Source: Acuticoccus sp. MNP-M23 (lineage in GTDB: Bacteria > Pseudomonadota > Alphaproteobacteria > Rhizobiales > Amorphaceae). From it: DNA of 64,000 bases. The stretch spans positions 4,332,501-4,396,500 of the forward strand of contig NZ_CP133480.1 in assembly GCF_031195445.1 (NCBI RefSeq), in the 5' to 3' direction. Below are positions 1 to 64,000 of this stretch, piece by piece. A model generated the notes under the pieces. The model saw nothing but the letters and a program-made list of their open reading frames with translations, had not been told where the DNA came from and did not search any database. Numbering within the stretch: the first letter of the stretch is position 1; each line of letters opens with the position of its first letter. Position numbers and translations under genes: made by a program.

Positions 1-498
1 AAGCCGCGCGATCTCGCCGAGGGGCTGGAGCACCCCCGTCTCGTTGTTGGCCGCCATGATGGAAACCAGCGCCGGTGTCCCGTCCAGCGCCTGCAACAGC
101 GCATCGAGGTCGACAACGCCCTCCGCATCCACCGGCACGACGGTGATGGCGTCCGGCGCAAAGCGGCCGCCGGCGCTCACGGCAGGGTGCTCGACGGCCG
201 AAACGATCAGGCGCTCGGCCGGGCCGCCCGCGCCGCACACCGCGCCCGGTGAGAGGGCCATGGCGTTGGCTTCCGTGCCGCCGCTGGTAAACGTGACCGC
301 CTCCGCCGACACCCCGAAGCGCTGCCCGAGCTGGCGCCGCACCGTTTCCACCAATGCGCGGGCCGCCCGCCCCTCTGCATGGACGGAGGACGCGTTGCCG
401 CCTGCGGTCATCGCGTCGATGGCAGCGGAGCGCGCGGCGGCATTGAGGGGCGCCGTTGCATTCCAGTCCAGATAGAGCCGGTCAGGGTGCTGCGGCAT
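1..498 (-). CDS. Cysteine desulfurase (NifS/IscS class V aminotransferase), N-terminal part, cut by window edge
   Basis: PLP enzyme that removes sulfur from cysteine, normally for Fe-S cluster assembly. Reverse translation from the ATG at 498 gives 166 residues beginning MPQHPDRLYLDWNATAPLNA. The LDWNATAPL opening, the FTSGGTEANAMA segment and AANNETGVLQPLGEIA near the cut are hallmarks of the class V desulfurase fold. The PLP lysine and active-site cysteine lie outside the window, so intactness cannot be judged. It is divergent from the alpha/beta hydrolase at 697. In many Rhizobiales this pair sits at the head of the suf gene cluster, so sufBCD may follow to the left; that is inference. Confidence 0.9.
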   Translation of the reverse strand, partial: MPQHPDRLYLDWNATAPLNAAARSAAIDAMTAGGNASSVHAEGRAARALVETVRRQLGQRFGVSAEAVTFTSGGTEANAMALSPGAVCGAGGPAERLIVSAVEHPAVSAGGRFAPDAITVVPVDAEGVVDLDALLQALDGTPALVSIMAANNETGVLQPLGEIARL

Positions 499-696
499 CA
501 ATTCGTGTCCACCTCATGTTCGAAATGCTTGATTGTAGGCTTTGACATGATGGATAACCCCGCCTCACGCCATGTCCGGCCAAGTTGCGGCAATGCCGTT
601 CGGACAGGGGTTCAGCTTTAATCGGATCTTGAGCGGATCATCCGGGCGTCCCGCAACGGTCTCGCCCGAACCGCGCATGAGAGCAATGGGTCGCAC

Positions 697-1350
697 ATGC
701 CTGAAGTCATCTTCACCGGGCCAGCCGGTCGCCTGGAGGGCCGCCTGCAGCCGTCTACGGACCGGCGCGCGCCTCTCGCGATCGTTCTGCACCCGCACCC
801 GCACTTCGGCGGGAACATGAACCACCAGATCATCTACAATCTGTTCTACATGTTCAAGGAGCGGAACTTCACGGTTCTGCGCTTCAATTTTCGCGGCGTC
901 GGCCGCAGCCAGGGCGAGTTCGATCACGGGGCGGGCGAGCTGGCGGACGCTGCCTCCGCGCTGGACTGGATGCAGTCGGTCCACCCCGACGCGCGCGGCT
1001 GCTGGATTGCAGGCTTCTCGTTCGGCGCCTGGATCGGGATGCAGCTTCTGATGCGCCGGCCCGAGGTGCAAGGCTTCATGTCCATCGCGCCGCCCGCCAA
1101 CCTGCACGACTTCTCGTTCCTTGCGCCCTGCCCGTCCTCCGGCCTCATCGTCCACGGCGACCGCGACCGTGTGGCCATCCCCAAGGATACGCAGACCCTC
1201 GTCGACAAGCTGAAGGCGCAGAAGGGCATCGTGATCGACCACACCATCATGCCGGGCGCCAACCACTTCTTCGATGGCCAGGGCGACCAGCTGTTGAAGA
1301 TCTGTTCTACCTACCTGGACGGCCGGCTCGCCACGGACAACGCCGCCTGA
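697..1350 (+). CDS. Alpha/beta hydrolase (small dienelactone-hydrolase-like family)
   Basis: 217-residue cytosolic hydrolase of unknown substrate. Visible motifs are HPHPHFGGNMNH near residues 30-41 (oxyanion-loop region), NFRGVGRSQG near 66-75, the nucleophile elbow GFSFGAW around 107, an acid in HGDRD near 149, and a C-terminal GANHFF supplying the histidine near 190. No signal peptide. The start ATG follows gagcaatgggtcgcac, a weak ribosome site. It is divergent from the cysteine desulfurase and convergent with anmK. A role alongside Fe-S assembly is suggested only by position. Confidence 0.85.
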   Translation: MPEVIFTGPAGRLEGRLQPSTDRRAPLAIVLHPHPHFGGNMNHQIIYNLFYMFKERNFTVLRFNFRGVGRSQGEFDHGAGELADAASALDWMQSVHPDARGCWIAGFSFGAWIGMQLLMRRPEVQGFMSIAPPANLHDFSFLAPCPSSGLIVHGDRDRVAIPKDTQTLVDKLKAQKGIVIDHTIMPGANHFFDGQGDQLLKICSTYLDGRLATDNAA

Positions 1351-1356
1351 TCGGCT

Positions 1357-1380
1357 GCGGCCCCTGCATCCGGGGGCCGC
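1357..1380. terminator. GC-rich hairpin between convergent genes
   Basis: Stem GCGGCCCC / GGGGCCGC (8 bp) with a loop of about 8 nt lies between the stops of the alpha/beta hydrolase and anmK. No T-tract follows on either strand, so it is a candidate bidirectional terminator rather than a canonical one. Confidence 0.4.
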
Positions 1381-1383
1381 GCC

Positions 1384-2487
1384 CTAATCCGCCGGAAAGG
1401 ACGTCGCGCCGCCGGTCAGCGGCGCGCTTACCCCGGTGGTGCCCGGAAAGGTCAGTGGCAAGCCACGCAGGCTGCGCACGGCGAGATAGGCAAACGCCTC
1501 GGCTTCCATGAATTCGGCGGAAAAACCCGCCGCATCGGCCGACCGGACCGGAACGCCCAGCGCATCCTCGATGAAGCCGATCATGGTCCGGTTCATAGTC
1601 CCCCCGCCCGCTGCAATGACCGTGACCGGACGGGCCGGAAGCTGGCGCACGCCGGCCGACAGAGCTTCGGCGGAAAAGCGGGTGAGTGTCGCAATCCGGT
1701 CCGCGAAACCAAGCTGCGCGACGGGTGCCGGCGAGAAAGCGTCGCGGTCCAGCGATTTGGGCGGCGCCAGCGCGAAATAATCGTTGTCCATCAGCCGTGC
1801 CAGCGCAGCCTCGTCCACCGTGCCGGATGCGGCGAGGCTGCCGCCCTCGTCATAGGCCTTGCCGACTTCGGCCATGGCATCGTCGATCAGCGCGCTGGCG
1901 GGGCCGGTGTCGAAGGCAATCAGCGTATCCCCGTCGATGAAGGTGACGTTGGCGACCCCGCCAAGGTTGATGACCAGAACCGGACCGGCAAGGCCCGCGC
2001 TGGCGGCCAGCGCACGGTGGTAGGCCGGCACCAGCGGCGCGCCCTGGCCACCGGCCGCCACATCGGCCTGCCGCATTGCGCTCACCACCGGCACGCCGAA
2101 GCGGCGGGCCAGCGCATCCGCATCGCCGATCTGGAAGGTCATCCGCCGCTCCGGAGCATGGGCAATGGTCTGCCCGTGCCAGCCGATGAGGTCTGCCGTC
2201 AGGCCCTCGGCGGCGAGAAAGGCCGCGATGGCGTCGCCATGGGCTTCGGTCACCACCTGTTCGGCAGCCGTGATCAGCGCCGTGCGGTGGCGGGAATCGG
2301 GCGCCGCCATCGCATCGGGCAAGGCGGCGGCAACGGTTTGCCGCTCGGCCGGCGTATAGGGCCGCGCAAGGCCCGGTCCGCGCACGATGTGGCTGTCCCC
2401 GTCGGTGGTGAGCAGCGCCACGTCCACGGCATCCATCGAGGTGCCCGAGATCACGCCCACCGCCGCGCATGGCAGGGAGATCGACAA
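1384..2487 (-). CDS. anmK: Anhydro-N-acetylmuramic acid kinase
   Basis: Phosphorylates and opens 1,6-anhydro-MurNAc recovered from peptidoglycan turnover, giving MurNAc-6-phosphate. Seen: [18 protein letters not shown] at the N terminus (ATPase phosphate-1 loop), [36 protein letters not shown] and GGGTMNRTM, all typical of the AnmK branch of the ASKHA fold. The start is uncertain. The TTG at 2487 gives 367 residues, close to the usual length of about 370. In-frame ATGs at 2529, 2535, 2547 and 2574 would add residues not typical of the family and run into tyrS. Divergent from tyrS. Confidence 0.9.
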
Positions 2488-2527
2488 GCTCTTGCGATTT
2501 TCACCGCGAGGTGCAAACGGAAGATCC

Positions 2528-3772
2528 ATGGCCATCTCCGATTTCATCAAGACCCTCACCGCCCGCGGCTTCATCCACCAGATGAGTGACCCCGAAGGGC
2601 TCGATGCCGCCTGCGCCCAAGGGCCGCTGACAGCCTATATCGGCTTCGACTGCACGGCCAACAGCCTGCATGTGGGAAGCCTCGTCCAGATCATGATGCT
2701 GCACTGGTTTCAGAAGACCGGGCACCGTCCGCTCGTCTTGATGGGTGGCGGGACGACGCGCATCGGCGATCCGTCCGGCCGCGACACCAGCCGCCAGCTT
2801 CTGGATGCCGCCGCGATCGAGGAGAACAAGGCCGGCATCTTCAAGGTCTTCGAGAACTTCCTCACCTTCGGCGACCGCCCGACCGACGCGGTGCAGATCG
2901 ACAATGCCGACTGGCTGGACACGCTGGAATACGTGCCCTTCCTGCGCGATGTCGGCCGACACTTCTCGGTCAACCGGATGCTGTCGATGGACTCGGTCAA
3001 GATGCGGCTCGACCGCGAGCAGCCGCTGTCCTTCCTGGAATTCAACTACATGGTCCTCCAGGCCTACGACTATGTGGAGATCAACAAGCGCTACGGGTGC
3101 CGGCTGCAGATGGGCGGCTCGGACCAGTGGGGCAACATCGTCTCCGGCATCGACCTTGGCCGCCGCATGACGGGCGCGGAGCTGTTTGCCCTCACCTCAC
3201 CGCTGATCACGCTGGCGAGCGGCGCCAAGATGGGCAAGACCGCCGACGGCGCTGTCTGGCTCAACGCCGACCGCACCAGCGCGTACGACTACTGGCAGTT
3301 CTGGCGCAACACCGCCGATGCCGACGTGAGCCGCTTCCTGAAGCTGTTCACCACGCTGCCGATGGACGAGATCGAGCGGCTTGGCGCCCTCGAAGGCGCA
3401 AAGATCAACGACGCGAAGAAGACCCTTGCCACCGAGGCGACCACATTCATCCACGGCCGCGCCGCTGCCGAGGCAGCCGCCGCCACGTCGGAGGCGACAT
3501 TCGTGTCCGGCACCACCGATGCCGGTCTGCCCACGGTGGAAATCCCGCGCGATGCACTGGTGGAGGGGCTCGGCGTCCTCAATGCGCTTGTGACGGCGGG
3601 CCTTGCCGCGTCCAACAGCGAGGCACGGCGCAGCGTTCAGGGCGGTGCGGTTCGGCTTAACGATGACAAGGTCGACGATCCGGCCAGGGCCATCGGCCAG
3701 GACGATGTTCGCGATGGTGTGGTCAAGCTGTCGGTGGGCCGCAAGAAGCACACGCTCCTGCGCCCGGTCTGA
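2528..3772 (+). CDS. tyrS: Tyrosyl-tRNA synthetase
   Basis: Class I aminoacyl-tRNA synthetase that charges tRNA-Tyr. 414 residues from the ATG at 2528, which follows a GGAAGA ribosome site. HVGS at about residues 48-51 is the HIGH-type motif, [11 protein letters not shown] binds tyrosine and ATP, and KMGKT near 234 replaces KMSKS. The last ~60 residues ([22 protein letters not shown]) form the S4-like tRNA-binding domain. No T-box or long leader is present; the intergenic space to anmK is only about 40 bp, so the two promoters must overlap coding sequence or each other. Confidence 0.97.
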
Positions 3773-3808
3773 CCGAAGCCGCGGCGCTGAGCGCGTCGCG
3801 GCCGCCCG

Positions 3809-4270
3809 TCAGATCCCTTCGCCGCGCAGAAATTCCTGAACCTCGATGCGCTCGGGCTGAAAGGCTTTGCGCAGGACGGCGATACTGGCTTCCGGTGTGG
3901 TGTCGCCGCACATGAAGATATCGAGCGCAGCATAATTGTGCTCGGGCCAGGAGTGGATCGAGATGTGGCTCTCGGCCAGCACCGCCACACCGGAAATACC
4001 GGAATTTCCATCGAAATGGTGGAGGTGGACGTGGAGCAGCGTGGCGCCTGAGACCTCGACGCAGCGCTTCAGCGTTTCCTCGATATGCGGCAGATCGTCC
4101 AGCCGGCTGCCGCCATAAAGGTCGATGATCAGATGCGCGCCAGCGCAGCGCACGCCGTTGCGCAGCATCATGTGATCGCCATCGTCTGGCGCTACCGTTT
4201 CGGCCGGGGCGTCTTGTGCCCACTTCGATGCAGGTTCGTTCAGCCGTGCCGATGCGTCGCCTCGCGCCAT
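3809..4270 (-). CDS. speD: S-adenosylmethionine decarboxylase proenzyme (class 1B)
   Basis: Makes decarboxylated AdoMet, the aminopropyl donor for spermidine. The pyruvoyl-forming serine lies in AESHISIHSWPE. Numbered from the ATG at 4270, the expected catalytic set is Ser101 (cleavage and pyruvoyl), His106 and Cys121 (in FMCGDTT), with the same spacing as the Thermotoga enzyme (63/68/83). I chose the ATG at 4270 because GAGG lies 6 nt upstream, giving 153 residues. Longer in-frame starts exist at 4300 (ATG) and 4342 (GTG). No spermidine synthase is adjacent. Convergent with tyrS. Confidence 0.93.
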   Translation of the reverse strand: MARGDASARLNEPASKWAQDAPAETVAPDDGDHMMLRNGVRCAGAHLIIDLYGGSRLDDLPHIEETLKRCVEVSGATLLHVHLHHFDGNSGISGVAVLAESHISIHSWPEHNYAALDIFMCGDTTPEASIAVLRKAFQPERIEVQEFLRGEGI

Positions 4271-4417
4271 TCGGTCCTCAATTGTAGGGTGGATTTTCAT
4301 CTTCGGACGATAGTCGCGCACCTGCGGATTTTCAAGCAGCACCAGCGCACTCAGCGCGCCTTTATTTTGAGGCCCACCCGCGGCTCTATCTTCGCTTGCA
4401 TCTCATCCAGCAATAAT

Positions 4418-4438
4418 TATATGCCGGTCCAACATATA
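4418..4438. promoter_or_regulatory. Inverted repeat TATATG-N9-CATATA, candidate PadR operator
   Basis: A perfect 6+6 bp inverted repeat with 9-bp spacer lies 39 bp upstream of the padR start codon in a locally AT-rich stretch. PadR proteins are known to bind ATGT/ACAT-type inverted repeats at their own promoters, so autoregulation of the padR-RND operon is a reasonable inference. Confidence 0.5.
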
Positions 4439-4477
4439 TCGGATCAGTATAGATCGAATTGATAGAGGTGGGTCTGA

Positions 4478-5041
4478 ATGCCGGCTGATGTGCTGAGCCC
4501 CGTGAGCACGCTTTGCCTCGCCATCCTGCATCGCGGCGACGCGACGGGGTACGAGATCAAGAAAGAATCCGTCGACGGGGACGACAGCTACTTCATCGAT
4601 GCCAGCTACGGGTCCATCTACCCGGCCCTTGCCCGCCTGGCTGCGGAGGGTCTCGTCACCCTGCGCGAGGAAACCCAGTCCGGCCGCCCTTCCCGCAAGG
4701 TCTACTCCATCACCGACACCGGGCGCGACGCACTTCTGCGCGCCCTGTCCGAACCGCCGGGACCGGACGTCTTCCGCTCCCGCTTTCTTCTCGTTGCCAA
4801 GTTTGCACGGGAATTGCCTGCAAACGTCGTTGCCGACGCCGTTGCGGAGCGGAAGCGGCACCTGACTGAGGAAATCGCCCATCTGGACCGGATTGCCGCG
4901 GAATGTAGCGGCAACCCGTGCGTGGAATGGGTGATCGACTACGGCCGTGTCTGCATGGGCACGTCTCTCAAAGTTCTGGACGAACGCGCGGACGAACTCA
5001 TCGCGATCGGCCGCCCGCCGATTGCTGACGCCGCCGAATAG
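4478..5041 (+). CDS. PadR-family transcriptional regulator
   Basis: 187 residues. The N-terminal winged helix (about 8-95) has the family pattern GYEIKKE, ASYGSIYPALARLAAEGLVT and GRPSRKVYSITDTGRDAL. The C-terminal half (about 110-175) is the helical dimerisation domain. It is the first gene of an apparent operon with the membrane-fusion protein (8-bp gap) and RND pump, which makes it the likely local repressor, with the effector probably a pump substrate. A palindromic operator candidate lies upstream at 4418. Confidence 0.93.
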   Translation: MPADVLSPVSTLCLAILHRGDATGYEIKKESVDGDDSYFIDASYGSIYPALARLAAEGLVTLREETQSGRPSRKVYSITDTGRDALLRALSEPPGPDVFRSRFLLVAKFARELPANVVADAVAERKRHLTEEIAHLDRIAAECSGNPCVEWVIDYGRVCMGTSLKVLDERADELIAIGRPPIADAAE

Positions 5042-5049
5042 AGGCCGCC

Positions 5050-6147
5050 ATGTTTGTACGACTGACCCTCGCCATCGTGATCGCAGGTGCCATTGCCGCC
5101 TGGATGTGGAGCGGCACTTTTGTCGTGTCCGGCAGTGCCGAAGAATCCGAGATCCGCCCGCCAGCAGAACGCTCCGAGGCAGACACCACGCTGTTTCAGG
5201 TGCGCGTTCTCAAGCTCGATGCCGAGGAGCGCAAGCAAACCCTGGTGATGCGCGGGCGGACCCGCGCCAACGCGACGGTCGAGGTGGCCGCAGAGACCAC
5301 CGGCCGCGTGGAAGAGCGCCCGGTGGAACGCGGTTCGGTTGTTGCCAAGGGCGATATATTGTGCCGGCTGGACCCCGGCGTGCGCGACACCGAGCTTGCC
5401 AAGGCAGAGGCCGAAGCTGCAAAGGCCAAGCTCGATTTCGATGCAGCAACGAAGCTGCAGGGCCGCGGCTTTGAATCGCAGACCCGCGTTGCGGCGACCC
5501 GCGCATCGCTGGATTCGGCCAATGCCTCCGTTGCCGCAGCAGAGCAGGAGAAGGAGCGCGCCAACATCCGTGCGCCCTTCGACGGCGTGGTCGAAGACCC
5601 GTTGACCGACGAAGGCAGCGTTCTGGGGGTCGGCCAGCTGTGCGCAACCGTCGTCGATGCCGATCCCATCGTGGTGACCGGACAGGTCACCGAACGCGAC
5701 ATTGCCAGGATCGAACGCGGCGCAACCGCCGCCGTCGCGCTGGTCACGGGCGAGAGTGTCACCGGCGAGATCTCGTTCATCTCCCGCACCGCCGACGAGA
5801 ACACGCGCACCTTCACCGTCGAGATCCGCATTCCCAACGCCGACCTGTCGCTGCGCGCCGGCGTCACCGCCGAAGCCGAGATCCCGCTGCCCGGCGTGCG
5901 CGCCCACCGCCTGTCGCCCGGCGTCCTCACCCTGTCGGACAGTGGCGCCCTTGGCGTGCGCACGGTGGATGGCGACGGCATCGTCTCCTTCATGCCGGTG
6001 AAGATTGCCGGACAGGACAATGACGGCTTCTGGGTGACGGGGCTGCCGGACAAGATCGATGTCATCACCGTGGGGCAGGACTATGTGATCAACGGCCAGA
6101 AGGTCGACCCGGTCTACGCCGAACAACGGCTGGGAGACGGCGCATGA
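5050..6147 (+). CDS. RND efflux periplasmic adaptor (membrane-fusion protein)
   Basis: 365 residues with one N-terminal hydrophobic segment (about 2-28) that anchors or exports the protein, followed by barrel-sandwich and alpha-hairpin segments (RGRTRANATVEVAAETTGRVEERPVERGS pattern split by a coiled coil near 105-165) and a beta-barrel domain (IRAPFDGVVEDPLTDEGSVLGVG). It links the inner-membrane pump to an outer-membrane channel. No TolC-type gene is in the window. Its stop overlaps the pump start by 4 bp (ATGA), indicating translational coupling. Confidence 0.93.
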   Translation: MFVRLTLAIVIAGAIAAWMWSGTFVVSGSAEESEIRPPAERSEADTTLFQVRVLKLDAEERKQTLVMRGRTRANATVEVAAETTGRVEERPVERGSVVAKGDILCRLDPGVRDTELAKAEAEAAKAKLDFDAATKLQGRGFESQTRVAATRASLDSANASVAAAEQEKERANIRAPFDGVVEDPLTDEGSVLGVGQLCATVVDADPIVVTGQVTERDIARIERGATAAVALVTGESVTGEISFISRTADENTRTFTVEIRIPNADLSLRAGVTAEAEIPLPGVRAHRLSPGVLTLSDSGALGVRTVDGDGIVSFMPVKIAGQDNDGFWVTGLPDKIDVITVGQDYVINGQKVDPVYAEQRLGDGA

Positions 6148-9100
6148 ACGGATTGCTCGACGGGATCCTGTCGCGTCCGCGCACGATCCTCACGCTTCTC
6201 ATCTTCCTCCTTGTCGCCGGCGGCTTCGTCTACGTGACGATCCCCAAGGAGGCGAACCCGGACATTGACGTTCCGGTCTTCTACGTTTCGGTGACGCAGC
6301 AGGGCATTTCGCCCGAAGATGCCGAGACGCTGCTGGTAAAGCCCATGGAGCGGCAGCTGCGCGGCCTCGAAGGGCTGAAGGAAATCACCGCAACCGCCTC
6401 CGAGGGCCACGCCGGCATCGTCCTGGAATTCAACGCCGACTTCGACAAGGACGACGCGCTGACCGATGTGCGCGACAAGGTGGACCGCGCGCAGGCCGAC
6501 CTCCCGGCCGACGCCGACGAGCCGACCATCACCGAAACCAACTTCAGCCTCGTTCCGACCATCAGCGTTGCCCTGTCCGGCGAGGTGCCCGAGCGCTCGC
6601 TGTTCAAGCACGCGCGCAGCCTGAAGGACGAGATCGAGGCGCTGCCCACGGTCCTCTCCGCCGACCTTGTGGGCGAACGCGAGGAACAGCTGGAAGTCAT
6701 TCTCGACCAGACCGCGATGGAGAGCTACCGGATCGACCCGGTGGAGCTGTTGCAGACCCTGTCGGCCAATAACCAGCTTGTGCCCGCCGGCTTTCTCGAC
6801 AAGGGCGAAGGCCGCTTCTCGGTCAAGGTGCCCGGCCTCATCGAGGACGCAACCGACGTCTATTCGATGGTCATCAAGGAAGAAGCCGGCAACGTCGTGA
6901 CAGTCGGCGACATTGCCGAGGTGCGCCGGTCCTTCGAAGATCCGAACAAGTTCACCCGCGTCAACGGCCACCCCGCCATCACCATCAACGTGGTCAAGCG
7001 CATCGGTGAGAACATCATCGAGAACAACCAGGCGGTTCGCGACGTTGTGGATGCCGCCACCGCCGACTGGCCGGACACCATCCAGGTCGACTACCTGCTC
7101 GACCAGTCGAGCTTCATCTACGAGGTTCTGGGCGGGCTCGAAGCCTCCATCTCCACCGCCATCGTGCTGGTGATGATCGTCGTCATTGCGGCTCTCGGCT
7201 TCCGCTCCGCGCTTCTGGTCGGCATTGCCATTCCCACCTCCATCCTCCTTGGCTTCCTGGTGCTTTCGGGCCTCGGAATGACCGTGAACATGATGGTGAT
7301 GTTCGGCCTCGTCCTCACCGTCGGCCTGCTGGTCGATGGTGCGATCGTGGTGGTGGAATATGCCGACCGGCGCATTGCCGAGGGCGCCTCGCGGGCCGAA
7401 GCCTTCCGCGAGGCCGCCAAGCTGATGGCATGGCCGCTGATCTCGTCCACCGCCACCACGTTGATTGCCTTCATGCCGATGCTCCTGTGGCCGGGCACGG
7501 CAGGCGAATTCATGAGCTACCTGCCGATCATGGTGATGATCGTCCTGATCGTCGCCCTGGTCACGGCAATGATCTTCCTGCCGGTGGTGGGCACCGTCCT
7601 GTCCAATGCGCTCATTGTGGGGCTCCTTGCCGGGGCAGCGGCCGCGGGCGGCGCCCTCTTGCTGCTTGGCGAAGCCGGGCTCATGAAATTCGCCGCCGCT
7701 GCACTGGCGTTCGTGCTGGCAACGATCATCGCGACCAGGCTTGCCGGTCGGTGGGGGGCGCGCGCGCCAGCGTCAACCGTCGCGCCCGAGCCTGCCGTGT
7801 TCGACCCGCGCTCCGTGACCGGCATCACGGGGGTTTACGTGCGCACGCTCCGGCACCTTGCCGGCAACTCGCTCGGCATCGTCCTGACGCTGGCTCTGGT
7901 GGTCGGTGTGGCGTTTGCGGTGATGAGCGCGTTCACCACCAACAACAACGGCGTGGAGTTCTTCGTCGACGAAGAGCCAGACGTCGCCATCATCATGATC
8001 TCGGGCCGCGGCAACATGAGCGCGCGCGAAGCGCTCACCCTTGTCCAGCAGGTCGAGGGCAAGGTGCTCGCCATCGACGGCGTTGACAACGTGGTCACCA
8101 GCGCCTTCCCGTCCGGCGGCGATTCAGGCAGCGGCGGAATTGGCGGCGGCGGCGACAAGCCTGCCGACATCATCGGCGAGATCCAGGTGGAGCTCGTGCC
8201 CTACTGCTGCCGCCGCAAGGCCGTGGAGATCTTCGCCGACATCCGCGCACAGACCAATTTTGCGGGCATCAAGACCGAGGTTCGCAAGATCGAGGGTGGC
8301 CCGCCCACCGGCAAGGACATCCAGCTCCAGCTGACATCCGACAATTACGACACGTTGCTGGCCTCGATCGGCACCGTGCGCGACAAGTTCGGCACAACGG
8401 CAAACCTGCGCGATGTGGAGGACGACCGTCCGCTCCCCGGCATCGAGTGGCAGATTGACGTGGACCGCGAGGAAGCCGGCCGCTTCGGCGCCAGCATCCA
8501 GACCGTGGGGCGGACGATCCAGCTTCTTACCAACGGCGTCCTCCTCAACCGCTACCAGCCGGACGATTCGGCCGACCAGATCGACATTCGCGTCCGCTTC
8601 CCCGAAAGCGACCGCAACCTCGACGAGTTCGCCAACCTGCGGGTTGAAACGGTGAAGGGGCAGGTTCCCATCGCCAACTTCATCACTGTCACGCCGCAGC
8701 AGCGGGTGTCCTCCATCACCCGCATCGACGGGCGCTACGCCATGACGGTGAAGGCCGATGTGCGGGAGGCCCCCGGCATCGACCAGAACACCAAGATTGC
8801 GGAGCTGGACAGCTGGATGGAGGCGCAGGCGTGGCCCCCGGGCCTCACCTATGCCTTCCGCGGCGCCAACGAGGATCAGGCGGAGTCCATGTCCTTCCTG
8901 ATGAAGGCGATGGCTGCCTCGCTGGTCATCATGTTCCTGGTGCTGGTCACCCAGTTCAACAATTTCTACCAGACCGCGCTGACGCTTCTCACCATCGTCC
9001 TGTCGGTGTTCGGCGTGCTTCTGGGGATGATGCTCACCGGGCAGAAATTCTCGGTCATCATGACCGGCACCGGCATCATCGCGCTTGCGGGCATTGTGGT

Positions 9101-9692
9101 GAACAACGCCATCGTGCTGATCGACACCTACAACCGCGAGCTTCAGGTTCAGCCGGACCGGCTGACCGCGGTGCTGGCGACCGCAGGCCAGCGCGTGCGG
9201 CCGATCCTTCTGACCACCGGCACCACCATCGCCGGCCTCATCCCCATGGCAACGCAGGTCAACCTCGACTTTTTCAGCCGCACCGTGGCCGTCGGCGGCA
9301 TCACGTCGATCTGGTGGGTCCAGCTCTCCACGGCCATCATCGCCGGGCTGGCCTTTTCCACCGTCCTCACGCTGGTGGTGGTCCCGGTGATGCTCGCGCT
9401 GCCCGAAACCTTTTCGCGCACCGCCCGCCGCCTCCGCGGCGTTCCGGAGCCGGCGATGGCACCAGCTGCAGCGCCCGCGCCAATGCTTGCCGCTGTGGAG
9501 GCCCCCGCCAGCCAGGCCGACCAGCCGACACGCGAAATGGAGTGGCCGCCCCGCGACACGGAGACGCCTGCGGACACGGCGCCTCCACTCAAAACCGACG
9601 TGTACGCCCCGGTTCTGGCCGCATCGCGGCGCCGCCGCCCTGCCGATCCGGCAAAAATCGACCGCGGACCGCTCAACGAAGCTGCGGAATAG
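6144..9692 (+). CDS. RND efflux pump inner-membrane permease (AcrB/HAE1-like)
   Basis: Proton-driven efflux permease of 1182 residues, longer than the usual ~1040. The N terminus (LVAGGFVYVTIPKEANPDIDVP) and the repeated porter and transmembrane halves are clear. The proton-relay motif in TM4 reads VDGAIVVVE, with Asp398 followed by Gly399 where AcrB has Asp-Asp. The region after the first six helices (about 490-555) carries an additional strongly hydrophobic stretch, and the last ~90 residues are a Pro/Ala-rich cytosolic tail ending in Arg-rich RRRRP. Substrates cannot be predicted. Controlled with the adaptor by the upstream PadR gene. Confidence 0.93.
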   Translation: MNGLLDGILSRPRTILTLLIFLLVAGGFVYVTIPKEANPDIDVPVFYVSVTQQGISPEDAETLLVKPMERQLRGLEGLKEITATASEGHAGIVLEFNADFDKDDALTDVRDKVDRAQADLPADADEPTITETNFSLVPTISVALSGEVPERSLFKHARSLKDEIEALPTVLSADLVGEREEQLEVILDQTAMESYRIDPVELLQTLSANNQLVPAGFLDKGEGRFSVKVPGLIEDATDVYSMVIKEEAGNVVTVGDIAEVRRSFEDPNKFTRVNGHPAITINVVKRIGENIIENNQAVRDVVDAATADWPDTIQVDYLLDQSSFIYEVLGGLEASISTAIVLVMIVVIAALGFRSALLVGIAIPTSILLGFLVLSGLGMTVNMMVMFGLVLTVGLLVDGAIVVVEYADRRIAEGASRAEAFREAAKLMAWPLISSTATTLIAFMPMLLWPGTAGEFMSYLPIMVMIVLIVALVTAMIFLPVVGTVLSNALIVGLLAGAAAAGGALLLLGEAGLMKFAAAALAFVLATIIATRLAGRWGARAPASTVAPEPAVFDPRSVTGITGVYVRTLRHLAGNSLGIVLTLALVVGVAFAVMSAFTTNNNGVEFFVDEEPDVAIIMISGRGNMSAREALTLVQQVEGKVLAIDGVDNVVTSAFPSGGDSGSGGIGGGGDKPADIIGEIQVELVPYCCRRKAVEIFADIRAQTNFAGIKTEVRKIEGGPPTGKDIQLQLTSDNYDTLLASIGTVRDKFGTTANLRDVEDDRPLPGIEWQIDVDREEAGRFGASIQTVGRTIQLLTNGVLLNRYQPDDSADQIDIRVRFPESDRNLDEFANLRVETVKGQVPIANFITVTPQQRVSSITRIDGRYAMTVKADVREAPGIDQNTKIAELDSWMEAQAWPPGLTYAFRGANEDQAESMSFLMKAMAASLVIMFLVLVTQFNNFYQTALTLLTIVLSVFGVLLGMMLTGQKFSVIMTGTGIIALAGIVVNNAIVLIDTYNRELQVQPDRLTAVLATAGQRVRPILLTTGTTIAGLIPMATQVNLDFFSRTVAVGGITSIWWVQLSTAIIAGLAFSTVLTLVVVPVMLALPETFSRTARRLRGVPEPAMAPAAAPAPMLAAVEAPASQADQPTREMEWPPRDTETPADTAPPLKTDVYAPVLAASRRRRPADPAKIDRGPLNEAAE

Positions 9693-9697
9693 GCAAA

Positions 9698-9726
9698 CCG
9701 TGTCCGCCTGACACTGGCGGACACGG
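9698..9726 (+). terminator. Hairpin after the RND operon
   Basis: A perfect 11-bp stem (CCGTGTCCGCC / GGCGGACACGG, 7-nt loop) begins 5 nt after the pump stop codon. No T-run follows, so termination efficiency is uncertain, but its placement at the operon end supports a terminator or 3' stabilising role. Confidence 0.5.
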
Positions 9727-9841
9727 CCCATTGGGCTATCTGTAACTGGGTGAATTCCAATCTGATCGCCCCCCGCCGCCCTGCCCCCCGATCCAGCCCG
9801 AGCTGTCCGCCCGGTGCGATGGCCGTGAGGAGGCAGACCTG

Positions 9842-11746
9842 ATGGCGGACGAACCCAAACAGATCTCCGCCGAGCGCGGAAAGATGCTGTCGGCCCTGCG
9901 CAACCTGTGGCCCTACATGTGGCCGACGGGGCGGCCGGACCTGAAGCTCCGCGTCGGCCTTGCGCTTCTGGCCATGGTGGTGGCGAAGATCATCACCGTT
10001 CTCATCCCCTACACCTACAAATGGGCGACAGATGCGCTCACCGTCGGCGAGTTCGGCACCGCCGGACCTGCCAGCGGCAATGGCCTGGAGCTCCCCGCCT
10101 ATGTCGTGGGTCCGGTGATGCTGGTCATTGCCTACGGTGTCGGACGCATCACCATGATGGCATTCAACCAGCTGCGCGACGGGCTGTTTGCCAAGGTTGG
10201 CCAGCATGCAGTGCGGCAGCTGGCGCGGCGCACGTTCGTGCACCTCCATGCCCTCTCGCTGCGCTACCACCTGCAACGGCGCACCGGCGGGCTGTCGCGC
10301 GTGATCGAACGCGGGGTGAAGGGGATCGAGACGCTGGTGCGCTTCACCATCCTCAACTCCATCCCCACGGTGCTGGAGTTCATTCTGGTTGCGGCGGTGG
10401 TCGCCTATCAGTTCTCCTTCTCGTATGTCGGCGTGATTGCGGCCATTGTGGTGGTCTACGTCTGGTTCACCGTGCGCGCCTCGCAGTGGCGCATCGCCAT
10501 CCGCCGCGAGATGAACGAGTCCGATACGGACGCAAACTCGAAGGCGGTCGACAGCCTGATCAACTACGAGACGGTCAAATATTTCAACAACGAGCAGATG
10601 GAGACCGACCGCTTCGACCGTTCGATGGCGCGCTACGAGGATGCCGCCATCCGCACATGGACGTCGCTGTCGTGGCTCAACATCGGCCAGACGGTCATCT
10701 TCACCGTGGGCCTCACCACGCTGATGGTGATGTCGGCCAAGGCCGTCATGGCCGGCGAGCAGACGCTGGGCGATTTCGTGATGGTCAATGCCCTTCTGAT
10801 GCAGCTGTCCATTCCGCTTAATTTCATCGGGTTCGTCTACCGCGAGATCAAGCAGGCGCTGGCCGATATCGAGACCATGTTCGGCATTCTCCAGCTGCCG
10901 GCCGAAGTGGTCGACAAGCCCGGCGCCCCGCCGCTCGACGTGCCGCAAGGCAATGTGCGCTTCGACAATGTGGTCTTCCACTACGATCCGGAGCGGCCGA
11001 TCCTGCATGGCATCGACTTCGAGGTTCCGGCGGGGACGACGCTTGCCATCGTCGGCCCGTCGGGCGCCGGCAAGTCCACCATTTCGCGTCTCCTTTACCG
11101 CTTTTATGATGTGGCAGGCGGCGCCATCCGGATCGACGGGCAGGATATTCGCGATGTTTCGCAGGACTCGCTGCGCCGGATGATCGGCATCGTTCCGCAG
11201 GACACGGTGCTGTTCAACGACTCCATCGCCTATAACATCGCCTACGGCCGGCCCGGCGCTACGGATGCGCAGGTGCAGCGGGCCGCCGAGATGGCGCAGA
11301 TCGGAGACTTCATCCGCGCCCTGCCGAACGGCTTTGCCACAGAGGTGGGCGAGCGCGGGCTGAAACTGTCCGGCGGCGAGAAGCAGCGCGTGGCGATCGC
11401 CCGCACCATCCTGAAAGCACCGCCGATCCTGATCCTCGACGAGGCCACCTCCGCGCTCGACACCAGGACCGAAGAAGAGATCCAGACCGCGCTCGACGAA
11501 GTGGCGCAGGGTCGCACCACGCTTCTCATCGCGCACCGGCTCTCCACGGTGGTCAACGCGGACCAGATCATTGTGGTCGAAGCTGGGCGGATTGTGGAGC
11601 GCGGCACCCATCAGGCGCTGGTGGACAAGGGCGGTCTCTACCACGAGATGTGGGAGCGGCAGCGGCGTGATGCAGAGGCCCTGCCCGGCCCGCAGGACGA
11701 GCCGGAGCGCATCTTGTCCGTGCGCGAACGCGAGGAGCGGAGTTAG
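9842..11746 (+). CDS. atm1: Atm1-type ABC exporter (fused permease-ATPase)
   Basis: 634-residue half-transporter that dimerises in the inner membrane. A transmembrane domain (about 35-340) precedes an ATPase domain with Walker A GPSGAGKST, signature LSGGEKQR, Walker B ILILDEATSALD and the switch histidine in IAHRLS. The segment RNLWPYMWPTGRPDLKLRV and the permease text match the bacterial Atm1/ABCB7/HMT1 branch, which exports glutathione-linked sulfur compounds or glutathione-metal adducts. The start has GAGGAG a few bases upstream. A cysteine desulfurase lies 9 kb away, but no operon links them. Confidence 0.92.
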   Translation: MADEPKQISAERGKMLSALRNLWPYMWPTGRPDLKLRVGLALLAMVVAKIITVLIPYTYKWATDALTVGEFGTAGPASGNGLELPAYVVGPVMLVIAYGVGRITMMAFNQLRDGLFAKVGQHAVRQLARRTFVHLHALSLRYHLQRRTGGLSRVIERGVKGIETLVRFTILNSIPTVLEFILVAAVVAYQFSFSYVGVIAAIVVVYVWFTVRASQWRIAIRREMNESDTDANSKAVDSLINYETVKYFNNEQMETDRFDRSMARYEDAAIRTWTSLSWLNIGQTVIFTVGLTTLMVMSAKAVMAGEQTLGDFVMVNALLMQLSIPLNFIGFVYREIKQALADIETMFGILQLPAEVVDKPGAPPLDVPQGNVRFDNVVFHYDPERPILHGIDFEVPAGTTLAIVGPSGAGKSTISRLLYRFYDVAGGAIRIDGQDIRDVSQDSLRRMIGIVPQDTVLFNDSIAYNIAYGRPGATDAQVQRAAEMAQIGDFIRALPNGFATEVGERGLKLSGGEKQRVAIARTILKAPPILILDEATSALDTRTEEEIQTALDEVAQGRTTLLIAHRLSTVVNADQIIVVEAGRIVERGTHQALVDKGGLYHEMWERQRRDAEALPGPQDEPERILSVREREERS

Positions 11747-11773
11747 CGCATTCCGGCCAAGGCCGTCCGGCGA

Positions 11774-12055
11774 TCAGTCGATGTCGGGCGGGCTCGGCAG
11801 CGGGATATCGTCCAGCGTGATCCCGCTGTTCAGGAGAAGGAGCAGGAGGCCGAAGCCGGCGGCGGCGGCCACTGTGGTGATGAGGATTTTAAGCCCCATG
11901 CGCGGACGGGCGGGCGCGCCCCGCTCATTGCCTTCCACAAGCTCGCTATCGTCCACCGGGTCGCGGTTGAACATGGCGAGGACGGGAAAGAACATCATCC
12001 ACCAGATGATGAAGTAGACCGCGATGGCACTTGCGATGCCGATGCCGATATCCAT
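11774..12055 (-). CDS. DUF1467 small membrane protein
   Basis: 93 residues with two predicted transmembrane helices: about 5-27 (GIASAIAVYFIIWWMMFFPVL) and 55-75 (ILITTVAAAAGFGLLLLLL), joined by a charged loop. This matches the DUF1467 family, found widely next to mce and proS in Rhizobiales. Function unknown. Last gene of the minus-strand run nuoN-birA-rnj-mce-DUF1467, 44 bp after mce. Confidence 0.85.
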   Translation of the reverse strand: MDIGIGIASAIAVYFIIWWMMFFPVLAMFNRDPVDDSELVEGNERGAPARPRMGLKILITTVAAAAGFGLLLLLLNSGITLDDIPLPSPPDID

Positions 12056-12099
12056 GGCGTTGTCTCTCTGCCGCGGCGAACCGGGCTATCCGGCTCCGA

Positions 12100-12504
12100 C
12101 TAGATTTCTTCAAGCTCGGTCAGAACGCCGCCAATGTCCTTGGGGTGAATGAACACAACGGGCTTGCCGTGCGCGCCGATCCGGGGCGTCCCGTCCCCAA
12201 GAACGCGCGCCCCCTCAGCCACCAGACGCGCGGTGGCGGCGCCGATGTCGGACACTTCGTAGCAGACATGGTGCAAACCACCGGCCGGATTTTTCTCCAG
12301 AAACGCGGCGATGGGCGATTTGTCGCCCAGCGGCTCCAGAAGCTCGACCTTGGTGTTGGCGAGGGTGACGAACACGACCCGAACCCCATGCGCCGGCAGA
12401 TCCTGCGGCTCGGACACCGTCGCGCCCAGCGCACCGCGGTACAGCGCGGCAGCAGCCGCCACATCCGGCGTGGCGATGGCGACGTGGTTGAGCCGTTCGA
12501 TCAT
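12100..12504 (-). CDS. mce: Methylmalonyl-CoA epimerase
   Basis: 134-residue VOC-fold metalloenzyme that interconverts (2S)- and (2R)-methylmalonyl-CoA in propionate and odd-chain metabolism. The repeated beta-alpha-beta-beta-beta units are visible, with metal ligands expected from RLNHVAIATPD (His near 6), LHHVCYEV (His near 80) and a C-terminal Glu in GVLTELEEI. VFIHPKDIGGVL is typical of the bacterial epimerase. It starts 9 bp after the rnj stop, so it is probably co-transcribed with rnj. Mutase genes are not in the window. Confidence 0.93.
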   Translation of the reverse strand: MIERLNHVAIATPDVAAAAALYRGALGATVSEPQDLPAHGVRVVFVTLANTKVELLEPLGDKSPIAAFLEKNPAGGLHHVCYEVSDIGAATARLVAEGARVLGDGTPRIGAHGKPVVFIHPKDIGGVLTELEEI

Positions 12505-12513
12505 GCCAGCCCG

Positions 12514-14187
12514 TCAGGTGATGATGGATACGAACACATGGCACATGGGCTTCTTGCCCCAGCGCTGGCCCATGTGGGAGCGAATGGCCCGGCGCGCAGC
12601 CTGTCCCACAACATCGCGATCCCGCCGGCGGTTGCGCGGAATGCTCTCGACTGCATTTTCCACTGCATCGGCCAGCGCTTCGGAGAAAAGTTCGCCCTCG
12701 TCGTCCTTTTCCGGGATCCCGACCAGAACAACCTCCGGGTCCGAATCCAGCTCGAACCGTTCGTCCAGTGTCACCATCGCCGAAATGATGCCGGCGACCG
12801 CCAGCGTGCGCCGCTCGCGCACATTGGATTCCTCCGGCGTGCGCAGGAGGCGCCCGTCGAGCAGCAGGACGTCGCTCAGCACCTCGTCGATCACGCGGGC
12901 GGGTCCCGGCGCAAGACGCACCATCTTGCCGTTTTGCGTCAGGACGACCTCTGAAATGCCCTCTGCCTTGGCAAGCTTTGCCTGGGCGACAAGGTGCGCC
13001 GGCTCACCGTGTACCGGCACCAGCACCTTCGGCCGGACCAGCTTGTACATTTCCTTCAGCTCATCGCGCCGCGGGTGGCCGGAGGTGTGGACGAGCCCGT
13101 CCCGGTCGGTGACCACCTCGACACCCTGCAGCGCGAGGCCGTTGATGACGTTGTTGACTGACTTTTCGTTGCCCGGAATGGTGCGCGACGAGAAGATCAC
13201 CCGGTCTCCGGAAGACATCGCGACCCGCGGATGCTCGTCGCTGGCGATCCGGGCGAGTGCCGCCCGCTCCTCGCCCTGGCTGCCCGTGAGGAGAAGCAGC
13301 ACCTTTTCGCGCGGCAGGTGGCCGAAATCATCTTCCGACAGCGGCGCGGGCACGCCATCCAGAAAGCCGCACTCAGCCGCGACGCTGATGACCCGCCGCA
13401 TGGCCCGGCCCATCACCACAACGTGCCGGTCGGCCGCAGCCGCCGCCTCCATGATGGATTTGAGGCGGGACACGTTGGACGAGAAGGCCGTCACCGCAAC
13501 ACGGTTCTTCGCCGAAGCCACCCAGGTCTTCAGCCCCTCGCACACTTCGTGCTCGGACGGCGAATGGCCCTCGCGGTTGGCGTTGGTGGAATCGCACATC
13601 ATCGCGACCACGCCAGCATCGCCGATTTCGCGCAGGCGCTCGATGTCGATGGCCTTGCCGACGCCGGGGCGCTTGTCGATCTTCCAGTCGCCGGTGTGGA
13701 CGATCGTGCCGAGCGGCGTGGTGATCGCCAGCGCATTGGGCTCCGGGATCGAGTGCGAGACCGCCACCAGCTCGACCTTGAACGGGTCGAGATCGATGGT
13801 GGCGCCCTGCTCCACGACCCGCACGTCCGGGTAATTGTGGCGGCCGTTTTCGCTCGCCTTGGCCTTCAGCAGGCCGGCGGTGAAGCGGGTGGCATAGACC
13901 GGCACTTCAAGCCGCGGCCAGAGATCCAGCAGCGCGCCATAATGGTCTTCGTGCGCATGGGTGATGATGATGCCGAGGAGATTGTCCTTCTCCTCTTCAA
14001 TAAACGCGGTATCGGGCATGATGAGGTCGACGCCGGGCGTGGTGCGCAGATCACCGAAGGTGACCCCCACGTCGACGATGATCCACTTCTTGGCGTGTGG
14101 CGGACCGAACCCGTAAAGGCCTAAATTCATTCCGATCTCGCCAACTCCCCCTAAGGGAAGAAAGACGAGTTCATTCGAATCACTCAT
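12514..14187 (-). CDS. rnj: Ribonuclease J
   Basis: 557-residue metallo-beta-lactamase/beta-CASP nuclease, known in alphaproteobacteria for 5'-3' exonuclease action in rRNA and mRNA maturation. THAHEDHYG supplies His77, His79, Asp81 and His82 of the two-metal site; SHSIPEPNALAI and HTGDWKID carry further ligands. The beta-CASP part contains SSGDRVIFSSRTIPGNE and VHTSGHPRRDE, and PVHGEPAHL is also conserved. A C-terminal domain follows from about 460. The start overlaps the birA stop by 4 bp (ATGA). Confidence 0.96.
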   Translation of the reverse strand: MSDSNELVFLPLGGVGEIGMNLGLYGFGPPHAKKWIIVDVGVTFGDLRTTPGVDLIMPDTAFIEEEKDNLLGIIITHAHEDHYGALLDLWPRLEVPVYATRFTAGLLKAKASENGRHNYPDVRVVEQGATIDLDPFKVELVAVSHSIPEPNALAITTPLGTIVHTGDWKIDKRPGVGKAIDIERLREIGDAGVVAMMCDSTNANREGHSPSEHEVCEGLKTWVASAKNRVAVTAFSSNVSRLKSIMEAAAAADRHVVVMGRAMRRVISVAAECGFLDGVPAPLSEDDFGHLPREKVLLLLTGSQGEERAALARIASDEHPRVAMSSGDRVIFSSRTIPGNEKSVNNVINGLALQGVEVVTDRDGLVHTSGHPRRDELKEMYKLVRPKVLVPVHGEPAHLVAQAKLAKAEGISEVVLTQNGKMVRLAPGPARVIDEVLSDVLLLDGRLLRTPEESNVRERRTLAVAGIISAMVTLDERFELDSDPEVVLVGIPEKDDEGELFSEALADAVENAVESIPRNRRRDRDVVGQAARRAIRSHMGQRWGKKPMCHVFVSIIT

Positions 14188-14909
14188 AAACGCTCCGTGC
14201 GGACGAAAACATCTCCCGCTGAAATTGTGCGGGTGCCGCCTTCCTGTTCCAGGATAAGGCGGCCGTCTTCGTCTAGGCCGAGAAACCGGCCCTCGATGGA
14301 ATTTGAATCGTACCGTACGACCACGGGCAGTCCAATGCCAACTGCGCGTTGCAGCCAGCGCGCACGGATTGTTTCTATCCCGTCCGGCGCCGTCAGCGCG
14401 GCAAATATTTCGCCGAGTGCCGGGCGCAGTGCGGCAAACACCGTGTCAGCTGTGGCATCAGCTGCATACGCTCCAACCTTCGTGGCCGCAACGTCCGCCG
14501 GGGCGTGACTGACATTTACGCCAAAGCCGATCACCGCCCGCCGGGCCGTCATGCTGGTCTCGGCTTCGATGAGGATGCCGGCGCACTTGGCGCCATCCAC
14601 CAGAACATCGTTGGGCCATTTGAGCTGCGGCGCGATGCCGAAGGTGGCCAGCGCATCGCCCAGCGCGACCGCGCAGGCCAGCGGCAGCAGCGCAAACACG
14701 CGCGGCGCCCAGTCCGGCGAAAAGGCGTAGGAGGCGTACAGATTACCGGGTTCAGACGACCACGGCCGCCCTCGCCGCCCCCGTCCGGCAGTCTGCCGCG
14801 CTGCGGTCAGCCAGAGCGGCGTGCCACTGGCGCGCAGCCGCGCCATGGCTTCGTCATTGGTGGAGCCCGCCTCCGCAAGCGCGGCGACGGGCGCCGCGTC
14901 CGGCGTCAA
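14184..14909 (-). CDS. birA: Biotin-[acetyl-CoA-carboxylase] ligase (BirA, no DNA-binding domain)
   Basis: Attaches biotin to carboxyl carrier protein through biotinyl-AMP. The catalytic core begins with AEAGSTNDEAMARL, followed by TAARQTAGRGRRGRPWSSEPGNLYAS (the GRGRxGRxW adenylate loop) and LKWPNDVLVDGAKCAGILIE. The N-terminal helix-turn-helix of E. coli BirA is absent, so it is an enzyme only. The start is uncertain: a TTG at 14909 overlaps the nuoN stop (TTGA) and gives 241 residues; another TTG at 14957 would add 16. Coupled to nuoN upstream and rnj downstream. Confidence 0.92.
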   Translation of the reverse strand: MTPDAAPVAALAEAGSTNDEAMARLRASGTPLWLTAARQTAGRGRRGRPWSSEPGNLYASYAFSPDWAPRVFALLPLACAVALGDALATFGIAPQLKWPNDVLVDGAKCAGILIEAETSMTARRAVIGFGVNVSHAPADVAATKVGAYAADATADTVFAALRPALGEIFAALTAPDGIETIRARWLQRAVGIGLPVVVRYDSNSIEGRFLGLDEDGRLILEQEGGTRTISAGDVFVRTERL

Positions 14910-16342
14910 AAGAGGCTCTGCGCAGCCGTCGTCGCGGCGGAGAGGATCGGCGTCCAAACCAGGAAGAACAGGATCGAGAAAGCACCGGACAGGGCAAGGA
15001 TGACCCGCAATTCACCCGCCATCGGCTCGAACCGGTCGCGCGGCTCGTCGATCATCATGATCTTGATGATGCGCAGGTAGTAGTAGGCGGCAACGGCAGA
15101 GGAGAGCACGCCGATGACGGCAAGCGGGATCATGTCTGCCTCGACAGCTGCGAGGAAGACGTAGAACTTGCCGAAGAAGCCGACCATCGGCGGGATGCCT
15201 GCCAGCGAGAACAGCAGCATCGTGAACGCCGCGGCCATCCAGGGCTTGGTGCGCACCAGACCGGCGAGATCGTTGATGTCTTCAACCATGCCCTCATCGG
15301 CGCGGCGCATGGCGAGGATGCACGCGAACGCGCCCAGCGTGGTCGCCAGATACACCGTCATGTAGATGACGACGCTGACGATGCCGCCCTCGGTGCCGGC
15401 GGCAAGGCCGATCAGCGCGTAGCCGATGTGGCCGATAGAGGAATAGGCCATCAGCCGCTTGATGTTGGTCTGCGTGATGGCCGCGAACGCCCCCAGCACC
15501 ATCGACATGATGGAGAGGAACACGACGATCTGCTGCCACTGGTCGGCCGCGGGCTGGAAGGCGTCGATCATCACGCGGGTGAAGAGCGCCATGGCCGCCA
15601 CCTTGGGCGCTGCCGCAAGGAAGGCTGTGACCGGGCTCGGCGCCCCCTCGTAAACGTCCGGCGTCCACATGTGGAACGGGACGGCGGACACCTTGAAGGC
15701 AAGGCCCGCGATCACGAACACGATGCCGAAGACCACGCCAAGGCCCACGCCATCCGCCGCCATGCCGGCCGCAATGCCGTTGAACTGGGTGGAGCCGGTG
15801 AAGCCGTAGATCAGGCTGATACCGTAAAGGAGCATGCCGGAGGACAGCGCGCCGAGGACGAAATATTTGAGGCCCGCCTCGGTGGAGCGCGTGGAATCGC
15901 GGTTAATGGAAACCACCACATAGATCGATAGCGACTGGAGTTCGAGGCCGAGATAGACGCCGATCATGTCGTTGGCGGAGATCATCAGCATCATGCCGAC
16001 CGTCGCCAGCATGATGAGGACGGGATACTCGAACCGCGGGAAGGACTGGTGCCGCGCATAAGCCGTCGACATGGCAACGCAGAAGCCCGCCGCCAGCAAT
16101 GTCAGGATCTTGAGATAGCGGGAGAACCCGTCCTGAATGAACGCCCCGTCGAACGTGGTGCGCAGCGGCGTGAACACCAGCATGATCGCGATGGCGCCGA
16201 CGATCGAGAAGATCGCCAGAAGGCTGATGGTCGGCACCGCTTCTTCGTCGGAAAACGCGCCGCCGATCAGGAGGCCAATGGCCGCCACTGCGAGGAAGAT
16301 CTCCGGCAGGATCGGCAGAATGTCGGGAAAAGTGTGTTCCAT
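14906..16342 (-). CDS. nuoN: NADH-quinone oxidoreductase subunit N
   Basis: 478-residue antiporter-like membrane subunit of complex I with about 14 hydrophobic helices. GLELQSLSIYVVVSINRDSTRSTEAGLKY and the proton-channel lysine in RLMAYSSIGHIGYALIGL are diagnostic. The C-terminal helices include FYVFLAAVEADMIPLAVIGVLSSAVAAYYYLRI. It lies 3 bp downstream of nuoM and overlaps birA. Confidence 0.97.
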   Translation of the reverse strand: MEHTFPDILPILPEIFLAVAAIGLLIGGAFSDEEAVPTISLLAIFSIVGAIAIMLVFTPLRTTFDGAFIQDGFSRYLKILTLLAAGFCVAMSTAYARHQSFPRFEYPVLIMLATVGMMLMISANDMIGVYLGLELQSLSIYVVVSINRDSTRSTEAGLKYFVLGALSSGMLLYGISLIYGFTGSTQFNGIAAGMAADGVGLGVVFGIVFVIAGLAFKVSAVPFHMWTPDVYEGAPSPVTAFLAAAPKVAAMALFTRVMIDAFQPAADQWQQIVVFLSIMSMVLGAFAAITQTNIKRLMAYSSIGHIGYALIGLAAGTEGGIVSVVIYMTVYLATTLGAFACILAMRRADEGMVEDINDLAGLVRTKPWMAAAFTMLLFSLAGIPPMVGFFGKFYVFLAAVEADMIPLAVIGVLSSAVAAYYYLRIIKIMMIDEPRDRFEPMAGELRVILALSGAFSILFFLVWTPILSAATTAAQSLF

Positions 16343-16345
16343 GGC

Positions 16346-18070
16346 CTAGTGCCCGGTGGTTTCGGCGGCCGCGCCACCAGTTTCGGCGTGGTCTGCGGCG
16401 GCATCCTCGGACGCATGCGGTGCGCCCTCCGGGCTGGCGTGACCGCCATCGCTATGGTCATCACCGCCGTGGCTGGTCGCCTCTTCGGGCACATCCTTGC
16501 CAGCGGCAATCAGGCCGGCGCGCACGGCATCGGAGGAAGAGCCGGTGGTCTGCGTGAAGGAATTGGTGTCCACCACGGGGCGGGTCTGCGGCATTTCAGC
16601 TTCCGCAATGTCTGCAATCAGCGCGTTGACCGAAGCGTCGGTCACCTTGAGCACCGGGTTCGGATAGACGCCGAAGGCGATGGTGAGGACGACCAGCGGG
16701 ACCAGAATGAATTTCTCGCGGGTGGAGAGATCCAGCATCCGGCGCATCGACTCTTTCTCAAGCGGCCCGAGCACAACCCGGCGGTAAAGGTAGAGTGCAT
16801 AGGCTGCCGACAGGATCACGCCGGTTGTGGCGAGAACCGCAGTCCAGGTGGACGTCTTGTACGTGCCGACCAGCGACAGGAATTCACCGACGAAGCCCGA
16901 CGTGCCCGGCAGGCCGACATTGGCGAGCGTGAACACCAGGAAAACGGTGGCGTACCAGGGCATCCGGTTGATGAGCCCGCCATAGGCCGAAATTTCGCGG
17001 GTGTGCGCCCGGTCGTAGACGACGCCGACGCACAGGAAGAGCGCAGCCGAGACAATGCCATGGGACAGCATCAGGAAGACGGCGCCCTGCACGCCCTGCT
17101 CGTTCATCGCAAAGATGCCCATGGTGACGAAGCCCATGTGCGCGACGGACGAATAGGCGATCAGCTTCTTCATGTCCTTCTGCGCCAGCGCCGTCAGCGA
17201 TGTGACGATGATCGCGATCACCGACAGCGTGAAGACGAGCCACGCAAAATCGGCCGAGGCGTTGGGGAACATTGGCAAGGAAAAGCGCAGGAAACCGTAG
17301 CCGCCCATCTTCAGCAAGATGCCGGCAAGGATGACGGAGCCCGCCGTCGGCGCTTCGACGTGTGCGTCCGGCAGCCAGGTGTGGACTGGCCACATCGGCA
17401 TCTTCACGGCAAACGACGCGAAGAAGGCAAACCAGAGCCAGACCTGCATGTCGGCCGGGAATTGGTAGGCCAGAAGCTCGGGGATCTGCGTCGTCCCGCT
17501 CTCCCAGTACATCGCGATGATGGCGATGAGCATGAGCAGCGAGCCGGTCAGCGTATAGAGGAAGAATTTGAACGTGGCGTAGATCCGCCGCGGTCCGCCC
17601 CACACGCCGATGATGAGGAACATCGGGATGAGGCCGCCCTCGAAGAAGATGTAGAAGACCACGATGTCGAGCGCGGCGAACACGCCGATCATAAGCATCT
17701 CGAGGATCAGGAACGCGACCATGTATTCGCGCACCCGGTCCGTGATCGAGCGCCAGGACGCCAGGATGCAGAACGGCATCAGGAAAGTGGTCAGGACGAT
17801 CAGCGGCATGGAGATGCCGTCAACGCCGAGGTGGTAGCTGATGAGGCCGGGGATCCAGTCGCGCTTCTCGACGAACTGGAATCCTGCGTCCGCGGTGTCG
17901 AAGCCGATCCACAGCGCCAGCGAGATGACGAAGTTGAACAGCGTCGTGATCAGCGCGACGCGGCGGATATTCTCCAGCGCGTTCTCGTCGTTGCCGCGCA
18001 CCGCAAGGATGAACGCAACGCCGACCAGCGGCAGGAAGATGATGATGGAGAGGAGCGGCCAGTTGCTCAT
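16346..18070 (-). CDS. nuoM: NADH-quinone oxidoreductase subunit M with His/Asp-rich C-terminal tail
   Basis: Antiporter-like proton-pumping subunit. Core motifs include [33 protein letters not shown] and [28 protein letters not shown], plus [16 protein letters not shown]. At 574 residues it is longer than the usual ~500. Residues from about 486 form a polar, low-complexity tail; its last ~45 residues contain six histidines among Asp, Glu, Gly and Ala. The tail follows the last helix and would be soluble. It starts 40 bp after nuoL. Confidence 0.97.
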
Positions 18071-18110
18071 CGGCTCGGCGCCTTGCGGGAGGAAGGCCGG
18101 ATCGCGGCGG

Positions 18111-20048
18111 TCATAGGATGCCCCGGTCGAAGGCGATCATCACGGTGACGAAGATGGCGATCCCCGTCAGCATCACGAACGCGTAGTGGTAGAGATAGCC
18201 GGTCTGGAGGCGGCTTGCGAAACCCGCAATGTCCTTCACGCGGGCGGCGATGCCATCGGGGCCGAGACCGTCGATGATCTTGCCGTCGCCGCGCCAGAAC
18301 AGGCGGCCAAGCGCACGGGCCGGGCGAACGAAGATGAAGTCGTAAAGCTCGTCAAAGTACCACTTGTTGTAGAAGAACGCATGGAACCGCGGGAACGTCT
18401 CGACGAACTTCTTCGGCAGCCCCGGCGACATCATGTAGAAGATCAATGCGATCACGAAGCCGACGACCATGACGATGGCGGGTGACAGCACCACCCAGCC
18501 GGGCACGTCATGCACGGTGTGCAGGATGTGGTTGCTGGCCGCGGTGTAGATCGACCCGCCCCAGAAGGATCCGGCGGTCTCGCTCTCGAAGGAGTGGACG
18601 AACACGTAGCCCGCAAACAGCGCGCCAAGGCTGAGCACTGCCATGGGCACCAGCATCGTCCACGGCGATTCGTGGGCGTGCTTGAAGGTATCCGCCGGCG
18701 CACGGGTCTTGCCGTGGAACGTCATGAACAGGAGGCGCCAGGAGTAGAACGAGGTCAGGAGCGCTGCGCCGACGGTCATGATGAAGGCGTACATGCCGAG
18801 CCAGCCGCCGCTCGCGTACGTGCTCTCGATGATGAGATCCTTGGAGAAGTAGCCGGCCGTGAGCGGGAAGCCCGTCAGCGCCAGAGAGCCGATGACCATG
18901 CCCGCGTAGGTGAACGGGATCTTCTTCCAGAGGCCGCCCATGCGGCGCATGTCCTGCTCGTCGTGCATCGCGTGGATGACGGAGCCGGCGCCGAGGAACA
19001 GCAGCGCCTTGAAGAAGGCGTGGGTGAACAGGTGGAACACCGCGAAGCCGTAGGCGCCCATGCCGAGTGCCGCAAACATGTAGCCGAGCTGCGAGCAGGT
19101 GGAATAGGCGATCACGCGCTTGATGTCGTTCTGGGCGCAGCCGATGGTGGCGGCGAACATCGCGGTCGTGGCGCCGATGAAGGCGACGAGTGCCAGCGCA
19201 TCCGGCGCAAATTCGAACAGCGGCGACATGCGGGCGACCATGAAGACGCCGGCCGTGACCATGGTTGCGGCGTGGATGAGGGCCGACACGGGGGTCGGGC
19301 CTTCCATCGCGTCCGGCAGCCAGGTGTGGAGGCCAAGCTGGGCCGACTTGCCCATCGCGCCGATGAAGAGGAGCACGCAGACAAGCTCCAGCGCCGCAAT
19401 GTTGATGCCGAGGAAGTTGAACGTGAGGTCGGCGAGCACCGGACCGGACGCGAACACGGCATCGAGGCTCACCGCGCCGGTCAGCGCGAAGAGGGTGAAG
19501 ATGCCCAGAAGGAAGCCGAAGTCGCCCACGCGGTTGACCACGAACGCCTTGATGGACGCAGCGTTGGCCGACGGCCGGTCGGACCAGAAGCCGATGAGAA
19601 GGTAGGACGCGAGGCCGACGCCTTCCCAGCCAAAGAACATCTGAAGGAGGTTGTCGGCGGTCACCAGCATCAGCATGGCAAAGGTGAACAGCGACAGGTA
19701 GGCGAAGAACTTCGCCTTGGCCGGGTCGTGGCTCATGTAGCCGAACGAGTAGAGGTGGACCAGCGAGGAGACGGTGGTCACCACAACCAGCATCACCGCG
19801 GTCAGCGTGTCGACGCGCATGCGCCACGCGATCTCAAGGTCGCCGGAGATGATCCATTGCGCGACGAGAATGCGCTCGGTGGGCGCATCGCCGAAGCCCC
19901 AGGCTGCGAAAACGACCCAGGAAAGGACCGCGCACACGAAGAGGAGCCCGGTGGTGAACACCTGCGCCGCCGTATGCCCGACCTGGCGGCCGAACAGGAA
20001 GGCGAACAGGAAGCCGACAAGCGGCAGGAAGACGATGAGTTGAACCAC
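18111..20048 (-). CDS. nuoL: NADH-quinone oxidoreductase subunit L
   Basis: 645-residue distal antiporter-like subunit carrying the long lateral helix at its C terminus. [52 protein letters not shown] and [19 protein letters not shown] are signature segments containing the proton-channel Lys, Glu and His. The start is GTG (GTG GTT CAA CTC) with GGGGAG 8 nt upstream. A 311-bp gap separates it from nuoK, unusual because these genes normally abut, so nuoL may have its own promoter or leader. Confidence 0.97.
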
Positions 20049-20359
20049 GAACTAGCTCCCCTGCCCCGGTCGGACGGCGTGGTGCGGTGTCCCACTGGTG
20101 GCGTGAGGCATCTGGGGCGATGCGGCAGGAATCATTCAGTCTTTCCTCGAACGAGACCGGGTCGGACAGGGGAAACGGGCCGCAGCGGCGCGTGCCTCTC
20201 TTACCGGACGGGTCAGGGCGCGTCCACCGCGCCCCTGCCCCACGCTTGCATCGTGCGCGCCAGTGCGACTTTGGCGCACGACGCCATGAAAAATTGTCGC
20301 GTCTGTCGACGCCAGCGGCCCGCCGGGGCCACTGCTGGACAGGCTGGCCGGCACGCCGG
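20049..20359 (-). promoter_or_regulatory. 311-bp leader of nuoL, no gene
   Basis: No credible ORF on either strand. It holds one copy of the duplicated element described at 20198-20230 and a second imperfect hairpin near 20253-20279 (GTGC..GCCA / TGGCGCAC with a 2-nt bulge). It may carry the promoter or a structured leader for nuoL-M-N. Confidence 0.45.
20198..20230 (-). repeat. Duplicated hairpin element, copy 1 (upstream of nuoL)
   Basis: CTCTTACCGGACG, 10 variable bases, then CGTCCACCGC (plus-strand reading). The same two blocks with the same 10-bp spacing occur at 21345-21377, matching at 22 of 23 fixed positions. GGACG and CGTCC can pair, closing the variable 10-nt loop. Both copies sit in the same orientation upstream of nuo genes. 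Confidence 0.65.
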
Positions 20360-20665
20360 TCAACCTCTCAGCGTGTCGATTTCCTCCACCGCGATAGTGC
20401 CGCGGTTGCGGAAGAATGCGACCAGGATCGCAAGACCGATGGCCGCCTCGGCAGCCGCCACGGTCAGAACGAACAGGGCGAACACCTGGCCGACAAGATC
20501 GTTGAGCGCCGCGGAAAAGGCGACGAAGTTGATGTTCACAGCCAGCAGGATCAGCTCGATCGACATCAGGATGACGATCACGTTCTTGCGGTTCACGAAG
20601 ATGCCGAAGATCCCGATGACGAACAGGATCGCCGCAACCGTGAGATAATGCGACAGGCCGATCAT
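20360..20665 (-). CDS. nuoK: NADH-quinone oxidoreductase subunit K
   Basis: 101-residue membrane subunit with three helices. [21 protein letters not shown] opens helix 1. Conserved membrane glutamates occur in [17 protein letters not shown] (Glu near 36) and [18 protein letters not shown] (Glu near 72). Length matches the family exactly. The start overlaps the nuoJ stop by 4 bp (ATGA). Confidence 0.97.
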
Positions 20666-21282
20666 AGCTGTAGCCCCCGGCCGGATGCGACGTCCTTGAC
20701 TTCCATCGTGTCCTCGCGGCGGCGGTTCACCTGCTCGACGATGTTCTGCCGCTTGGCGAAATTATTGTGCCGCAGCGTCAGCACGATGGCGCCGATCATG
20801 GCGACCAGCAGGATGAGGCCGCAGACCTGGAAGTAGAAGGCGTAGCGCGTGTAGAGCACCAGGCCCAGTGCCTCGGTGTTGGTGATCTCGCCGGGCGGCG
20901 GGATCGGCACGGACTGGAGTTCAGCCAGCGACGGGGCCAGCGTGTAGGCGCCGAGCACGAAGACGAGCTCGACCAGAAGCACGATGCCCACCAGCGCGCC
21001 CACCGGCAGATATTGCATGAAGCCCTGCCGCAGCTCGGCAAAGTCCACGTCCAGCATCATGACCACGAACAGGAACAGCACCATCACCGCGCCGACGTAG
21101 ACGACGATCAGCACCAGCGACAGGAACTCCGCCCCTGCGAGCATGAAGATGCCGGCACCGTTGACGAAGGCCATGATGAGGAAGAGCACCGAATGAACCG
21201 GGTTCTTCGACGAAATGACCATCAGCGCGGATGCAAGCATCACGGCGGCGAAGAGATAGAAGAACAAGGAAGCTAGCGTCAT
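20662..21282 (-). CDS. nuoJ: NADH-quinone oxidoreductase subunit J
   Basis: 206-residue membrane subunit with five hydrophobic helices. [18 protein letters not shown] and [24 protein letters not shown] (the flexible TM3 region that forms a pi-bulge in known structures) identify it. The C-terminal ~45 residues are soluble. It is the first gene of the nuoJ-K pair; nuoI, which normally precedes it, is about 7.8 kb away, so it must have its own promoter in 21283-21469. Confidence 0.97.
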
Positions 21283-21344
21283 CCGGAAATCCGTCTAAGC
21301 GGCGCTGGGGAATGCGAAAGGTGGCCGCCCGAGCAGCTCCCGCC

Positions 21345-21377
21345 CTCTTAGCGGACGCACAATCGAACGTCCACCGC
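21345..21377 (-). repeat. Duplicated hairpin element, copy 2 (upstream of nuoJ)
   Basis: CTCTTAGCGGACG, 10 variable bases, then CGTCCACCGC. It is the partner of 20198-20230. Further along in the same order both regions also hold CCA.TG.GACTTT (21419-21431 here, 20260-20272 there) and an A-rich AAAAATTG block (near 21460 here, near 20289 there), so the likeness extends over about 100 bp with differing spacers. Confidence 0.65.
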
Positions 21378-21469
21378 AGGAGGCACGAATGAACGCCTCG
21401 ATAATTCGCCGGGCCGGGCCAATGTGACTTTCATGGCTTGCGCGAAGGGGACCATTGCAAAAAATTGCC

Positions 21470-22303
21470 TCAGCCACCGCGCTGCCGCATGTGAATCTCG
21501 AACATTTTCACGTCCCGCAGCCAGCGCCCGAACGCCACCGTGAGCGCGTAGGAGAAGCCGTAAACCCCGCGCAGCGCCAGCTTTTTGAAGACATATTCCT
21601 TGAAGAAGTAGACCGGCATCGCGAAAAAGACGCGCAGGACGATGACCGGCAGCGGCTTCAGCGCCGCCTCGGCCCGCGCATCGGTATTGCGGTTCTGTTT
21701 TGCCACCACGTGCCCGATGCTTGAAAATGCGTGGTGCATAAGCGGTGCATCCATCGTCCTGAGCGGCGTGCCACCCGGCAGATCCAGCTGATCCCAGGCC
21801 TGACTGTCCGGAACGCGAATCGCGGTCCGGTTATAGACTCGGTTCCGGTAGGCAATCTTCACGCCGTAAAATGGCTTGCCGAACGGCGGCACGGTGACGA
21901 GCTTCAGCCGGAGGACCGTGTTCGCCGGCGGATTGGCGTTCAGAACCGCCGCAATCTCCGCGGCCAGATCGTCGGTCACCACCTCGTCGGCATCAAGGTC
22001 CAGCAGCCAGTCGTGCTGCGCCGCGGTCTCGCCAATCCGTTTTTGCCGTCCGGTACCGATCCAGGGCTGATCCACCACTCGCGCACCGGCCGCCTCGGCA
22101 ATTTCGCACGTGCCGTCGGTAGAACCGCTGTCGACAACAATCACCTCGCGCGCCACCTTCAGGGCGCCACGAACTACCGCATCCACCATCCGCTCTTCGT
22201 TGAGGGTGCGAATGTACGCACTCAGAAGAGGACGGGGGTCGCCATCGCCCTCGTGCATCTCGGCACGCGGGGCTGGCGCCATGGTGTCTGCCTCGGCGGT
22301 CAT
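21470..22303 (-). CDS. Family 2 glycosyltransferase (WaaE/KdtX-like, LPS core)
   Basis: 277 residues, cytosolic face of the inner membrane. The GT-A core begins LSAYIRTLNEERMVDAVVRG, with EVIVVDSGSTDGT and the metal-binding DLDADEVV. The C-terminal third has hydrophobic and amphipathic segments (VIVLRVFFAMPVYFFKEYVF), as in the WaaE branch that adds sugars to the lipopolysaccharide inner core. It lies between nuoJ and the Tim44-like gene, with which it is divergent. Acceptor unknown. Confidence 0.85.
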   Translation of the reverse strand: MTAEADTMAPAPRAEMHEGDGDPRPLLSAYIRTLNEERMVDAVVRGALKVAREVIVVDSGSTDGTCEIAEAAGARVVDQPWIGTGRQKRIGETAAQHDWLLDLDADEVVTDDLAAEIAAVLNANPPANTVLRLKLVTVPPFGKPFYGVKIAYRNRVYNRTAIRVPDSQAWDQLDLPGGTPLRTMDAPLMHHAFSSIGHVVAKQNRNTDARAEAALKPLPVIVLRVFFAMPVYFFKEYVFKKLALRGVYGFSYALTVAFGRWLRDVKMFEIHMRQRGG

Positions 22304-22478
22304 GGTCTCGGTCCTGCTGACGTGGATGCCGCATCATCGCAAAAGCGGCTCCAAATGCCAATGCACCGCGAAACCGCATTGCACAAAGCGCCACCTCAAA
22401 AGGCAATCTGCACGCGCTCTGTTTAAATGCCGGCGCGCCGTCCCCATATTCGCCCGAACCGTCTTTTTGGAGTGTTTC

Positions 22479-23462
22479 ATGCGCGCTTTGAGCCGCCTTC
22501 GTGGTCTTGTCCTCCTCGCCATACTCAGCGTCGGGTTGACCCTCGTCGCGACTGACTTTGCAGAAGCCCGCCGCGGCGGCGGCTTCGGCAGCAGGGGCGC
22601 ACGCACTTTCAGCACCCCCGCCCCCACCCGCACCGCGCCGAAACAGGCCCAGCCAGTGAACCGCTCGATGACCCCGCAGCAGCAGTCCGGCCAGCCGGGC
22701 GCTGCCGGTGCCACACGCAATGGCGCAGCCGCAGCCGGCCAGCGCGGCGGCATGTTCGGCGGGATGATGGGCGGCCTTCTCGGCGGCCTCATGCTGGGCG
22801 GTCTGATCGGCATGATGTTCGGCGGCGGTCTTGGCGGCATGGCAGGCTTTCTCGGCCTAATCCTGCAGGTCGGCATCGTGATTCTGGTGGTCTCCCTGCT
22901 GATGCGCTATTTCCGCTCCAAGAAGGAGCCGGCGCTTGCCGGTGCATCCGGCGCACGCCCGCAGCGGTTTGACTTCGAGTCCGCCGGCAGCGGCATGGGT
23001 GCTGCGCCCGCCTCGTCCGCCGGGGCGGATGCTGCCGCCATCGTTGGCGACGGCACCGACGAGATCGGCATAACTAATGACGACCTCGAAGCCTTCGAGC
23101 AGCTTCTCGTCGAGATCCAGGCATCATTCACCCGCGAAGACTATGCCGGCCTTCGCGCCCGCTCGACCCCGGAAATCGTGTCATTCCTGTCCGAAGAGCT
23201 GAGCGAGAATGCCGTCAACGGCGTGCGGAACGACGTGACGGACGTGAAGCTTCTGCAGGGCGACCTTGCCGAAGCCTGGCGCGAGAACAACGACGAGTAC
23301 GCCACGGTGGCCATGCGCTACGAAAGCGTCGACGTCATGCGCGATCGCAACACCGGCGCCATTGCGGATGGCGATGCACAGCCCAGCGAAACAATCGAGG
23401 TCTGGACCTTCGTGCGCCCTGTCGGCGGCGACTGGAAGCTTTCCGCCATTCAGGACGTCTGA
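22479..23462 (+). CDS. Tim44-like domain protein with signal peptide
   Basis: 327 residues from an ATG with GGAG about 8 nt upstream. An N-terminal hydrophobic signal (about 9-30, ending ATDFAEA) is followed by a Ser/Thr/Pro/Gln-rich linker and two Gly/Met-rich hydrophobic stretches (about 88-118 and 120-145), then a soluble Tim44-like domain (about 195-325: AFEQLLVEIQASFTREDYAGLR to IEVWTFVRPVGGDWKLSAIQDV). Bacterial Tim44 homologues are membrane-anchored; function is not settled. A strong terminator follows. Confidence 0.85.
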   Translation: MRALSRLRGLVLLAILSVGLTLVATDFAEARRGGGFGSRGARTFSTPAPTRTAPKQAQPVNRSMTPQQQSGQPGAAGATRNGAAAAGQRGGMFGGMMGGLLGGLMLGGLIGMMFGGGLGGMAGFLGLILQVGIVILVVSLLMRYFRSKKEPALAGASGARPQRFDFESAGSGMGAAPASSAGADAAAIVGDGTDEIGITNDDLEAFEQLLVEIQASFTREDYAGLRARSTPEIVSFLSEELSENAVNGVRNDVTDVKLLQGDLAEAWRENNDEYATVAMRYESVDVMRDRNTGAIADGDAQPSETIEVWTFVRPVGGDWKLSAIQDV

Positions 23463-23480
23463 GCGCACCAACTCAGGCAA

Positions 23481-23516
23481 AAGCCCGCGGCGGGATCACC
23501 CGCCGCGGGCTTTTTT
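23481..23516 (+). terminator. Rho-independent terminator of the Tim44-like gene
   Basis: A perfect 14-bp GC-rich stem starting AAGCCCGCGGCGGG, 4-nt loop ATCA, followed by six T on the plus strand. It lies 18 bp after the stop codon; the A-run before the stem could also serve convergent purB. Confidence 0.9.
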
Positions 23517-23557
23517 GTGTCTTGCTCAGGCGCCCTGTGACGCCCTGCGTGCCGGCT

Positions 23558-24871
23558 TCAGTGCAATTCGGGTCCGAACACGCGGGAAAAGATCACGTCC
23601 ACATTGCGCAGGTGGGACGCCTCATCGAAGGCAGCCGCCCGCTCCTGCAGGTCGACGGCAGCGCAGATGTCCTCGTCCGCCTCGACCAGATCGCGAAAGC
23701 GGCCCTCGCCATTGTGTGCGGCCATCGCGTTGCGCTGGACGAGGTGGTAGGCGTCCTCCCGCGAAACGCCGGCCTTGGTGAGCGCCAGCAGGAGCTGCTG
23801 GGAGTGGATGAGACCACCCAGAAGATCGAGGTTGGCGGCCATCCGCTCCGGCCTTACCACAAGCCCCTCGATCACGCCGGTGAGCCGCGACAGGGCAAAA
23901 TCCAGCGTTACCGTCGCATCCGGCCCGATCATCCGCTCCACCGACGAGTGCGAGATGTCCCGCTCATGCCACAGCGCAACGTTTTCCATCGCCGGGAGCG
24001 CGTAGGCACGCACCATGCGGGCAAGGCCGGTCAGGTTTTCGGTGAGAATCGGGTTCTTCTTGTGGGGCATTGCGGAAGACCCCTTCTGCCCCTTGCCGAA
24101 CGCCTCCTGCACCTCGCCCACCTCGGTGCGCTGCAGGTGCCGGATTTCGGTGGAAAGCCGCTCGACGGACGAGGCAACCACACCCAGTGTCGCGAAAAAT
24201 GCCGCGTGACGGTCCCGCGGGATCACCTGTGTGGAAATCGGCTCCACAAACAGCCCCATCTTTTCGGCAACGTGCGCCTCAACCCGCGGGTCGATGTGCG
24301 CAAACGTCCCGACCGCGCCGGAGATTGCGCAGGTGGCGACCTCTTCGCGCGCCGCCAGAAGCCGGGTCCGCGCCCGCTCGAACTCGGCGTAGGCGAACGC
24401 GAGCTTGAGGCCGAATGTGGTCGGCTCGGCATGGATGCCGTGGCTGCGGCCGATGGTCGGCGTCAGCTTGTGTTCCATGGCGCGGGTGCGCAGTGCCGAC
24501 AGCAGCTTCTCCACGTCGGCAATCAGCAGGTCGGCGGCGCGGGTGAGCTGAACGGCAAGCGTGGTGTCGAGCACGTCCGACGACGTCATCCCCTGATGCA
24601 CGAAGCGGGCTTCGGGCCCGACAATCTCGGCAAGATGGGTGAGGAACGCGATGACATCATGCCGGGTCTCGCGCTCGATCTCGTCGATCCGCGCCACGTC
24701 GAACACGGCGGCGCTTCCCTTTTCGCGAATCACCTCTGCGGCTTCGGCCGGAATGGCGCCGAGATCGGCCATCGCATCGGCCGCATGCGATTCAATTTCG
24801 AACCAGATGCGGAACCGTGTTTCCGGCGACCAGATCGCACTCATTTCGGGACGCGAATAGCGCGGGATCAT
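23558..24871 (-). CDS. purB: Adenylosuccinate lyase
   Basis: 437-residue fumarase/aspartase-superfamily enzyme that releases fumarate from SAICAR and adenylosuccinate in purine synthesis. Visible motifs: [17 protein letters not shown] at the start, [17 protein letters not shown] (TS-D region), [18 protein letters not shown] (catalytic His) and the flexible signature loop [13 protein letters not shown] with the catalytic serine. The ATG at 24871 has GAGGAGA upstream; an in-frame extension to 25012 lacks family similarity. It stands alone among the genes dividing the nuo cluster. Confidence 0.97.
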
Positions 24872-25384
24872 TTTTTTGCTTCTCCTCAGGTGCCCGGACG
24901 GGCGGTCTTCTCGGGGCGCAGGCTTTCGGCGCAGACTGTCAACAATGTCGGCAAAAACGCCCGGAAGCCTGCCCCTCGCCGTTGCGGGGCTTGGCTGGCA
25001 AGCGCCACGCAATAACCCCTTTGCGCCTCATTCGGCAATCACGACCCTTTTTGCAAATTGGCGAAATGCAATGCTTCACCAAGCCGGCATCTGTATAACT
25101 ACACTTCTTCAGAAACTAAAAAAGACGTGAAAACGACCGTTAAACAGCCGGCCCCCATTGCGAAATACGTGTAGTTAAGTCCGATTATTGTGTGTGCGCG
25201 TTCAATATTGTTGCCGTTATGGGCATTTCAAACCTATGATCGGCGCCCGCGCTGAACAGAAAATTGCAATTTGCACAATTAGAGGGTGCAGTTCGCAGGA
25301 GGGGTTGCAACCTTTGCCGTGCTCGCTATTCATAGATGTCGTAAGGAAGACCGTGGCCATCGAAAGAGAAAGCTTTGTCGAGCA
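24872..25384. promoter_or_regulatory. 513-bp divergent regulatory region (purB / HTH gene), operator candidates
   Basis: No gene seen. Base composition turns AT-rich after about 25040, unlike the rest of the window. A perfect 12-bp palindrome AAATTGCAATTT lies at 25261-25272, and the 9-mer CAATTTGCA at 25267-25275 recurs inverted at 25052-25060. TAACTACAC (25096-25104) and GTGTAGTTA (25169-25177) form a perfect inverted pair. These are candidate sites for the neighbouring HTH protein; each alone could occur by chance. Confidence 0.4.
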
Positions 25385-25705
25385 ATGAACGATTGGAGAG
25401 CAAGACTGAGATCCCAGCTACAAATCAGCGGCAAAACCCGCTCGCAAGTCTGTAGCGAAGCCGGATTGAATCCCGCCTATTTGACGCAAATTCTCGAACA
25501 GAAAGGGGCAACGCCGCGCATCGACAATCTCAGCAAGTTGGCTGCAGTGCTTGATACTTCCGTAAGCTACCTTGTGGAAGGCGTGGAATTGGACCCTGTG
25601 TCGGTGCAGGTTGTCTCGTTTTTTGGAACATTGACTCCTGATCGTCGAGATGCCGCCCTCGCAGTTTTGCGAGACATGGCTGCTGCGTCACACACAAACG
25701 AATAG
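25385..25705 (+). CDS. Small Cro/CI-type helix-turn-helix regulator
   Basis: 106 residues from the ATG at 25385. A HTH_3-like domain spans about 5-70: LRSQLQISGKTRSQVCSEAGLNPAYLTQILEQKGATPRIDNLSKLAAVLDTSVSYLVEG, with the recognition helix around LNPAYLTQIL. The remaining ~35 residues are a helical tail. Codon use and local base composition are AT-richer than the neighbours, which suggests later acquisition. An upstream extension is open to 25286 but lacks family character. It may regulate itself or the PhyH-ligase pair downstream (146-bp gap). Confidence 0.8.
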   Translation: MNDWRARLRSQLQISGKTRSQVCSEAGLNPAYLTQILEQKGATPRIDNLSKLAAVLDTSVSYLVEGVELDPVSVQVVSFFGTLTPDRRDAALAVLRDMAAASHTNE

Positions 25706-25850
25706 GTATTAATTTTCCTAAATACGGCAGGATAATTTCCCCAGACCCTTTCCGCCTTCCTCAGTATCGCGTTGCCGTCCCTTTCCATGACTTGCACAAC
25801 GTCCGTCTGCTGCGCGACGGTGGCGAAAACAGACAGGGGAAACAGCCACA

Positions 25851-26675
25851 ATGCTGACCGAGGCGGAATGCGACCAGTTCAGGCGCGACGGCCATATTTT
25901 CCCGATCAGGGCGATGTCAGCAGATGATGCCGCCGGTTTCCGGGCCGCACTCGAACGGTACGAAGCGGACAGCGGCGGTCCAATCTCCGGCAACCTGCGC
26001 CACAAGACGCATCTTCTCTTCACGTGGGCGAGCGAGATTGCGCACACACCGGCCATTCTCGACGCGGTGGAGAGCCTTCTGGGCCCCGACATCATGCTGT
26101 GGGGCTCGTCGTTCTTCATCAAGGAGCCCGGCTCCAGTTCGTTTGTTTCGTGGCACCAGGACGCCACCTATTGGGGCCTCGACGGGCCGGACATCGTGAC
26201 CGCCTGGGTGGCACTGGCCGATGCCCCTGTGGAATCAGGCGCCATGCGCTTCTGGCCCGGCAGCCACCACAAGGCCCAGATCCCCCACACCGACACGTTC
26301 AGCGAAGAGAACCTTTTATCGCGCGGGCAGGAAATTGCGGTGGACGTCCCGGAGGACGAAGGGATCGACGTGCCGCTGAAAGCAGGCGAAATGAGCCTGC
26401 ATCATGTGCTTCTGGTCCACGGCTCCAAACCCAACCGCAGCAACGACCGGCGGATCGGCTTTGCGCTGCGCTACATCCCCACACACCTGGCCCAGACGAA
26501 GACGCGCGATTACGCGACACTCGTGCGCGGGGAAGACACCCACCACAATTTCGTCCACGAACCGCGCCCGGCTGCCGACTTGGACATTGCTGCCGTCGCG
26601 GCCCACAAGGCTTCCATGGAAGCGCAAGTGGCCGCCCTTTACGAGGGCACGACGAAAACCGCGTTCCGCGCCTGA
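25851..26675 (+). CDS. Phytanoyl-CoA dioxygenase (PhyH) family Fe(II)/2-oxoglutarate oxygenase
   Basis: 274 residues. The facial triad is visible: His102 and Asp104 in WHQDATYW and His190 in LHHVLLVHGS. Arg201 follows 11 residues later, as in human PhyH (His264/Arg275), to bind 2-oxoglutarate. Because the HxD acid is intact it should hydroxylate rather than halogenate. Substrate unknown. The ligase gene begins 5 bp after its stop, so the two form an operon, possibly acting on the same acyl or peptidyl intermediate (inference). Confidence 0.88.
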   Translation: MLTEAECDQFRRDGHIFPIRAMSADDAAGFRAALERYEADSGGPISGNLRHKTHLLFTWASEIAHTPAILDAVESLLGPDIMLWGSSFFIKEPGSSSFVSWHQDATYWGLDGPDIVTAWVALADAPVESGAMRFWPGSHHKAQIPHTDTFSEENLLSRGQEIAVDVPEDEGIDVPLKAGEMSLHHVLLVHGSKPNRSNDRRIGFALRYIPTHLAQTKTRDYATLVRGEDTHHNFVHEPRPAADLDIAAVAAHKASMEAQVAALYEGTTKTAFRA

Positions 26676-26680
26676 TCGCC

Positions 26681-28306
26681 ATGGAACAGACCGCCCCCCC
26701 CACCACCACCGCCGATGACACCGAACCGGGACCGATCGACATCGCGGCCCGTGCCGACGGCCCCTCGCGCAAGACGCTGGACAGTGGCGCCGACATCAGC
26801 GTGCTGACCGCACTCCTCCGCGCGCGCAAGGAACACGGCGGCGCAACGATTGCGGTGGAGGACGGCGACAAGCGCACCCTCACCTACACCGAGCTGGTCC
26901 GCGCGGTCGCTGCCTTCTCACGGGTGATCCGCCGCGATACCGAAGGCGATGTGGTGGGCATCATGCTGCCGTCCAGCGCAGGCGCCGTGATCGCCTATTT
27001 TGCCGTGCTGGCTGCCGGCAAGATTCCCGCCATGCTGAACTTCACGGCCGGACGCGGGCCGCTTCTGGCCGCGTGCCGTTCAGCGCGGATCGGCGCCATC
27101 CTCACATCGAGCCGTTTCTTGTCGGTCGCCAACCTTGAGCCCCTTGCCGATGCGCTGTCGGCTGCGGCACCGGTTCTGGCGCTGGAGGACCTGCGCACGC
27201 GCGTCACCGGCACCGACAAGGCTTTTGCCGCAGTGGCTGCGCCTTTGGGGCTTCTCCCGCGCCATGCGGCGGATGCGCCGGCGGCCATCGTCTTCACGTC
27301 CGGCGCGGAGGGAAATCCCAAAGGGGTCGTCCTCAGCCACCGCAACTTCATGGCCAACACGGCACAGGTGGTGGCCTCTTTGCCGCTGGAGCGGGCGAAG
27401 ATCTTCTTCAACCCCCTGCCCGTCTTCCACAGTTACGGGCTGGGGCCGGGGATGATCCTGCCGCTGGTCCTGGGACGCAAGCTGGTCCTCCACCCCTCGC
27501 CGCTGCGTGCCAAGGAGGTGGCGCAGCGCATTGCAGAAACCAAAGCGAACATCCTCCTCGCCACCGACACGTTCCTGCGCCAGTACGCCAAGGCCGCCGG
27601 CGACGGCAGCCTCTCCTCACTGCACTTCGCCGTGTGCGGCGCCGAGCGCGTGCGGCCTGAAACGCGGGAACTGGTGCGCGCCAAGTTCGGGTTCGTGGTG
27701 GTGGAAGGCTACGGCGTTACCGAAACAAGCCCCGTGCTGGCCGCCAACCATCCGGACGACATCCGCGATGGCACGGTGGGACGGCTGATGCCAGGAATAG
27801 AGGCGCGCCTTGTGGCGGTTCCGGGTCTGAACGAAGGGCGGCGTCTTCTGGTGCGCGGCCCCAACATCATGGCCGGCTACATCGACGCCGAGACCGGCGC
27901 AGTGCGCCCGCCGCAGGATGGCTGGCACGACACCGGCGACATTGTATCCTTCGAAGACGGGTACATGACCATCCGCGGCCGGCTGAAGCGATTTGCCAAG
28001 ATCGGCGGCGAAATGACCTCGCTGGCCGCGGTGGAAAACCTTGCCGGCGCGGCCTGGCCGGACGCGCTCCATGCCGCGGCCATCGTCCCGGGGACAACAC
28101 GCGGCGAAGCAATCGTGCTCATCACCGAGGAAACCGCGCCGGACACCGACCGGTTGCGCGAAAAGCTGCGCGAACAGGGCCTGCCGGAGCGTTATCTGCC
28201 CCGCCAGGTGTTCACCGTCCCTTCGCTGCCGCTGCTGGGCTCGGGCAAGGTGGATTATGTCTCCGTGACGCGCATGGCGAACGAGCTCATCGGCGCCGGA
28301 GGCTAG
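26681..28306 (+). CDS. AMP-dependent acyl ligase/synthetase (ANL superfamily)
   Basis: 541 residues from the ATG at 26681, placed just after the PhyH stop; the same frame is open further upstream across the PhyH gene, but that part is non-coding. ANL motifs: P-loop IVFTSGAEGNPKGVVLSH (about 205-222), NPLPVFHSYGLG, the A5 motif GYGVTETSP, GWHDTGDIV (A7), and a C-terminal PLLGSGKVDY with the acyl-adenylate lysine. It resembles the ligase half of acyl-ACP synthetase/acyltransferase fusions but has no acyltransferase domain. The acyl substrate and the carrier (CoA or ACP) are unknown. Confidence 0.85.
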   Translation: MEQTAPPTTTADDTEPGPIDIAARADGPSRKTLDSGADISVLTALLRARKEHGGATIAVEDGDKRTLTYTELVRAVAAFSRVIRRDTEGDVVGIMLPSSAGAVIAYFAVLAAGKIPAMLNFTAGRGPLLAACRSARIGAILTSSRFLSVANLEPLADALSAAAPVLALEDLRTRVTGTDKAFAAVAAPLGLLPRHAADAPAAIVFTSGAEGNPKGVVLSHRNFMANTAQVVASLPLERAKIFFNPLPVFHSYGLGPGMILPLVLGRKLVLHPSPLRAKEVAQRIAETKANILLATDTFLRQYAKAAGDGSLSSLHFAVCGAERVRPETRELVRAKFGFVVVEGYGVTETSPVLAANHPDDIRDGTVGRLMPGIEARLVAVPGLNEGRRLLVRGPNIMAGYIDAETGAVRPPQDGWHDTGDIVSFEDGYMTIRGRLKRFAKIGGEMTSLAAVENLAGAAWPDALHAAAIVPGTTRGEAIVLITEETAPDTDRLREKLREQGLPERYLPRQVFTVPSLPLLGSGKVDYVSVTRMANELIGAGG

Positions 28307-28436
28307 GCCGTGGCTTCACGCCGGACCATTTTGCCGCAGGGTCGATTTCCCTTGCCGTAATCCATCGGCGGCCCGGCTCCGTACCTCCTGTTGAACCGGC
28401 CTCTCGCAAAGAGAACCGGACAACGGAGGAAGACTC

Positions 28437-28997
28437 ATGCCGACTTCAAAATTCACGATGCTGCTGACCGCGGCAGCATTTGCCGCCATCTCGTCGGTCG
28501 CCAGTGCCCAGACCATGCCCATGGTGGGCGGCGCGCCGATGGATCCGGCCCAGCCGATCCCCGTGAACGCATCCAAGGCGAACAACCTCACCACGCTGGT
28601 CGCCGCGGTGAAGGCCGCCGACCTGGTCGATACGCTTGCGAGCCCCGGGCCGTTCACCGTGTTCGCGCCGACCAACGCCGCGTTTGAGGCGCTGCCGGCC
28701 GGCACCGTCGACACGCTGCTGATGCCGCAGAACAAGGCCCAGCTCGCCGGCGTTCTCACCTACCATGTGGTGGCGGGCGACCTCAGCGCCGCGGACCTGA
28801 TGGCGATGGCGCAAAGCAGCCCCGACAAGCTTGCCAACCTGAAAACGGTCGAGGGCGGGCCGCTCAGCGTTCGCTTCATGAATGGTGGCGCGGTGATTTA
28901 TGACGAGAGCGGCAACCGCTACCGGATCAGCCAGACCGATGTGAACCAGAAGAACGGTGTGGTTCACGTGATCGACGGCGTGCTCCTGCCGAAATAA
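28437..28997 (+). CDS. Secreted fasciclin (FAS1) domain protein
   Basis: 186 residues. A signal peptide (about 1-24, ending SVASA) precedes one FAS1 domain: NNLTTLVAAVKAADLVDTLASPGPFTVFAPTNAAF (H1 box) and NGVVHVIDGVLLP (H2 box). Such proteins are periplasmic or surface-exposed and linked to adhesion in other organisms; the role here is unknown. GGAGGA lies 7 nt before the ATG. A strong terminator follows. No link to neighbouring complex I genes is evident. Confidence 0.93.
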   Translation: MPTSKFTMLLTAAAFAAISSVASAQTMPMVGGAPMDPAQPIPVNASKANNLTTLVAAVKAADLVDTLASPGPFTVFAPTNAAFEALPAGTVDTLLMPQNKAQLAGVLTYHVVAGDLSAADLMAMAQSSPDKLANLKTVEGGPLSVRFMNGGAVIYDESGNRYRISQTDVNQKNGVVHVIDGVLLPK

Positions 28998-29013
28998 TTG
29001 CACCCTCCGCAAA

Positions 29014-29053
29014 CACGAAAGGGCGGCGTTCAAACGCCGGCCTTTTTTCGTGC
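29014..29053. terminator. Bidirectional rho-independent terminator
   Basis: A long imperfect palindrome from CACGAAAGGGCGGCGT through TCAA to ACGCCGGCC, then six T and CGTG. It has a T-run on the plus strand and an A-run before the stem, so it can end fasciclin transcription and convergent nuoI transcription. Confidence 0.85.
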
Positions 29054-29094
29054 TGCGTCCAACAAGGATGACCAGACGGCCGTGCCTTGTTGGC

Positions 29095-29586
29095 TTAACG
29101 GTAGGGCGAATCGGCCGCGATGTTGGCCGCGATCACTTCTTCCCAGCGGTCGCCGTTGGAGAGGAGCTTGTCCTTGTCGTAGAGGAGTTCCTCGCGGGTT
29201 TCGGTAGCGAACTCGAAGTTCGGGCCTTCGACGATGGCATCAACCGGGCAGGCTTCCTGGCACAGGCCGCAGTAGATGCACTTCACCATGTCGATGTCGT
29301 ACCGCGTGGTGCGGCGGGTGCCGTCATTGCGGCGGGGGCCCGCCTCGATGGTGATCGCCTGGGCGGGACAGATCGCCTCGCACAGCTTGCAGGCGATGCA
29401 GCGCTCTTCGCCGTTCGGATAACGGCGCAGCGCGTGCTCGCCGCGGAACCGGGGCGAGATCGGGTTCTTCTCGAAGGGATAGTTCACCGTCGCCTTCGGC
29501 TTGAAGAAATAGCGCATGCCAAGCCCGAAGGCCGAGACGAACTCGGCCAGGAAAAGCGATTTGGCTGTGCCCTGAAGCGTCGCCAT
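29095..29586 (-). CDS. nuoI: NADH-quinone oxidoreductase subunit I
   Basis: 163-residue peripheral-arm subunit that holds clusters N6a and N6b. The two 4Fe-4S motifs are complete: [16 protein letters not shown] and [38 protein letters not shown] is typical of the subunit. 76 bp downstream of nuoH. It ends this nuo segment: a terminator and unrelated genes follow instead of nuoJ. Confidence 0.98.
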
Positions 29587-29662
29587 AAAATTCCCCAGTT
29601 CTTCTGGATCGGCCGTTTGCCGGTCCGCAGTTGGTCTTGGTCTCTGGCGTTTGACGCCGCCG

Positions 29663-30739
29663 TCAGTTGACGACGACGAGCACGGTCGGGTCCCAGCGCC
29701 AGTCAGTCAGTTTCAGCACCACGGCGACCACAACAATCGCAACCAGCGAGGCCGGCAGGAACACCTTCCAGCCAAGGCGCATCAGCTGGTCGTAGCGGTA
29801 GCGGGGCACGATGGATTTCACCATGGCGAACATGAAGAACACCATGAGGCATTTCAGCAGGAACCAGATCACACCCGGCACCCAGATGAAGGGCACGACG
29901 GCCAGCGGCGGGAGCCAACCGCCCAGGAACAGCACGGTGGTCAGCGCGCACATCATGCCGATGGCGACATACTCGCCCAGCATGAACATCATGTACGGGA
30001 TCGACGCATATTCGACCATGAAGCCCGCGACCAGCTCCGACTCTGCCTCGGGAAGGTCGAATGGCGGGCGGTTGGTTTCAGCCAGCGCCGAGATGAAGAA
30101 GATGATGAAGATCGGGAAGAGCGGCAGCCAGTACCAGTTGAGAATGGTCAGCCACGGCACGCCCAGCATGGTCGCAAGCCCGGTGGACTGCGAGATCACC
30201 ACGTCCGACACGTTGAGCGAGCCGACGCAGAGAAGAACGGTGATCATCACGAGGCCGATTGAGACCTCGTAGGAAATCATCTGCGCCGAGGAGCGGAGCG
30301 CGCCCAGGAACGGGTATTTGGAGTTGGAAGCCCAGCCGCCCATGATCACGCCGTAGACGCCAAGCGACGAGATCGCGAGGATGAAGAGGACGCCAAGGTT
30401 GACGTCTGCAATCACCCAGCCGGGGGCAACCGGCATCACCACCCATGCGGTCATGGACAGAACGGCCATGACCAGCGGCGCCAGCAGGAACACCGTCTTG
30501 TCGGCGCCGGCCGGGATGACCGGCTCCTTGAGGGCAAACTTCAGAAGGTCGGCAAAGGATTGCAGGAGGCCGAAGGCGCCCACCACGTTGGGACCCTTGC
30601 GCAGCTGCACCGCCGCCCAGATCTTGCGGTCCGCCAAGAGCACGTAGGCGATGATGACGAGCAGCACCACGAGCAGCAGCACGCTCTGCAGCACGATAAT
30701 GATGCCGGGCGCGGCGTAGTCGCTCCAGAATTCAGCCAT
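29663..30739 (-). CDS. nuoH: NADH-quinone oxidoreductase subunit H
   Basis: 358-residue membrane subunit that forms the quinone chamber. [21 protein letters not shown], the loop [25 protein letters not shown] with conserved acidic residues, and [17 protein letters not shown] are diagnostic. About eight helices. 131 bp separates it from the SH3 protein gene upstream, with GC-rich inverted repeats but no clear promoter. Confidence 0.98.
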
Positions 30740-30870
30740 TCGTCATCCTCAACCGGCTCCGGCCATCGGCCGAGCCTTGATCTTCCCGCCGGCAATGCCG
30801 GCCGTTCCAGTCACGCGGGGTCCCCGAAGCGGCCCCTTGGTCTGCCGGCTCTGACGCCGGCACATCCGGC

Positions 30871-31251
30871 CTAGCCGGCGATATAGTCCACATAGCGGCC
30901 GTAGACCCAGCCGTTGCGGCACGGGCCGCTATAGGCCATGGGCCGCGGAACCGGCGAGCTGGTGCCGCAATTCTGGCCGTAGACGATGCCGTACCAGCCA
31001 CCATTCTCGTCGCAGATGGTGACAACATCGTTGTTGTAGAGTTCGTCAATCTTGGCGTAGCCCGCCTCCGGGCCACGCCGCACGGCCAGAAAGCCGTCGC
31101 CATTGGGGTCGAGGCGCGCAATTCGGCCAACGCCGGTGCACGCGTCCAGATCCGCTTCAGCGCCAATCATCACCGGCACGTCCAGCGGCTGTGCCGTGGC
31201 AGCACCGATCGCGCCCATGAGGCCGATTGCGATGATGGCGGTGCGCTTCAT
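30871..31251 (-). CDS. Periplasmic SH3-like domain protein inserted in the nuo cluster
   Basis: 126 residues. A signal peptide (about 1-20, MKRTAIIAIGLMGAIGAATA) is followed by an SH3_3-like domain with LAVRRGPEAGYAKIDELYNNDVVTICDENGGWYGIVYG. Four cysteines in the mature part (DACTG, TICDE, QNCGT, GPCRN) could form two disulfides. Its start overlaps the nuoG stop by 4 bp, indicating translational coupling. Mature protein would be on the opposite side of the membrane from NuoG. Function unknown. Confidence 0.8.
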   Translation of the reverse strand: MKRTAIIAIGLMGAIGAATAQPLDVPVMIGAEADLDACTGVGRIARLDPNGDGFLAVRRGPEAGYAKIDELYNNDVVTICDENGGWYGIVYGQNCGTSSPVPRPMAYSGPCRNGWVYGRYVDYIAG

Positions 31252-33338
31252 TCAGCCGCTTCCGCGACCTTGTCACCTTCCGCGAACGTGCGCGCACATT
31301 CGGCCATGACGGCAGAGGCGCGGGCAATCGGGTTGGTGAGGTGGAAGCTCTTGATGGGGTTGACGAATGCGCGGTCTTCCAGCGAGCCCGCGCGTCCCGC
31401 AAGCGCCCGAACAGCTTCGGGGTCGGCCGGAACCACGTGGTCGGTCTGCGCAAGCCAGGGCGCCACCGCAACCATCGCGGCATTGAGGGCGGCCAGGCTG
31501 TCGAACGGAAGCTTGCGGTTCAGCTCCGCCGAAAGGGCACGCAGGATCGCCCAGTCCTCACGCGCTTCGCCAGGGGCAAAGGCGGCGCGGGACAGGTGCT
31601 GCGGCCGCCCTTCGAGGTTGACCATCGTGCCCGATTTTTCGGCGTAGGTGGCACCCGGCAGGATCACGTCCGCTGCATGGGCACCAGCATCGCCATGGGT
31701 GCCGATATAGATGACGAAGGGCTTTTCGAGCGCTTCGTAGGGCAGTTCGTCGGCCCCGAGCAGGAACAGCGTGTCGATGCCACCGCTGCGCGCGCCCTCG
31801 AGAATTTCGCCGGTGTTCTTGCCGCCCGCTTCCGGCAGGCAGCCCACATCGAGGCCACCAACGCGGGACGCTGCGGTGTGGAGGACGCCGAAGCCGTTCC
31901 AATCGCCTGCAATCGCGCCGCAATCGACGGCGATCTTTGCGGCCGTGGCCATGACGTCGGCCCCATCGGGCGCACCGAGGGCCGCAGCGCCGACAATCAC
32001 CATCGGCCGCTCGGCATTCGCCAGAATCTCACCGAAGGCACCGAGGTCAGACAGGGACTGGGTTCCGGCGCCGACATAGGCGTAGGGGTATGTAAGGTCG
32101 ACCCGCTCGCCGATGAGGCCGACCTTGGTGCCGTTCTGCACCCACGCCTTGCGGATGCGGGCGTTCAGCACAGCGGCATCCCAGCGCGGGTTGGCACCGA
32201 CGATGAGGATGGCGTCGGCCTGTTCGATCCCGGCAATGGTGGGGTTGAAGAGGTAGGAGGCGCGTCCGTTTTCGGGGTCGAGCGGCCAGCCATCCTGGCG
32301 GCAATCCACGGACTTGACCGAGAGGCGGGTCATCAGCGCCTTGAAGGCGAACAGCTCTTCTGCCGTGGCAAGGTCGCCGCCGATGGCGCCGATGCGCTCC
32401 GGCTGGGTGTTTGCGATCCGATCCTTGATGGCGCCGAAGGCCTCGCGCCAGCTTGCGGGGCGCAGCTTGCCATCCACGCGCACATAAGGCTGGTCGAGGC
32501 GCTGGGTCTTCAGGCCGTCCCAGATGAAGCGGGTCTTGTCGGAGATCCACTCCTCGTTCACCGCCTCGTTGAGGCGGGGCATGATGCGCATCACGTCACG
32601 CCCGCGGGCATCCACGCGAATTGCAGAGCCGACCGCGTCCATCACGTCGACCGATTCGGTCTTTGTCAGTTCCCACGGGCGGGCCTGGAAGGCGTAGGGC
32701 TTGGAGGTGAGCGCGCCCACGGGGCAAAGGTCGATCACGTTGCCCTGCAGCTCGGACTGCATCGCGGTCTCGAGGTAGGTGGTGATCTCCATGTCCTCGC
32801 CGCGGCCGATGGCGCCAAGGTCCGGCACACCGGCAACTTCGGTGACAAAGCGCACGCAGCGGGTGCACTGGATGCACCGGTTCATGATCGTCTTGACCAG
32901 CGGGCCGATGTGCTTGTCCTCGACAGCGCGCTTGTTTTCCGCAAAGCGCGAGCCGGAGACGCCGTAGGCCATCGCCTGGTCCTGCAGGTCGCACTCGCCG
33001 CCCTGGTCGCAGATCGGGCAATCCAGCGGGTGGTTGATGAGGAGGAACTCCATCACCCCCTCGCGCGCCTTCTTCACAAAGTCGGTCTTGGTGTGAATGG
33101 TCGGCGGCGTTCCGTCGCGACCGGGGCGCATGTCCTTCACGCTCATCGCACAGCTGGCGACGGGCTTGGGGGGGCCGCCCACCACCTGCACGAGGCACAT
33201 GCGGCAGTTGCCGGCAATCGACAGACGCTCGTGAAAACAGAATCGCGGAATTTCGGCACCGGCCGCCTCACACGCCTGCAACAGCGTGTAGTGGTCGGGC
33301 ACCTCGATCTCGGCGTCGTCGATGATGAGCTTCGTCAT
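31248..33338 (-). CDS. nuoG: NADH-quinone oxidoreductase subunit G
   Basis: 696-residue peripheral-arm subunit. The N-terminal 2Fe-2S motif (PRFCFHERLSIAGNCRMCLV), the His/Cys 4Fe-4S region (LDCPICDQGGECDLQDQAM) and two further 4Fe-4S clusters (MNRCIQCTRCVRF) are followed by a molybdopterin-oxidoreductase-like domain that no longer binds molybdenum. I chose the ATG at 33338 (MTKLIIDDAEIEVPDHYTLLQACEAAG), preceded by GGGGAAA; the open frame upstream to 33536 lacks family similarity. It follows a 234-bp gap after the chemotaxis gene, implying its own promoter. Confidence 0.97.
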   Translation of the reverse strand: MTKLIIDDAEIEVPDHYTLLQACEAAGAEIPRFCFHERLSIAGNCRMCLVQVVGGPPKPVASCAMSVKDMRPGRDGTPPTIHTKTDFVKKAREGVMEFLLINHPLDCPICDQGGECDLQDQAMAYGVSGSRFAENKRAVEDKHIGPLVKTIMNRCIQCTRCVRFVTEVAGVPDLGAIGRGEDMEITTYLETAMQSELQGNVIDLCPVGALTSKPYAFQARPWELTKTESVDVMDAVGSAIRVDARGRDVMRIMPRLNEAVNEEWISDKTRFIWDGLKTQRLDQPYVRVDGKLRPASWREAFGAIKDRIANTQPERIGAIGGDLATAEELFAFKALMTRLSVKSVDCRQDGWPLDPENGRASYLFNPTIAGIEQADAILIVGANPRWDAAVLNARIRKAWVQNGTKVGLIGERVDLTYPYAYVGAGTQSLSDLGAFGEILANAERPMVIVGAAALGAPDGADVMATAAKIAVDCGAIAGDWNGFGVLHTAASRVGGLDVGCLPEAGGKNTGEILEGARSGGIDTLFLLGADELPYEALEKPFVIYIGTHGDAGAHAADVILPGATYAEKSGTMVNLEGRPQHLSRAAFAPGEAREDWAILRALSAELNRKLPFDSLAALNAAMVAVAPWLAQTDHVVPADPEAVRALAGRAGSLEDRAFVNPIKSFHLTNPIARASAVMAECARTFAEGDKVAEAAE

Positions 33339-33361
33339 AGTTTCCCCAGCACTAGGGCCGT

Positions 33362-33389
33362 CTGCAGCGCAAATGGAGCGTCGCTGCAG
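33362..33389 (-). promoter_or_regulatory. Inverted repeat just upstream of nuoG
   Basis: CTGCAGCG and CGCTGCAG form a perfect 8-bp inverted repeat with a 12-nt spacer, 24 nt upstream of the nuoG start codon. It could be an operator or a leader hairpin near the ribosome site. Short GC-rich repeats are common, so confidence is low. Confidence 0.3.
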
Positions 33390-33572
33390 CGGGCCCAAGA
33401 TCGGACTCCCGAGCGCGTTCCGCCGACAACGCCGGCCTTGTAGTTGGACGTGCTCTAAACACTCCGGTCTTTCAATACGAAATTGGCGCGTTCGGCAACG
33501 CCGTCGCGCCGAACGCGTCGCTTGGTTGCACCGCACACACGCCTTTTTCGCGATCCGGCCACATTCATGGGC

Positions 33573-35663
33573 TTACGCGTCGCGCAGTTCGCGGATCTTG
33601 TCCTGCGTTGCGACCACCATGGCGCCGATCTCCGTGGTCAGCTGCGAGGAACGATCGGCCAGTGATTTGATCTCGGACGCCACGACCGAAAAACCCTTCC
33701 CTGCCGGCCCGGCCCGTGCCGATTCGATTGTGGCGTTGAGCGCCAGCATGTTGGTCTGGTGGGAAACGGCCGAAATGTCGCTCGCGGTCTTGTCGATGTC
33801 GTCGAGGACCCTCGCGATCAGCTCGGAGACAGCGTTGGACCGGGCCGACGTGTTGACGCCGAACAGGATCGTACCGGTCACCGCGCCATCGGCATCGCGC
33901 ACCGGCTGGATGCTGGCCGAAAGGTTCACTCTTTCGGTTGCGGACAATTCAAAGCCGACGGATTTTTCGATGGTCTCTCCGGCCGAGAGGCGCTTGCGTT
34001 CCGCCTTGTCCGCGATCTTGCCCAGCGCGATTCGCGAATCGGCGCGGAGTGCATCCTCGGACTGGGCGCGAAAGAGGCTAAGCGCCTTGGCACTGGCCCC
34101 CGTCAGCGCGCCCTGATGGTCCCACTCCAGCACCACCGCGGCGCCCTGGATGGCATTCACCCTCGTCTCGTAGGCGAGTGCACGGTGCTTGGTTTCGGTG
34201 ATGTCGATTTCGGTGGCGACGAAACGCGTGACCTTGCCGTCGGCATCGCGCACCGGATTGCCGATGAGCAACGCCCAGTAGGGCACCCCGCCTTTGGTGC
34301 GTGCGAGAATTTCTTCGGTAAAAGGCTCTCCGGCCGCGATTCGCGAGGCAATCCGGTCGCCATTCGTGCAGCGGTGCTTGTGGTCAGCGGCGACATCGCC
34401 GAGCTTGCGGCCGCGCAGGTGGGCAAGGTCGTGACCGCTGCGGTCCAGATAGGGCTGGCTGACGTGCTGAATGCGGCCTTCGGCGTCAGTCACGATATTG
34501 GCGAGGCCTTCGTGGGGCTCCGTTTCGCCGGGAACGCCGGTGCGGGTGGCAACCGCGCCAGACCCCGCGGGAATGGCGAGGACAAGCACTCTGTCAACGC
34601 TCCCGTCCGGCGCCCTCACCGGCAGGTAGGCAGCGTGGAACGTGCGCGTCTGTCCGTCTTTTGTGAGGCGGGTGACCCTGCCGCAGGACGGCGCACCGCC
34701 AACGATCTCGCGCCAGAAGGCTGCCTCTTCCGCCCGTATTTCCCGCGGAACCAGCTGCCGGTGGGGCGTTCCGCGCAGGCGCTTGTCGTCACTGCCAAGG
34801 AGGGCTGCGAAGGCTTCGTTGGCAGCCGTGAGCGTCCCGCTGGGGGAGAATTCCGCAAGGGCGCAGGTGGCTTCGAGCGCCTCGATCCTGGCGCGGTCGG
34901 ACCCGCTCTGGCGCACACGGGCGCTGGCGTCCGCAGCGTAGGCGACCACGGCGTAAACCTTCCCGGCCTCGTTGGTGACCGGGTGAAAGGTTGCATCCAG
35001 ATAGATGGTGCGCCCATCGCGCGCCTTCCGGCTATATAGGCCGGACTGGGTCTCCCCGGCCCCCAGCGCCTCCCACAGCGCCTGATAGGCCGGCAGCTGC
35101 GCGTCGCCTTTTTGCAGGAACATGCTGTCGTGCCGGCCGGCGACGCTCTCCCTGGCGTAGCCCATGATCGACAGGAAGCGCTCGTTGGCGGACACGATGG
35201 TGCCGTCCGCCAGATACTCCACCACGGCCTGCGAATCTTCCAGCGCATGAACCTTGGCGGCGTTGCACAGCGCGCGCCGCTTCTCGCGCGTGATGTCGGT
35301 GCCGATGAAGGCGATGCTTTCGGTGGCGCCGTCCCGCCCGATGATCGGAGCATAGCTTGCCTTGAACCACACGATGGTGCCGTCCCTGGCGAGGCGGGGC
35401 ATCTCGTCGGTCAGCCCGGTGCCGCGCGAAAGATCCTGCCAGAATTTTGCGTATGCCGCTGATGCGCGGATTGCCGGCAGCACCACGAGGCGGTGGTGCT
35501 GGCCGATCACGTCCGCTTCCGCGTAGCCGAGCGGTTTCAGGTAATTTTCGTTGGCGCTCAGCACCGTTCCGTCCGGCGAGAATTCCGCCAGCGCGTGCGT
35601 GCGGGTCAGAACCTCGATCAGCGCACGGTTGTTGTGATTGCGCAGCCCAGGACGTATCCGCAT
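33573..35663 (-). CDS. Cytosolic five-PAS methyl-accepting chemotaxis transducer
   Basis: 696 residues from the ATG at 35663 (GAGG 5 nt upstream). No signal peptide or transmembrane helix. Five PAS units of about 115-125 residues can be read, opening near [73 protein letters not shown] and [19 protein letters not shown]. The last ~85 residues are a short chemoreceptor tip, [24 protein letters not shown] followed by [13 protein letters not shown]. This tip binds CheA/CheW in the family. A full-length MCP signalling hairpin is ~250 residues. The gene lies between nuoF and nuoG, after a terminator. Confidence 0.9.
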
Positions 35664-35771
35664 AAAGCCTCGGTCATGGTCGCGAAGGGATCTCTGGCCT
35701 ATCGGATCACGCTGGCGTCTGGCTGGTGTGAGGGGTTCGCGAGACTGCGCCCACCTCATTTCTCGGATGCA

Positions 35772-35806
35772 AAAACGCCGCATCCGAGGTTCGGACGCGG
35801 CGTTTT
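35772..35806 (-). terminator. Strong terminator after nuoF
   Basis: AAAACGCCGC pairs with GCGGCGTTTT (10 bp), extended by TCCGA/TCGGA around a 3-nt loop. Read on the minus strand it ends in TTTTT, 32 bp after the nuoF stop and about 110 bp before the chemotaxis gene start. It should end nuoA-F transcription here. Confidence 0.88.
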
Positions 35807-35837
35807 CATCACGCAATGCGGGGGTCGGCTGCGCCCG

Positions 35838-37121
<1,284 letters not shown>

Positions 37122-37188
37122 TGTCTCATTCCCCAGCGGCAGCCATTGGTGTCACGGTCGGTCGGCGCCAGGAGGCGCGCGTCGCGCG

Positions 37189-38526
37189 TCACGACTTGTC
37201 CCGGTTTTCCTCGATGATCAGTTTGGCCTGCTCGACCCAGTTCTCGCGGTCGATCCGACCCTTGAATGCAAGATAGGCGTTCACCCAGTCCTTGTTGGAC
37301 TGGTCCCACGCGGCAATCTGCTCGAACTTGAAGATGCCAAGATCGTGCAGCGTCTTGCGGATGACCTTGCCCACGCCGGAAATGCGCATCAGGTCGTCCA
37401 CCGGCTCGGCTTCGGTGCGCGACATGGCGGGCGGGCGCGTGCCCTCCCCGTCGGCGCGGGCCGCGGCGTCGGTGTTGGGCGGTGCCATCGGGTCTTCTGC
37501 GGCGTCGGCCGTTTCGTCCGCAACGTCCGCATCGACCTTCTCGGCCAGCTCCGGCGTCTCGCTGGAGGCGCCTTCGGATTCGGCAACGGACGGGCTGGCG
37601 GGCGCCTGCGCGTCGACCGCTGCGGAGGCGCGGCCTTCGTCACCGGTTGCCGCCGTCACATCCACGGCGTCGGAGGTCTTGAGGCCCGCATGCTCGGGCG
37701 GGCGGTCGGTCATGTCTTCGGCCGGGGTGCCCGTCTTGGTCTCGGTGGCCGCCGTGTCGTCTCCGGACGGGGCACCCGAGCGGGCGACCTCCGTTTCGGC
37801 CCGGCCTTCGCCGCTCGGCCGGCCTGCCGCCTCGCCGCGCGCTTCCGGCACGGTGGGATCGACATTGGCTTCGGGCAAGCTGTCCGGATCATCGACCTCG
37901 CTGCCTTGTGCCGGCGCGCGGTCCACCGGCTCTTTCAGCGTGGTGGCACCGGACAGCGGTTCGGAAGATTTGCGGGCCGATTGCGGCCCCGGCGTCGGCG
38001 TTCCGCCGGAATCCAGCGTGTCCAGCAGGGCGTTGAAGGTCTCGGGGCTGAGGTCCTCGTAGGTCTCTGCACCAATCTGCACCATGGGCGCGTTCACGCA
38101 GGCGCCCGCACACTCCACCTCCTCCCACGAGAACTTGCCATCTTCCGACACGTCGAATGCGTGGGCGGCAATGCGGTTCTTGCAGATGGAGATGATGTCT
38201 TCGGAGCCGCGCAGCATGCACGGCGTGGTGCCGCAAACGCCGATGTGGGCGACCGTGCCCACCGGCTTCAGCTGGAACATGGTGTAGAACGTCGCGATCT
38301 CGAAGACGCGAATGTAGGGCATGTCCAGCATGTCCGCCACGAGGCGGATGGCAGGCTCGGGCAGCCAGCCATTGTTCTGCTCCTGGGCACGCCACAGGAT
38401 CGGGATCACCGCGCTCGCCTGTCGTCCTTCGGGATAGTCGGCGACTTTCCCGTGCGCCCAGGTCAGGTTGTCGGGCGTGAACTCAAACGATTTGGGTTGA
38501 TCGTCGGCGAGGCGCCTTACGGCCAT
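37189..38526 (-). CDS. nuoE: NADH-quinone oxidoreductase subunit E with long acidic linker and C-terminal helical domain
   Basis: 445 residues, against ~165-240 for a minimal NuoE. Residues 1 to about 190 are the thioredoxin-like 2Fe-2S domain, with ligands in [12 protein letters not shown] and [11 protein letters not shown]. About 190-365 is a low-complexity linker rich in Ala, Glu, Asp, Pro, Ser and Thr. Residues ~370-442 form a helix-hairpin-helix-like domain ([22 protein letters not shown]). Rhizobial NuoE proteins commonly carry a C-terminal extension; this linker seems especially long. 108 bp after nuoD. Confidence 0.95.
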
Positions 38527-38634
38527 GGGTCGGCTCCGGAATTCTCTTTGATCGCGCTTTTCATTAGCACTCTCGGGACGAAATGACAGCCGCTAACAAT
38601 GCGGCCGCCGCGGTGCATCGGGGCGGCTCGCAAA

Positions 38635-39849
38635 TCAGCGGTCAACTTCACCGAACACGATGTCGAGCGAACCGAGGATCGCAGCGACATCGGCCAGCAT
38701 GTGGCCTTCGCACATGGTGTCCATGGCCTGCAGGTGGGCAAAGCCGGGCGCCTTGATCTTGCAGCGGTACGGCTTGTTCGTGCCATCTGAGACCAGATAG
38801 ACGCCGAACTCGCCCTTGGGCGCCTCCACCGCAACATACACCTCACCCTCGGGCACATGATAGCCTTCGGTGTAGAGCTTGAAGTGGTGGATCAGCGCTT
38901 CCATGGAGCGCTTCATCTCGGCGCGCTTGGGCGGTGCAATCTTGCCATCCAGCGTGTGGACGGGCCCGCCGGTCGTGCGCAACTTGGCAATCGCCTGGCG
39001 CATGATGGAGACCGACTGGCGCATCTCTTCCATACGGATGAGATAGCGGTCGTAACAATCACCGTTCTTGCCGATGGGGATCTGGAACTTGAACTCGTCG
39101 TAGCACTCGTAGGGCTGCGAACGGCGAAGGTCCCAGGCGGCGCCCGAGCCGCGCACCATCACGCCCGAAAAGCCCCAAGCCCAGCATTCGTCCAGCGTCA
39201 CGACGCCGATGTCGACGTTGCGCTGCTTGAAGATGCGGTTTTCGGTGATCAGGTCGTCGAGGTCGTCGACCACTTTCAGGAACGGATCGCAGAAAGCCTC
39301 GATGTCGTCGACGAGGTCGTCCGGCAGGTCCTGATGAACGCCGCCGGGGCGGAAATAATTGGCGTGAAGCCGCGCACCGCAGGCGCGCTCGTAGAACATC
39401 ATCAGCTTCTCGCGCTCTTCAAAGCCCCACAGCGGCGGGGTGAGCGCGCCAACGTCGAGCGCCTGCGTGGTGACGTTGAGAAGGTGCGACAACAGCCGGC
39501 CGATCTCGGAGTAAAGGACGCGGATCAGCTGGGCGCGGCGCGGAATATCAATGCCGAGGAGCTTTTCGACCGCCAGCGCAAAGGCGTGCTCCTGGTTCAT
39601 CGGCGCCACGTAGTCGAGCCGGTCAAAATAGGGCACGGCCTGGGTGTAGGTCTTGTGCTCGATCAGCTTTTCGGTGCCGCGGTGAAGAAGGCCGATGTGC
39701 GGATCTACCCGGGTGACGATCTCGCCGTCCAGCTCCAGCACCAGGCGCAGCACGCCGTGGGCGGCAGGGTGCTGGGGACCGAAATTGATGTTGAAGTTGC
39801 GGACCTCGCGCTCGGTCGGCGCGGTCTCCGGCATGGTGCGCTGCTGCAT
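38635..39849 (-). CDS. nuoD: NADH-quinone oxidoreductase subunit D
   Basis: 404-residue 49-kDa-type subunit lining the quinone site. [20 protein letters not shown] contains the quinone-site histidines, [22 protein letters not shown] and [22 protein letters not shown] follow, and the C terminus ends DIVFGEVDR as expected. An alternative ATG lies five codons in. It starts 3 bp after the stop of the GFA protein, so the two are co-transcribed. Confidence 0.98.
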
Positions 39850-39852
39850 GGT

Positions 39853-40266
39853 CTATTGTCCCCCAGCCAGCGCCATCACTTCGGCACCGGTCATCTTGTG
39901 GGTGTCGCCGGCGAAGGCATAGGTGTCCGGCTTCTGGTCGATGAAGATCTCGGTCGAAAGCGGAACGGCCGGCGGCTCGTCCAGCGTGAAGACGTTGAGT
40001 TCGATCATCGCGCCGTCCCTGGAGCGCCATGCGAGAGTCGTGCCGCATCGGGCGCAGAAGGAGCGTGTCGCCCACTCGGAGGAATCATAGACAGTCACAG
40101 GCGCGCCGTCCGCAAAATCGAGGCTCGCCGCGTCGACTGCGATGAACGGCCCGGCGGAGATGCGGCGGCACATCGAGCAATGGCACGCGCCGATGTCGTC
40201 TTTCTTCAGCGTTGTGGTGAAGGTGACGGCGCCGCACTGGCAGCGGCCGGTTTTTGCGTCCGCCAT
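39853..40266 (-). CDS. GFA/CENP-V domain zinc protein inside the nuo operon
   Basis: 137 residues. The Zn-binding pattern is complete: Cys9 and Cys11 (CQCG), Cys28, Cys30 and Cys33 (CHCSMC), Cys71 and Cys74 (CARCG). The family is named for the glutathione-dependent formaldehyde-activating enzyme Gfa of Paracoccus, though catalysis by Gfa has been questioned and most members have no assigned role. Its start overlaps the nuoC stop by 1 bp and its stop is 3 bp from nuoD, so it is fully embedded in the operon. Confidence 0.9.
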   Translation of the reverse strand: MADAKTGRCQCGAVTFTTTLKKDDIGACHCSMCRRISAGPFIAVDAASLDFADGAPVTVYDSSEWATRSFCARCGTTLAWRSRDGAMIELNVFTLDEPPAVPLSTEIFIDQKPDTYAFAGDTHKMTGAEVMALAGGQ

Positions 40267-40892
40267 CAGCTTTTATTCTCCGCTTTCTCGTCGCCCGGCA
40301 GCACATAGTCGGTGCCTTCCCAGGGGGACAGGAAGTCGAAGTCGCGGAACTGCTGGGCGAGCTTCACCGGCTCGTAGACCACGCGCTTGGCTTCGTCGTC
40401 GTAGCGCACTTCCACAAAGCCGGTCAGCGGGAAGTCCTTGCGCAAGGGGTGCCCGTCGAAGCCGTAGTCGGTGAGGATGCGGCGAAGGTCCGGGTGCTCG
40501 GAGAATATCACGCCGTAGAGATCGTAGGCCTCGCGTTCGTACCAGTCGGCCGCCGGGAACAGGCGCGTCAGCGACGGGACGGGCGTGCGCTCGTCGGTGG
40601 TGAGCTTGAGGCGGATCCGCAAATTCTGGACCGGCGACAGGAAGTGGTACACCACGTCGAACCGCTCGGGCCGCGCCGGCCAGTCCACCGCGCAGATGTC
40701 GACCAGGTTGACGAAGCCGGCCCGCGGATCGTCGCGCAAAAAGCGCACAACGTCGGCAAGGCCGTCGCGCGTGATGTGCAGGGTCAGCTGATCGAACTTG
40801 ATCTCGTGGCCAAGGACAACCTCGTCCTTTGCCGTCTTCACCATGTCGGCCAGCTCGGTCAGCGTGTCCCTGTCTTCAACGTAGCTGCTCAT
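40266..40892 (-). CDS. nuoC: NADH-quinone oxidoreductase subunit C
   Basis: 208-residue 30-kDa-type subunit, not fused to Nuo[77 protein letters not shown] is the signature region. I chose the ATG at 40892 ([11 protein letters not shown]), 2 bp after the nuoB stop; the open frame upstream to 40979 lies within nuoB and is not family-like. Confidence 0.98.
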
Positions 40893-40894
40893 GA

Positions 40895-41467
40895 TCAGCG
40901 CTCGATCGTGCCGGTGCGGCGGATCTTCCGCTGCAACAGAAGCACGCCGTAAAGCAGCGCCTCTGCCGTGGGCGGGCACCCGGGCACATAAATGTCGACG
41001 GGGACGACACGGTCACAGCCGCGCACCACCGAATAGGAATAATGGTAGTAGCCGCCGCCGTTGGCGCACGACCCCATGGAGATGACGTAGCGCGGCTCGG
41101 GCATCTGGTCGTAGACCTTGCGCAGCGCGGGGGCCATCTTGTTGGTGAGCGTGCCGGCGACGATCATCACGTCGGACTGGCGCGGGGATGCGCGCGGCGC
41201 AAAGCCGAACCGCTCCGCATCATAGCGCGGCATCGACATCTGCATCATCTCGACCGCGCAGCATGCAAGGCCGAACGTCATCCACATGAGCGAGCCGGTG
41301 CGCGCCCACTGGATCAGCGCCTCGGACGAGGTGACGAGGAAGCCCTTGTCCTGAAGTTCGTCGTTGACGGAGGCGAAGAACGCGTCGTCCGGCTTGTTGC
41401 CGACGGTGTCCAGAGGGCGTTTGGCGCCGCGCTCGTCCAGCAGCGGCTTGTCAGACGTCAATTCCAT
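40895..41467 (-). CDS. nuoB: NADH-quinone oxidoreductase subunit B
   Basis: 190-residue subunit that holds the terminal cluster N2. The tandem cysteines are in [11 protein letters not shown], with the other ligands in [15 protein letters not shown] and [14 protein letters not shown]. Adjacent conserved arginines occur in [14 protein letters not shown]. It overlaps the nuoA stop by 10 bp. Confidence 0.99.
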
Positions 41468-41823
41468 TCAAGCGCCCCTTTCTTCCACTCGTACACAAAA
41501 CCGATCGTCAGGATCGACAGGAACATCATCACCGAGCCGAACCCGAACCAGCCGATCGCGTCGAACGACAGGATCCACGGGAACAGGAACGCAACCTCAA
41601 GGTCGAAGATGATGAACAGGATCGCGACCAGATAGAACCGGACATCGAACTTCATGCGCGCGTCGTCAAATGCGTTGAAGCCGCACTCGTAGGCCGACAG
41701 CTTCTCCGCATCCGGGCTCTTGTAGGCGACCACGAAGGGCACCGCCAGCAGCACCGCGCACAGCACGGTCGCCACCCCGATAAAAATGATGACCGGCAGA
41801 TAGCTCGCCAGAAGCTGTTCCAT
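41458..41823 (-). CDS. nuoA: NADH-quinone oxidoreductase subunit A
   Basis: 121-residue membrane subunit with three helices. [43 protein letters not shown] is diagnostic and contains the loop cysteine near the quinone site plus the conserved acidic residues. First gene of the minus-strand complex I cluster; its promoter should lie in 41824-42129. Confidence 0.98.
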
Positions 41824-42129
41824 GACGTCCCCAAAGTCTGTTGGCGCGACCTGTATCGCATGTAGCGCTGGAGTTGGAATGACTCAAAGGGCGCGGCGTC
41901 GCAAGGCACGTTCAGTGCGCTGCACCCAAACGATGCCTCTGTGCCACGCCGGATGCAACGGCGGGGACAGCCTGAAACGCTCTTTTCGGTCATGCTGGCG
42001 GCCTTGCGGGCACCGGGCAGGCAGGACACACGCGCGCCAAAAGGGCAGCGATTCGCCGCGCCCCATGTTGTGCGACCGGCGCCGGAGGGGGAATGCTGGG
42101 CGCCACCTGCCCCCGACGAAGGCAAAGCC
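41824..42129. promoter_or_regulatory. Divergent region between nuoA and the flippase
   Basis: About 300 bp expected to hold the nuoA promoter (minus) and flippase promoter (plus). The flippase frame stays open upstream to 41941, but that part reads as non-family sequence. No convincing operator, riboswitch or terminator was recognised. Confidence 0.35.
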
Positions 42130-43641
42130 GTGTACGATTCCGAAAAAAGCCCCGGCGGCGACGCCCCTGCCCCGCCGACCGCAGATGCCGGCGGGCCGAT
42201 GCGCCGCGTCGCCGGCTGGGTCGGTGCGCTTCTGGCCGGGGCCATGGCGCGAATCGTCATTCTCCTTGGTGCCACAATCGTCCTGGCGCGTTTCCTGACG
42301 CCAGCCGAATTCGGCCTTGCCAGCCTGATCACCAGCATTGTGGTCCTGCTCACCGTATTTGCCGGCGGCGATGCGTTCGAGGAAGCGCTCGCGCAGCGCA
42401 AGGTCTTGCGCAAGATCCACCTTGAGGCCGTGATCGGCGCGTCGTGGCTCTTCACCACCGCAATCATTGCGGTTGCGGCCATTCTGGCCGTCGTTGCCGG
42501 ACCGCTGTTCGACGAACCGGCCTTCTGGCCCCTCTTTGCCTTCGGCTGCGTCTCCATCTACGCCAACAGCATCACCACCACGGCCACGGCACTGGTGCGC
42601 CGGCGCAAGCGATTCCAGGTGATCGCGCGCGGCGAGCTGATCGGGGCGGCACTGGGGGCGGCGGGTGCCATCGGCCTTGCAGCGCTTGGTGCCGGGCCCT
42701 GGGCGGTGGTGGCGCTGCGGGTGATCATGGTGAGCGCGGTTGCGGTCAACCTTGCGCTCGCCAGCGGCGTGCTGCTTCTCCCGCGGCTGCGGCTGGCGCC
42801 AATCCGGGAACTGGCGCACTTCTCGTCGTTCTCGCTCGGGCAGCGCCTTGCGACCGACGGCTCCTACATGGTGCTCAACTACGCGGTGGCGACGTTTTTC
42901 AGCGTCGCGGCGGTGGGCTATTTTTCGATGGCGCTGCGCCTGACCGACCCGATGCGCGGCGTGGCCCGCTCGGTCTCCCACAACATCGCCTTCAGCTTCT
43001 TTCGCGCCCGTGTGGAGCAGGCAGACTTTGCCAGGGTCTTTCTCAACACCCTTGCCGTCGTGTCGATGCTCGCCTTTCCGGCCTTCCTGGGAATTGCGGC
43101 GGTGGCCGGTCTCTTCATCGAGGTGGTGGTGGGCACCGGGTGGGACGAATCGGTCCCCATCGTGCGGGTGCTCGCCATAGGTTCGGCGCTCATCATCCCG
43201 CTCGATCTGGTGGCGACCGCGCTCAATGCCAGAGGCAGCCCCGCGCACCTTTTCACGCAGCGCCTGATGGGACTTGGTGCCATGCTGGTCACGCTGGCGG
43301 CAACCGTCGCTGCTGGCCTTTCCGGCCTCGGCGCCGGGCTGGCGCGGGCCGTGGGCGACGTTGCGGAGGCAAGCTACGCGATGCGGGCGCTGTCACGCAG
43401 CCTCGGCGTTCGCCCGCTGGCGCCGCTGCGGGCCATGGCACCGCAACTCCTTGCCGCCGTGGTGATGGCAGTGGCCGTGAATGTGCTGGTCGCAGCGATG
43501 CTGGGAAGCGCGCCCAAAATTGTGGTGCTTGGCGTCGGCGTCGGCGTGGGGGCGATCATCTATGGCGCGCTGGTGGCGGCACTCTCGTCGCGGGCCCGAG
43601 GCTGGGCGCGGCAGGCGCTTGCCGGCCGCTTGCGCAAATGA
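42130..43641 (+). CDS. Polysaccharide/oligosaccharide flippase (Wzx/MVF superfamily)
   Basis: 503 residues from a GTG at 42130 with GAAGG 7 nt upstream; a later in-frame ATG at 42199 would remove 23 polar residues. About 12-14 hydrophobic helices span the protein. GATIVLARFLTPAEFGLASL and the paired FAGGDAFEEALAQRK are typical of membrane proteins that flip lipid-linked sugars for exopolysaccharide or O-antigen. No glycosyltransferase operon accompanies it here, so the sugar is unknown. Confidence 0.85.
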   Translation: MYDSEKSPGGDAPAPPTADAGGPMRRVAGWVGALLAGAMARIVILLGATIVLARFLTPAEFGLASLITSIVVLLTVFAGGDAFEEALAQRKVLRKIHLEAVIGASWLFTTAIIAVAAILAVVAGPLFDEPAFWPLFAFGCVSIYANSITTTATALVRRRKRFQVIARGELIGAALGAAGAIGLAALGAGPWAVVALRVIMVSAVAVNLALASGVLLLPRLRLAPIRELAHFSSFSLGQRLATDGSYMVLNYAVATFFSVAAVGYFSMALRLTDPMRGVARSVSHNIAFSFFRARVEQADFARVFLNTLAVVSMLAFPAFLGIAAVAGLFIEVVVGTGWDESVPIVRVLAIGSALIIPLDLVATALNARGSPAHLFTQRLMGLGAMLVTLAATVAAGLSGLGAGLARAVGDVAEASYAMRALSRSLGVRPLAPLRAMAPQLLAAVVMAVAVNVLVAAMLGSAPKIVVLGVGVGVGAIIYGALVAALSSRARGWARQALAGRLRK

Positions 43642-43739
43642 GCGGACGGGCCGCTGAACGATTTGATTGAAGGAAGGCTTGTGCCTCGGGCACCGACAGG
43701 ACGATCAGTTTTTTTCGGGCTGAGCAGTCTTGTTTGCGG

Positions 43740-43816
43740 TGGCGGGAGTGACGGGGCTCGAACCCGCGACCTCCGGCGTGACAGGCCGGCACTCTAACCA
43801 ACTGAGCTACACCCCC
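43740..43816 (-). tRNA. tRNA-Asp (GTC)
   Basis: 77 nt including an encoded CCA. Acceptor GGGGGTG pairs with CACTCCC (one G-T), followed by discriminator G. The D arm TAGCTCAGTTGGTTAGAG, anticodon loop with GTC inside CCTGTCACG, and TTCGA T arm are standard. Antisense to the flippase direction and about 100 bp after it. Confidence 0.96.
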
Positions 43817-44050
43817 GCAACGGAGCGTCGCCGCTCCGATGGCCGCTGACTAAGCCCAGCCCCCTTTTCTGTCAAGCGGGTTTGGCGCGGATAACGCCAT
43901 TCTTTTCAGCCGGCAAACTTATCCACAGACGCGGCGCAGCAAGCCGCCTGACAGAAATTGAAACGCTGATCGGCGGCGAAACGAGAAGAAGGCTTGCAGC
44001 CGGGGCCGCAAACGGCATAGGGATCGGCCGCGCGCTGCACGGCGGGCGCC

Positions 44051-44127
44051 GGGCGGTTAGCTCAGCTGGTTAGAGCGGCTGGTTTACACCCAGTAGGTCG
44101 GGAGTTCGAATCTCTCACCGCCCACCA
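44051..44127 (+). tRNA. tRNA-Val (TAC)
   Basis: 77 nt with encoded CCA. Acceptor GGGCGGT pairs perfectly with ACCGCCC, discriminator A. The anticodon loop TTTACAC contains TAC. The T arm has GTTCGAAT. 234 bp from tRNA-Asp on the other strand, so they are separate transcripts. Confidence 0.96.
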
Positions 44128-44179
44128 CGCGCCGGCAACGCCAGCTTCGCACCATGGCGAAGGCGCCGCCCGCCCCGTC

Positions 44180-46984
44180 TCACGGTGCAGAAGACACCCG
44201 CGCCGCGCAGAACTTGAACTCCGGAATCTTTCCCACGGGGTCCAGCTGCGGGTTGGTCAGCACGTTCGCCGGCGCCTCGCCGAAGCAGAACGGGATGAAC
44301 AGCATTCCCGGCGTCACGTCCCGGTCCGCGCGCAGAACCAGCGAGACAGCGCCCCGCCGGGTTTCCACCCGCACCCGCGCACCGGCCGAAAGATGCTGGA
44401 TGCCGATATCGCGCGGATGCATCGACACCGTCGCCACCGGCTCCTGCGCCTCCAGCGCGGTGGCGCGCCGGGTCATCGCCCCGGTGTGCCAGTGCTCCAG
44501 AAGGCGCCCCGTGGTGAGGATCATGGGATAGGCATCGTCAGGCAGCTCGTCGGGCGGCACGAGATCGGTGGGGACGAGCCGGCCCCGCCCGTCCGCCGTC
44601 GGGAAACCATCGCGGAAGATGATTTCGGCGCCCGGCGCATCGTCCGCTGCGGCGGGATAGGTCACCGACCCCTCCGCCTCCACCCGCGCCCACGAAATGT
44701 GGTTCAGCGATGGCATGTGGCTCGCCATCTCGGTGTAGACGTCGGACACATGGCCGTATTGCCAGCCAAGGCCCAGCGCGTTGGCGAGCGCAATGATGAG
44801 GTCGAGGTCCTGGCGCGCCTCGCCGGGCGGCTCCAGCGCCGCGCGGTTCATCTGCACCTGGCGGTTGGTGTTGGTGGTGGTGCCCCACTTCTCCGCCTGC
44901 GCCGAAGCAGGGAAGATCACGTCGGCATGAAAGGCCGTTTCGGTGAGGAAGATGTCCTGCACCACCAGATGGTCGAGCATGGCGAGCGCGGCGCGCGCCC
45001 GCGTCTGGTCCGGATCCGACATCGCGGGGTTTTCGCCCATGACGTACATGCCGCGGATGTCGCCCTCGTGGATCGCGTCCATGATCTCCACCACGGTCAG
45101 CCCGGAGCGCGGATCGAGGGCGCGGCCCCAGGCGTCCTCGTAGCGGGCGCGCACATCGGCGTCGCTGGCCGACTTGTAGTCGGGGTAGAGCATCGGAACG
45201 AGCCCGGCGTCGGATGCGCCCTGAACGTTGTTCTGGCCGCGCAGCGGGTGGAGCCCGGTGCCCGGCCGGCCGATGTGCCCGGTGACCAGTGCCAGCGCGA
45301 TCAGCGCGCGGGAATTGTCCGTCCCGTGGACATGCTGGCTGATCCCCATGCCCCAGAAGATGATTGCCCGCTCGGCCTGCGCGTAGGTGCGCGCGATTGC
45401 GCGGATCTCGGCGGCCGGCACGCCGCACACGGGCGCCATCGCTTCGGGCGAAAATTCCTGCACCTTGGCCGCCAGCGCCTCGTAGCCGTCCACATTGGCC
45501 TGAATGTACTGCCGGTCCGTCAGGTTCTCGGCGATGATGGTGTGGAGCATCGCGTTGAGGAGCGCCACGTCCCGCCCCGGCGTGAAGGTGACGGCGTGGG
45601 TGGCATGGCGCATCAGCCCCTGCCGCCGGGGGTCGATGACGATGAGCTTGGCGCCGCGCTTGGCCGCGGCCTTGAGGAAGGTTGCGGCCACGGGGTGGTT
45701 CTGCTCCGGCCGCGCGCCGATCACCACAATGCAGTCGGACTCGTCGGCTGCGGTGAAGGGCGCCGACACCGCGCCGGAGCCCACCCCCTCCATCAGCGCC
45801 GCCACCGACGACGCGTGGCAAAGCCGCGTGCAATGGTCGACATTGTTCGTGCCGAACCCCTGCCGGATCAGCTTCTGGAAGAGATAGGCCTCCTCGTTGG
45901 TGCCTTTGGCCGAACCGAAGCCGGCGAGCGCGTGCCCGCCTTGCGCGGCCAGAATGGTCCGGAAGCCGGCGGCTGCGCGCTCGATCGCCTCTTCCCAGCT
46001 CGCCTCACGGAAGACGCTGAGCCGGTCGGCGTAGGCAAGGCGCATATCGCCGGCCTTGGGTGCATCGTCGCGCCGGATCAGCGGGCGGGTGAGCCGTTCC
46101 GGGCTCATCACGTAGTCGAAGCCGAACCGCCCCTTGACGCACAGGCGGTTGCGGTTGGCAGGCCCGTCGCGCCCGTCCACCTTGGCGATGCGGCCATCCG
46201 CCACCGAAATCTCGGTCTGGCAGCCGACGCCGCAGAACGGACAGACCGAGTGGGCAATCTGGTCCGGGTAGACGGTGCGTCTGGTGGCGGTTTCGTCCAT
46301 CAGGGTGCGTTCCATCAGGGCGCCGGTGGGGCACGCCTGCACGCACTCCCCGCACGCGACGCACGTGGAAACGCCCATCGGGTCCGACAGGTCGAACGCG
46401 GGCATCGCCGCCATGCCGCGGCTTGCCATTGCGATCACATCGTTGGACTGCACGTCCTGGCAGGCCCGTTCGCACAGATTGCAGGCGATGCAGGCATCGA
46501 GGTTGACGGCGATGGACGGGTGCGAGGCATCGTGAAAGATGCTTTCCACCGGAATGCCCTGCCCCGCGCCCGGACGGCCGGAGGGAAAGCGCGCCGTCTC
46601 GCTCATGCCGGCAAGCGCGGCCTGCTGCCAGAACGGCGCCTCCGGGTCAGGCCCCTCGGCCTTTGCCGGCATGTCGGCCGCCAGAAGCTCGAACACCAGC
46701 GCGCGGTTCTTTTCCACTCGCGCATTGGCGGTGTGGACATTCATGCCCTCGGTCGGCGTTCGGACGCAGGAGGCGGTCAGCACCCGTTCGCCCTCCACCT
46801 CCACCATGCAGGCGCGGCAGTTGCCGTCCGGCACGTAGCCGGGTTCCGGTCGGTGGCAAAGGTGCGGGATTTCCTTGCCGTGGCGCGCGGCGACCGCAAA
46901 CAGCGTTTCGCCGGGGAGTGCCTCCACCGCTTCGCCGTCGAGCGTGAATGCGATGGTCTTCAGCGCAGGGACAGGCGCGTTCAA
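44180..46984 (-). CDS. fdsA: NAD-linked formate dehydrogenase, molybdenum-containing alpha subunit
   Basis: 934-residue enzyme oxidising formate to CO2. N-terminal NuoG-like part: 2Fe-2S motif IPHLCHRPEPGYVPDGNCRACMVEVEG, then NLDACIACNLCERACQ and CVACGECVQACPTGAL 4Fe-4S motifs, then CPFCGVGCQTE opening the bis-MGD catalytic domain. The Mo ligand is cysteine in DHCTRLCHASSV, not selenocysteine. I chose the TTG at 46984: GGAGGA lies 7 nt upstream, it overlaps the fdsB stop (TTGA), and MNAPVPALKTIAF begins the family alignment. No fdsD or fdhD homologue is adjacent. Confidence 0.95.
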   Translation of the reverse strand: MNAPVPALKTIAFTLDGEAVEALPGETLFAVAARHGKEIPHLCHRPEPGYVPDGNCRACMVEVEGERVLTASCVRTPTEGMNVHTANARVEKNRALVFELLAADMPAKAEGPDPEAPFWQQAALAGMSETARFPSGRPGAGQGIPVESIFHDASHPSIAVNLDACIACNLCERACQDVQSNDVIAMASRGMAAMPAFDLSDPMGVSTCVACGECVQACPTGALMERTLMDETATRRTVYPDQIAHSVCPFCGVGCQTEISVADGRIAKVDGRDGPANRNRLCVKGRFGFDYVMSPERLTRPLIRRDDAPKAGDMRLAYADRLSVFREASWEEAIERAAAGFRTILAAQGGHALAGFGSAKGTNEEAYLFQKLIRQGFGTNNVDHCTRLCHASSVAALMEGVGSGAVSAPFTAADESDCIVVIGARPEQNHPVAATFLKAAAKRGAKLIVIDPRRQGLMRHATHAVTFTPGRDVALLNAMLHTIIAENLTDRQYIQANVDGYEALAAKVQEFSPEAMAPVCGVPAAEIRAIARTYAQAERAIIFWGMGISQHVHGTDNSRALIALALVTGHIGRPGTGLHPLRGQNNVQGASDAGLVPMLYPDYKSASDADVRARYEDAWGRALDPRSGLTVVEIMDAIHEGDIRGMYVMGENPAMSDPDQTRARAALAMLDHLVVQDIFLTETAFHADVIFPASAQAEKWGTTTNTNRQVQMNRAALEPPGEARQDLDLIIALANALGLGWQYGHVSDVYTEMASHMPSLNHISWARVEAEGSVTYPAAADDAPGAEIIFRDGFPTADGRGRLVPTDLVPPDELPDDAYPMILTTGRLLEHWHTGAMTRRATALEAQEPVATVSMHPRDIGIQHLSAGARVRVETRRGAVSLVLRADRDVTPGMLFIPFCFGEAPANVLTNPQLDPVGKIPEFKFCAARVSSAP

Positions 46985-48675
46985 AGCACGTCCTCCGGAA
47001 AATGACGCAGAAGGTGGGCAACGGAGTTGGACGCTGCCTGCCCCAGGCCGCAGATGGAACTGTCGCGCATCACCACCATCAGCTCCTCGGCAAGGTCGCG
47101 GTCGAGATCGCCTGCCTCCAGCATGCGCACCATCTTGTCGGTGCCGGAGCGGCACGGGGTGCACTGGCCGCAGCTTTCGTGCCGGAAAAAGCGCATCAGG
47201 TTCACCGCCGCGTCGTGGATGGAGTCCTGGTCGGACAGCACGATGAGCGCATGGCTGCCGACGAAGCCGCCATGCCTTTCAAACGTGCCGAAATCGAGCG
47301 GAAGATCGGCCATGGACGCCGGCAGAATGCCGCCCGATGCACCGCCCGGCAGGAAGGCCTTCAGCCTTTGCCCCGGTGCCATGCCGCCGCAATAATCCTC
47401 GATCAGCCGGATCACCGGAATGCCGGCAGGGGCGAGCTTCACCCCCGGCTCGGCGACACGGCCGGAGACGGAATAGGAACGCAGGCCGGCGTGGTTCTCG
47501 TCCCATCCCTTGGCGGCAAAGGCCTCCGCCCCGTCTGACAGGATGGTCGGCACCCAAAGCAGCGTTTCGATATTGTGATTGAGCGTCGGCCTGCCGAACA
47601 GGCCGACTTCGGCAATGTAGGGCGGCCGGTGGCGGGGCAGACCGCGCTTGCCCTCGATGCTCTCGATCATCGCGGATTCTTCGCCGCAGATGTAGGCGCC
47701 CGCGCCCCGCCGCAACTCGATGGGCGCATGGCGGGAAAGCCCGGCGGACTGCAACGCCGCAATTTCGCTGCGCAGGATCTGGAGCACCGCCTGATACTCG
47801 TCGCGCATGTAAAGATAGATGCGCTCCGCCTCCACCACATGCGCGGCAATGAGCGCGCCCTCCAGCATCCGGTGCGGGTGCCGCTCCAGCCAGTAGCGGT
47901 CCTTGAAGGTGCCGGGCTCGCCCTCGTCGCCGTTGATGGTCATCAGACGCGGACCTGGATAGCCGCGCACGAAACCCCACTTCTTGCCAGCCGGGAACCC
48001 CGCGCCGCCAAGGCCCCGCAGCTTTGAGTCCGACATGGCGGCGATGGCGTCTTCACGGCTGATTTCGCCGGACAGGACGCGCGCCAGCGTCTGATAGCCG
48101 CCGGCATCGCGGTAGGCGGACAGGCTTTCGTAGTCCGGCACGCGGGCGGCGAGCGGGCCGGACGCCACGTTGAACAGCCATTCGGCGCTGGCACGGTCGA
48201 CCGCGCGGTGGCCCACATGGGCCGCGGGCGCCGTGTCGCAGCGGCCGATGCAGGGCACGGTGACGACGCGAAGCCGCGCAGGGTCGGCGCGCGCCGTGAC
48301 CGCTTCCGTCAGCGCCGCGGCGCCCGCCATCTGACAGGGCAGCCCGTCGCAGATCCGGATGGTGACGGGCGGCGGGACGTCATCGTCGGCCACGATTTCG
48401 AAATGGTGGTAGAAGCTTGCCACCGCATGAACGTCGGCCTGCGACAGCCGAAAGATCTCGGCAAGGGCCGCCAGATGGCGGGCGCGAAGGCATCCGGTGC
48501 CGTCCTGGATCAGATGCAGCGCCTCGATCAGAAGGTCACGCCGGATCGGCAACGGGCCGAGCAGCGCGTGCACGTCGGCCAGCGCGGTCTCGTCCACCTG
48601 CCGCCCCTTCGGCGTTGCCGGATTGCGCCGGGCGTGCCGCTCTCCGCGACGTCCCTCGACGATGACTTCAGACAT
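46981..48675 (-). CDS. fdsB: Formate dehydrogenase gamma-beta fusion (FdsG-FdsB)
   Basis: 564 residues from the ATG at 48675 (GGGGAAAG upstream). Residues ~25-160 are a NuoE/FdsG-like 2Fe-2S domain with cysteines in RICDGLPCQMAG and VPCIGRCDTAP. From ~200 on is the NuoF/FdsB-like flavin domain: RGLGGAGFPAGKKWGFV, NGDEGEPGTFKDRYWLE, ICGEESAMIESIEGKRGLPRHRPPY and the 4Fe-4S set in [13 protein letters not shown] plus SICGLGQA. It passes electrons from FdsA to NAD. In many species these are separate genes. Divergent from frmA. Confidence 0.93.
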   Translation of the reverse strand: MSEVIVEGRRGERHARRNPATPKGRQVDETALADVHALLGPLPIRRDLLIEALHLIQDGTGCLRARHLAALAEIFRLSQADVHAVASFYHHFEIVADDDVPPPVTIRICDGLPCQMAGAAALTEAVTARADPARLRVVTVPCIGRCDTAPAAHVGHRAVDRASAEWLFNVASGPLAARVPDYESLSAYRDAGGYQTLARVLSGEISREDAIAAMSDSKLRGLGGAGFPAGKKWGFVRGYPGPRLMTINGDEGEPGTFKDRYWLERHPHRMLEGALIAAHVVEAERIYLYMRDEYQAVLQILRSEIAALQSAGLSRHAPIELRRGAGAYICGEESAMIESIEGKRGLPRHRPPYIAEVGLFGRPTLNHNIETLLWVPTILSDGAEAFAAKGWDENHAGLRSYSVSGRVAEPGVKLAPAGIPVIRLIEDYCGGMAPGQRLKAFLPGGASGGILPASMADLPLDFGTFERHGGFVGSHALIVLSDQDSIHDAAVNLMRFFRHESCGQCTPCRSGTDKMVRMLEAGDLDRDLAEELMVVMRDSSICGLGQAASNSVAHLLRHFPEDVL

Positions 48676-48864
48676 CAGAACCGCTTTCCCCAGCTGGAAT
48701 AATTCGAAGACTGCCCATTTGCGCGGTCCGCGTCGAGAGTGCATTCGCAGCAGGCGGCGCTCTGCGCAAATGCGGCCCGAACAGCCTTGCGGAGGCAGCA
48801 CGATCCGACACTTCGTCCGCCCTCCATTCTGCTGCTCGCTTGCATCAGATCGGTGAAGTTGTAA

Positions 48865-50025
<1,161 letters not shown>

Positions 50026-50080
50026 CCGGCCGCGCCGGCGCCAGCCGCCGGCGCTCCCCTTCGACAGACTGAAAGCGCTC

Positions 50081-50917
50081 ATGGAAATCATCTCGAAAGT
50101 CGCCGCGCACGGCGGACGGCAACTCGTCGTCAAGCACGCGTCACGCGCGACGGACACGGACATGACCTTCGCCGTCTTCCTGCCGCCGCAGGCCGATCGC
50201 TCGCCGTGTCCCGTGCTGTGGTACCTGTCCGGCCTCACCTGCACCCACGCCAACGTGATGGAAAAGGGCGAGTACCGGAAGGCTGCCGCCAGGCATGGCA
50301 TCATCGTGGTCTGCCCCGACACCAGCCCCCGCGGTGAAGGGGTCGCCGATGCGGACGGCTACGACCTTGGCAAGGGCGCCGGCTTTTACGTGGATGCGAC
50401 CGAGGAGCCCTTCTCGCAGAATTACAACATGAAGACCTACGTGCAGGACGAGCTGCCCGAGGCGATTGCCGACAATTTCCCGGTGGACATGGCGCGCCAG
50501 GGCATTTTCGGCCATTCCATGGGCGGGCACGGCGCGCTCACCATTGCGCTGCGCCACCCCCGCCGCTTCCGCTCGGTGTCCGCATTTGCGCCCATTGTGG
50601 CGCCCTCGCAGGTGCCGTGGGGACAGAAGGCATTTCCGGCCTATCTGGGCAACGACAAGGCCCAGTGGCGGCGGCACGATGCGGTCGCCCTCATCGAGGA
50701 CGGCGCCCGCGTCGCGGACATTCTGGTCGACCAGGGCGACGCGGACAATTTTCTGGCCGAGCAGCTCAAGCCGGAGCTTTTGAAAAAGGCCTGCGCCGAT
50801 GCCAGCATCCCGCTCAAGCTGCGGATGCAGCCCGGCTACGATCACTCCTACTACTTCATCTCCAGCTTCATGGCAGACCACATCGACTGGCATGCCGAGC
50901 GGCTGAAGCGCCGCTGA
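50081..50917 (+). CDS. frmB: S-formylglutathione hydrolase
   Basis: 278-residue serine esterase that releases formate and glutathione. Ser146 is in GHSMGGHGAL, LSGLTCTHANVMEKG and PDTSPRGEGV are family motifs, the aspartate lies in DQGDADNFL and the histidine in GYDHSYYFISSF. It follows frmA on the same strand, completing the glutathione route from formaldehyde to formate; the formate is then handled by the divergent fds genes. Confidence 0.97.
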   Translation: MEIISKVAAHGGRQLVVKHASRATDTDMTFAVFLPPQADRSPCPVLWYLSGLTCTHANVMEKGEYRKAAARHGIIVVCPDTSPRGEGVADADGYDLGKGAGFYVDATEEPFSQNYNMKTYVQDELPEAIADNFPVDMARQGIFGHSMGGHGALTIALRHPRRFRSVSAFAPIVAPSQVPWGQKAFPAYLGNDKAQWRRHDAVALIEDGARVADILVDQGDADNFLAEQLKPELLKKACADASIPLKLRMQPGYDHSYYFISSFMADHIDWHAERLKRR

Positions 50918-50933
50918 TGGCGCCTGCGGCCCG

Positions 50934-51320
50934 TCAGGCCGGGCCGATCAGGTCCATCACGTTGCCGAACGGGTCGCGAAACTTGGCGACCATGCCGTAG
51001 GGCTCGCTGCGCGGCGTTTCCAGAAATTCGACGCCGGCGGCGAGAAGCCACGCGTGGTCGGCGGCAAAATCGTCCGCGTGGAAAAACAGGAAGCAGCGGC
51101 CGCCGGTCTGGTCGCCGATGCGGCCTTGCTGGCGCTGATCCGCCGCGCGGGCCAGGAGGATCCCACCGCCTCCGCCGGGGGACACGACCACCCAGCGCTT
51201 CATTTCATCTACCTTCTCGTCGCGCACCAGCGCGAGGCCCAGAACGCCGCAGTAAAAGGCGATGCCGGCATCATAATCCGGCACCACCACGGCAACGAGG
51301 TCGAGGCGGTTGATGGCCAT
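50934..51320 (-). CDS. VOC (glyoxalase/bleomycin-resistance fold) family protein
   Basis: 128 residues from the ATG at 51320. Two beta-alpha-beta-beta-beta units: INRLDLVAVVVPDYDAGIAFYCGVLGLALVRDE and RCFLFFHADDFAADHAWLL, then EPYGMVAKFRDPFGNVMDLIGP. The usual first metal ligand (His in the first strand) is replaced in this opening by Asp/Leu, so metal binding is uncertain and no reaction can be assigned. It starts 8 bp after the aminotransferase stop, suggesting co-transcription with it. Confidence 0.85.
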   Translation of the reverse strand: MAINRLDLVAVVVPDYDAGIAFYCGVLGLALVRDEKVDEMKRWVVVSPGGGGGILLARAADQRQQGRIGDQTGGRCFLFFHADDFAADHAWLLAAGVEFLETPRSEPYGMVAKFRDPFGNVMDLIGPA

Positions 51321-51328
51321 GGGCGCTC

Positions 51329-52666
51329 TCAGACCGCCGCGAGGGTCGCGGCCAGTGCGTCGGCAAAGAAGTCGGCCTCGTCGGTCGTGAGGCAGAGCGG
51401 CGGGCGGATCTTGAGGGTGTGCCCGGCGGGTCCGGCGGCGCCGATCAGAACGCGGCGTTCGCGCAGGCCGTTGGTGACCCTCGTGGCAAGGTCGCCATCG
51501 GGCAAGGCCGGGTCGCCATCGCGGCAAAGGTCCGCGCCGAGGAAGAGCCCCGCACCGCGCACATCGGCCAGCCGCGCATCACCGGCCTGCACGGCCTTCA
51601 GCCGCTCCAGCAGATACGCGCCCACCGTACCGGCATGGGCAACGCGCTTCTCCTTCTCGATCACCTCCAGCACCGCAAGACCGGCCGCGGCCGCAGGCGG
51701 CGTTGCGGCGAAGGTGTTGAAGTAGCCGATATCCTCGCAAAAGCGGTCCAGCAGCGCGGGCGTGGTCACCATCGCGGCCATCGGGTAGCCGTTGCCCATC
51801 GGCTTTCCCATGGTCACGATATCCGGCGAAACCCCGTGCCGCTCAAAGCCCCACATGTTGCCGGTGCGGCCAAAGCCCGGCTGCACCTCGTCGGCAACAT
51901 AAAGCCCGCCGGCGGCGTGCACTGCCGCCACCGCCGGTGCCAGAAAGCCGGGCGGACCGGGGTAGACGCCATCGCTGGAAAAGATCGAGTCGGCCACGAA
52001 CCCCGCCAGCGGATAGCCGCGGCGCTTCAGCGTGTTGATGGCCCGCTTCACATGGCGCGCAAAGCCGCCCTCGATGTCGTCGCCATAGTTGCGTGCCGAT
52101 GGCGCCGGCACGGTTTTCACATGGGCCGGCGGCTTGCCACGCTTCAGCGACGACGGCGAGATCTCGATCACCGCCGACGTGTTGCCGTGATACGCCGTCT
52201 CGGTGACGATGAAGCCGGTGCCGCCGGTGTTGGCGGTGGCAACGCGGATCGCAAGGTCGTTGGCTTCGCTGCCCGTGCAGGTCATTGCCACGTTGGAGAG
52301 GTGGTCCGGCAGGGTTGCGGTCAGCCGCTCCAGGTAGGTTTCGGTGGTGCGGTGGAGATAGCGCGAGTTGATGTTGAGCGCTGCGATCTGCTTCTGCAGC
52401 GCCTTGACCACCCGCGGATGGCCGTGACCGACCGACGGAACGTTGTTGTAGAAGTCCAGGTATTGCGTGCCGTCGGCAGCTTCCAGCCAGGCACCGCGGC
52501 CGCCCACCATCTCGATCGGCTGGCGGTAGAACAGCACCGATGCGGCGCCCACATTGGCCAGGCGCCGGGCCAGCAGCCCGTCCGCGTGCGCCCCGGCCTC
52601 CCGGCGGTCGAACGCGTTCATGTCCAGGATCTGTCGCGGTTTCGGCGCAATGCGTTTTGCGGTCAT
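51329..52666 (-). CDS. Class III PLP enzyme of the phospholyase (AGXT2L-like) branch
   Basis: 445 residues. VLFYRQPIEMVGGRGAWLEAADGTQYLDFYNNVPSVGHGHP and LNINSRYLHRT resemble the AGXT2L1/2 branch, whose human members eliminate phosphate and ammonia from phosphoethanolamine or 5-phosphohydroxylysine rather than transaminate. CTGSEANDLAIRVA is the PLP phosphate loop, VADEVQPGFGRTG has the ring-binding Asp, and the Schiff-base lysine is in TMGKPMGNGYP. The start overlaps the kinase stop by 4 bp. A true aminotransferase remains possible. Confidence 0.87.
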   Translation of the reverse strand: MTAKRIAPKPRQILDMNAFDRREAGAHADGLLARRLANVGAASVLFYRQPIEMVGGRGAWLEAADGTQYLDFYNNVPSVGHGHPRVVKALQKQIAALNINSRYLHRTTETYLERLTATLPDHLSNVAMTCTGSEANDLAIRVATANTGGTGFIVTETAYHGNTSAVIEISPSSLKRGKPPAHVKTVPAPSARNYGDDIEGGFARHVKRAINTLKRRGYPLAGFVADSIFSSDGVYPGPPGFLAPAVAAVHAAGGLYVADEVQPGFGRTGNMWGFERHGVSPDIVTMGKPMGNGYPMAAMVTTPALLDRFCEDIGYFNTFAATPPAAAAGLAVLEVIEKEKRVAHAGTVGAYLLERLKAVQAGDARLADVRGAGLFLGADLCRDGDPALPDGDLATRVTNGLRERRVLIGAAGPAGHTLKIRPPLCLTTDEADFFADALAATLAAV

Positions 52667-53652
52667 CGGGCAAGATACGCTTTTGCAAGGCGCAGCGTGC
52701 CGTCGGTGTAGCCGACGCCCAGCTCCTGCGCCGTGGGTGTTTCGGCATGGCTGGCAAGCCAGGCGGTGAGAAGGAGCCGGCGCAGCATCACGAACGTGGG
52801 CAGCATCGCCTCCTCCGCAGCGTTGACGGGAGCAACGGTGCGATAGCCTTCAAGCCACGCCGCCTGCCAGGCCGGCAGCGCCGGGTCTTCCTCAAAAAAG
52901 GACACCGCGGCGGCAAAATCGTACATGAACCAGCCGAAACCGCAGTCGTCGAAGTCGATCACGCCGATGTGGCCGGTCTCGTCCACCAGAAGGTTGGCAA
53001 GGCGAAGATCTGCGTGGATGAGGCCGAAGCGGTCGCGGCCGGTGCCGTATTCCGCCAGAACGTCGCGCAGCACTGTCGTGGTTTCTTCCAGCAGCGCCCG
53101 GCCCTCCGCGGTGAGGCCGATGGCGGCCCGCCAGTCGCCCCAATGGGGGAGCGCACCCACCGTCGTGTCAAAATTCCAGACCTTGCGCTCGAACCATTCC
53201 GGCGCCTGCCAGCTGCGCGCATGCCCGTGGAGCCGCGCATTGATGGCGCCCAGCTGGCGAAAGCCTGCAACCAGCCCCTCCCCGTGCGCCGGTTCCACGC
53301 CGGGCATGAAGGCGAAGGCCACGACGTCCCGCCCCGCGCCGTCCGCGTCGAACCCGGCAATGTGCCCACCGCTGCGGCAGACGAGCGGCGCCGGAATGTC
53401 CACCACCCGGTCCGCCCGCAACGCCTCGATCCACGCCAGCTCCGACTCGATCTCGCGCCGCGTATGATAGCCGGGCCGGTGGACGCGCAGGATCACCGGC
53501 GCCTGCCCGGCGGCGTCGGCCCGGAATGTGGCATTCTCCGACACGGTGAGGAGGCTGACGTCGGCGTGCTCCGACAGCCCCCATTCGCTGACCAAGGATT
53601 GGGCACCACGGCGCAGCTCTTCGATGAATTTGTCCTCGTAAAGCCCCGCCAT
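52663..53652 (-). CDS. APH/choline-kinase-fold small-molecule kinase (hydroxylysine/ethanolamine kinase-like)
   Basis: 329 residues from the ATG at 53652. The N-lobe has SENATFRADAAGQAPVILRVHRPGY with the ATP-binding lysine region replaced by Arg (LRVHRP), as is common in this branch. The catalytic loop is GLIHADLRLANLLVD (HxDxxxxN) and the metal motif is VIDFDDCGFGWFMYD. Kinases of this type often stand next to phospholyase-like enzymes in bacteria; human AGPHD1 phosphorylates hydroxylysine. The pair suggests phosphorylation then elimination. Divergent from the ABC importer. Confidence 0.85.
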   Translation of the reverse strand: MAGLYEDKFIEELRRGAQSLVSEWGLSEHADVSLLTVSENATFRADAAGQAPVILRVHRPGYHTRREIESELAWIEALRADRVVDIPAPLVCRSGGHIAGFDADGAGRDVVAFAFMPGVEPAHGEGLVAGFRQLGAINARLHGHARSWQAPEWFERKVWNFDTTVGALPHWGDWRAAIGLTAEGRALLEETTTVLRDVLAEYGTGRDRFGLIHADLRLANLLVDETGHIGVIDFDDCGFGWFMYDFAAAVSFFEEDPALPAWQAAWLEGYRTVAPVNAAEEAMLPTFVMLRRLLLTAWLASHAETPTAQELGVGYTDGTLRLAKAYLAR

Positions 53653-53841
53653 CTCTGCCTTTTCACTTTCCCGACTGGTTCGTACAAATGCTATCGGCGC
53701 CGCATCACCTTCGCAAGAATTTTGCTCTTGCGCTGAAAATTTGCGCAGGACACGATACATTTAACAAATCGCGATCCTCCCGCCGCGAACTCTGCTGCCG
53801 GCCGACCCCGGCACTTGCGCAACCTTCCGAAGGAGAATGTC

Positions 53842-54978
53842 ATGTCGCTGACCCGCCGCCGCTTTACACAGGGCGCCGCCGCGCTCGCTGGCATGGGCGC
53901 CTTCGCCGGCTCCCGCGCCGCGCTGGCCCAGACGTCCGACCGGCTGAACATCCTGTGCTGGGAAGGGTACAACACCGACGACGTGCTCTCCCCGTTCCGC
54001 TCCGCCAACCCCGGCGCAACGGTGCGGGCCGAAAGCGGCACGTCCGACCCCGACATGGTCAACAAGCTGCGCGCCGGCGAGGTGAAGGTGTGGGACCTCA
54101 TCAACCTCAACCAGCCATGGGCCCGCCAGCGGCTTTACCCCGAAGGCCTGATCAAGCCGCTCGATAAGGCGCGCTTCATGCCCTATTTCGAGAAATACAT
54201 GACCGGGTTCACCAACCCGCCCTACCCGCTCGCCTTCGCCGACGATGGCGAGCTGATCGGCATGCCGCAGCGCTTCGGCCCGTTCTCCTTCGTGGTCAAC
54301 ACCGACAAGATCAGCCGCGAGATGGCCGAGGACCAGGGCTGGAAGCTGTTCCTCGATCCCGCCATGAAGGACCGCTACGGCGTTCTCACCTATGACAACT
54401 GGAACGTCATGCACATGTGCCTGACGGGCGACCAGGACCCGTTCAAGCCCATCGAAGGCGCGGGCCTTGAAACCTTCAAGTCCACCGCCGAAACCATCTT
54501 CGGTGGCGCCAAGCTCCTGTCCGACGATCTGGTGGCGATGAACACAGCGCTCATCAACGGCGAGATCGACGCCTACTTCACCGGCGGCACCTACACCGCC
54601 TCCCCGGCGCGGCTGGACGGCCTCACCAACATTCGCGGCATCACCCCGAGGTCCGGCCCGCTGGACGGCAAGGGCGGCGTGGTGTGGATCGAGCTGACGT
54701 CGGCGGTGAACAACCCCGATCCGTCCACCCTGGCGGAAGACTTCCTGGAGTTCGTCCAGCAGCCCGAAATCTGCAAGGCGGTCGGCTTTGCGGAAGGCAC
54801 CTACAACCCGGTCTGCCAGATGGGCGACCAGGCCGTGTTCGACCAGTGGGACGCCGACGAGCTGGACGCGATCCAGTGGGACAGCCTTGAGGAGGAGATG
54901 GCGAACTCCGTGGAATACCAGGTGGTGGCCTCCTACGACGAACTGTCGAAAATCTACAACGCGGCCAAGCGTGGCTGA
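53842..54978 (+). CDS. ABC importer substrate-binding protein (polyamine-type, Tat-exported)
   Basis: 378 residues from the ATG at 53842 with AAGGAGA 6 nt upstream. A twin-arginine signal is visible (LTRRRFTQGAAALAGMG, cleavage near ALAQ). The mature protein has the PotD/PotF-like fold: LNILCWEGYNTDDVLSPF, GEVKVWDLINLNQPW, PQRFGPFSFVVNTDKIS and GEIDAYFTGGTYTAS. The ligand cannot be read from sequence; the family binds putrescine, spermidine and other small amines. First gene of the importer operon. Confidence 0.92.
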   Translation: MSLTRRRFTQGAAALAGMGAFAGSRAALAQTSDRLNILCWEGYNTDDVLSPFRSANPGATVRAESGTSDPDMVNKLRAGEVKVWDLINLNQPWARQRLYPEGLIKPLDKARFMPYFEKYMTGFTNPPYPLAFADDGELIGMPQRFGPFSFVVNTDKISREMAEDQGWKLFLDPAMKDRYGVLTYDNWNVMHMCLTGDQDPFKPIEGAGLETFKSTAETIFGGAKLLSDDLVAMNTALINGEIDAYFTGGTYTASPARLDGLTNIRGITPRSGPLDGKGGVVWIELTSAVNNPDPSTLAEDFLEFVQQPEICKAVGFAEGTYNPVCQMGDQAVFDQWDADELDAIQWDSLEEEMANSVEYQVVASYDELSKIYNAAKRG

Positions 54979-56092
54979 CACGGGCGCCGCGACCACTGCG
55001 CCGTCCGAGCCGGCGGCGCAGACCAACCAGCCGATCCTCACCATCGCCGGGCTCGAAAAGACGTTCGGCACGTTTACCGCGCTGCACAGCGTGGACCTCA
55101 AGGTCCGCGAGGGCGAGTTCCTGACCATTGTCGGCCCGTCGGGCAGCGGCAAGTCCACCCTCATCCGCCTGCTGGTGGGGATGGACGAGCCCACCGAGGG
55201 CACCATCTGGCTGCGCAACCAGCGGATCGACACCGTGCCCGCCGCCAAGCGGCCCACCTGCATGGTGTTCCAGTCGCTCGCCCTTTTCCCGCACCGCTCG
55301 GTGGGCCAGAACATCGAGTTCCCGCTGAAGATCCGCGGCGTCGGCAGCGCCGAGAGAAAGGCGCGCGCGCTGGAACTCCTTGCCCTCCTGCGGCTGCCGT
55401 CGGACTATTATGGCAAGCGCATCCAGCAATGCTCCGGCGGCGAGAAGCAGCGCGTGGCACTCGCCCGCGCGCTGGCGTTCGACCCCGAGATCCTGTTCTT
55501 CGACGAGCCACTCTCCGCGCTCGACTATCGCCTCAGGAAGACGCTGGAGAAGGAGCTGAAGGACCTTCACGACCGCACGGGCAAGACATTCGTCTACATC
55601 ACCCACAGCCTCGAAGAGGCGATGGTGATGTCGGACCGGATCGCCATCATGCGCGCCGGCCGCTTCGAGCAGATCGCCACACCGGACGAGATCTATGCCC
55701 GGCCCAGAAGCCGCTTCGTTGCCGAATTCATGGGCGAGGTGAACCTCTTCGAGATCCGCGCCACCGAAGCCGGCGTGACCTGTGACGGCGTGACCCTCAA
55801 TCCGGATGCCGCTGCCCGCCTCGGTCTTGCGCCCGGCGAGAGCGGCGCGCTGGTCGTCCGCCCCGAAACGCTGCACTTCCTCCCGCCCGACGGCGATGCG
55901 GACGCCATCATCGAGGGCACGCTCCACACCGAATATGCGCTCGGTTCGCGCCACCAGTACGAGGTAGACCTGCCCGGCGGCGGCAAGCTCACCGCCGAAG
56001 TTCTGCGCGAGGACCGGGTGAATGTCGGCCCCGGCGCGCCGGTGCGGCTCGGGTGGGATCTTGCCACCGCCCACATCATTCAGGAGAGCTGA
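54971..56092 (+). CDS. ABC importer ATPase (PotA-like)
   Basis: 373 residues from a GTG at 54971 that overlaps the binding-protein stop by 8 bp. Walker A GPSGSGKSTLIRLL, signature region QCSGGEKQRVALARAL (Cys in place of the usual Leu at the first signature position), Walker B ILFFDEPLSALDYRLRK and switch His in ITHSLEEA. A TOBE-like regulatory domain follows from about 270. Codes for the energy unit of the importer. Confidence 0.93.
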   Translation: MADTGAATTAPSEPAAQTNQPILTIAGLEKTFGTFTALHSVDLKVREGEFLTIVGPSGSGKSTLIRLLVGMDEPTEGTIWLRNQRIDTVPAAKRPTCMVFQSLALFPHRSVGQNIEFPLKIRGVGSAERKARALELLALLRLPSDYYGKRIQQCSGGEKQRVALARALAFDPEILFFDEPLSALDYRLRKTLEKELKDLHDRTGKTFVYITHSLEEAMVMSDRIAIMRAGRFEQIATPDEIYARPRSRFVAEFMGEVNLFEIRATEAGVTCDGVTLNPDAAARLGLAPGESGALVVRPETLHFLPPDGDADAIIEGTLHTEYALGSRHQYEVDLPGGGKLTAEVLREDRVNVGPGAPVRLGWDLATAHIIQES

Positions 56093-56093
56093 G

Positions 56094-56948
56094 GTGGAAC
56101 GACACGACCGCCGCCTTGGCGCCCTTTCGGCAGCACCCGTCGCGGTTCTTCTCGGACTTGGCTTTCTGGCGCCACTTCTTGTGGTGGCGGCGTTCTCGGT
56201 CATGCCGCAGGGCGTCTTCTCGCTCGCCAACACGCCGGATTTCTCGTCCTATGCCGAGTTCGTGCGGCAGGGGTACTGGAAGTCGCTCGCATGGTCGCTC
56301 GGCATGGCGCTGGCGGCGACACTCATCCTCTTTCTCGTTGCGTGGCCGCTGGCCTACGGCCTGGCAAAAATATTCGGCCGCTTCACGCTGGTCCTGACCA
56401 TCTTCGTGGTCCTCTCGCTGTTCGTGTCCGAAAACATCCGCTTGTTCGGCTGGGTGCTGACGCTCATGAAAGGCGGCCTCATCGAGGGCCACTGGCGCGC
56501 GTGGACCGGCGAGGGCTTCGACGGCCTCCTCTACAACGTGCCGGTCATCGTGTTCGGTCTCGTCTACGTCTATTTCCCGTTCATGCTGTTTCCGCTGGCA
56601 CAGGGGATCGCCATGGTGCCGGACGATGCGCGCCAGGCCGCCGCCGACCTCGGCGCCTCCCGCTGGACCATCTTGCGCGAGATCGAACTGCCGCTGGCCG
56701 CCCCCGGCATTGTCGTGGGGTGCCTCCTCTGTTTCGTTCTCTCCGCGGGCGCCATTGCCGAATCGAAGCTTCTGGGCGGACAGGCGGTCATCGTCATTGG
56801 CGACGATATCGAAACCGCGTTCACCTACGGGCAGAACTGGCCGCTGGGGTCGGCGATTGCCGTCGTGCTGATCGTCATCATCGGCGCCTTTGCCCTCTTC
56901 GGCATCAGCCGGGTGGATCTTGATGCGGTGATGGGGCGCAAGCGCTGA
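56094..56948 (+). CDS. ABC importer permease 1 (PotB-like)
   Basis: 284 residues from a GTG at 56094 with AGGAGA 7 nt upstream, 1 bp after the ATPase stop. About six transmembrane helices. The EAA loop that contacts the ATPase is DDARQAAADLGASRWTILREIELPLAAPG, with alanine/aspartate variation at the first position. An earlier in-frame ATG at 56022 lies inside the ATPase gene. Confidence 0.92.
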   Translation: MERHDRRLGALSAAPVAVLLGLGFLAPLLVVAAFSVMPQGVFSLANTPDFSSYAEFVRQGYWKSLAWSLGMALAATLILFLVAWPLAYGLAKIFGRFTLVLTIFVVLSLFVSENIRLFGWVLTLMKGGLIEGHWRAWTGEGFDGLLYNVPVIVFGLVYVYFPFMLFPLAQGIAMVPDDARQAAADLGASRWTILREIELPLAAPGIVVGCLLCFVLSAGAIAESKLLGGQAVIVIGDDIETAFTYGQNWPLGSAIAVVLIVIIGAFALFGISRVDLDAVMGRKR

Positions 56949-57757
56949 TGAAGCCGTCCCGCGCCACCACCATTGCGCTCTACGTCTACGGTATTGTCGC
57001 CATTCTGGTCCTTTACCTGCCGCTGGTGTCGGTCGGGTTCGCGAGCGTTTCCAAGGCGCGCTACCTCACCTTCCCCATCCGCAGATACGCCACCGGCTGG
57101 TACGCCGAAGCCATCGAAAGCCCCACGGTGCACGACCTCGTGGCGACCTCGCTCAAGGTCGCGGTGCTGGTCACCATCATCTCCATGCTGGTGGGTTTTT
57201 TCGGCGCGCTGGCGTTCGCCCGCTACCACTGGCGCTTCCGCAAGACGTTCCAGCAGTTGATCCTCCTGCCGATCTTTTTTCCGCAGACGGTCCTCGGGCT
57301 CGCTCTACTCATGTGGTTCAACGCCATCGGGGTCATCCCCTCATGGCACACGGCGGTGATTGCGCATCTGGTCTGGATCGCGCCCATCGCGACGCTCATC
57401 ATCGCCATTCGCGCCTACTCCTTCGATGCCGCGCTGGAAGAGGCCGCGCGCGACATGGGCGCCTCCACCTTTGTGACGTTGCGCGAAGTGACGATCCCGC
57501 TCCTGATGCCGGGTGTGATCTCGGCCGGGCTGTTCGCCTTCCTGCTGTCGTGGGGCAATTTCCCGCTGTCGCTGTTCACCACGGGTGCCGACTCCACACT
57601 GCCCGAATGGCTCTACGCCAAAATGGTATCAGGCTACTCGCCGCTGGTGCCCACCGTCGGGATATTGTCCATCGCCGCTTCGGTGCTGCTGCTCGCCGTC
57701 GGGCTGACCGTGCCGTGGATCCTGCGCGCCCTCCGGCGCACCGAACCTGGAGACTGA
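56948..57757 (+). CDS. ABC importer permease 2 (PotC-like)
   Basis: 269 residues with about six helices. The EAA loop is LEEAARDMGASTFVTLREVTIPLLMPG. LLSWGNFPLSLFTTGADSTLPEWLYAKM is typical of the PotC branch. It starts within the stop of permease 1 (TGATG), so the two are coupled. The dehydrogenase gene follows 1 bp later. Confidence 0.93.
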   Translation: MKPSRATTIALYVYGIVAILVLYLPLVSVGFASVSKARYLTFPIRRYATGWYAEAIESPTVHDLVATSLKVAVLVTIISMLVGFFGALAFARYHWRFRKTFQQLILLPIFFPQTVLGLALLMWFNAIGVIPSWHTAVIAHLVWIAPIATLIIAIRAYSFDAALEEAARDMGASTFVTLREVTIPLLMPGVISAGLFAFLLSWGNFPLSLFTTGADSTLPEWLYAKMVSGYSPLVPTVGILSIAASVLLLAVGLTVPWILRALRRTEPGD

Positions 57758-57758
57758 C

Positions 57759-58538
57759 ATGCTGACCCCCATTTCCGGCCGTTCCACCATTGTCACCGGC
57801 GCCTCCAAGGGCATCGGCAAGGGAATTGCCGCCGTGTTCGCCAAAGCCGGCGCCAAGGTGATGGTGGTGGGCCGCAACGAGGCGGACGGTCTTGCCACCG
57901 TGGAAGCGCTGCGCGCGGCCGGCGGCACCGCCGAGTGGTTTGCCGCCGACGTGACCGACTGGGACGCGGTTCAGGCCATGGTCGCCAGAACCACCGAAGT
58001 GTTCGGCGGGGTCGACATCCTGTGCGCCAATGCCGGCGCCTTCCCGCAGACCAAGATCGTCGACATGGACCCCGCCGAGTGGGACGGCGTGATGGCGACC
58101 AACCTGAAAAGCACGTTCCTGTGCGTCAAGGCGTGCATTCCGGCATTCGAGAAGGCGGGCAAGGGGCGGGTCGTCGTCACCTCATCCATCACCGGGCCGG
58201 TCACGGGCTATCCGGGCTGGGCGCACTATGGCGCCTCCAAGGCAGGCCAGCTCGGCTTCCTGAAGACCGCCGCCATGGAGCTTGCCCGCTACAACACCAC
58301 CATCAACGCGGTGATGCCGGGCAACATCATCACCGAAGGGTTGGTGGACCTTGGCGAGGACTACATGAAGGCGATGGCCGCCTCCATTCCGCTCAAGCGC
58401 CTCGGCGCCGTAGAGGACATCGGCAACGCGGCGCTCTTCTTCGCGTCGGACGAAGCCGGCTACGTCACCGGCCAGCAGATTGTGGTCGATGGCGGGCAGA
58501 TCCTGCCCGAATCGCTGGATGCCATTGCCGAAATCTGA
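57759..58538 (+). CDS. Short-chain dehydrogenase/reductase
   Basis: 259 residues, classical SDR. Cofactor motif TGASKGIGKGIAAVFAKAGA; VVGRNEADG after strand 2 suggests NADP preference. LCANAGAFPQ (NNAG equivalent), catalytic Ser in TSSITGP, YGASKAG (Tyr-x3-Lys) and a C-terminal GYVTGQQIVVDGGQILPE are present. FabG-like, but its place in the importer operon points to catabolism of the imported compound, perhaps acting on an aldehyde or alcohol intermediate (inference). Confidence 0.93.
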   Translation: MLTPISGRSTIVTGASKGIGKGIAAVFAKAGAKVMVVGRNEADGLATVEALRAAGGTAEWFAADVTDWDAVQAMVARTTEVFGGVDILCANAGAFPQTKIVDMDPAEWDGVMATNLKSTFLCVKACIPAFEKAGKGRVVVTSSITGPVTGYPGWAHYGASKAGQLGFLKTAAMELARYNTTINAVMPGNIITEGLVDLGEDYMKAMAASIPLKRLGAVEDIGNAALFFASDEAGYVTGQQIVVDGGQILPESLDAIAEI

Positions 58539-58637
58539 CCGCGCCGGTCATCAGACAAACCGCCTGTCCGCAATGGCAGCGGCGCGCGGGGGGCAACCTT
58601 CGCCGTTCGTTGACTTTTGATCCGCGATCTCGAAATC

Positions 58638-59063
58638 ATGCGCGAGCGGCTCGCAACAATTTTGCCCGCGCAACCCCCTTCCAGTGAGGCGAGTGGATTG
58701 AACGAACCCGAAGCGGCCCCGTCCGACGCGTTCACGCTTTACGACCTTCGCGTCGAAATCGTGCGCCGCGGCGAGGGCCGGATCTATTGCGGCAAGGAAG
58801 GCGACTGGTTCGAGATGCGCGGCGAGATGCTGCATCTGCCGGACGGACAGGGCTTTTCCATCTATTCCCTGTCCGCCGTCCTGCCGCTCATTGCCGCCAA
58901 GCAGCGCGAGACCGCCCCCAACGACTGGATGTCCACCGACGCCGAAGTCGCCTGTCCGGACCCGAACTGCCCCGGCCAGCTGCGGATCACCCGCATCGGC
59001 AAACGCACATTCAGCCACGCCGACACAACCGCCGTTCCCCTCGGCGCCAAGGACACGAAATGA
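58638..59063 (+). CDS. TIGR04076-like small protein
   Basis: 141 residues from the ATG at 58638; a TTG at 58698 with GAGG 8 nt upstream gives 121 residues and may be the true start. The conserved part YDLRVEIVRRGEGRIYCGKEGDWFEMRGEMLHLPDGQGFSIYSLSAVLPLIAAKQ resembles TIGR04076 proteins, which have no known function. A CPDPNCPG element near residues 105-112 could bind a metal. It overlaps the aldo/keto reductase start by 4 bp. Confidence 0.75.
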   Translation: MRERLATILPAQPPSSEASGLNEPEAAPSDAFTLYDLRVEIVRRGEGRIYCGKEGDWFEMRGEMLHLPDGQGFSIYSLSAVLPLIAAKQRETAPNDWMSTDAEVACPDPNCPGQLRITRIGKRTFSHADTTAVPLGAKDTK

Positions 59064-60112
59064 CCGCCATCGAGACCGCATCGCTGCGCCCCGGCTACCA
59101 GATCAGCCGCCTCATCAAGGGCGGGTGGCAGCTGGCCACCGGCCACAGCGATGCGGCCAGCGCCAGCGCCACCGCCGAGATGGGCGACTACCTCGACGCC
59201 GGCGTGACGGCCTTCGACTGCGCGGACATCTACACCGGCGTGGAAGAGAAGATCGGCGACTTTCGCCGCGACGCCATGGCGAACGGCAACGATGCGCAGC
59301 TTGACCGCCTCAAGGTCCACACCAAGTGCGTGCCGGACCTTGGCAAGCTTGCGACCATCACCAAGGCGGACGTGGAAGCAACCATCGACCGCTCGTTGAA
59401 GCGGCTGTCCGCCGAACGGCTGGACCTCGTCCAGTTCCACTGGTGGGACACCGACGTGAAGCGGTACGTGGAAGTTGCAAGCTGGCTTTCCGACTTTCAG
59501 AAGGCCGGCAAGATCGACCTCCTCGGCACCACCAACTTCAACACGGACTGCATGGACGAGCTGGTTTCCTCCGGCTTCGATGCCGCGGCGATCCAGCTGC
59601 AATTCTCCCTTCTGGACCGGCGGCCCACCAAGCGGATGGTGGATTTCTGCGCCGAGCGAAACATCAAGATCCTGTGCTACGGCACGGTGGCGGGCGGCTT
59701 CCTGTCGGACAGGTGGCTGGGCGTTGCCGAGCCAGCCGGCCCGCTCGAAAACCGCTCGCTGGTCAAATACCGGCTCATCATTGAAGACATGGGCGGCTGG
59801 GACGCGTTTCAGGCATTGCTCGCCACACTGCGCGCCATCGCCGACAGGCACGGGGTGGACATCGCCTCGGTGGCCATGCGGGCGATGCTGGCGGAGCCGC
59901 AGGTGGCGGGCATCATCGTCGGCGTGCGCCATGGCGGCCACCTTGGCCGCCATGCTGCCCTGTTCGATCTCGTTCTGGATGCCGAAGACCACGCAAAAAT
60001 CGACGCAGCGCTTGCCGAAGCGACGCCGTTGGAGGGCGACGTCTTCGATCTGGAGCGCGACAAGACCGGGCGCCACGGCTCGATCATGAAGTACAATCTC
60101 AACGCCGCCTGA
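59060..60112 (+). CDS. Aldo/keto reductase
   Basis: 350 residues from the ATG at 59060 (ATGA overlap with the preceding gene). TIM-barrel AKR with FDCADIYTGVEEKIG (Asp/Tyr of the tetrad), KVHTKCVPD (Lys) and LVQFHWWD (His). NADPH-dependent in most relatives; substrate unknown. It ends the plus-strand operon that starts at the importer, and is convergent with kynA (18-bp gap, no hairpin). Confidence 0.9.
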   Translation: MTAIETASLRPGYQISRLIKGGWQLATGHSDAASASATAEMGDYLDAGVTAFDCADIYTGVEEKIGDFRRDAMANGNDAQLDRLKVHTKCVPDLGKLATITKADVEATIDRSLKRLSAERLDLVQFHWWDTDVKRYVEVASWLSDFQKAGKIDLLGTTNFNTDCMDELVSSGFDAAAIQLQFSLLDRRPTKRMVDFCAERNIKILCYGTVAGGFLSDRWLGVAEPAGPLENRSLVKYRLIIEDMGGWDAFQALLATLRAIADRHGVDIASVAMRAMLAEPQVAGIIVGVRHGGHLGRHAALFDLVLDAEDHAKIDAALAEATPLEGDVFDLERDKTGRHGSIMKYNLNAA

Positions 60113-60130
60113 CGGTGGCGGGCGCGGCGG

Positions 60131-60964
60131 TCAAAGCTCGCCGCGCAGGTGCCACAGCTCGGGAAACAGCTCCACTTCCAGCATCTTGCGCAGATATTTG
60201 ACGCCGCTGGTCCCGCCGGTGCCGCGCTTGAAGCCGATGATCCGCTCCACCGTGGTCACGTGGTTGAACCGCCAGCGGCGGAAATAGTCCTCAAGGTCCA
60301 CAAGCTTCTCGGCCAGCTCATACAGCGTCCAATGGCGGCCGGTATCCCGGTAGACCATGCGCCACGCCCGCTGGACTTCGGCGTTCGGCTGATGCGGGCC
60401 TTCCAGCGCGAACACATCCGCGTCAAACTCAATCCCGGTTTCAGCGGACAGAAGGCGCAGCGCGGCGTGGTAGAGCGAAGGGCGGGCAAGCTCGGCGGAG
60501 AGCTTCTGGTGGATCTCGCTCCGGTGGTCGTGGACCTTCATCATCGCCGTGTTGCGGTTGCCGAGCATGAACTCGATCATCCGGTACTGGTAGGACTGGA
60601 AGCCGGACGAGGCGCCAAGGTCATCGCGGAACGTGGTGTAGTCGCTCGGCGTCATGGTGCGCAGAACGTCCCAGCTGTTGTTCAGCTGCTCGAAGATGCG
60701 CGCAACGCGGCTCAGCATCTTGAACGCCGGTGCACAGTGGCCGGCTTCGAACTCGGCCCGCGCGGCACCGACCTCGTGCAGCACCAGCCGCATCCACAGC
60801 TCGCTGGTCTGGTGCTGGATGATGAACAGAAGCTCGTCATGCGCGTGGGACAGCGGGTGCTGGGCGCGTAGAATGTGGTCAAGGTCCAGATAATCACCGT
60901 AGCTCATATCGTCCTTGAAGGACATCTTGGCGCCTTCGGAGCCGGGGTCGTAGCCCTTGGCCAT
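60131..60964 (-). CDS. kynA: Tryptophan 2,3-dioxygenase
   Basis: 277-residue haem enzyme converting L-tryptophan to N-formylkynurenine, first step of the kynurenine pathway. [18 protein letters not shown] and [19 protein letters not shown] are diagnostic, with distal His51. Proximal haem ligand is His235 in [23 protein letters not shown]. Probably transcribed with the formamidase gene 11 bp upstream. Kynureninase is not in the window. Confidence 0.97.
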
Positions 60965-60975
60965 GGTCTTTGTCC

Positions 60976-61788
60976 TCAGTCGACGAGTGCGCGGGTGAGC
61001 GGACTGTCCGGATCTGCAAGCTGGGTAACGACGGTGAAGTGATTCTTCCCCTCGTCATAGCGCTGCGGTAGCGGGCGGCCCCCCGGCCGCCAGGCTTCGC
61101 TCATCAGGCGGGTCTGACGCAGAAACTCGGGCCGCTCGTTGGCGCCCACCCAAAGCAGGATCGGGATTTCGCCTCTGCGCTCCAGACGTGCCGGACTTTC
61201 GGCGGCGGCCTCTTCGGCGGTCAGGCGCAGCTTGTCGTTCATTTTAATGGCGAGGAGCGGGGTCAGGTCGAAGACGCCGCTCAGCGGAATGATCCGCTCG
61301 ATGCGGGCGCTGACATCGGCGTCCAGCGGGACATCGGTGCACGCCATGCGCGCCACCAGATGGCCGCCGGCCGAATGCCCGATCAGCCGCACCGGCCCGG
61401 CCACGGCGCCTGCGGCACAGTTGATGGCGGCCGCCACCTCGCGTGTGATCTCTGCAATGCGGGCCTCTGGTGCCAGCGTGTAACCGGGAATGGCGACCGC
61501 CCAGCCAGCCGCCAGCGCGCCTTGCGCAAGATGCGACCAGTATGAGCGGTGGAGCGAATGCCAGTAGCCGCCATGAACGAAGACGACGAGGCCGCGCGCC
61601 TCCCCTTCGGGGCGGAAGAGATCGAGCTGATTGCGCTCTTTCGTGCCGTAGGTCAGCGTTTCAAACGTGCCGTCCGGGCGCGCGCCGCGAAACGAAGCGG
61701 CAATTTCGGCCCAGGCGTCCGGATCACGCTCCTCCTGCGGAACGTGGACCGAATTCACGAAGGCATCGTCCCAGTCAATCATCGTCAA
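60976..61788 (-). CDS. kynB: Kynurenine formamidase (alpha/beta hydrolase type)
   Basis: 270 residues. HGGYWHSL (residues 72-79) is the oxyanion motif seen in eukaryotic-type arylformamidases; the nucleophile is Ser139 in GHSAGGH, and His250 in EGKNHFTVV completes the site. Adjacency to kynA supports hydrolysis of N-formylkynurenine to kynurenine. It is not the metal-dependent KynB of Pseudomonas, so the symbol is by role only; a general esterase is the alternative. Confidence 0.82.
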
Positions 61789-62205
61789 ATGTCCTCGAAG
61801 AAGAATGCGGCATGGAAGGCCATGCGGCCATTATGCCGCAAGCGGCTGGAGGCCCGCACCGTCGCGGCACACGCGGCAGGCGCAACATCAGGCTAGGCGC
61901 CGCTCCGGCCTATTTCAACCATCAACATTTTAGCTCTAAACTAGTTTGATTCTTCCGGCATCGGCAGTCCCCGTGCCGCCGCAGACCTGCAAACCGGGTG
62001 ATCAGGTTGACGGCCGCAGCCCGGCCCGGCACGGATCTGCCGCAAACTGTGTCGGGCGGGGTGCGAACCGAATGCAGCCGCCCCCATTTATACCCGGTGA
62101 GATGACGAACATCGCAAAGGACGAGCGGCCCACCGTGACGCGAAGCAAGCCCAGACGCGCAGTGCACCAGCCTCACGCGTGCCCCATGTGCAAAGGTGCA
62201 TGCCG
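61789..62205. promoter_or_regulatory. 417-bp divergent region with overlapping palindromes
   Basis: No gene seen. An AT-rich spot at 61925-61955 contains TTTAGCTCTAAA (61929-61940, 5+5 bp repeat) overlapping the perfect 10-bp palindrome AAACTAGTTT (61938-61947). This could be an operator or core promoter for the kyn genes or the DedA-PAP2 gene. Other hairpins near 61830 are weak. Confidence 0.4.
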
Positions 62206-64000
62206 ATGACCGGCATGATCGACTGGCTGACCGACCAGCTGGCCACCAATCCCTTGAGCGTCGCGTTGATCGTCGGCCTTCTGTCCATGGCAGAGGCGGT
62301 GATTATCGTTGGCACCTTCGTGCCCGGCGTGACCATTGTGCTGGCCATTGCCGCGGCGGCCGGTGCCGCGGGCGAAGGTCTGTGGCCGGTGTTTCTCGCC
62401 GTCGCCATCGGCACCATCTCGGGCGATCTCATCTCCTACTGGGTGGGCCGCCGCTACGGCATGAAGATCGCCGGATGGGGCCCGCTTGCCCGCCGCCCTC
62501 ACGTTTTTGCAAAGTCCGAAGCATTCTTTGAAAAGCGCGGGTTCATGAGCGTCGCGATCGCCCGCTTCCTGCCGGCGGTGCGTACGCTCGTGCCCACCTT
62601 CGCCGGCATCGCGAAAATGTCGCCGGTGACATTCACGGTCGCCAACGGGCTGTCCGGCATCGTGTGGGCGGCGCTCCATGTGTTCGGCGTCGGGCTTGCC
62701 GCCAGTGCGCTGGCCGAAATCGGCGGCCGTCTGGCAGCGGTGATGATCGGCGCGCTGATCGTGCTGGGCATCGCAATCTGGCTGGCGCGGATTGCAACGA
62801 TCTTCTCCATCGGCGTCATCCGGCGGGTGCGCAACAAGGTGCACCGCTGGGCCTCGCGGCGCAGCGATCGCGCGTCGCGTGTCCTGGCGCGAACCCTGTC
62901 GCCGGAAGACACGTCCGGTCTTCTCATCATCTTCTGGACCTCGCTTCTGATCGCGGGCGTCGTCGCATTCGCCGGCCTTCTGGAAGCGGTGTGGTCGGGC
63001 AAGAACATCATCACCATCGACCTCGCGTTCAGCCGGTTCGTGCAATCCCTGCGCACGCCGTCACTGGACGATGCGATGGTGATCATCACCAGCTTCGGCG
63101 ATGCCATTGTGCTCGCCTCCGTGGTCATCGCCATCATCGGCTTCCTGCTCTTTTACCGGCACTTCTGGATTGCGGGCACGTTTGTGCTCGGCATCCTGTC
63201 ACCGCTCCTGTTCGTGCCGCTGGTGAAGGGGATGCTTGCAAGGGCGCGCCCCCTCACCGACCTTTATGACGGCGTCGACAGCTTCAGCTTCCCAAGCGGG
63301 CACACCACCAACTCGGCGGTGGTCCTCGGCCTTCTGGCAGTCTTGCTGGCGGGGTCGGTGCGCGGGCGGATGCGCTGGGTGATGGCGACGCTCCTCCTGA
63401 TGCCGGTCCTCCTGATCGCCTTCTCGCGGATCTACCTGCAGGCGCACTGGCCGTCCGATGTGGTGGCCGGCCTGGCGTTTGCCGCCGCCGTCACTGCAGG
63501 CTTCGCCCTCTCGCTCAGCGTCCTGCCGGACCACGAGGTCCGCCCCTGGCGCCTCGGGGCCGTGGTTCTGGCCACCTTCGCAGTGGTGGGTGGCCTCAAC
63601 ATCGGCACCGGCTTTGAGGCGGACAAGGCGGCCTACGCGCCCCACACCCTCACCGAACAGCTGACCCTGGCCCAATGGGAGCAGCAGGGCTGGCAGGTGA
63701 TCGGCCCCGGACGGATCGACTTTGAGGGTGACGTTGAATCGCCCTTCCACGCCCAGTGGCTGGGCGACCGCACAGCGCTCGATGCCGCGCTTCTGGCCGA
63801 TGGCTGGCGGAAAGCTGAGCCGTGGGATCTGACCGCCGTCACCGCCCTCTTCCGCGGGCGAAGTTCGCTCGACGAACTGCCGCCGGTGCCGCGCCTTCAT
63901 CTCGGCCGCCTGCCGGTGGAGACCTTCGTGAAGGACGGCGACGCGGACCGGCGGCTCGTGTTCCGCCTCTGGCCGTCGCGCTACAACGTCGGGGGCAAAT
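62206..64000 (+). CDS. DedA-PAP2-LssY fusion membrane protein, C terminus cut by window edge
   Basis: At least 598 residues from the ATG at 62206 (AAAGG upstream; a second ATG is three codons in). Residues ~1-200 are a DedA/VTT domain (EAVIIVGTFVPG, ISYWVGRRYG, FLPAVRTLVPTFAG), ~240-450 a PAP2 phosphatase with the full active site (KGMLARARPL, FSFPSGHTTNS, SRIYLQAHWPSDVVAG), and from ~480 an LssY-C-like soluble domain (WQVIGPGRIDFEGDVESPFHAQWLG). Such fusions are inner-membrane proteins thought to act on lipid phosphates such as undecaprenyl pyrophosphate; that role is inference. Confidence 0.9.
   Translation, partial: MTGMIDWLTDQLATNPLSVALIVGLLSMAEAVIIVGTFVPGVTIVLAIAAAAGAAGEGLWPVFLAVAIGTISGDLISYWVGRRYGMKIAGWGPLARRPHVFAKSEAFFEKRGFMSVAIARFLPAVRTLVPTFAGIAKMSPVTFTVANGLSGIVWAALHVFGVGLAASALAEIGGRLAAVMIGALIVLGIAIWLARIATIFSIGVIRRVRNKVHRWASRRSDRASRVLARTLSPEDTSGLLIIFWTSLLIAGVVAFAGLLEAVWSGKNIITIDLAFSRFVQSLRTPSLDDAMVIITSFGDAIVLASVVIAIIGFLLFYRHFWIAGTFVLGILSPLLFVPLVKGMLARARPLTDLYDGVDSFSFPSGHTTNSAVVLGLLAVLLAGSVRGRMRWVMATLLLMPVLLIAFSRIYLQAHWPSDVVAGLAFAAAVTAGFALSLSVLPDHEVRPWRLGAVVLATFAVVGGLNIGTGFEADKAAYAPHTLTEQLTLAQWEQQGWQVIGPGRIDFEGDVESPFHAQWLGDRTALDAALLADGWRKAEPWDLTAVTALFRGRSSLDELPPVPRLHLGRLPVETFVKDGDADRRLVFRLWPSRYNVGGK

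What the first reader, a model, noticed from the sequence alone, without database searches (positions are those of the whole stretch)
50934..60112. Candidate uptake-kinase-phospholyase pathway for an amino alcohol
A phospholyase-type PLP enzyme overlaps an APH-fold kinase by 4 bp. Divergent to them runs an operon with a polyamine-type ABC importer, an SDR, a TIGR04076-like protein and an aldo/keto reductase. In animals the equivalent kinase/phospholyase pairs break down hydroxylysine or phosphoethanolamine, giving an aldehyde. Here the two oxidoreductases could process that aldehyde. A complete bacterial module of this composition may be undescribed.
Basis: partly seen in the sequence, partly recalled or inferred. 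Interest (0 to 1): 0.72.

Follow-up and report, generated by a model that had tools for sequence, protein, structure and literature searches.

The report
Aminopropanol breakdown genes without a shell
This stretch carries an importer and three enzymes that most likely turn a small amino alcohol (1-amino-2-propanol, or its precursor aminoacetone) into propanal, ammonia and phosphate, a bacterial route already known in outline from protein-shelled microcompartments, here present without the shell.

Summary
The PLP enzyme is a phospholyase by sequence: it falls in a supported clade with two solved phospholyases, apart from the seven other class III enzymes found in its genome. The substrate guess is probably wrong. 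The kinase's best solved match is 6ef6 and the dehydrogenase's 6ci8/6ci9, which I recall as the (S)-1-amino-2-propanol kinase and dehydrogenase of the Mycobacterium smegmatis RMM/Aaum microcompartment; five recalled ligand residues of the dehydrogenase are kept. The likely route is aminoacetone <-> 1-amino-2-propanol -> its phosphate -> propanal + NH3 + Pi. Kinase, lyase, dehydrogenase and PotD-clan importer recur together in Agrobacterium fabrum C58 and two other fetched loci. The two oxidoreductases do not look like an aldehyde-processing pair: the SDR fits the step before the kinase, and the aldo/keto reductase belongs with TIGR04076 to another cassette (0 of 16 other sampled genomes with this reductase have the kinase). 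It is a new member of a known kind. The stranger lead lies outside the window: related loci keep dehydrogenase and kinase but pair them with shell genes and a different class III PLP enzyme, and the kinase tree shows repeated swapping.

The parts
52663..53652 (-). APH-fold kinase, predicted (S)-1-amino-2-propanol kinase
   Evidence: best solved match 6ef6 (282 bits, E 4e-83; listed as aminoglycoside phosphotransferase, known to me as aminopropanol kinase) against 54 bits for amicoumacin kinase; HxDxxxxN and DFDD motifs invariant in 13 sequences, window included; kinase tree
51329..52666 (-). Class III PLP enzyme, predicted 1-amino-2-propanol-phosphate phospholyase
   Evidence: 5g4i 339 bits and 6tor 322 bits, next family 176 bits; phospholyase clade 99/99; clade-specific residues N74, R102, P289, K419
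57759..58538 (+). SDR, predicted NADP-dependent (S)-1-amino-2-propanol dehydrogenase (aminoacetone reductase)
   Evidence: best solved matches 6ci8/6ci9 (309 and 306 bits); 59% identical, F95, T145, W154, L195, E251 kept; NCBIfam however names it FabG above cut-off
53842..54978 (+). Periplasmic binding protein, PotD/PotF clan
   Evidence: profile of 14 sequences hits PotD at 2.9e-11; the single sequence finds nothing in the PDB at 1e-3
54971..56092 (+). ABC transporter ATPase with TOBE_2 domain
56094..56948 (+). ABC permease 1 (PotB-like)
56948..57757 (+). ABC permease 2 (PotC-like)
50934..51320 (-). VOC/glyoxalase-fold protein, 8 bp downstream of the PLP gene; neighbour of unknown role, no match in the fetched related loci
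   Evidence: Pfam Glyoxalase 67.7 bits; no match in the loci apart from copies of the window
58638..59063 (+). TIGR04076 protein; part of a separate cassette with the AKR
   Evidence: 61.4 bits, cut-off 33; within 1.5 kb of the AKR homologue in 14 of 16 other genomes
59060..60112 (+). Aldo/keto reductase; separate cassette with TIGR04076
   Evidence: Pfam Aldo_ket_red; 0 of the 16 other sampled genomes with it carry the kinase

Best explanation
A shell-free aminoacetone / 1-amino-2-propanol catabolic module. The PotD-clan ABC importer brings in a small amine (inferred; most likely 1-amino-2-propanol or aminoacetone). The SDR interconverts aminoacetone and (S)-1-amino-2-propanol with NADP(H) (inferred from homology and kept ligand residues). 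The APH-fold kinase makes 1-amino-2-propanol O-phosphate. The PLP phospholyase eliminates phosphate and releases ammonia, giving propanal. Propanal would be oxidised towards propionyl-CoA by an aldehyde dehydrogenase encoded elsewhere. Shown: gene content, homology, conserved residues, recurrence. Inferred: every reaction and the ligand of the importer.
For: Best solved match of the kinase is 6ef6 and of the SDR 6ci8/6ci9. That these are the M. smegmatis RMM aminopropanol kinase and dehydrogenase is recalled: the listings name them aminoglycoside phosphotransferase and 3-oxoacyl-ACP reductase, and a search for the codes found no relevant paper among the 10 of 12 listed; the two enzyme papers are in the reference list of PMC8007038 and the RMM role is a passage of PMC8156839. 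For the dehydrogenase, five residues recalled from the abstract match the printed chain at those numbers (5 of 5) and are kept in the window; in 12 of 12 other module SDRs T145, W154, L195, E251 are kept and F95 in 10 (Y in 2); none of 4 other SDRs has F95, T145 or W154. PLP enzyme in a 43-row clade (99/99) with both solved phospholyases, in a 10-row subclade (100/99) whose 9 other members lie within about 5 kb of a kinase 46-62% identical to the window's. Same set KIN+PLP+SDR+importer in A. fabrum C58 and in loci L076, L078. In L080 kinase, SDR, amino acid permease, PLP enzyme and an aldehyde dehydrogenase lie together. R. jostii RHA1 has the kinase (41%) and an AGXT2L-type PLP enzyme (44%) among shell genes.
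Against: No activity is shown for any gene here. NCBIfam names the SDR 3-oxoacyl-ACP reductase FabG above cut-off (395 bits, cut-off 333; also a second SDR model, 363 against 318), and two uncharacterised SDR entries, 3pk0 (299 bits) and 3rih (279), are close behind 6ci8. In 27 kinase loci from genome contigs none has an AGXT2L-type PLP gene in reach and 5 have the SDR (several loci are short), and 10 of the 17 sampled kinase genomes have no lyase gene beside it, so the kinase family also serves other contexts. Three of the 27 sit in cobalamin gene clusters (Pfam on L013; L016 and L026 by shared gene clusters), where Rhodobacterales use an L-threonine kinase (PMC8123684 passage). Kinase and lyase without the SDR in reach sit beside an annotated ethanolamine permease in Chimaeribacter, so ethanolamine cannot be excluded. 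No threonine dehydrogenase above cut-off in the genome to make aminoacetone (best 154 bits, cut-off 458, which only 2 of 14 control genomes pass), no close shell-type aldehyde dehydrogenase in it, and no match to the L080 aldehyde dehydrogenase in the window.
Confidence: 0.75

Rival explanations
1. The same enzymes act mainly on ethanolamine: kinase makes phosphoethanolamine, the lyase gives acetaldehyde, and the SDR is an unrelated passenger.
For: The lyase clade includes human ethanolamine-phosphate phospholyase 6tor and phospholyase 5g4i (that 5g4i acts on phosphoethanolamine is recalled); Chimaeribacter has lyase and kinase beside an annotated ethanolamine permease.
Against: The SDR keeps the five recalled aminoacetone-contacting residues and is beside the kinase in 8 of the 9 sampled genomes that have it. 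An ethanolamine route needs no such SDR.
Confidence: 0.14
2. Hydroxylysine: kinase makes 5-phosphohydroxylysine and the lyase gives an aldehyde of lysine breakdown.
For: Analogy to the animal kinase/phospholyase pair only.
Against: Best matches are the entries recalled as aminopropanol enzymes; in the lyase tree the human ETNPPL groups with 4 bacterial rows, all from open frames of about 1000 aa, and not in the window's subclade; the SDR has no role in that route. AGXT2L2 itself was not available for comparison.
Confidence: 0.03
3. The PLP enzyme is an omega-aminotransferase and the kinase is unrelated to it.
For: Pfam calls it aminotransferase class III and the plasmid records call its homologues aspartate aminotransferase family protein.
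Against: Clade 99/99 with phospholyases, apart from 7 of 7 own class III paralogues and dialkylglycine decarboxylase (some of those sit on long branches); clade-specific residues; 4-bp overlap with the kinase.
Confidence: 0.03
4. Aldehyde-processing pair as proposed by the first reader: SDR and AKR both act on the aldehyde made by the lyase.
For: Same strand and close spacing in the window.
Against: SDR resembles the recalled aminopropanol dehydrogenase; AKR homologues occur in 16 other sampled genomes, none with the kinase, and sit beside TIGR04076 in 14 of 16. Two of the 16 (G015, G287) do have a lyase-family gene, on other contigs.
Confidence: 0.05

Closest known systems
RMM/Aaum (aminoacetone utilisation) microcompartment of Mycobacterium smegmatis and Rhodococcus
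   Same: Kinase and SDR have the recalled RMM enzymes 6ef6 and 6ci8 as best solved matches; the RHA1 shell locus has a homologous kinase and an AGXT2L-type PLP enzyme.
   Different: No BMC domain found in the window's genome, no match to the tested aldehyde dehydrogenases in the window, and an ABC importer of the PotD clan instead of the amino acid permease described for RMM1 (PMC4207490 passage).
Ethanolamine-phosphate phospholyase / AGXT2L family (5g4i, human ETNPPL 6tor)
   Same: PLP enzyme belongs to the same clade and keeps its specific residues.
   Different: Separate 10-row subclade tied to this kinase type; substrate untested.
Agrobacterium fabrum C58 plasmid At cluster ATU_RS25085-RS25115
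   Same: Same kinase, PLP enzyme, SDR and importer genes at 52-60% identity.
   Different: SDR on the opposite strand from the importer; isochorismatase-like gene and DeoR regulator beside it; no match to TIGR04076, AKR or VOC in the 21-kb stretch.
PotABCD / PotFGHI polyamine importers
   Same: Binding protein profile hits PotD and PotF; permeases PotB/PotC-like.
   Different: Binding protein too distant for a single-sequence match, the Pot models shown for ATPase and permeases all scored below their cut-offs, and the set travels with aminopropanol-type genes.

Membership tests
Phospholyase (AGXT2L/ETNPPL) family | Clusters with characterised phospholyases, not omega-aminotransferases | tested here: met
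   43-row clade 99/99 holding 5g4i and 6tor, excluding 7 own paralogues, DGD and PLP2
Phospholyase (AGXT2L/ETNPPL) family | Clade-specific residues and PLP lysine | tested here: met
   N74 in 42 of 43, R102 42 of 43, P289 43 of 43, K419 43 of 43; in none of 11 PLP2 rows (1 gapped at N74, 6 at K419) and none of 9 outgroup rows; columns chosen on the same alignment; MGKPMGNG motif present
Phospholyase (AGXT2L/ETNPPL) family | Releases phosphate and ammonia from a phosphorylated amino alcohol | not testable with these tools
   needs enzyme assay
(S)-1-amino-2-propanol dehydrogenase | Aminoacetone-contacting residues F95, T145, W154, L195, E251 (recalled from the 2018 abstract; letters checked against the chain printed) | tested here: met
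   all five in the window SDR; none of 4 other SDRs has F95, T145 or W154
3-oxoacyl-ACP reductase (FabG) | NCBIfam equivalog PRK05653.2-2 cut-off | tested here: met
   395 bits against 333; the model may cover aminopropanol dehydrogenases, since 6ci8/6ci9 bear the same name, but this was not tested
(S)-1-amino-2-propanol kinase | Closest solved relative 6ef6 and kinase motifs | tested here: met
   282 bits over 312 residues against 54 for the next; separated from the distant kinases next to other lyases by a 100/100 branch
(S)-1-amino-2-propanol kinase | Substrate specificity for 1-amino-2-propanol | not testable with these tools
   relatives in cobalamin clusters may prefer L-threonine
RMM/Aaum microcompartment | Shell proteins (BMC domain) | tested here: not met
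   no PF00936 match in the genome (98.29% complete); the control rings in 2 of 14 genomes, E. coli and Synechococcus
RMM/Aaum microcompartment | Aldehyde dehydrogenase of the shell type | tested here: not met
   best own match 47 bits over 172 residues, second 42 bits
Hydroxylysine kinase / 5-phosphohydroxylysine lyase pathway | Kinase and lyase closest to the animal hydroxylysine enzymes | tested here: inconclusive
   no hydroxylysine kinase among the 3 solved matches; human ETNPPL (AGXT2L1) is in another branch of the lyase tree; AGXT2L2 itself was not available
PotD/PotF binding proteins | Sequence membership in the clan | tested here: met
   profile E 2.9e-11 to PotD
PotD/PotF binding proteins | Polyamine-binding acidic residues (PotD D168, E171, D257; recalled) | tested here: inconclusive
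   positions I read as aligned are D185, N188, E284, all invariant in 14 sequences; one acid replaced

The most novel reading that the evidence does not exclude
One dehydrogenase-kinase set (often with the same importer) for 1-amino-2-propanol/aminoacetone is coupled interchangeably to two different lyase ends: an AGXT2L-type phospholyase free in the cytosol (window), or, in related Alphaproteobacteria and an actinobacterial MAG, a class III PLP enzyme of another lineage that usually comes with a microcompartment shell and aldehyde dehydrogenase. Since starred branches of the kinase tree force at least four changes of partner label, the second enzyme would be an unrecognised, independently evolved aminopropanol-phosphate lyase, and the PotD-clan importer a first dedicated aminopropanol/aminoacetone transporter of its kind.
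Probability: 0.3. Interest if true: 0.6.

Novelty: new member of a known kind. Interest (0 to 1): 0.34.

Why it matters
It corrects generic annotations (FabG, aspartate aminotransferase family protein, phosphotransferase) towards a specific catabolic route, adds a candidate importer, and gives a natural comparison of the same pathway with and without a protein shell, which bears on why a propanal-forming pathway would need a shell at all.

Tried and rejected
Rejected: transaminase reading of the PLP enzyme; hydroxylysine; SDR+AKR as aldehyde pair; aminoacetone supply inside the cell via Tdh (no match above cut-off); a shell elsewhere in the genome. AKR neighbours in four genomes (10 proteins) gave branched-chain-type transport proteins in two, DUF3830 and a GGDEF protein in one, an AMP-binding enzyme in one, and no common theme. 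Binding protein outside the module: 5 of 11 genomes; neighbours looked up at three of those five (10 proteins; L124 was fetched but not looked up, G157 not fetched) gave no common substrate. Paper searches for kinase, lyase, aminopropanol, microcompartment, importer and TIGR04076 found reviews and RMM surveys but, in the titles and passages I saw, no description of this importer; only open-licence PMC text was searched, and the 2018 enzyme papers and the 2012 hydroxylysine kinase paper were not held. TIGR04076 is named in one paper (PMC8667426, listing only), not read.

Errors of mine: searches failed on wrong coordinates and were repeated. In one search the L125 row was out of frame and was dropped. 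The kinase tree lost 14 rows (L029-L032, L050, L059-L067) and was redone. In one search the group label 'BMC_PLP2' includes L001, which has PLP2 but no shell gene in reach, and L011, whose short contig shows shell genes but no PLP2. The ORF caller is crude, so start positions in fetched loci are uncertain. PLP columns were picked from the same alignment that defines the clade.
Full report
What is there. The finding's anatomy is correct. On the minus strand a kinase (52663-53652) overlaps a class III PLP enzyme (51329-52666) by 4 bp, and a VOC-fold gene (50934-51320) follows. Divergently, across 189 bp, run a binding protein, ATPase and two permeases, an SDR, a TIGR04076 protein and an aldo/keto reductase.

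PLP enzyme. The best solved matches are phospholyase 5g4i (339 bits) and human ethanolamine-phosphate phospholyase 6tor (322 bits); the next family, dialkylglycine decarboxylase, has 176. In a tree of 63 rows it lies in a 43-row clade (99/99) with both phospholyases. The 7 other class III enzymes that one search found in the same genome, dialkylglycine decarboxylase and the PLP2 group (below) lie outside, some on long branches that the program flags. Residues N74, R102, P289 and K419 mark the clade and are kept; none of the 11 PLP2 rows or 9 outgroup rows has them (columns chosen on the same alignment, and some PLP2 rows are gapped there). Within the clade it belongs to a 10-row subclade (100/99); the 9 other members lie next to or within about 5 kb of a kinase 46-62% identical to the window's. 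Reaction type remains inferred.

Kinase and SDR. The kinase's best solved match is 6ef6 (282 bits; next 54). The SDR's are 6ci8 and 6ci9 (309 and 306 bits), with the uncharacterised entries 3pk0 (299) and 3rih (279) close behind and the rest at 182 or less. I know 6ef6 and 6ci8/6ci9 as the aminopropanol kinase and the (S)-1-amino-2-propanol dehydrogenase of the M. smegmatis RMM microcompartment. This link is recalled: the listings give the names aminoglycoside phosphotransferase and 3-oxoacyl-ACP reductase, the papers are named in the reference list of PMC8007038 but not held, and a search for the codes listed nothing relevant (10 of 12 shown). Five aminoacetone-contacting residues recalled from the dehydrogenase abstract match the printed chain at those numbers (5 of 5), which supports the link, and all five are in the window's SDR. 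Of 12 other module SDRs, 12 keep T145, W154, L195 and E251, and 10 keep F95 (2 have Y). None of 4 other SDRs has F95, T145 or W154. Against this, NCBIfam places the window's SDR above the cut-off of a FabG model (395 bits, cut-off 333). I still read it as an aminoacetone/1-amino-2-propanol oxidoreductase acting before the kinase, not on the aldehyde.

Recurrence. In a sample of 289 class genomes the kinase (E <= 1e-50) is in 17, the SDR (E <= 1e-85) in 9, the binding protein (E <= 1e-60) in 11 and the lyase (E <= 1e-60) in 33, the window's genome included each time. Of the 9 SDR genomes 8 have the kinase within 7 kb; of the 11 binding-protein genomes 6 have it near SDR and kinase; of the 17 kinase genomes 7 have a lyase gene adjacent (in one, G196, the kinase is only 36% identical) and 10 do not. 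The full set of kinase, lyase, SDR and importer is on plasmid At of Agrobacterium fabrum C58 and in loci L076 and L078. L080, from the window's order, has kinase, SDR, an amino acid permease, an isochorismatase-like gene, the lyase and an aldehyde dehydrogenase; no match to that dehydrogenase was found in the window. In the window's genus the kinase is in 0 of 7 other genomes held, so the module is patchy. Against the reading: of 27 kinase loci in genome contigs none has the lyase in reach and 5 have the SDR (several contigs are short). Three sit in cobalamin clusters (Pfam on L013, the other two by shared gene clusters), where an L-threonine kinase is known in Rhodobacterales (passage in PMC8123684). 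Kinase specificity in the family may thus vary.

Importer. The binding protein alone finds nothing in the PDB at 1e-3 and only a sub-threshold Pfam match, but a profile of 14 sequences hits PotD at 2.9e-11 and PotF more weakly. At the positions that I read as aligned with PotD residues D168, E171 and D257 (recalled as polyamine contacts) it has D185, N188 and E284, all invariant in the 14. This fits an amine ligand with one acidic contact lost; the ligand is not shown.

TIGR04076 and AKR. AKR homologues (E <= 1e-50) are in 17 class genomes; the 16 other than the window's and the 16 other kinase genomes do not overlap. A TIGR04076 gene lies within 1.5 kb of the AKR in 14 of those 16. Two of the 16 (G015, G287) do have a lyase-family gene, on other contigs. 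The pair forms a cassette of its own that happens to follow the SDR here. The VOC gene has no match in the fetched related loci either.

Mechanism. Most likely: import; aminoacetone <-> (S)-1-amino-2-propanol (SDR, NADPH); phosphorylation (kinase); elimination to propanal, ammonia and phosphate (lyase); oxidation of propanal by an unlinked aldehyde dehydrogenase. The genome has no threonine dehydrogenase above cut-off (a strict cut-off, passed by 2 of 14 control genomes), which mildly favours an outside source. Ethanolamine stays the main rival for kinase and lyase (Chimaeribacter has them beside an annotated ethanolamine permease), at 0.14.

Known or new. The RMM microcompartment has been proposed to convert aminoacetone to propionyl-CoA (passage of PMC8156839; see also passages in PMC4207490, and PMC6787980). 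I recall that the 2018 papers also linked shell-free homologues to a phospholyase route and noted how often this kinase accompanies a candidate phospholyase. The window is a shell-free member of this kind: no BMC domain was found in its genome and no match to the tested shell genes in the window. I saw no description of the importer in the searches listed, which cover open-licence text only.

A lead outside the window. Ten loci (L003, L009, L018, L081, L083, L084, L110-L113) carry kinase and SDR (7 of them with the binding protein in the stretch) next to shell genes, an aldehyde dehydrogenase and a class III PLP enzyme, PLP2, that is not AGXT2L-like. Pfam was run on ten proteins of L112, L003 and L083 (two of the presumed shell proteins had no Pfam match); the other loci match those genes by tblastn. 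PLP2 of L112 has putrescine aminotransferase as best solved match (189 bits; 6tor 110). L011 shows shell genes, kinase and SDR on a short contig, and L001 has PLP2, kinase and SDR without shell genes in reach. In a kinase tree of 59 rows (13 with the AGXT2L partner, 12 labelled PLP2/shell, 34 in neither) the AGXT2L label needs 5 changes and starred branches force at least 4; for example L062 (same locus as L080, lyase type) nests among L063, L065 and L066 (PLP2 type) at 100/100. Repeated swapping suggests that PLP2 takes the same phosphorylated substrate. A microcompartment catalogue records the RMM2 type outside Actinobacteria (PMC8217296 passage; Paracoccus in PMC8156839), so part of this may already be catalogued; supplements were not available.

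Noticed in passing
L003, L009, L018, L081, L083, L084, L110, L111, L112, L113: Microcompartment shell genes, aldehyde dehydrogenase and a non-AGXT2L class III PLP enzyme beside the same kinase and dehydrogenase; possible unrecognised aminopropanol-phosphate lyase.
   Followed up: partly
window 58638-60112; L090-L108: TIGR04076 and this AKR family form a pair in 14 of 16 other sampled genomes with the AKR, none of which has the kinase; function unknown.
   Followed up: partly
L013, L016, L026: Kinase homologues lie in cobalamin biosynthesis clusters (tetrapyrrole methylases, CbiJ, CobB-type; Pfam run on L013 only), perhaps the threonine kinase of the nucleotide-loop pathway.
   Followed up: partly
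L071 (Rhodococcus jostii RHA1 pRHL2) 1549-7038: A block of four shell or hypothetical genes appears twice with identical protein accessions, on either side of the PLP gene.
   Followed up: no
L068, L076, L078, L080, L083, L111-L113, L003, L009: An isochorismatase-like hydrolase recurs near the module; no match to it in the window at E <= 1e-3.
   Followed up: partly
window 46981-50917: FdsB-like NADH/formate dehydrogenase subunit, glutathione-dependent formaldehyde dehydrogenase and S-formylglutathione hydrolase next to the module (names by eye): formaldehyde oxidation, no link shown.
   Followed up: no
window 60131-61788: Tryptophan 2,3-dioxygenase and a kynurenine formamidase-like hydrolase follow the AKR on the other strand (names by eye).
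   Followed up: no
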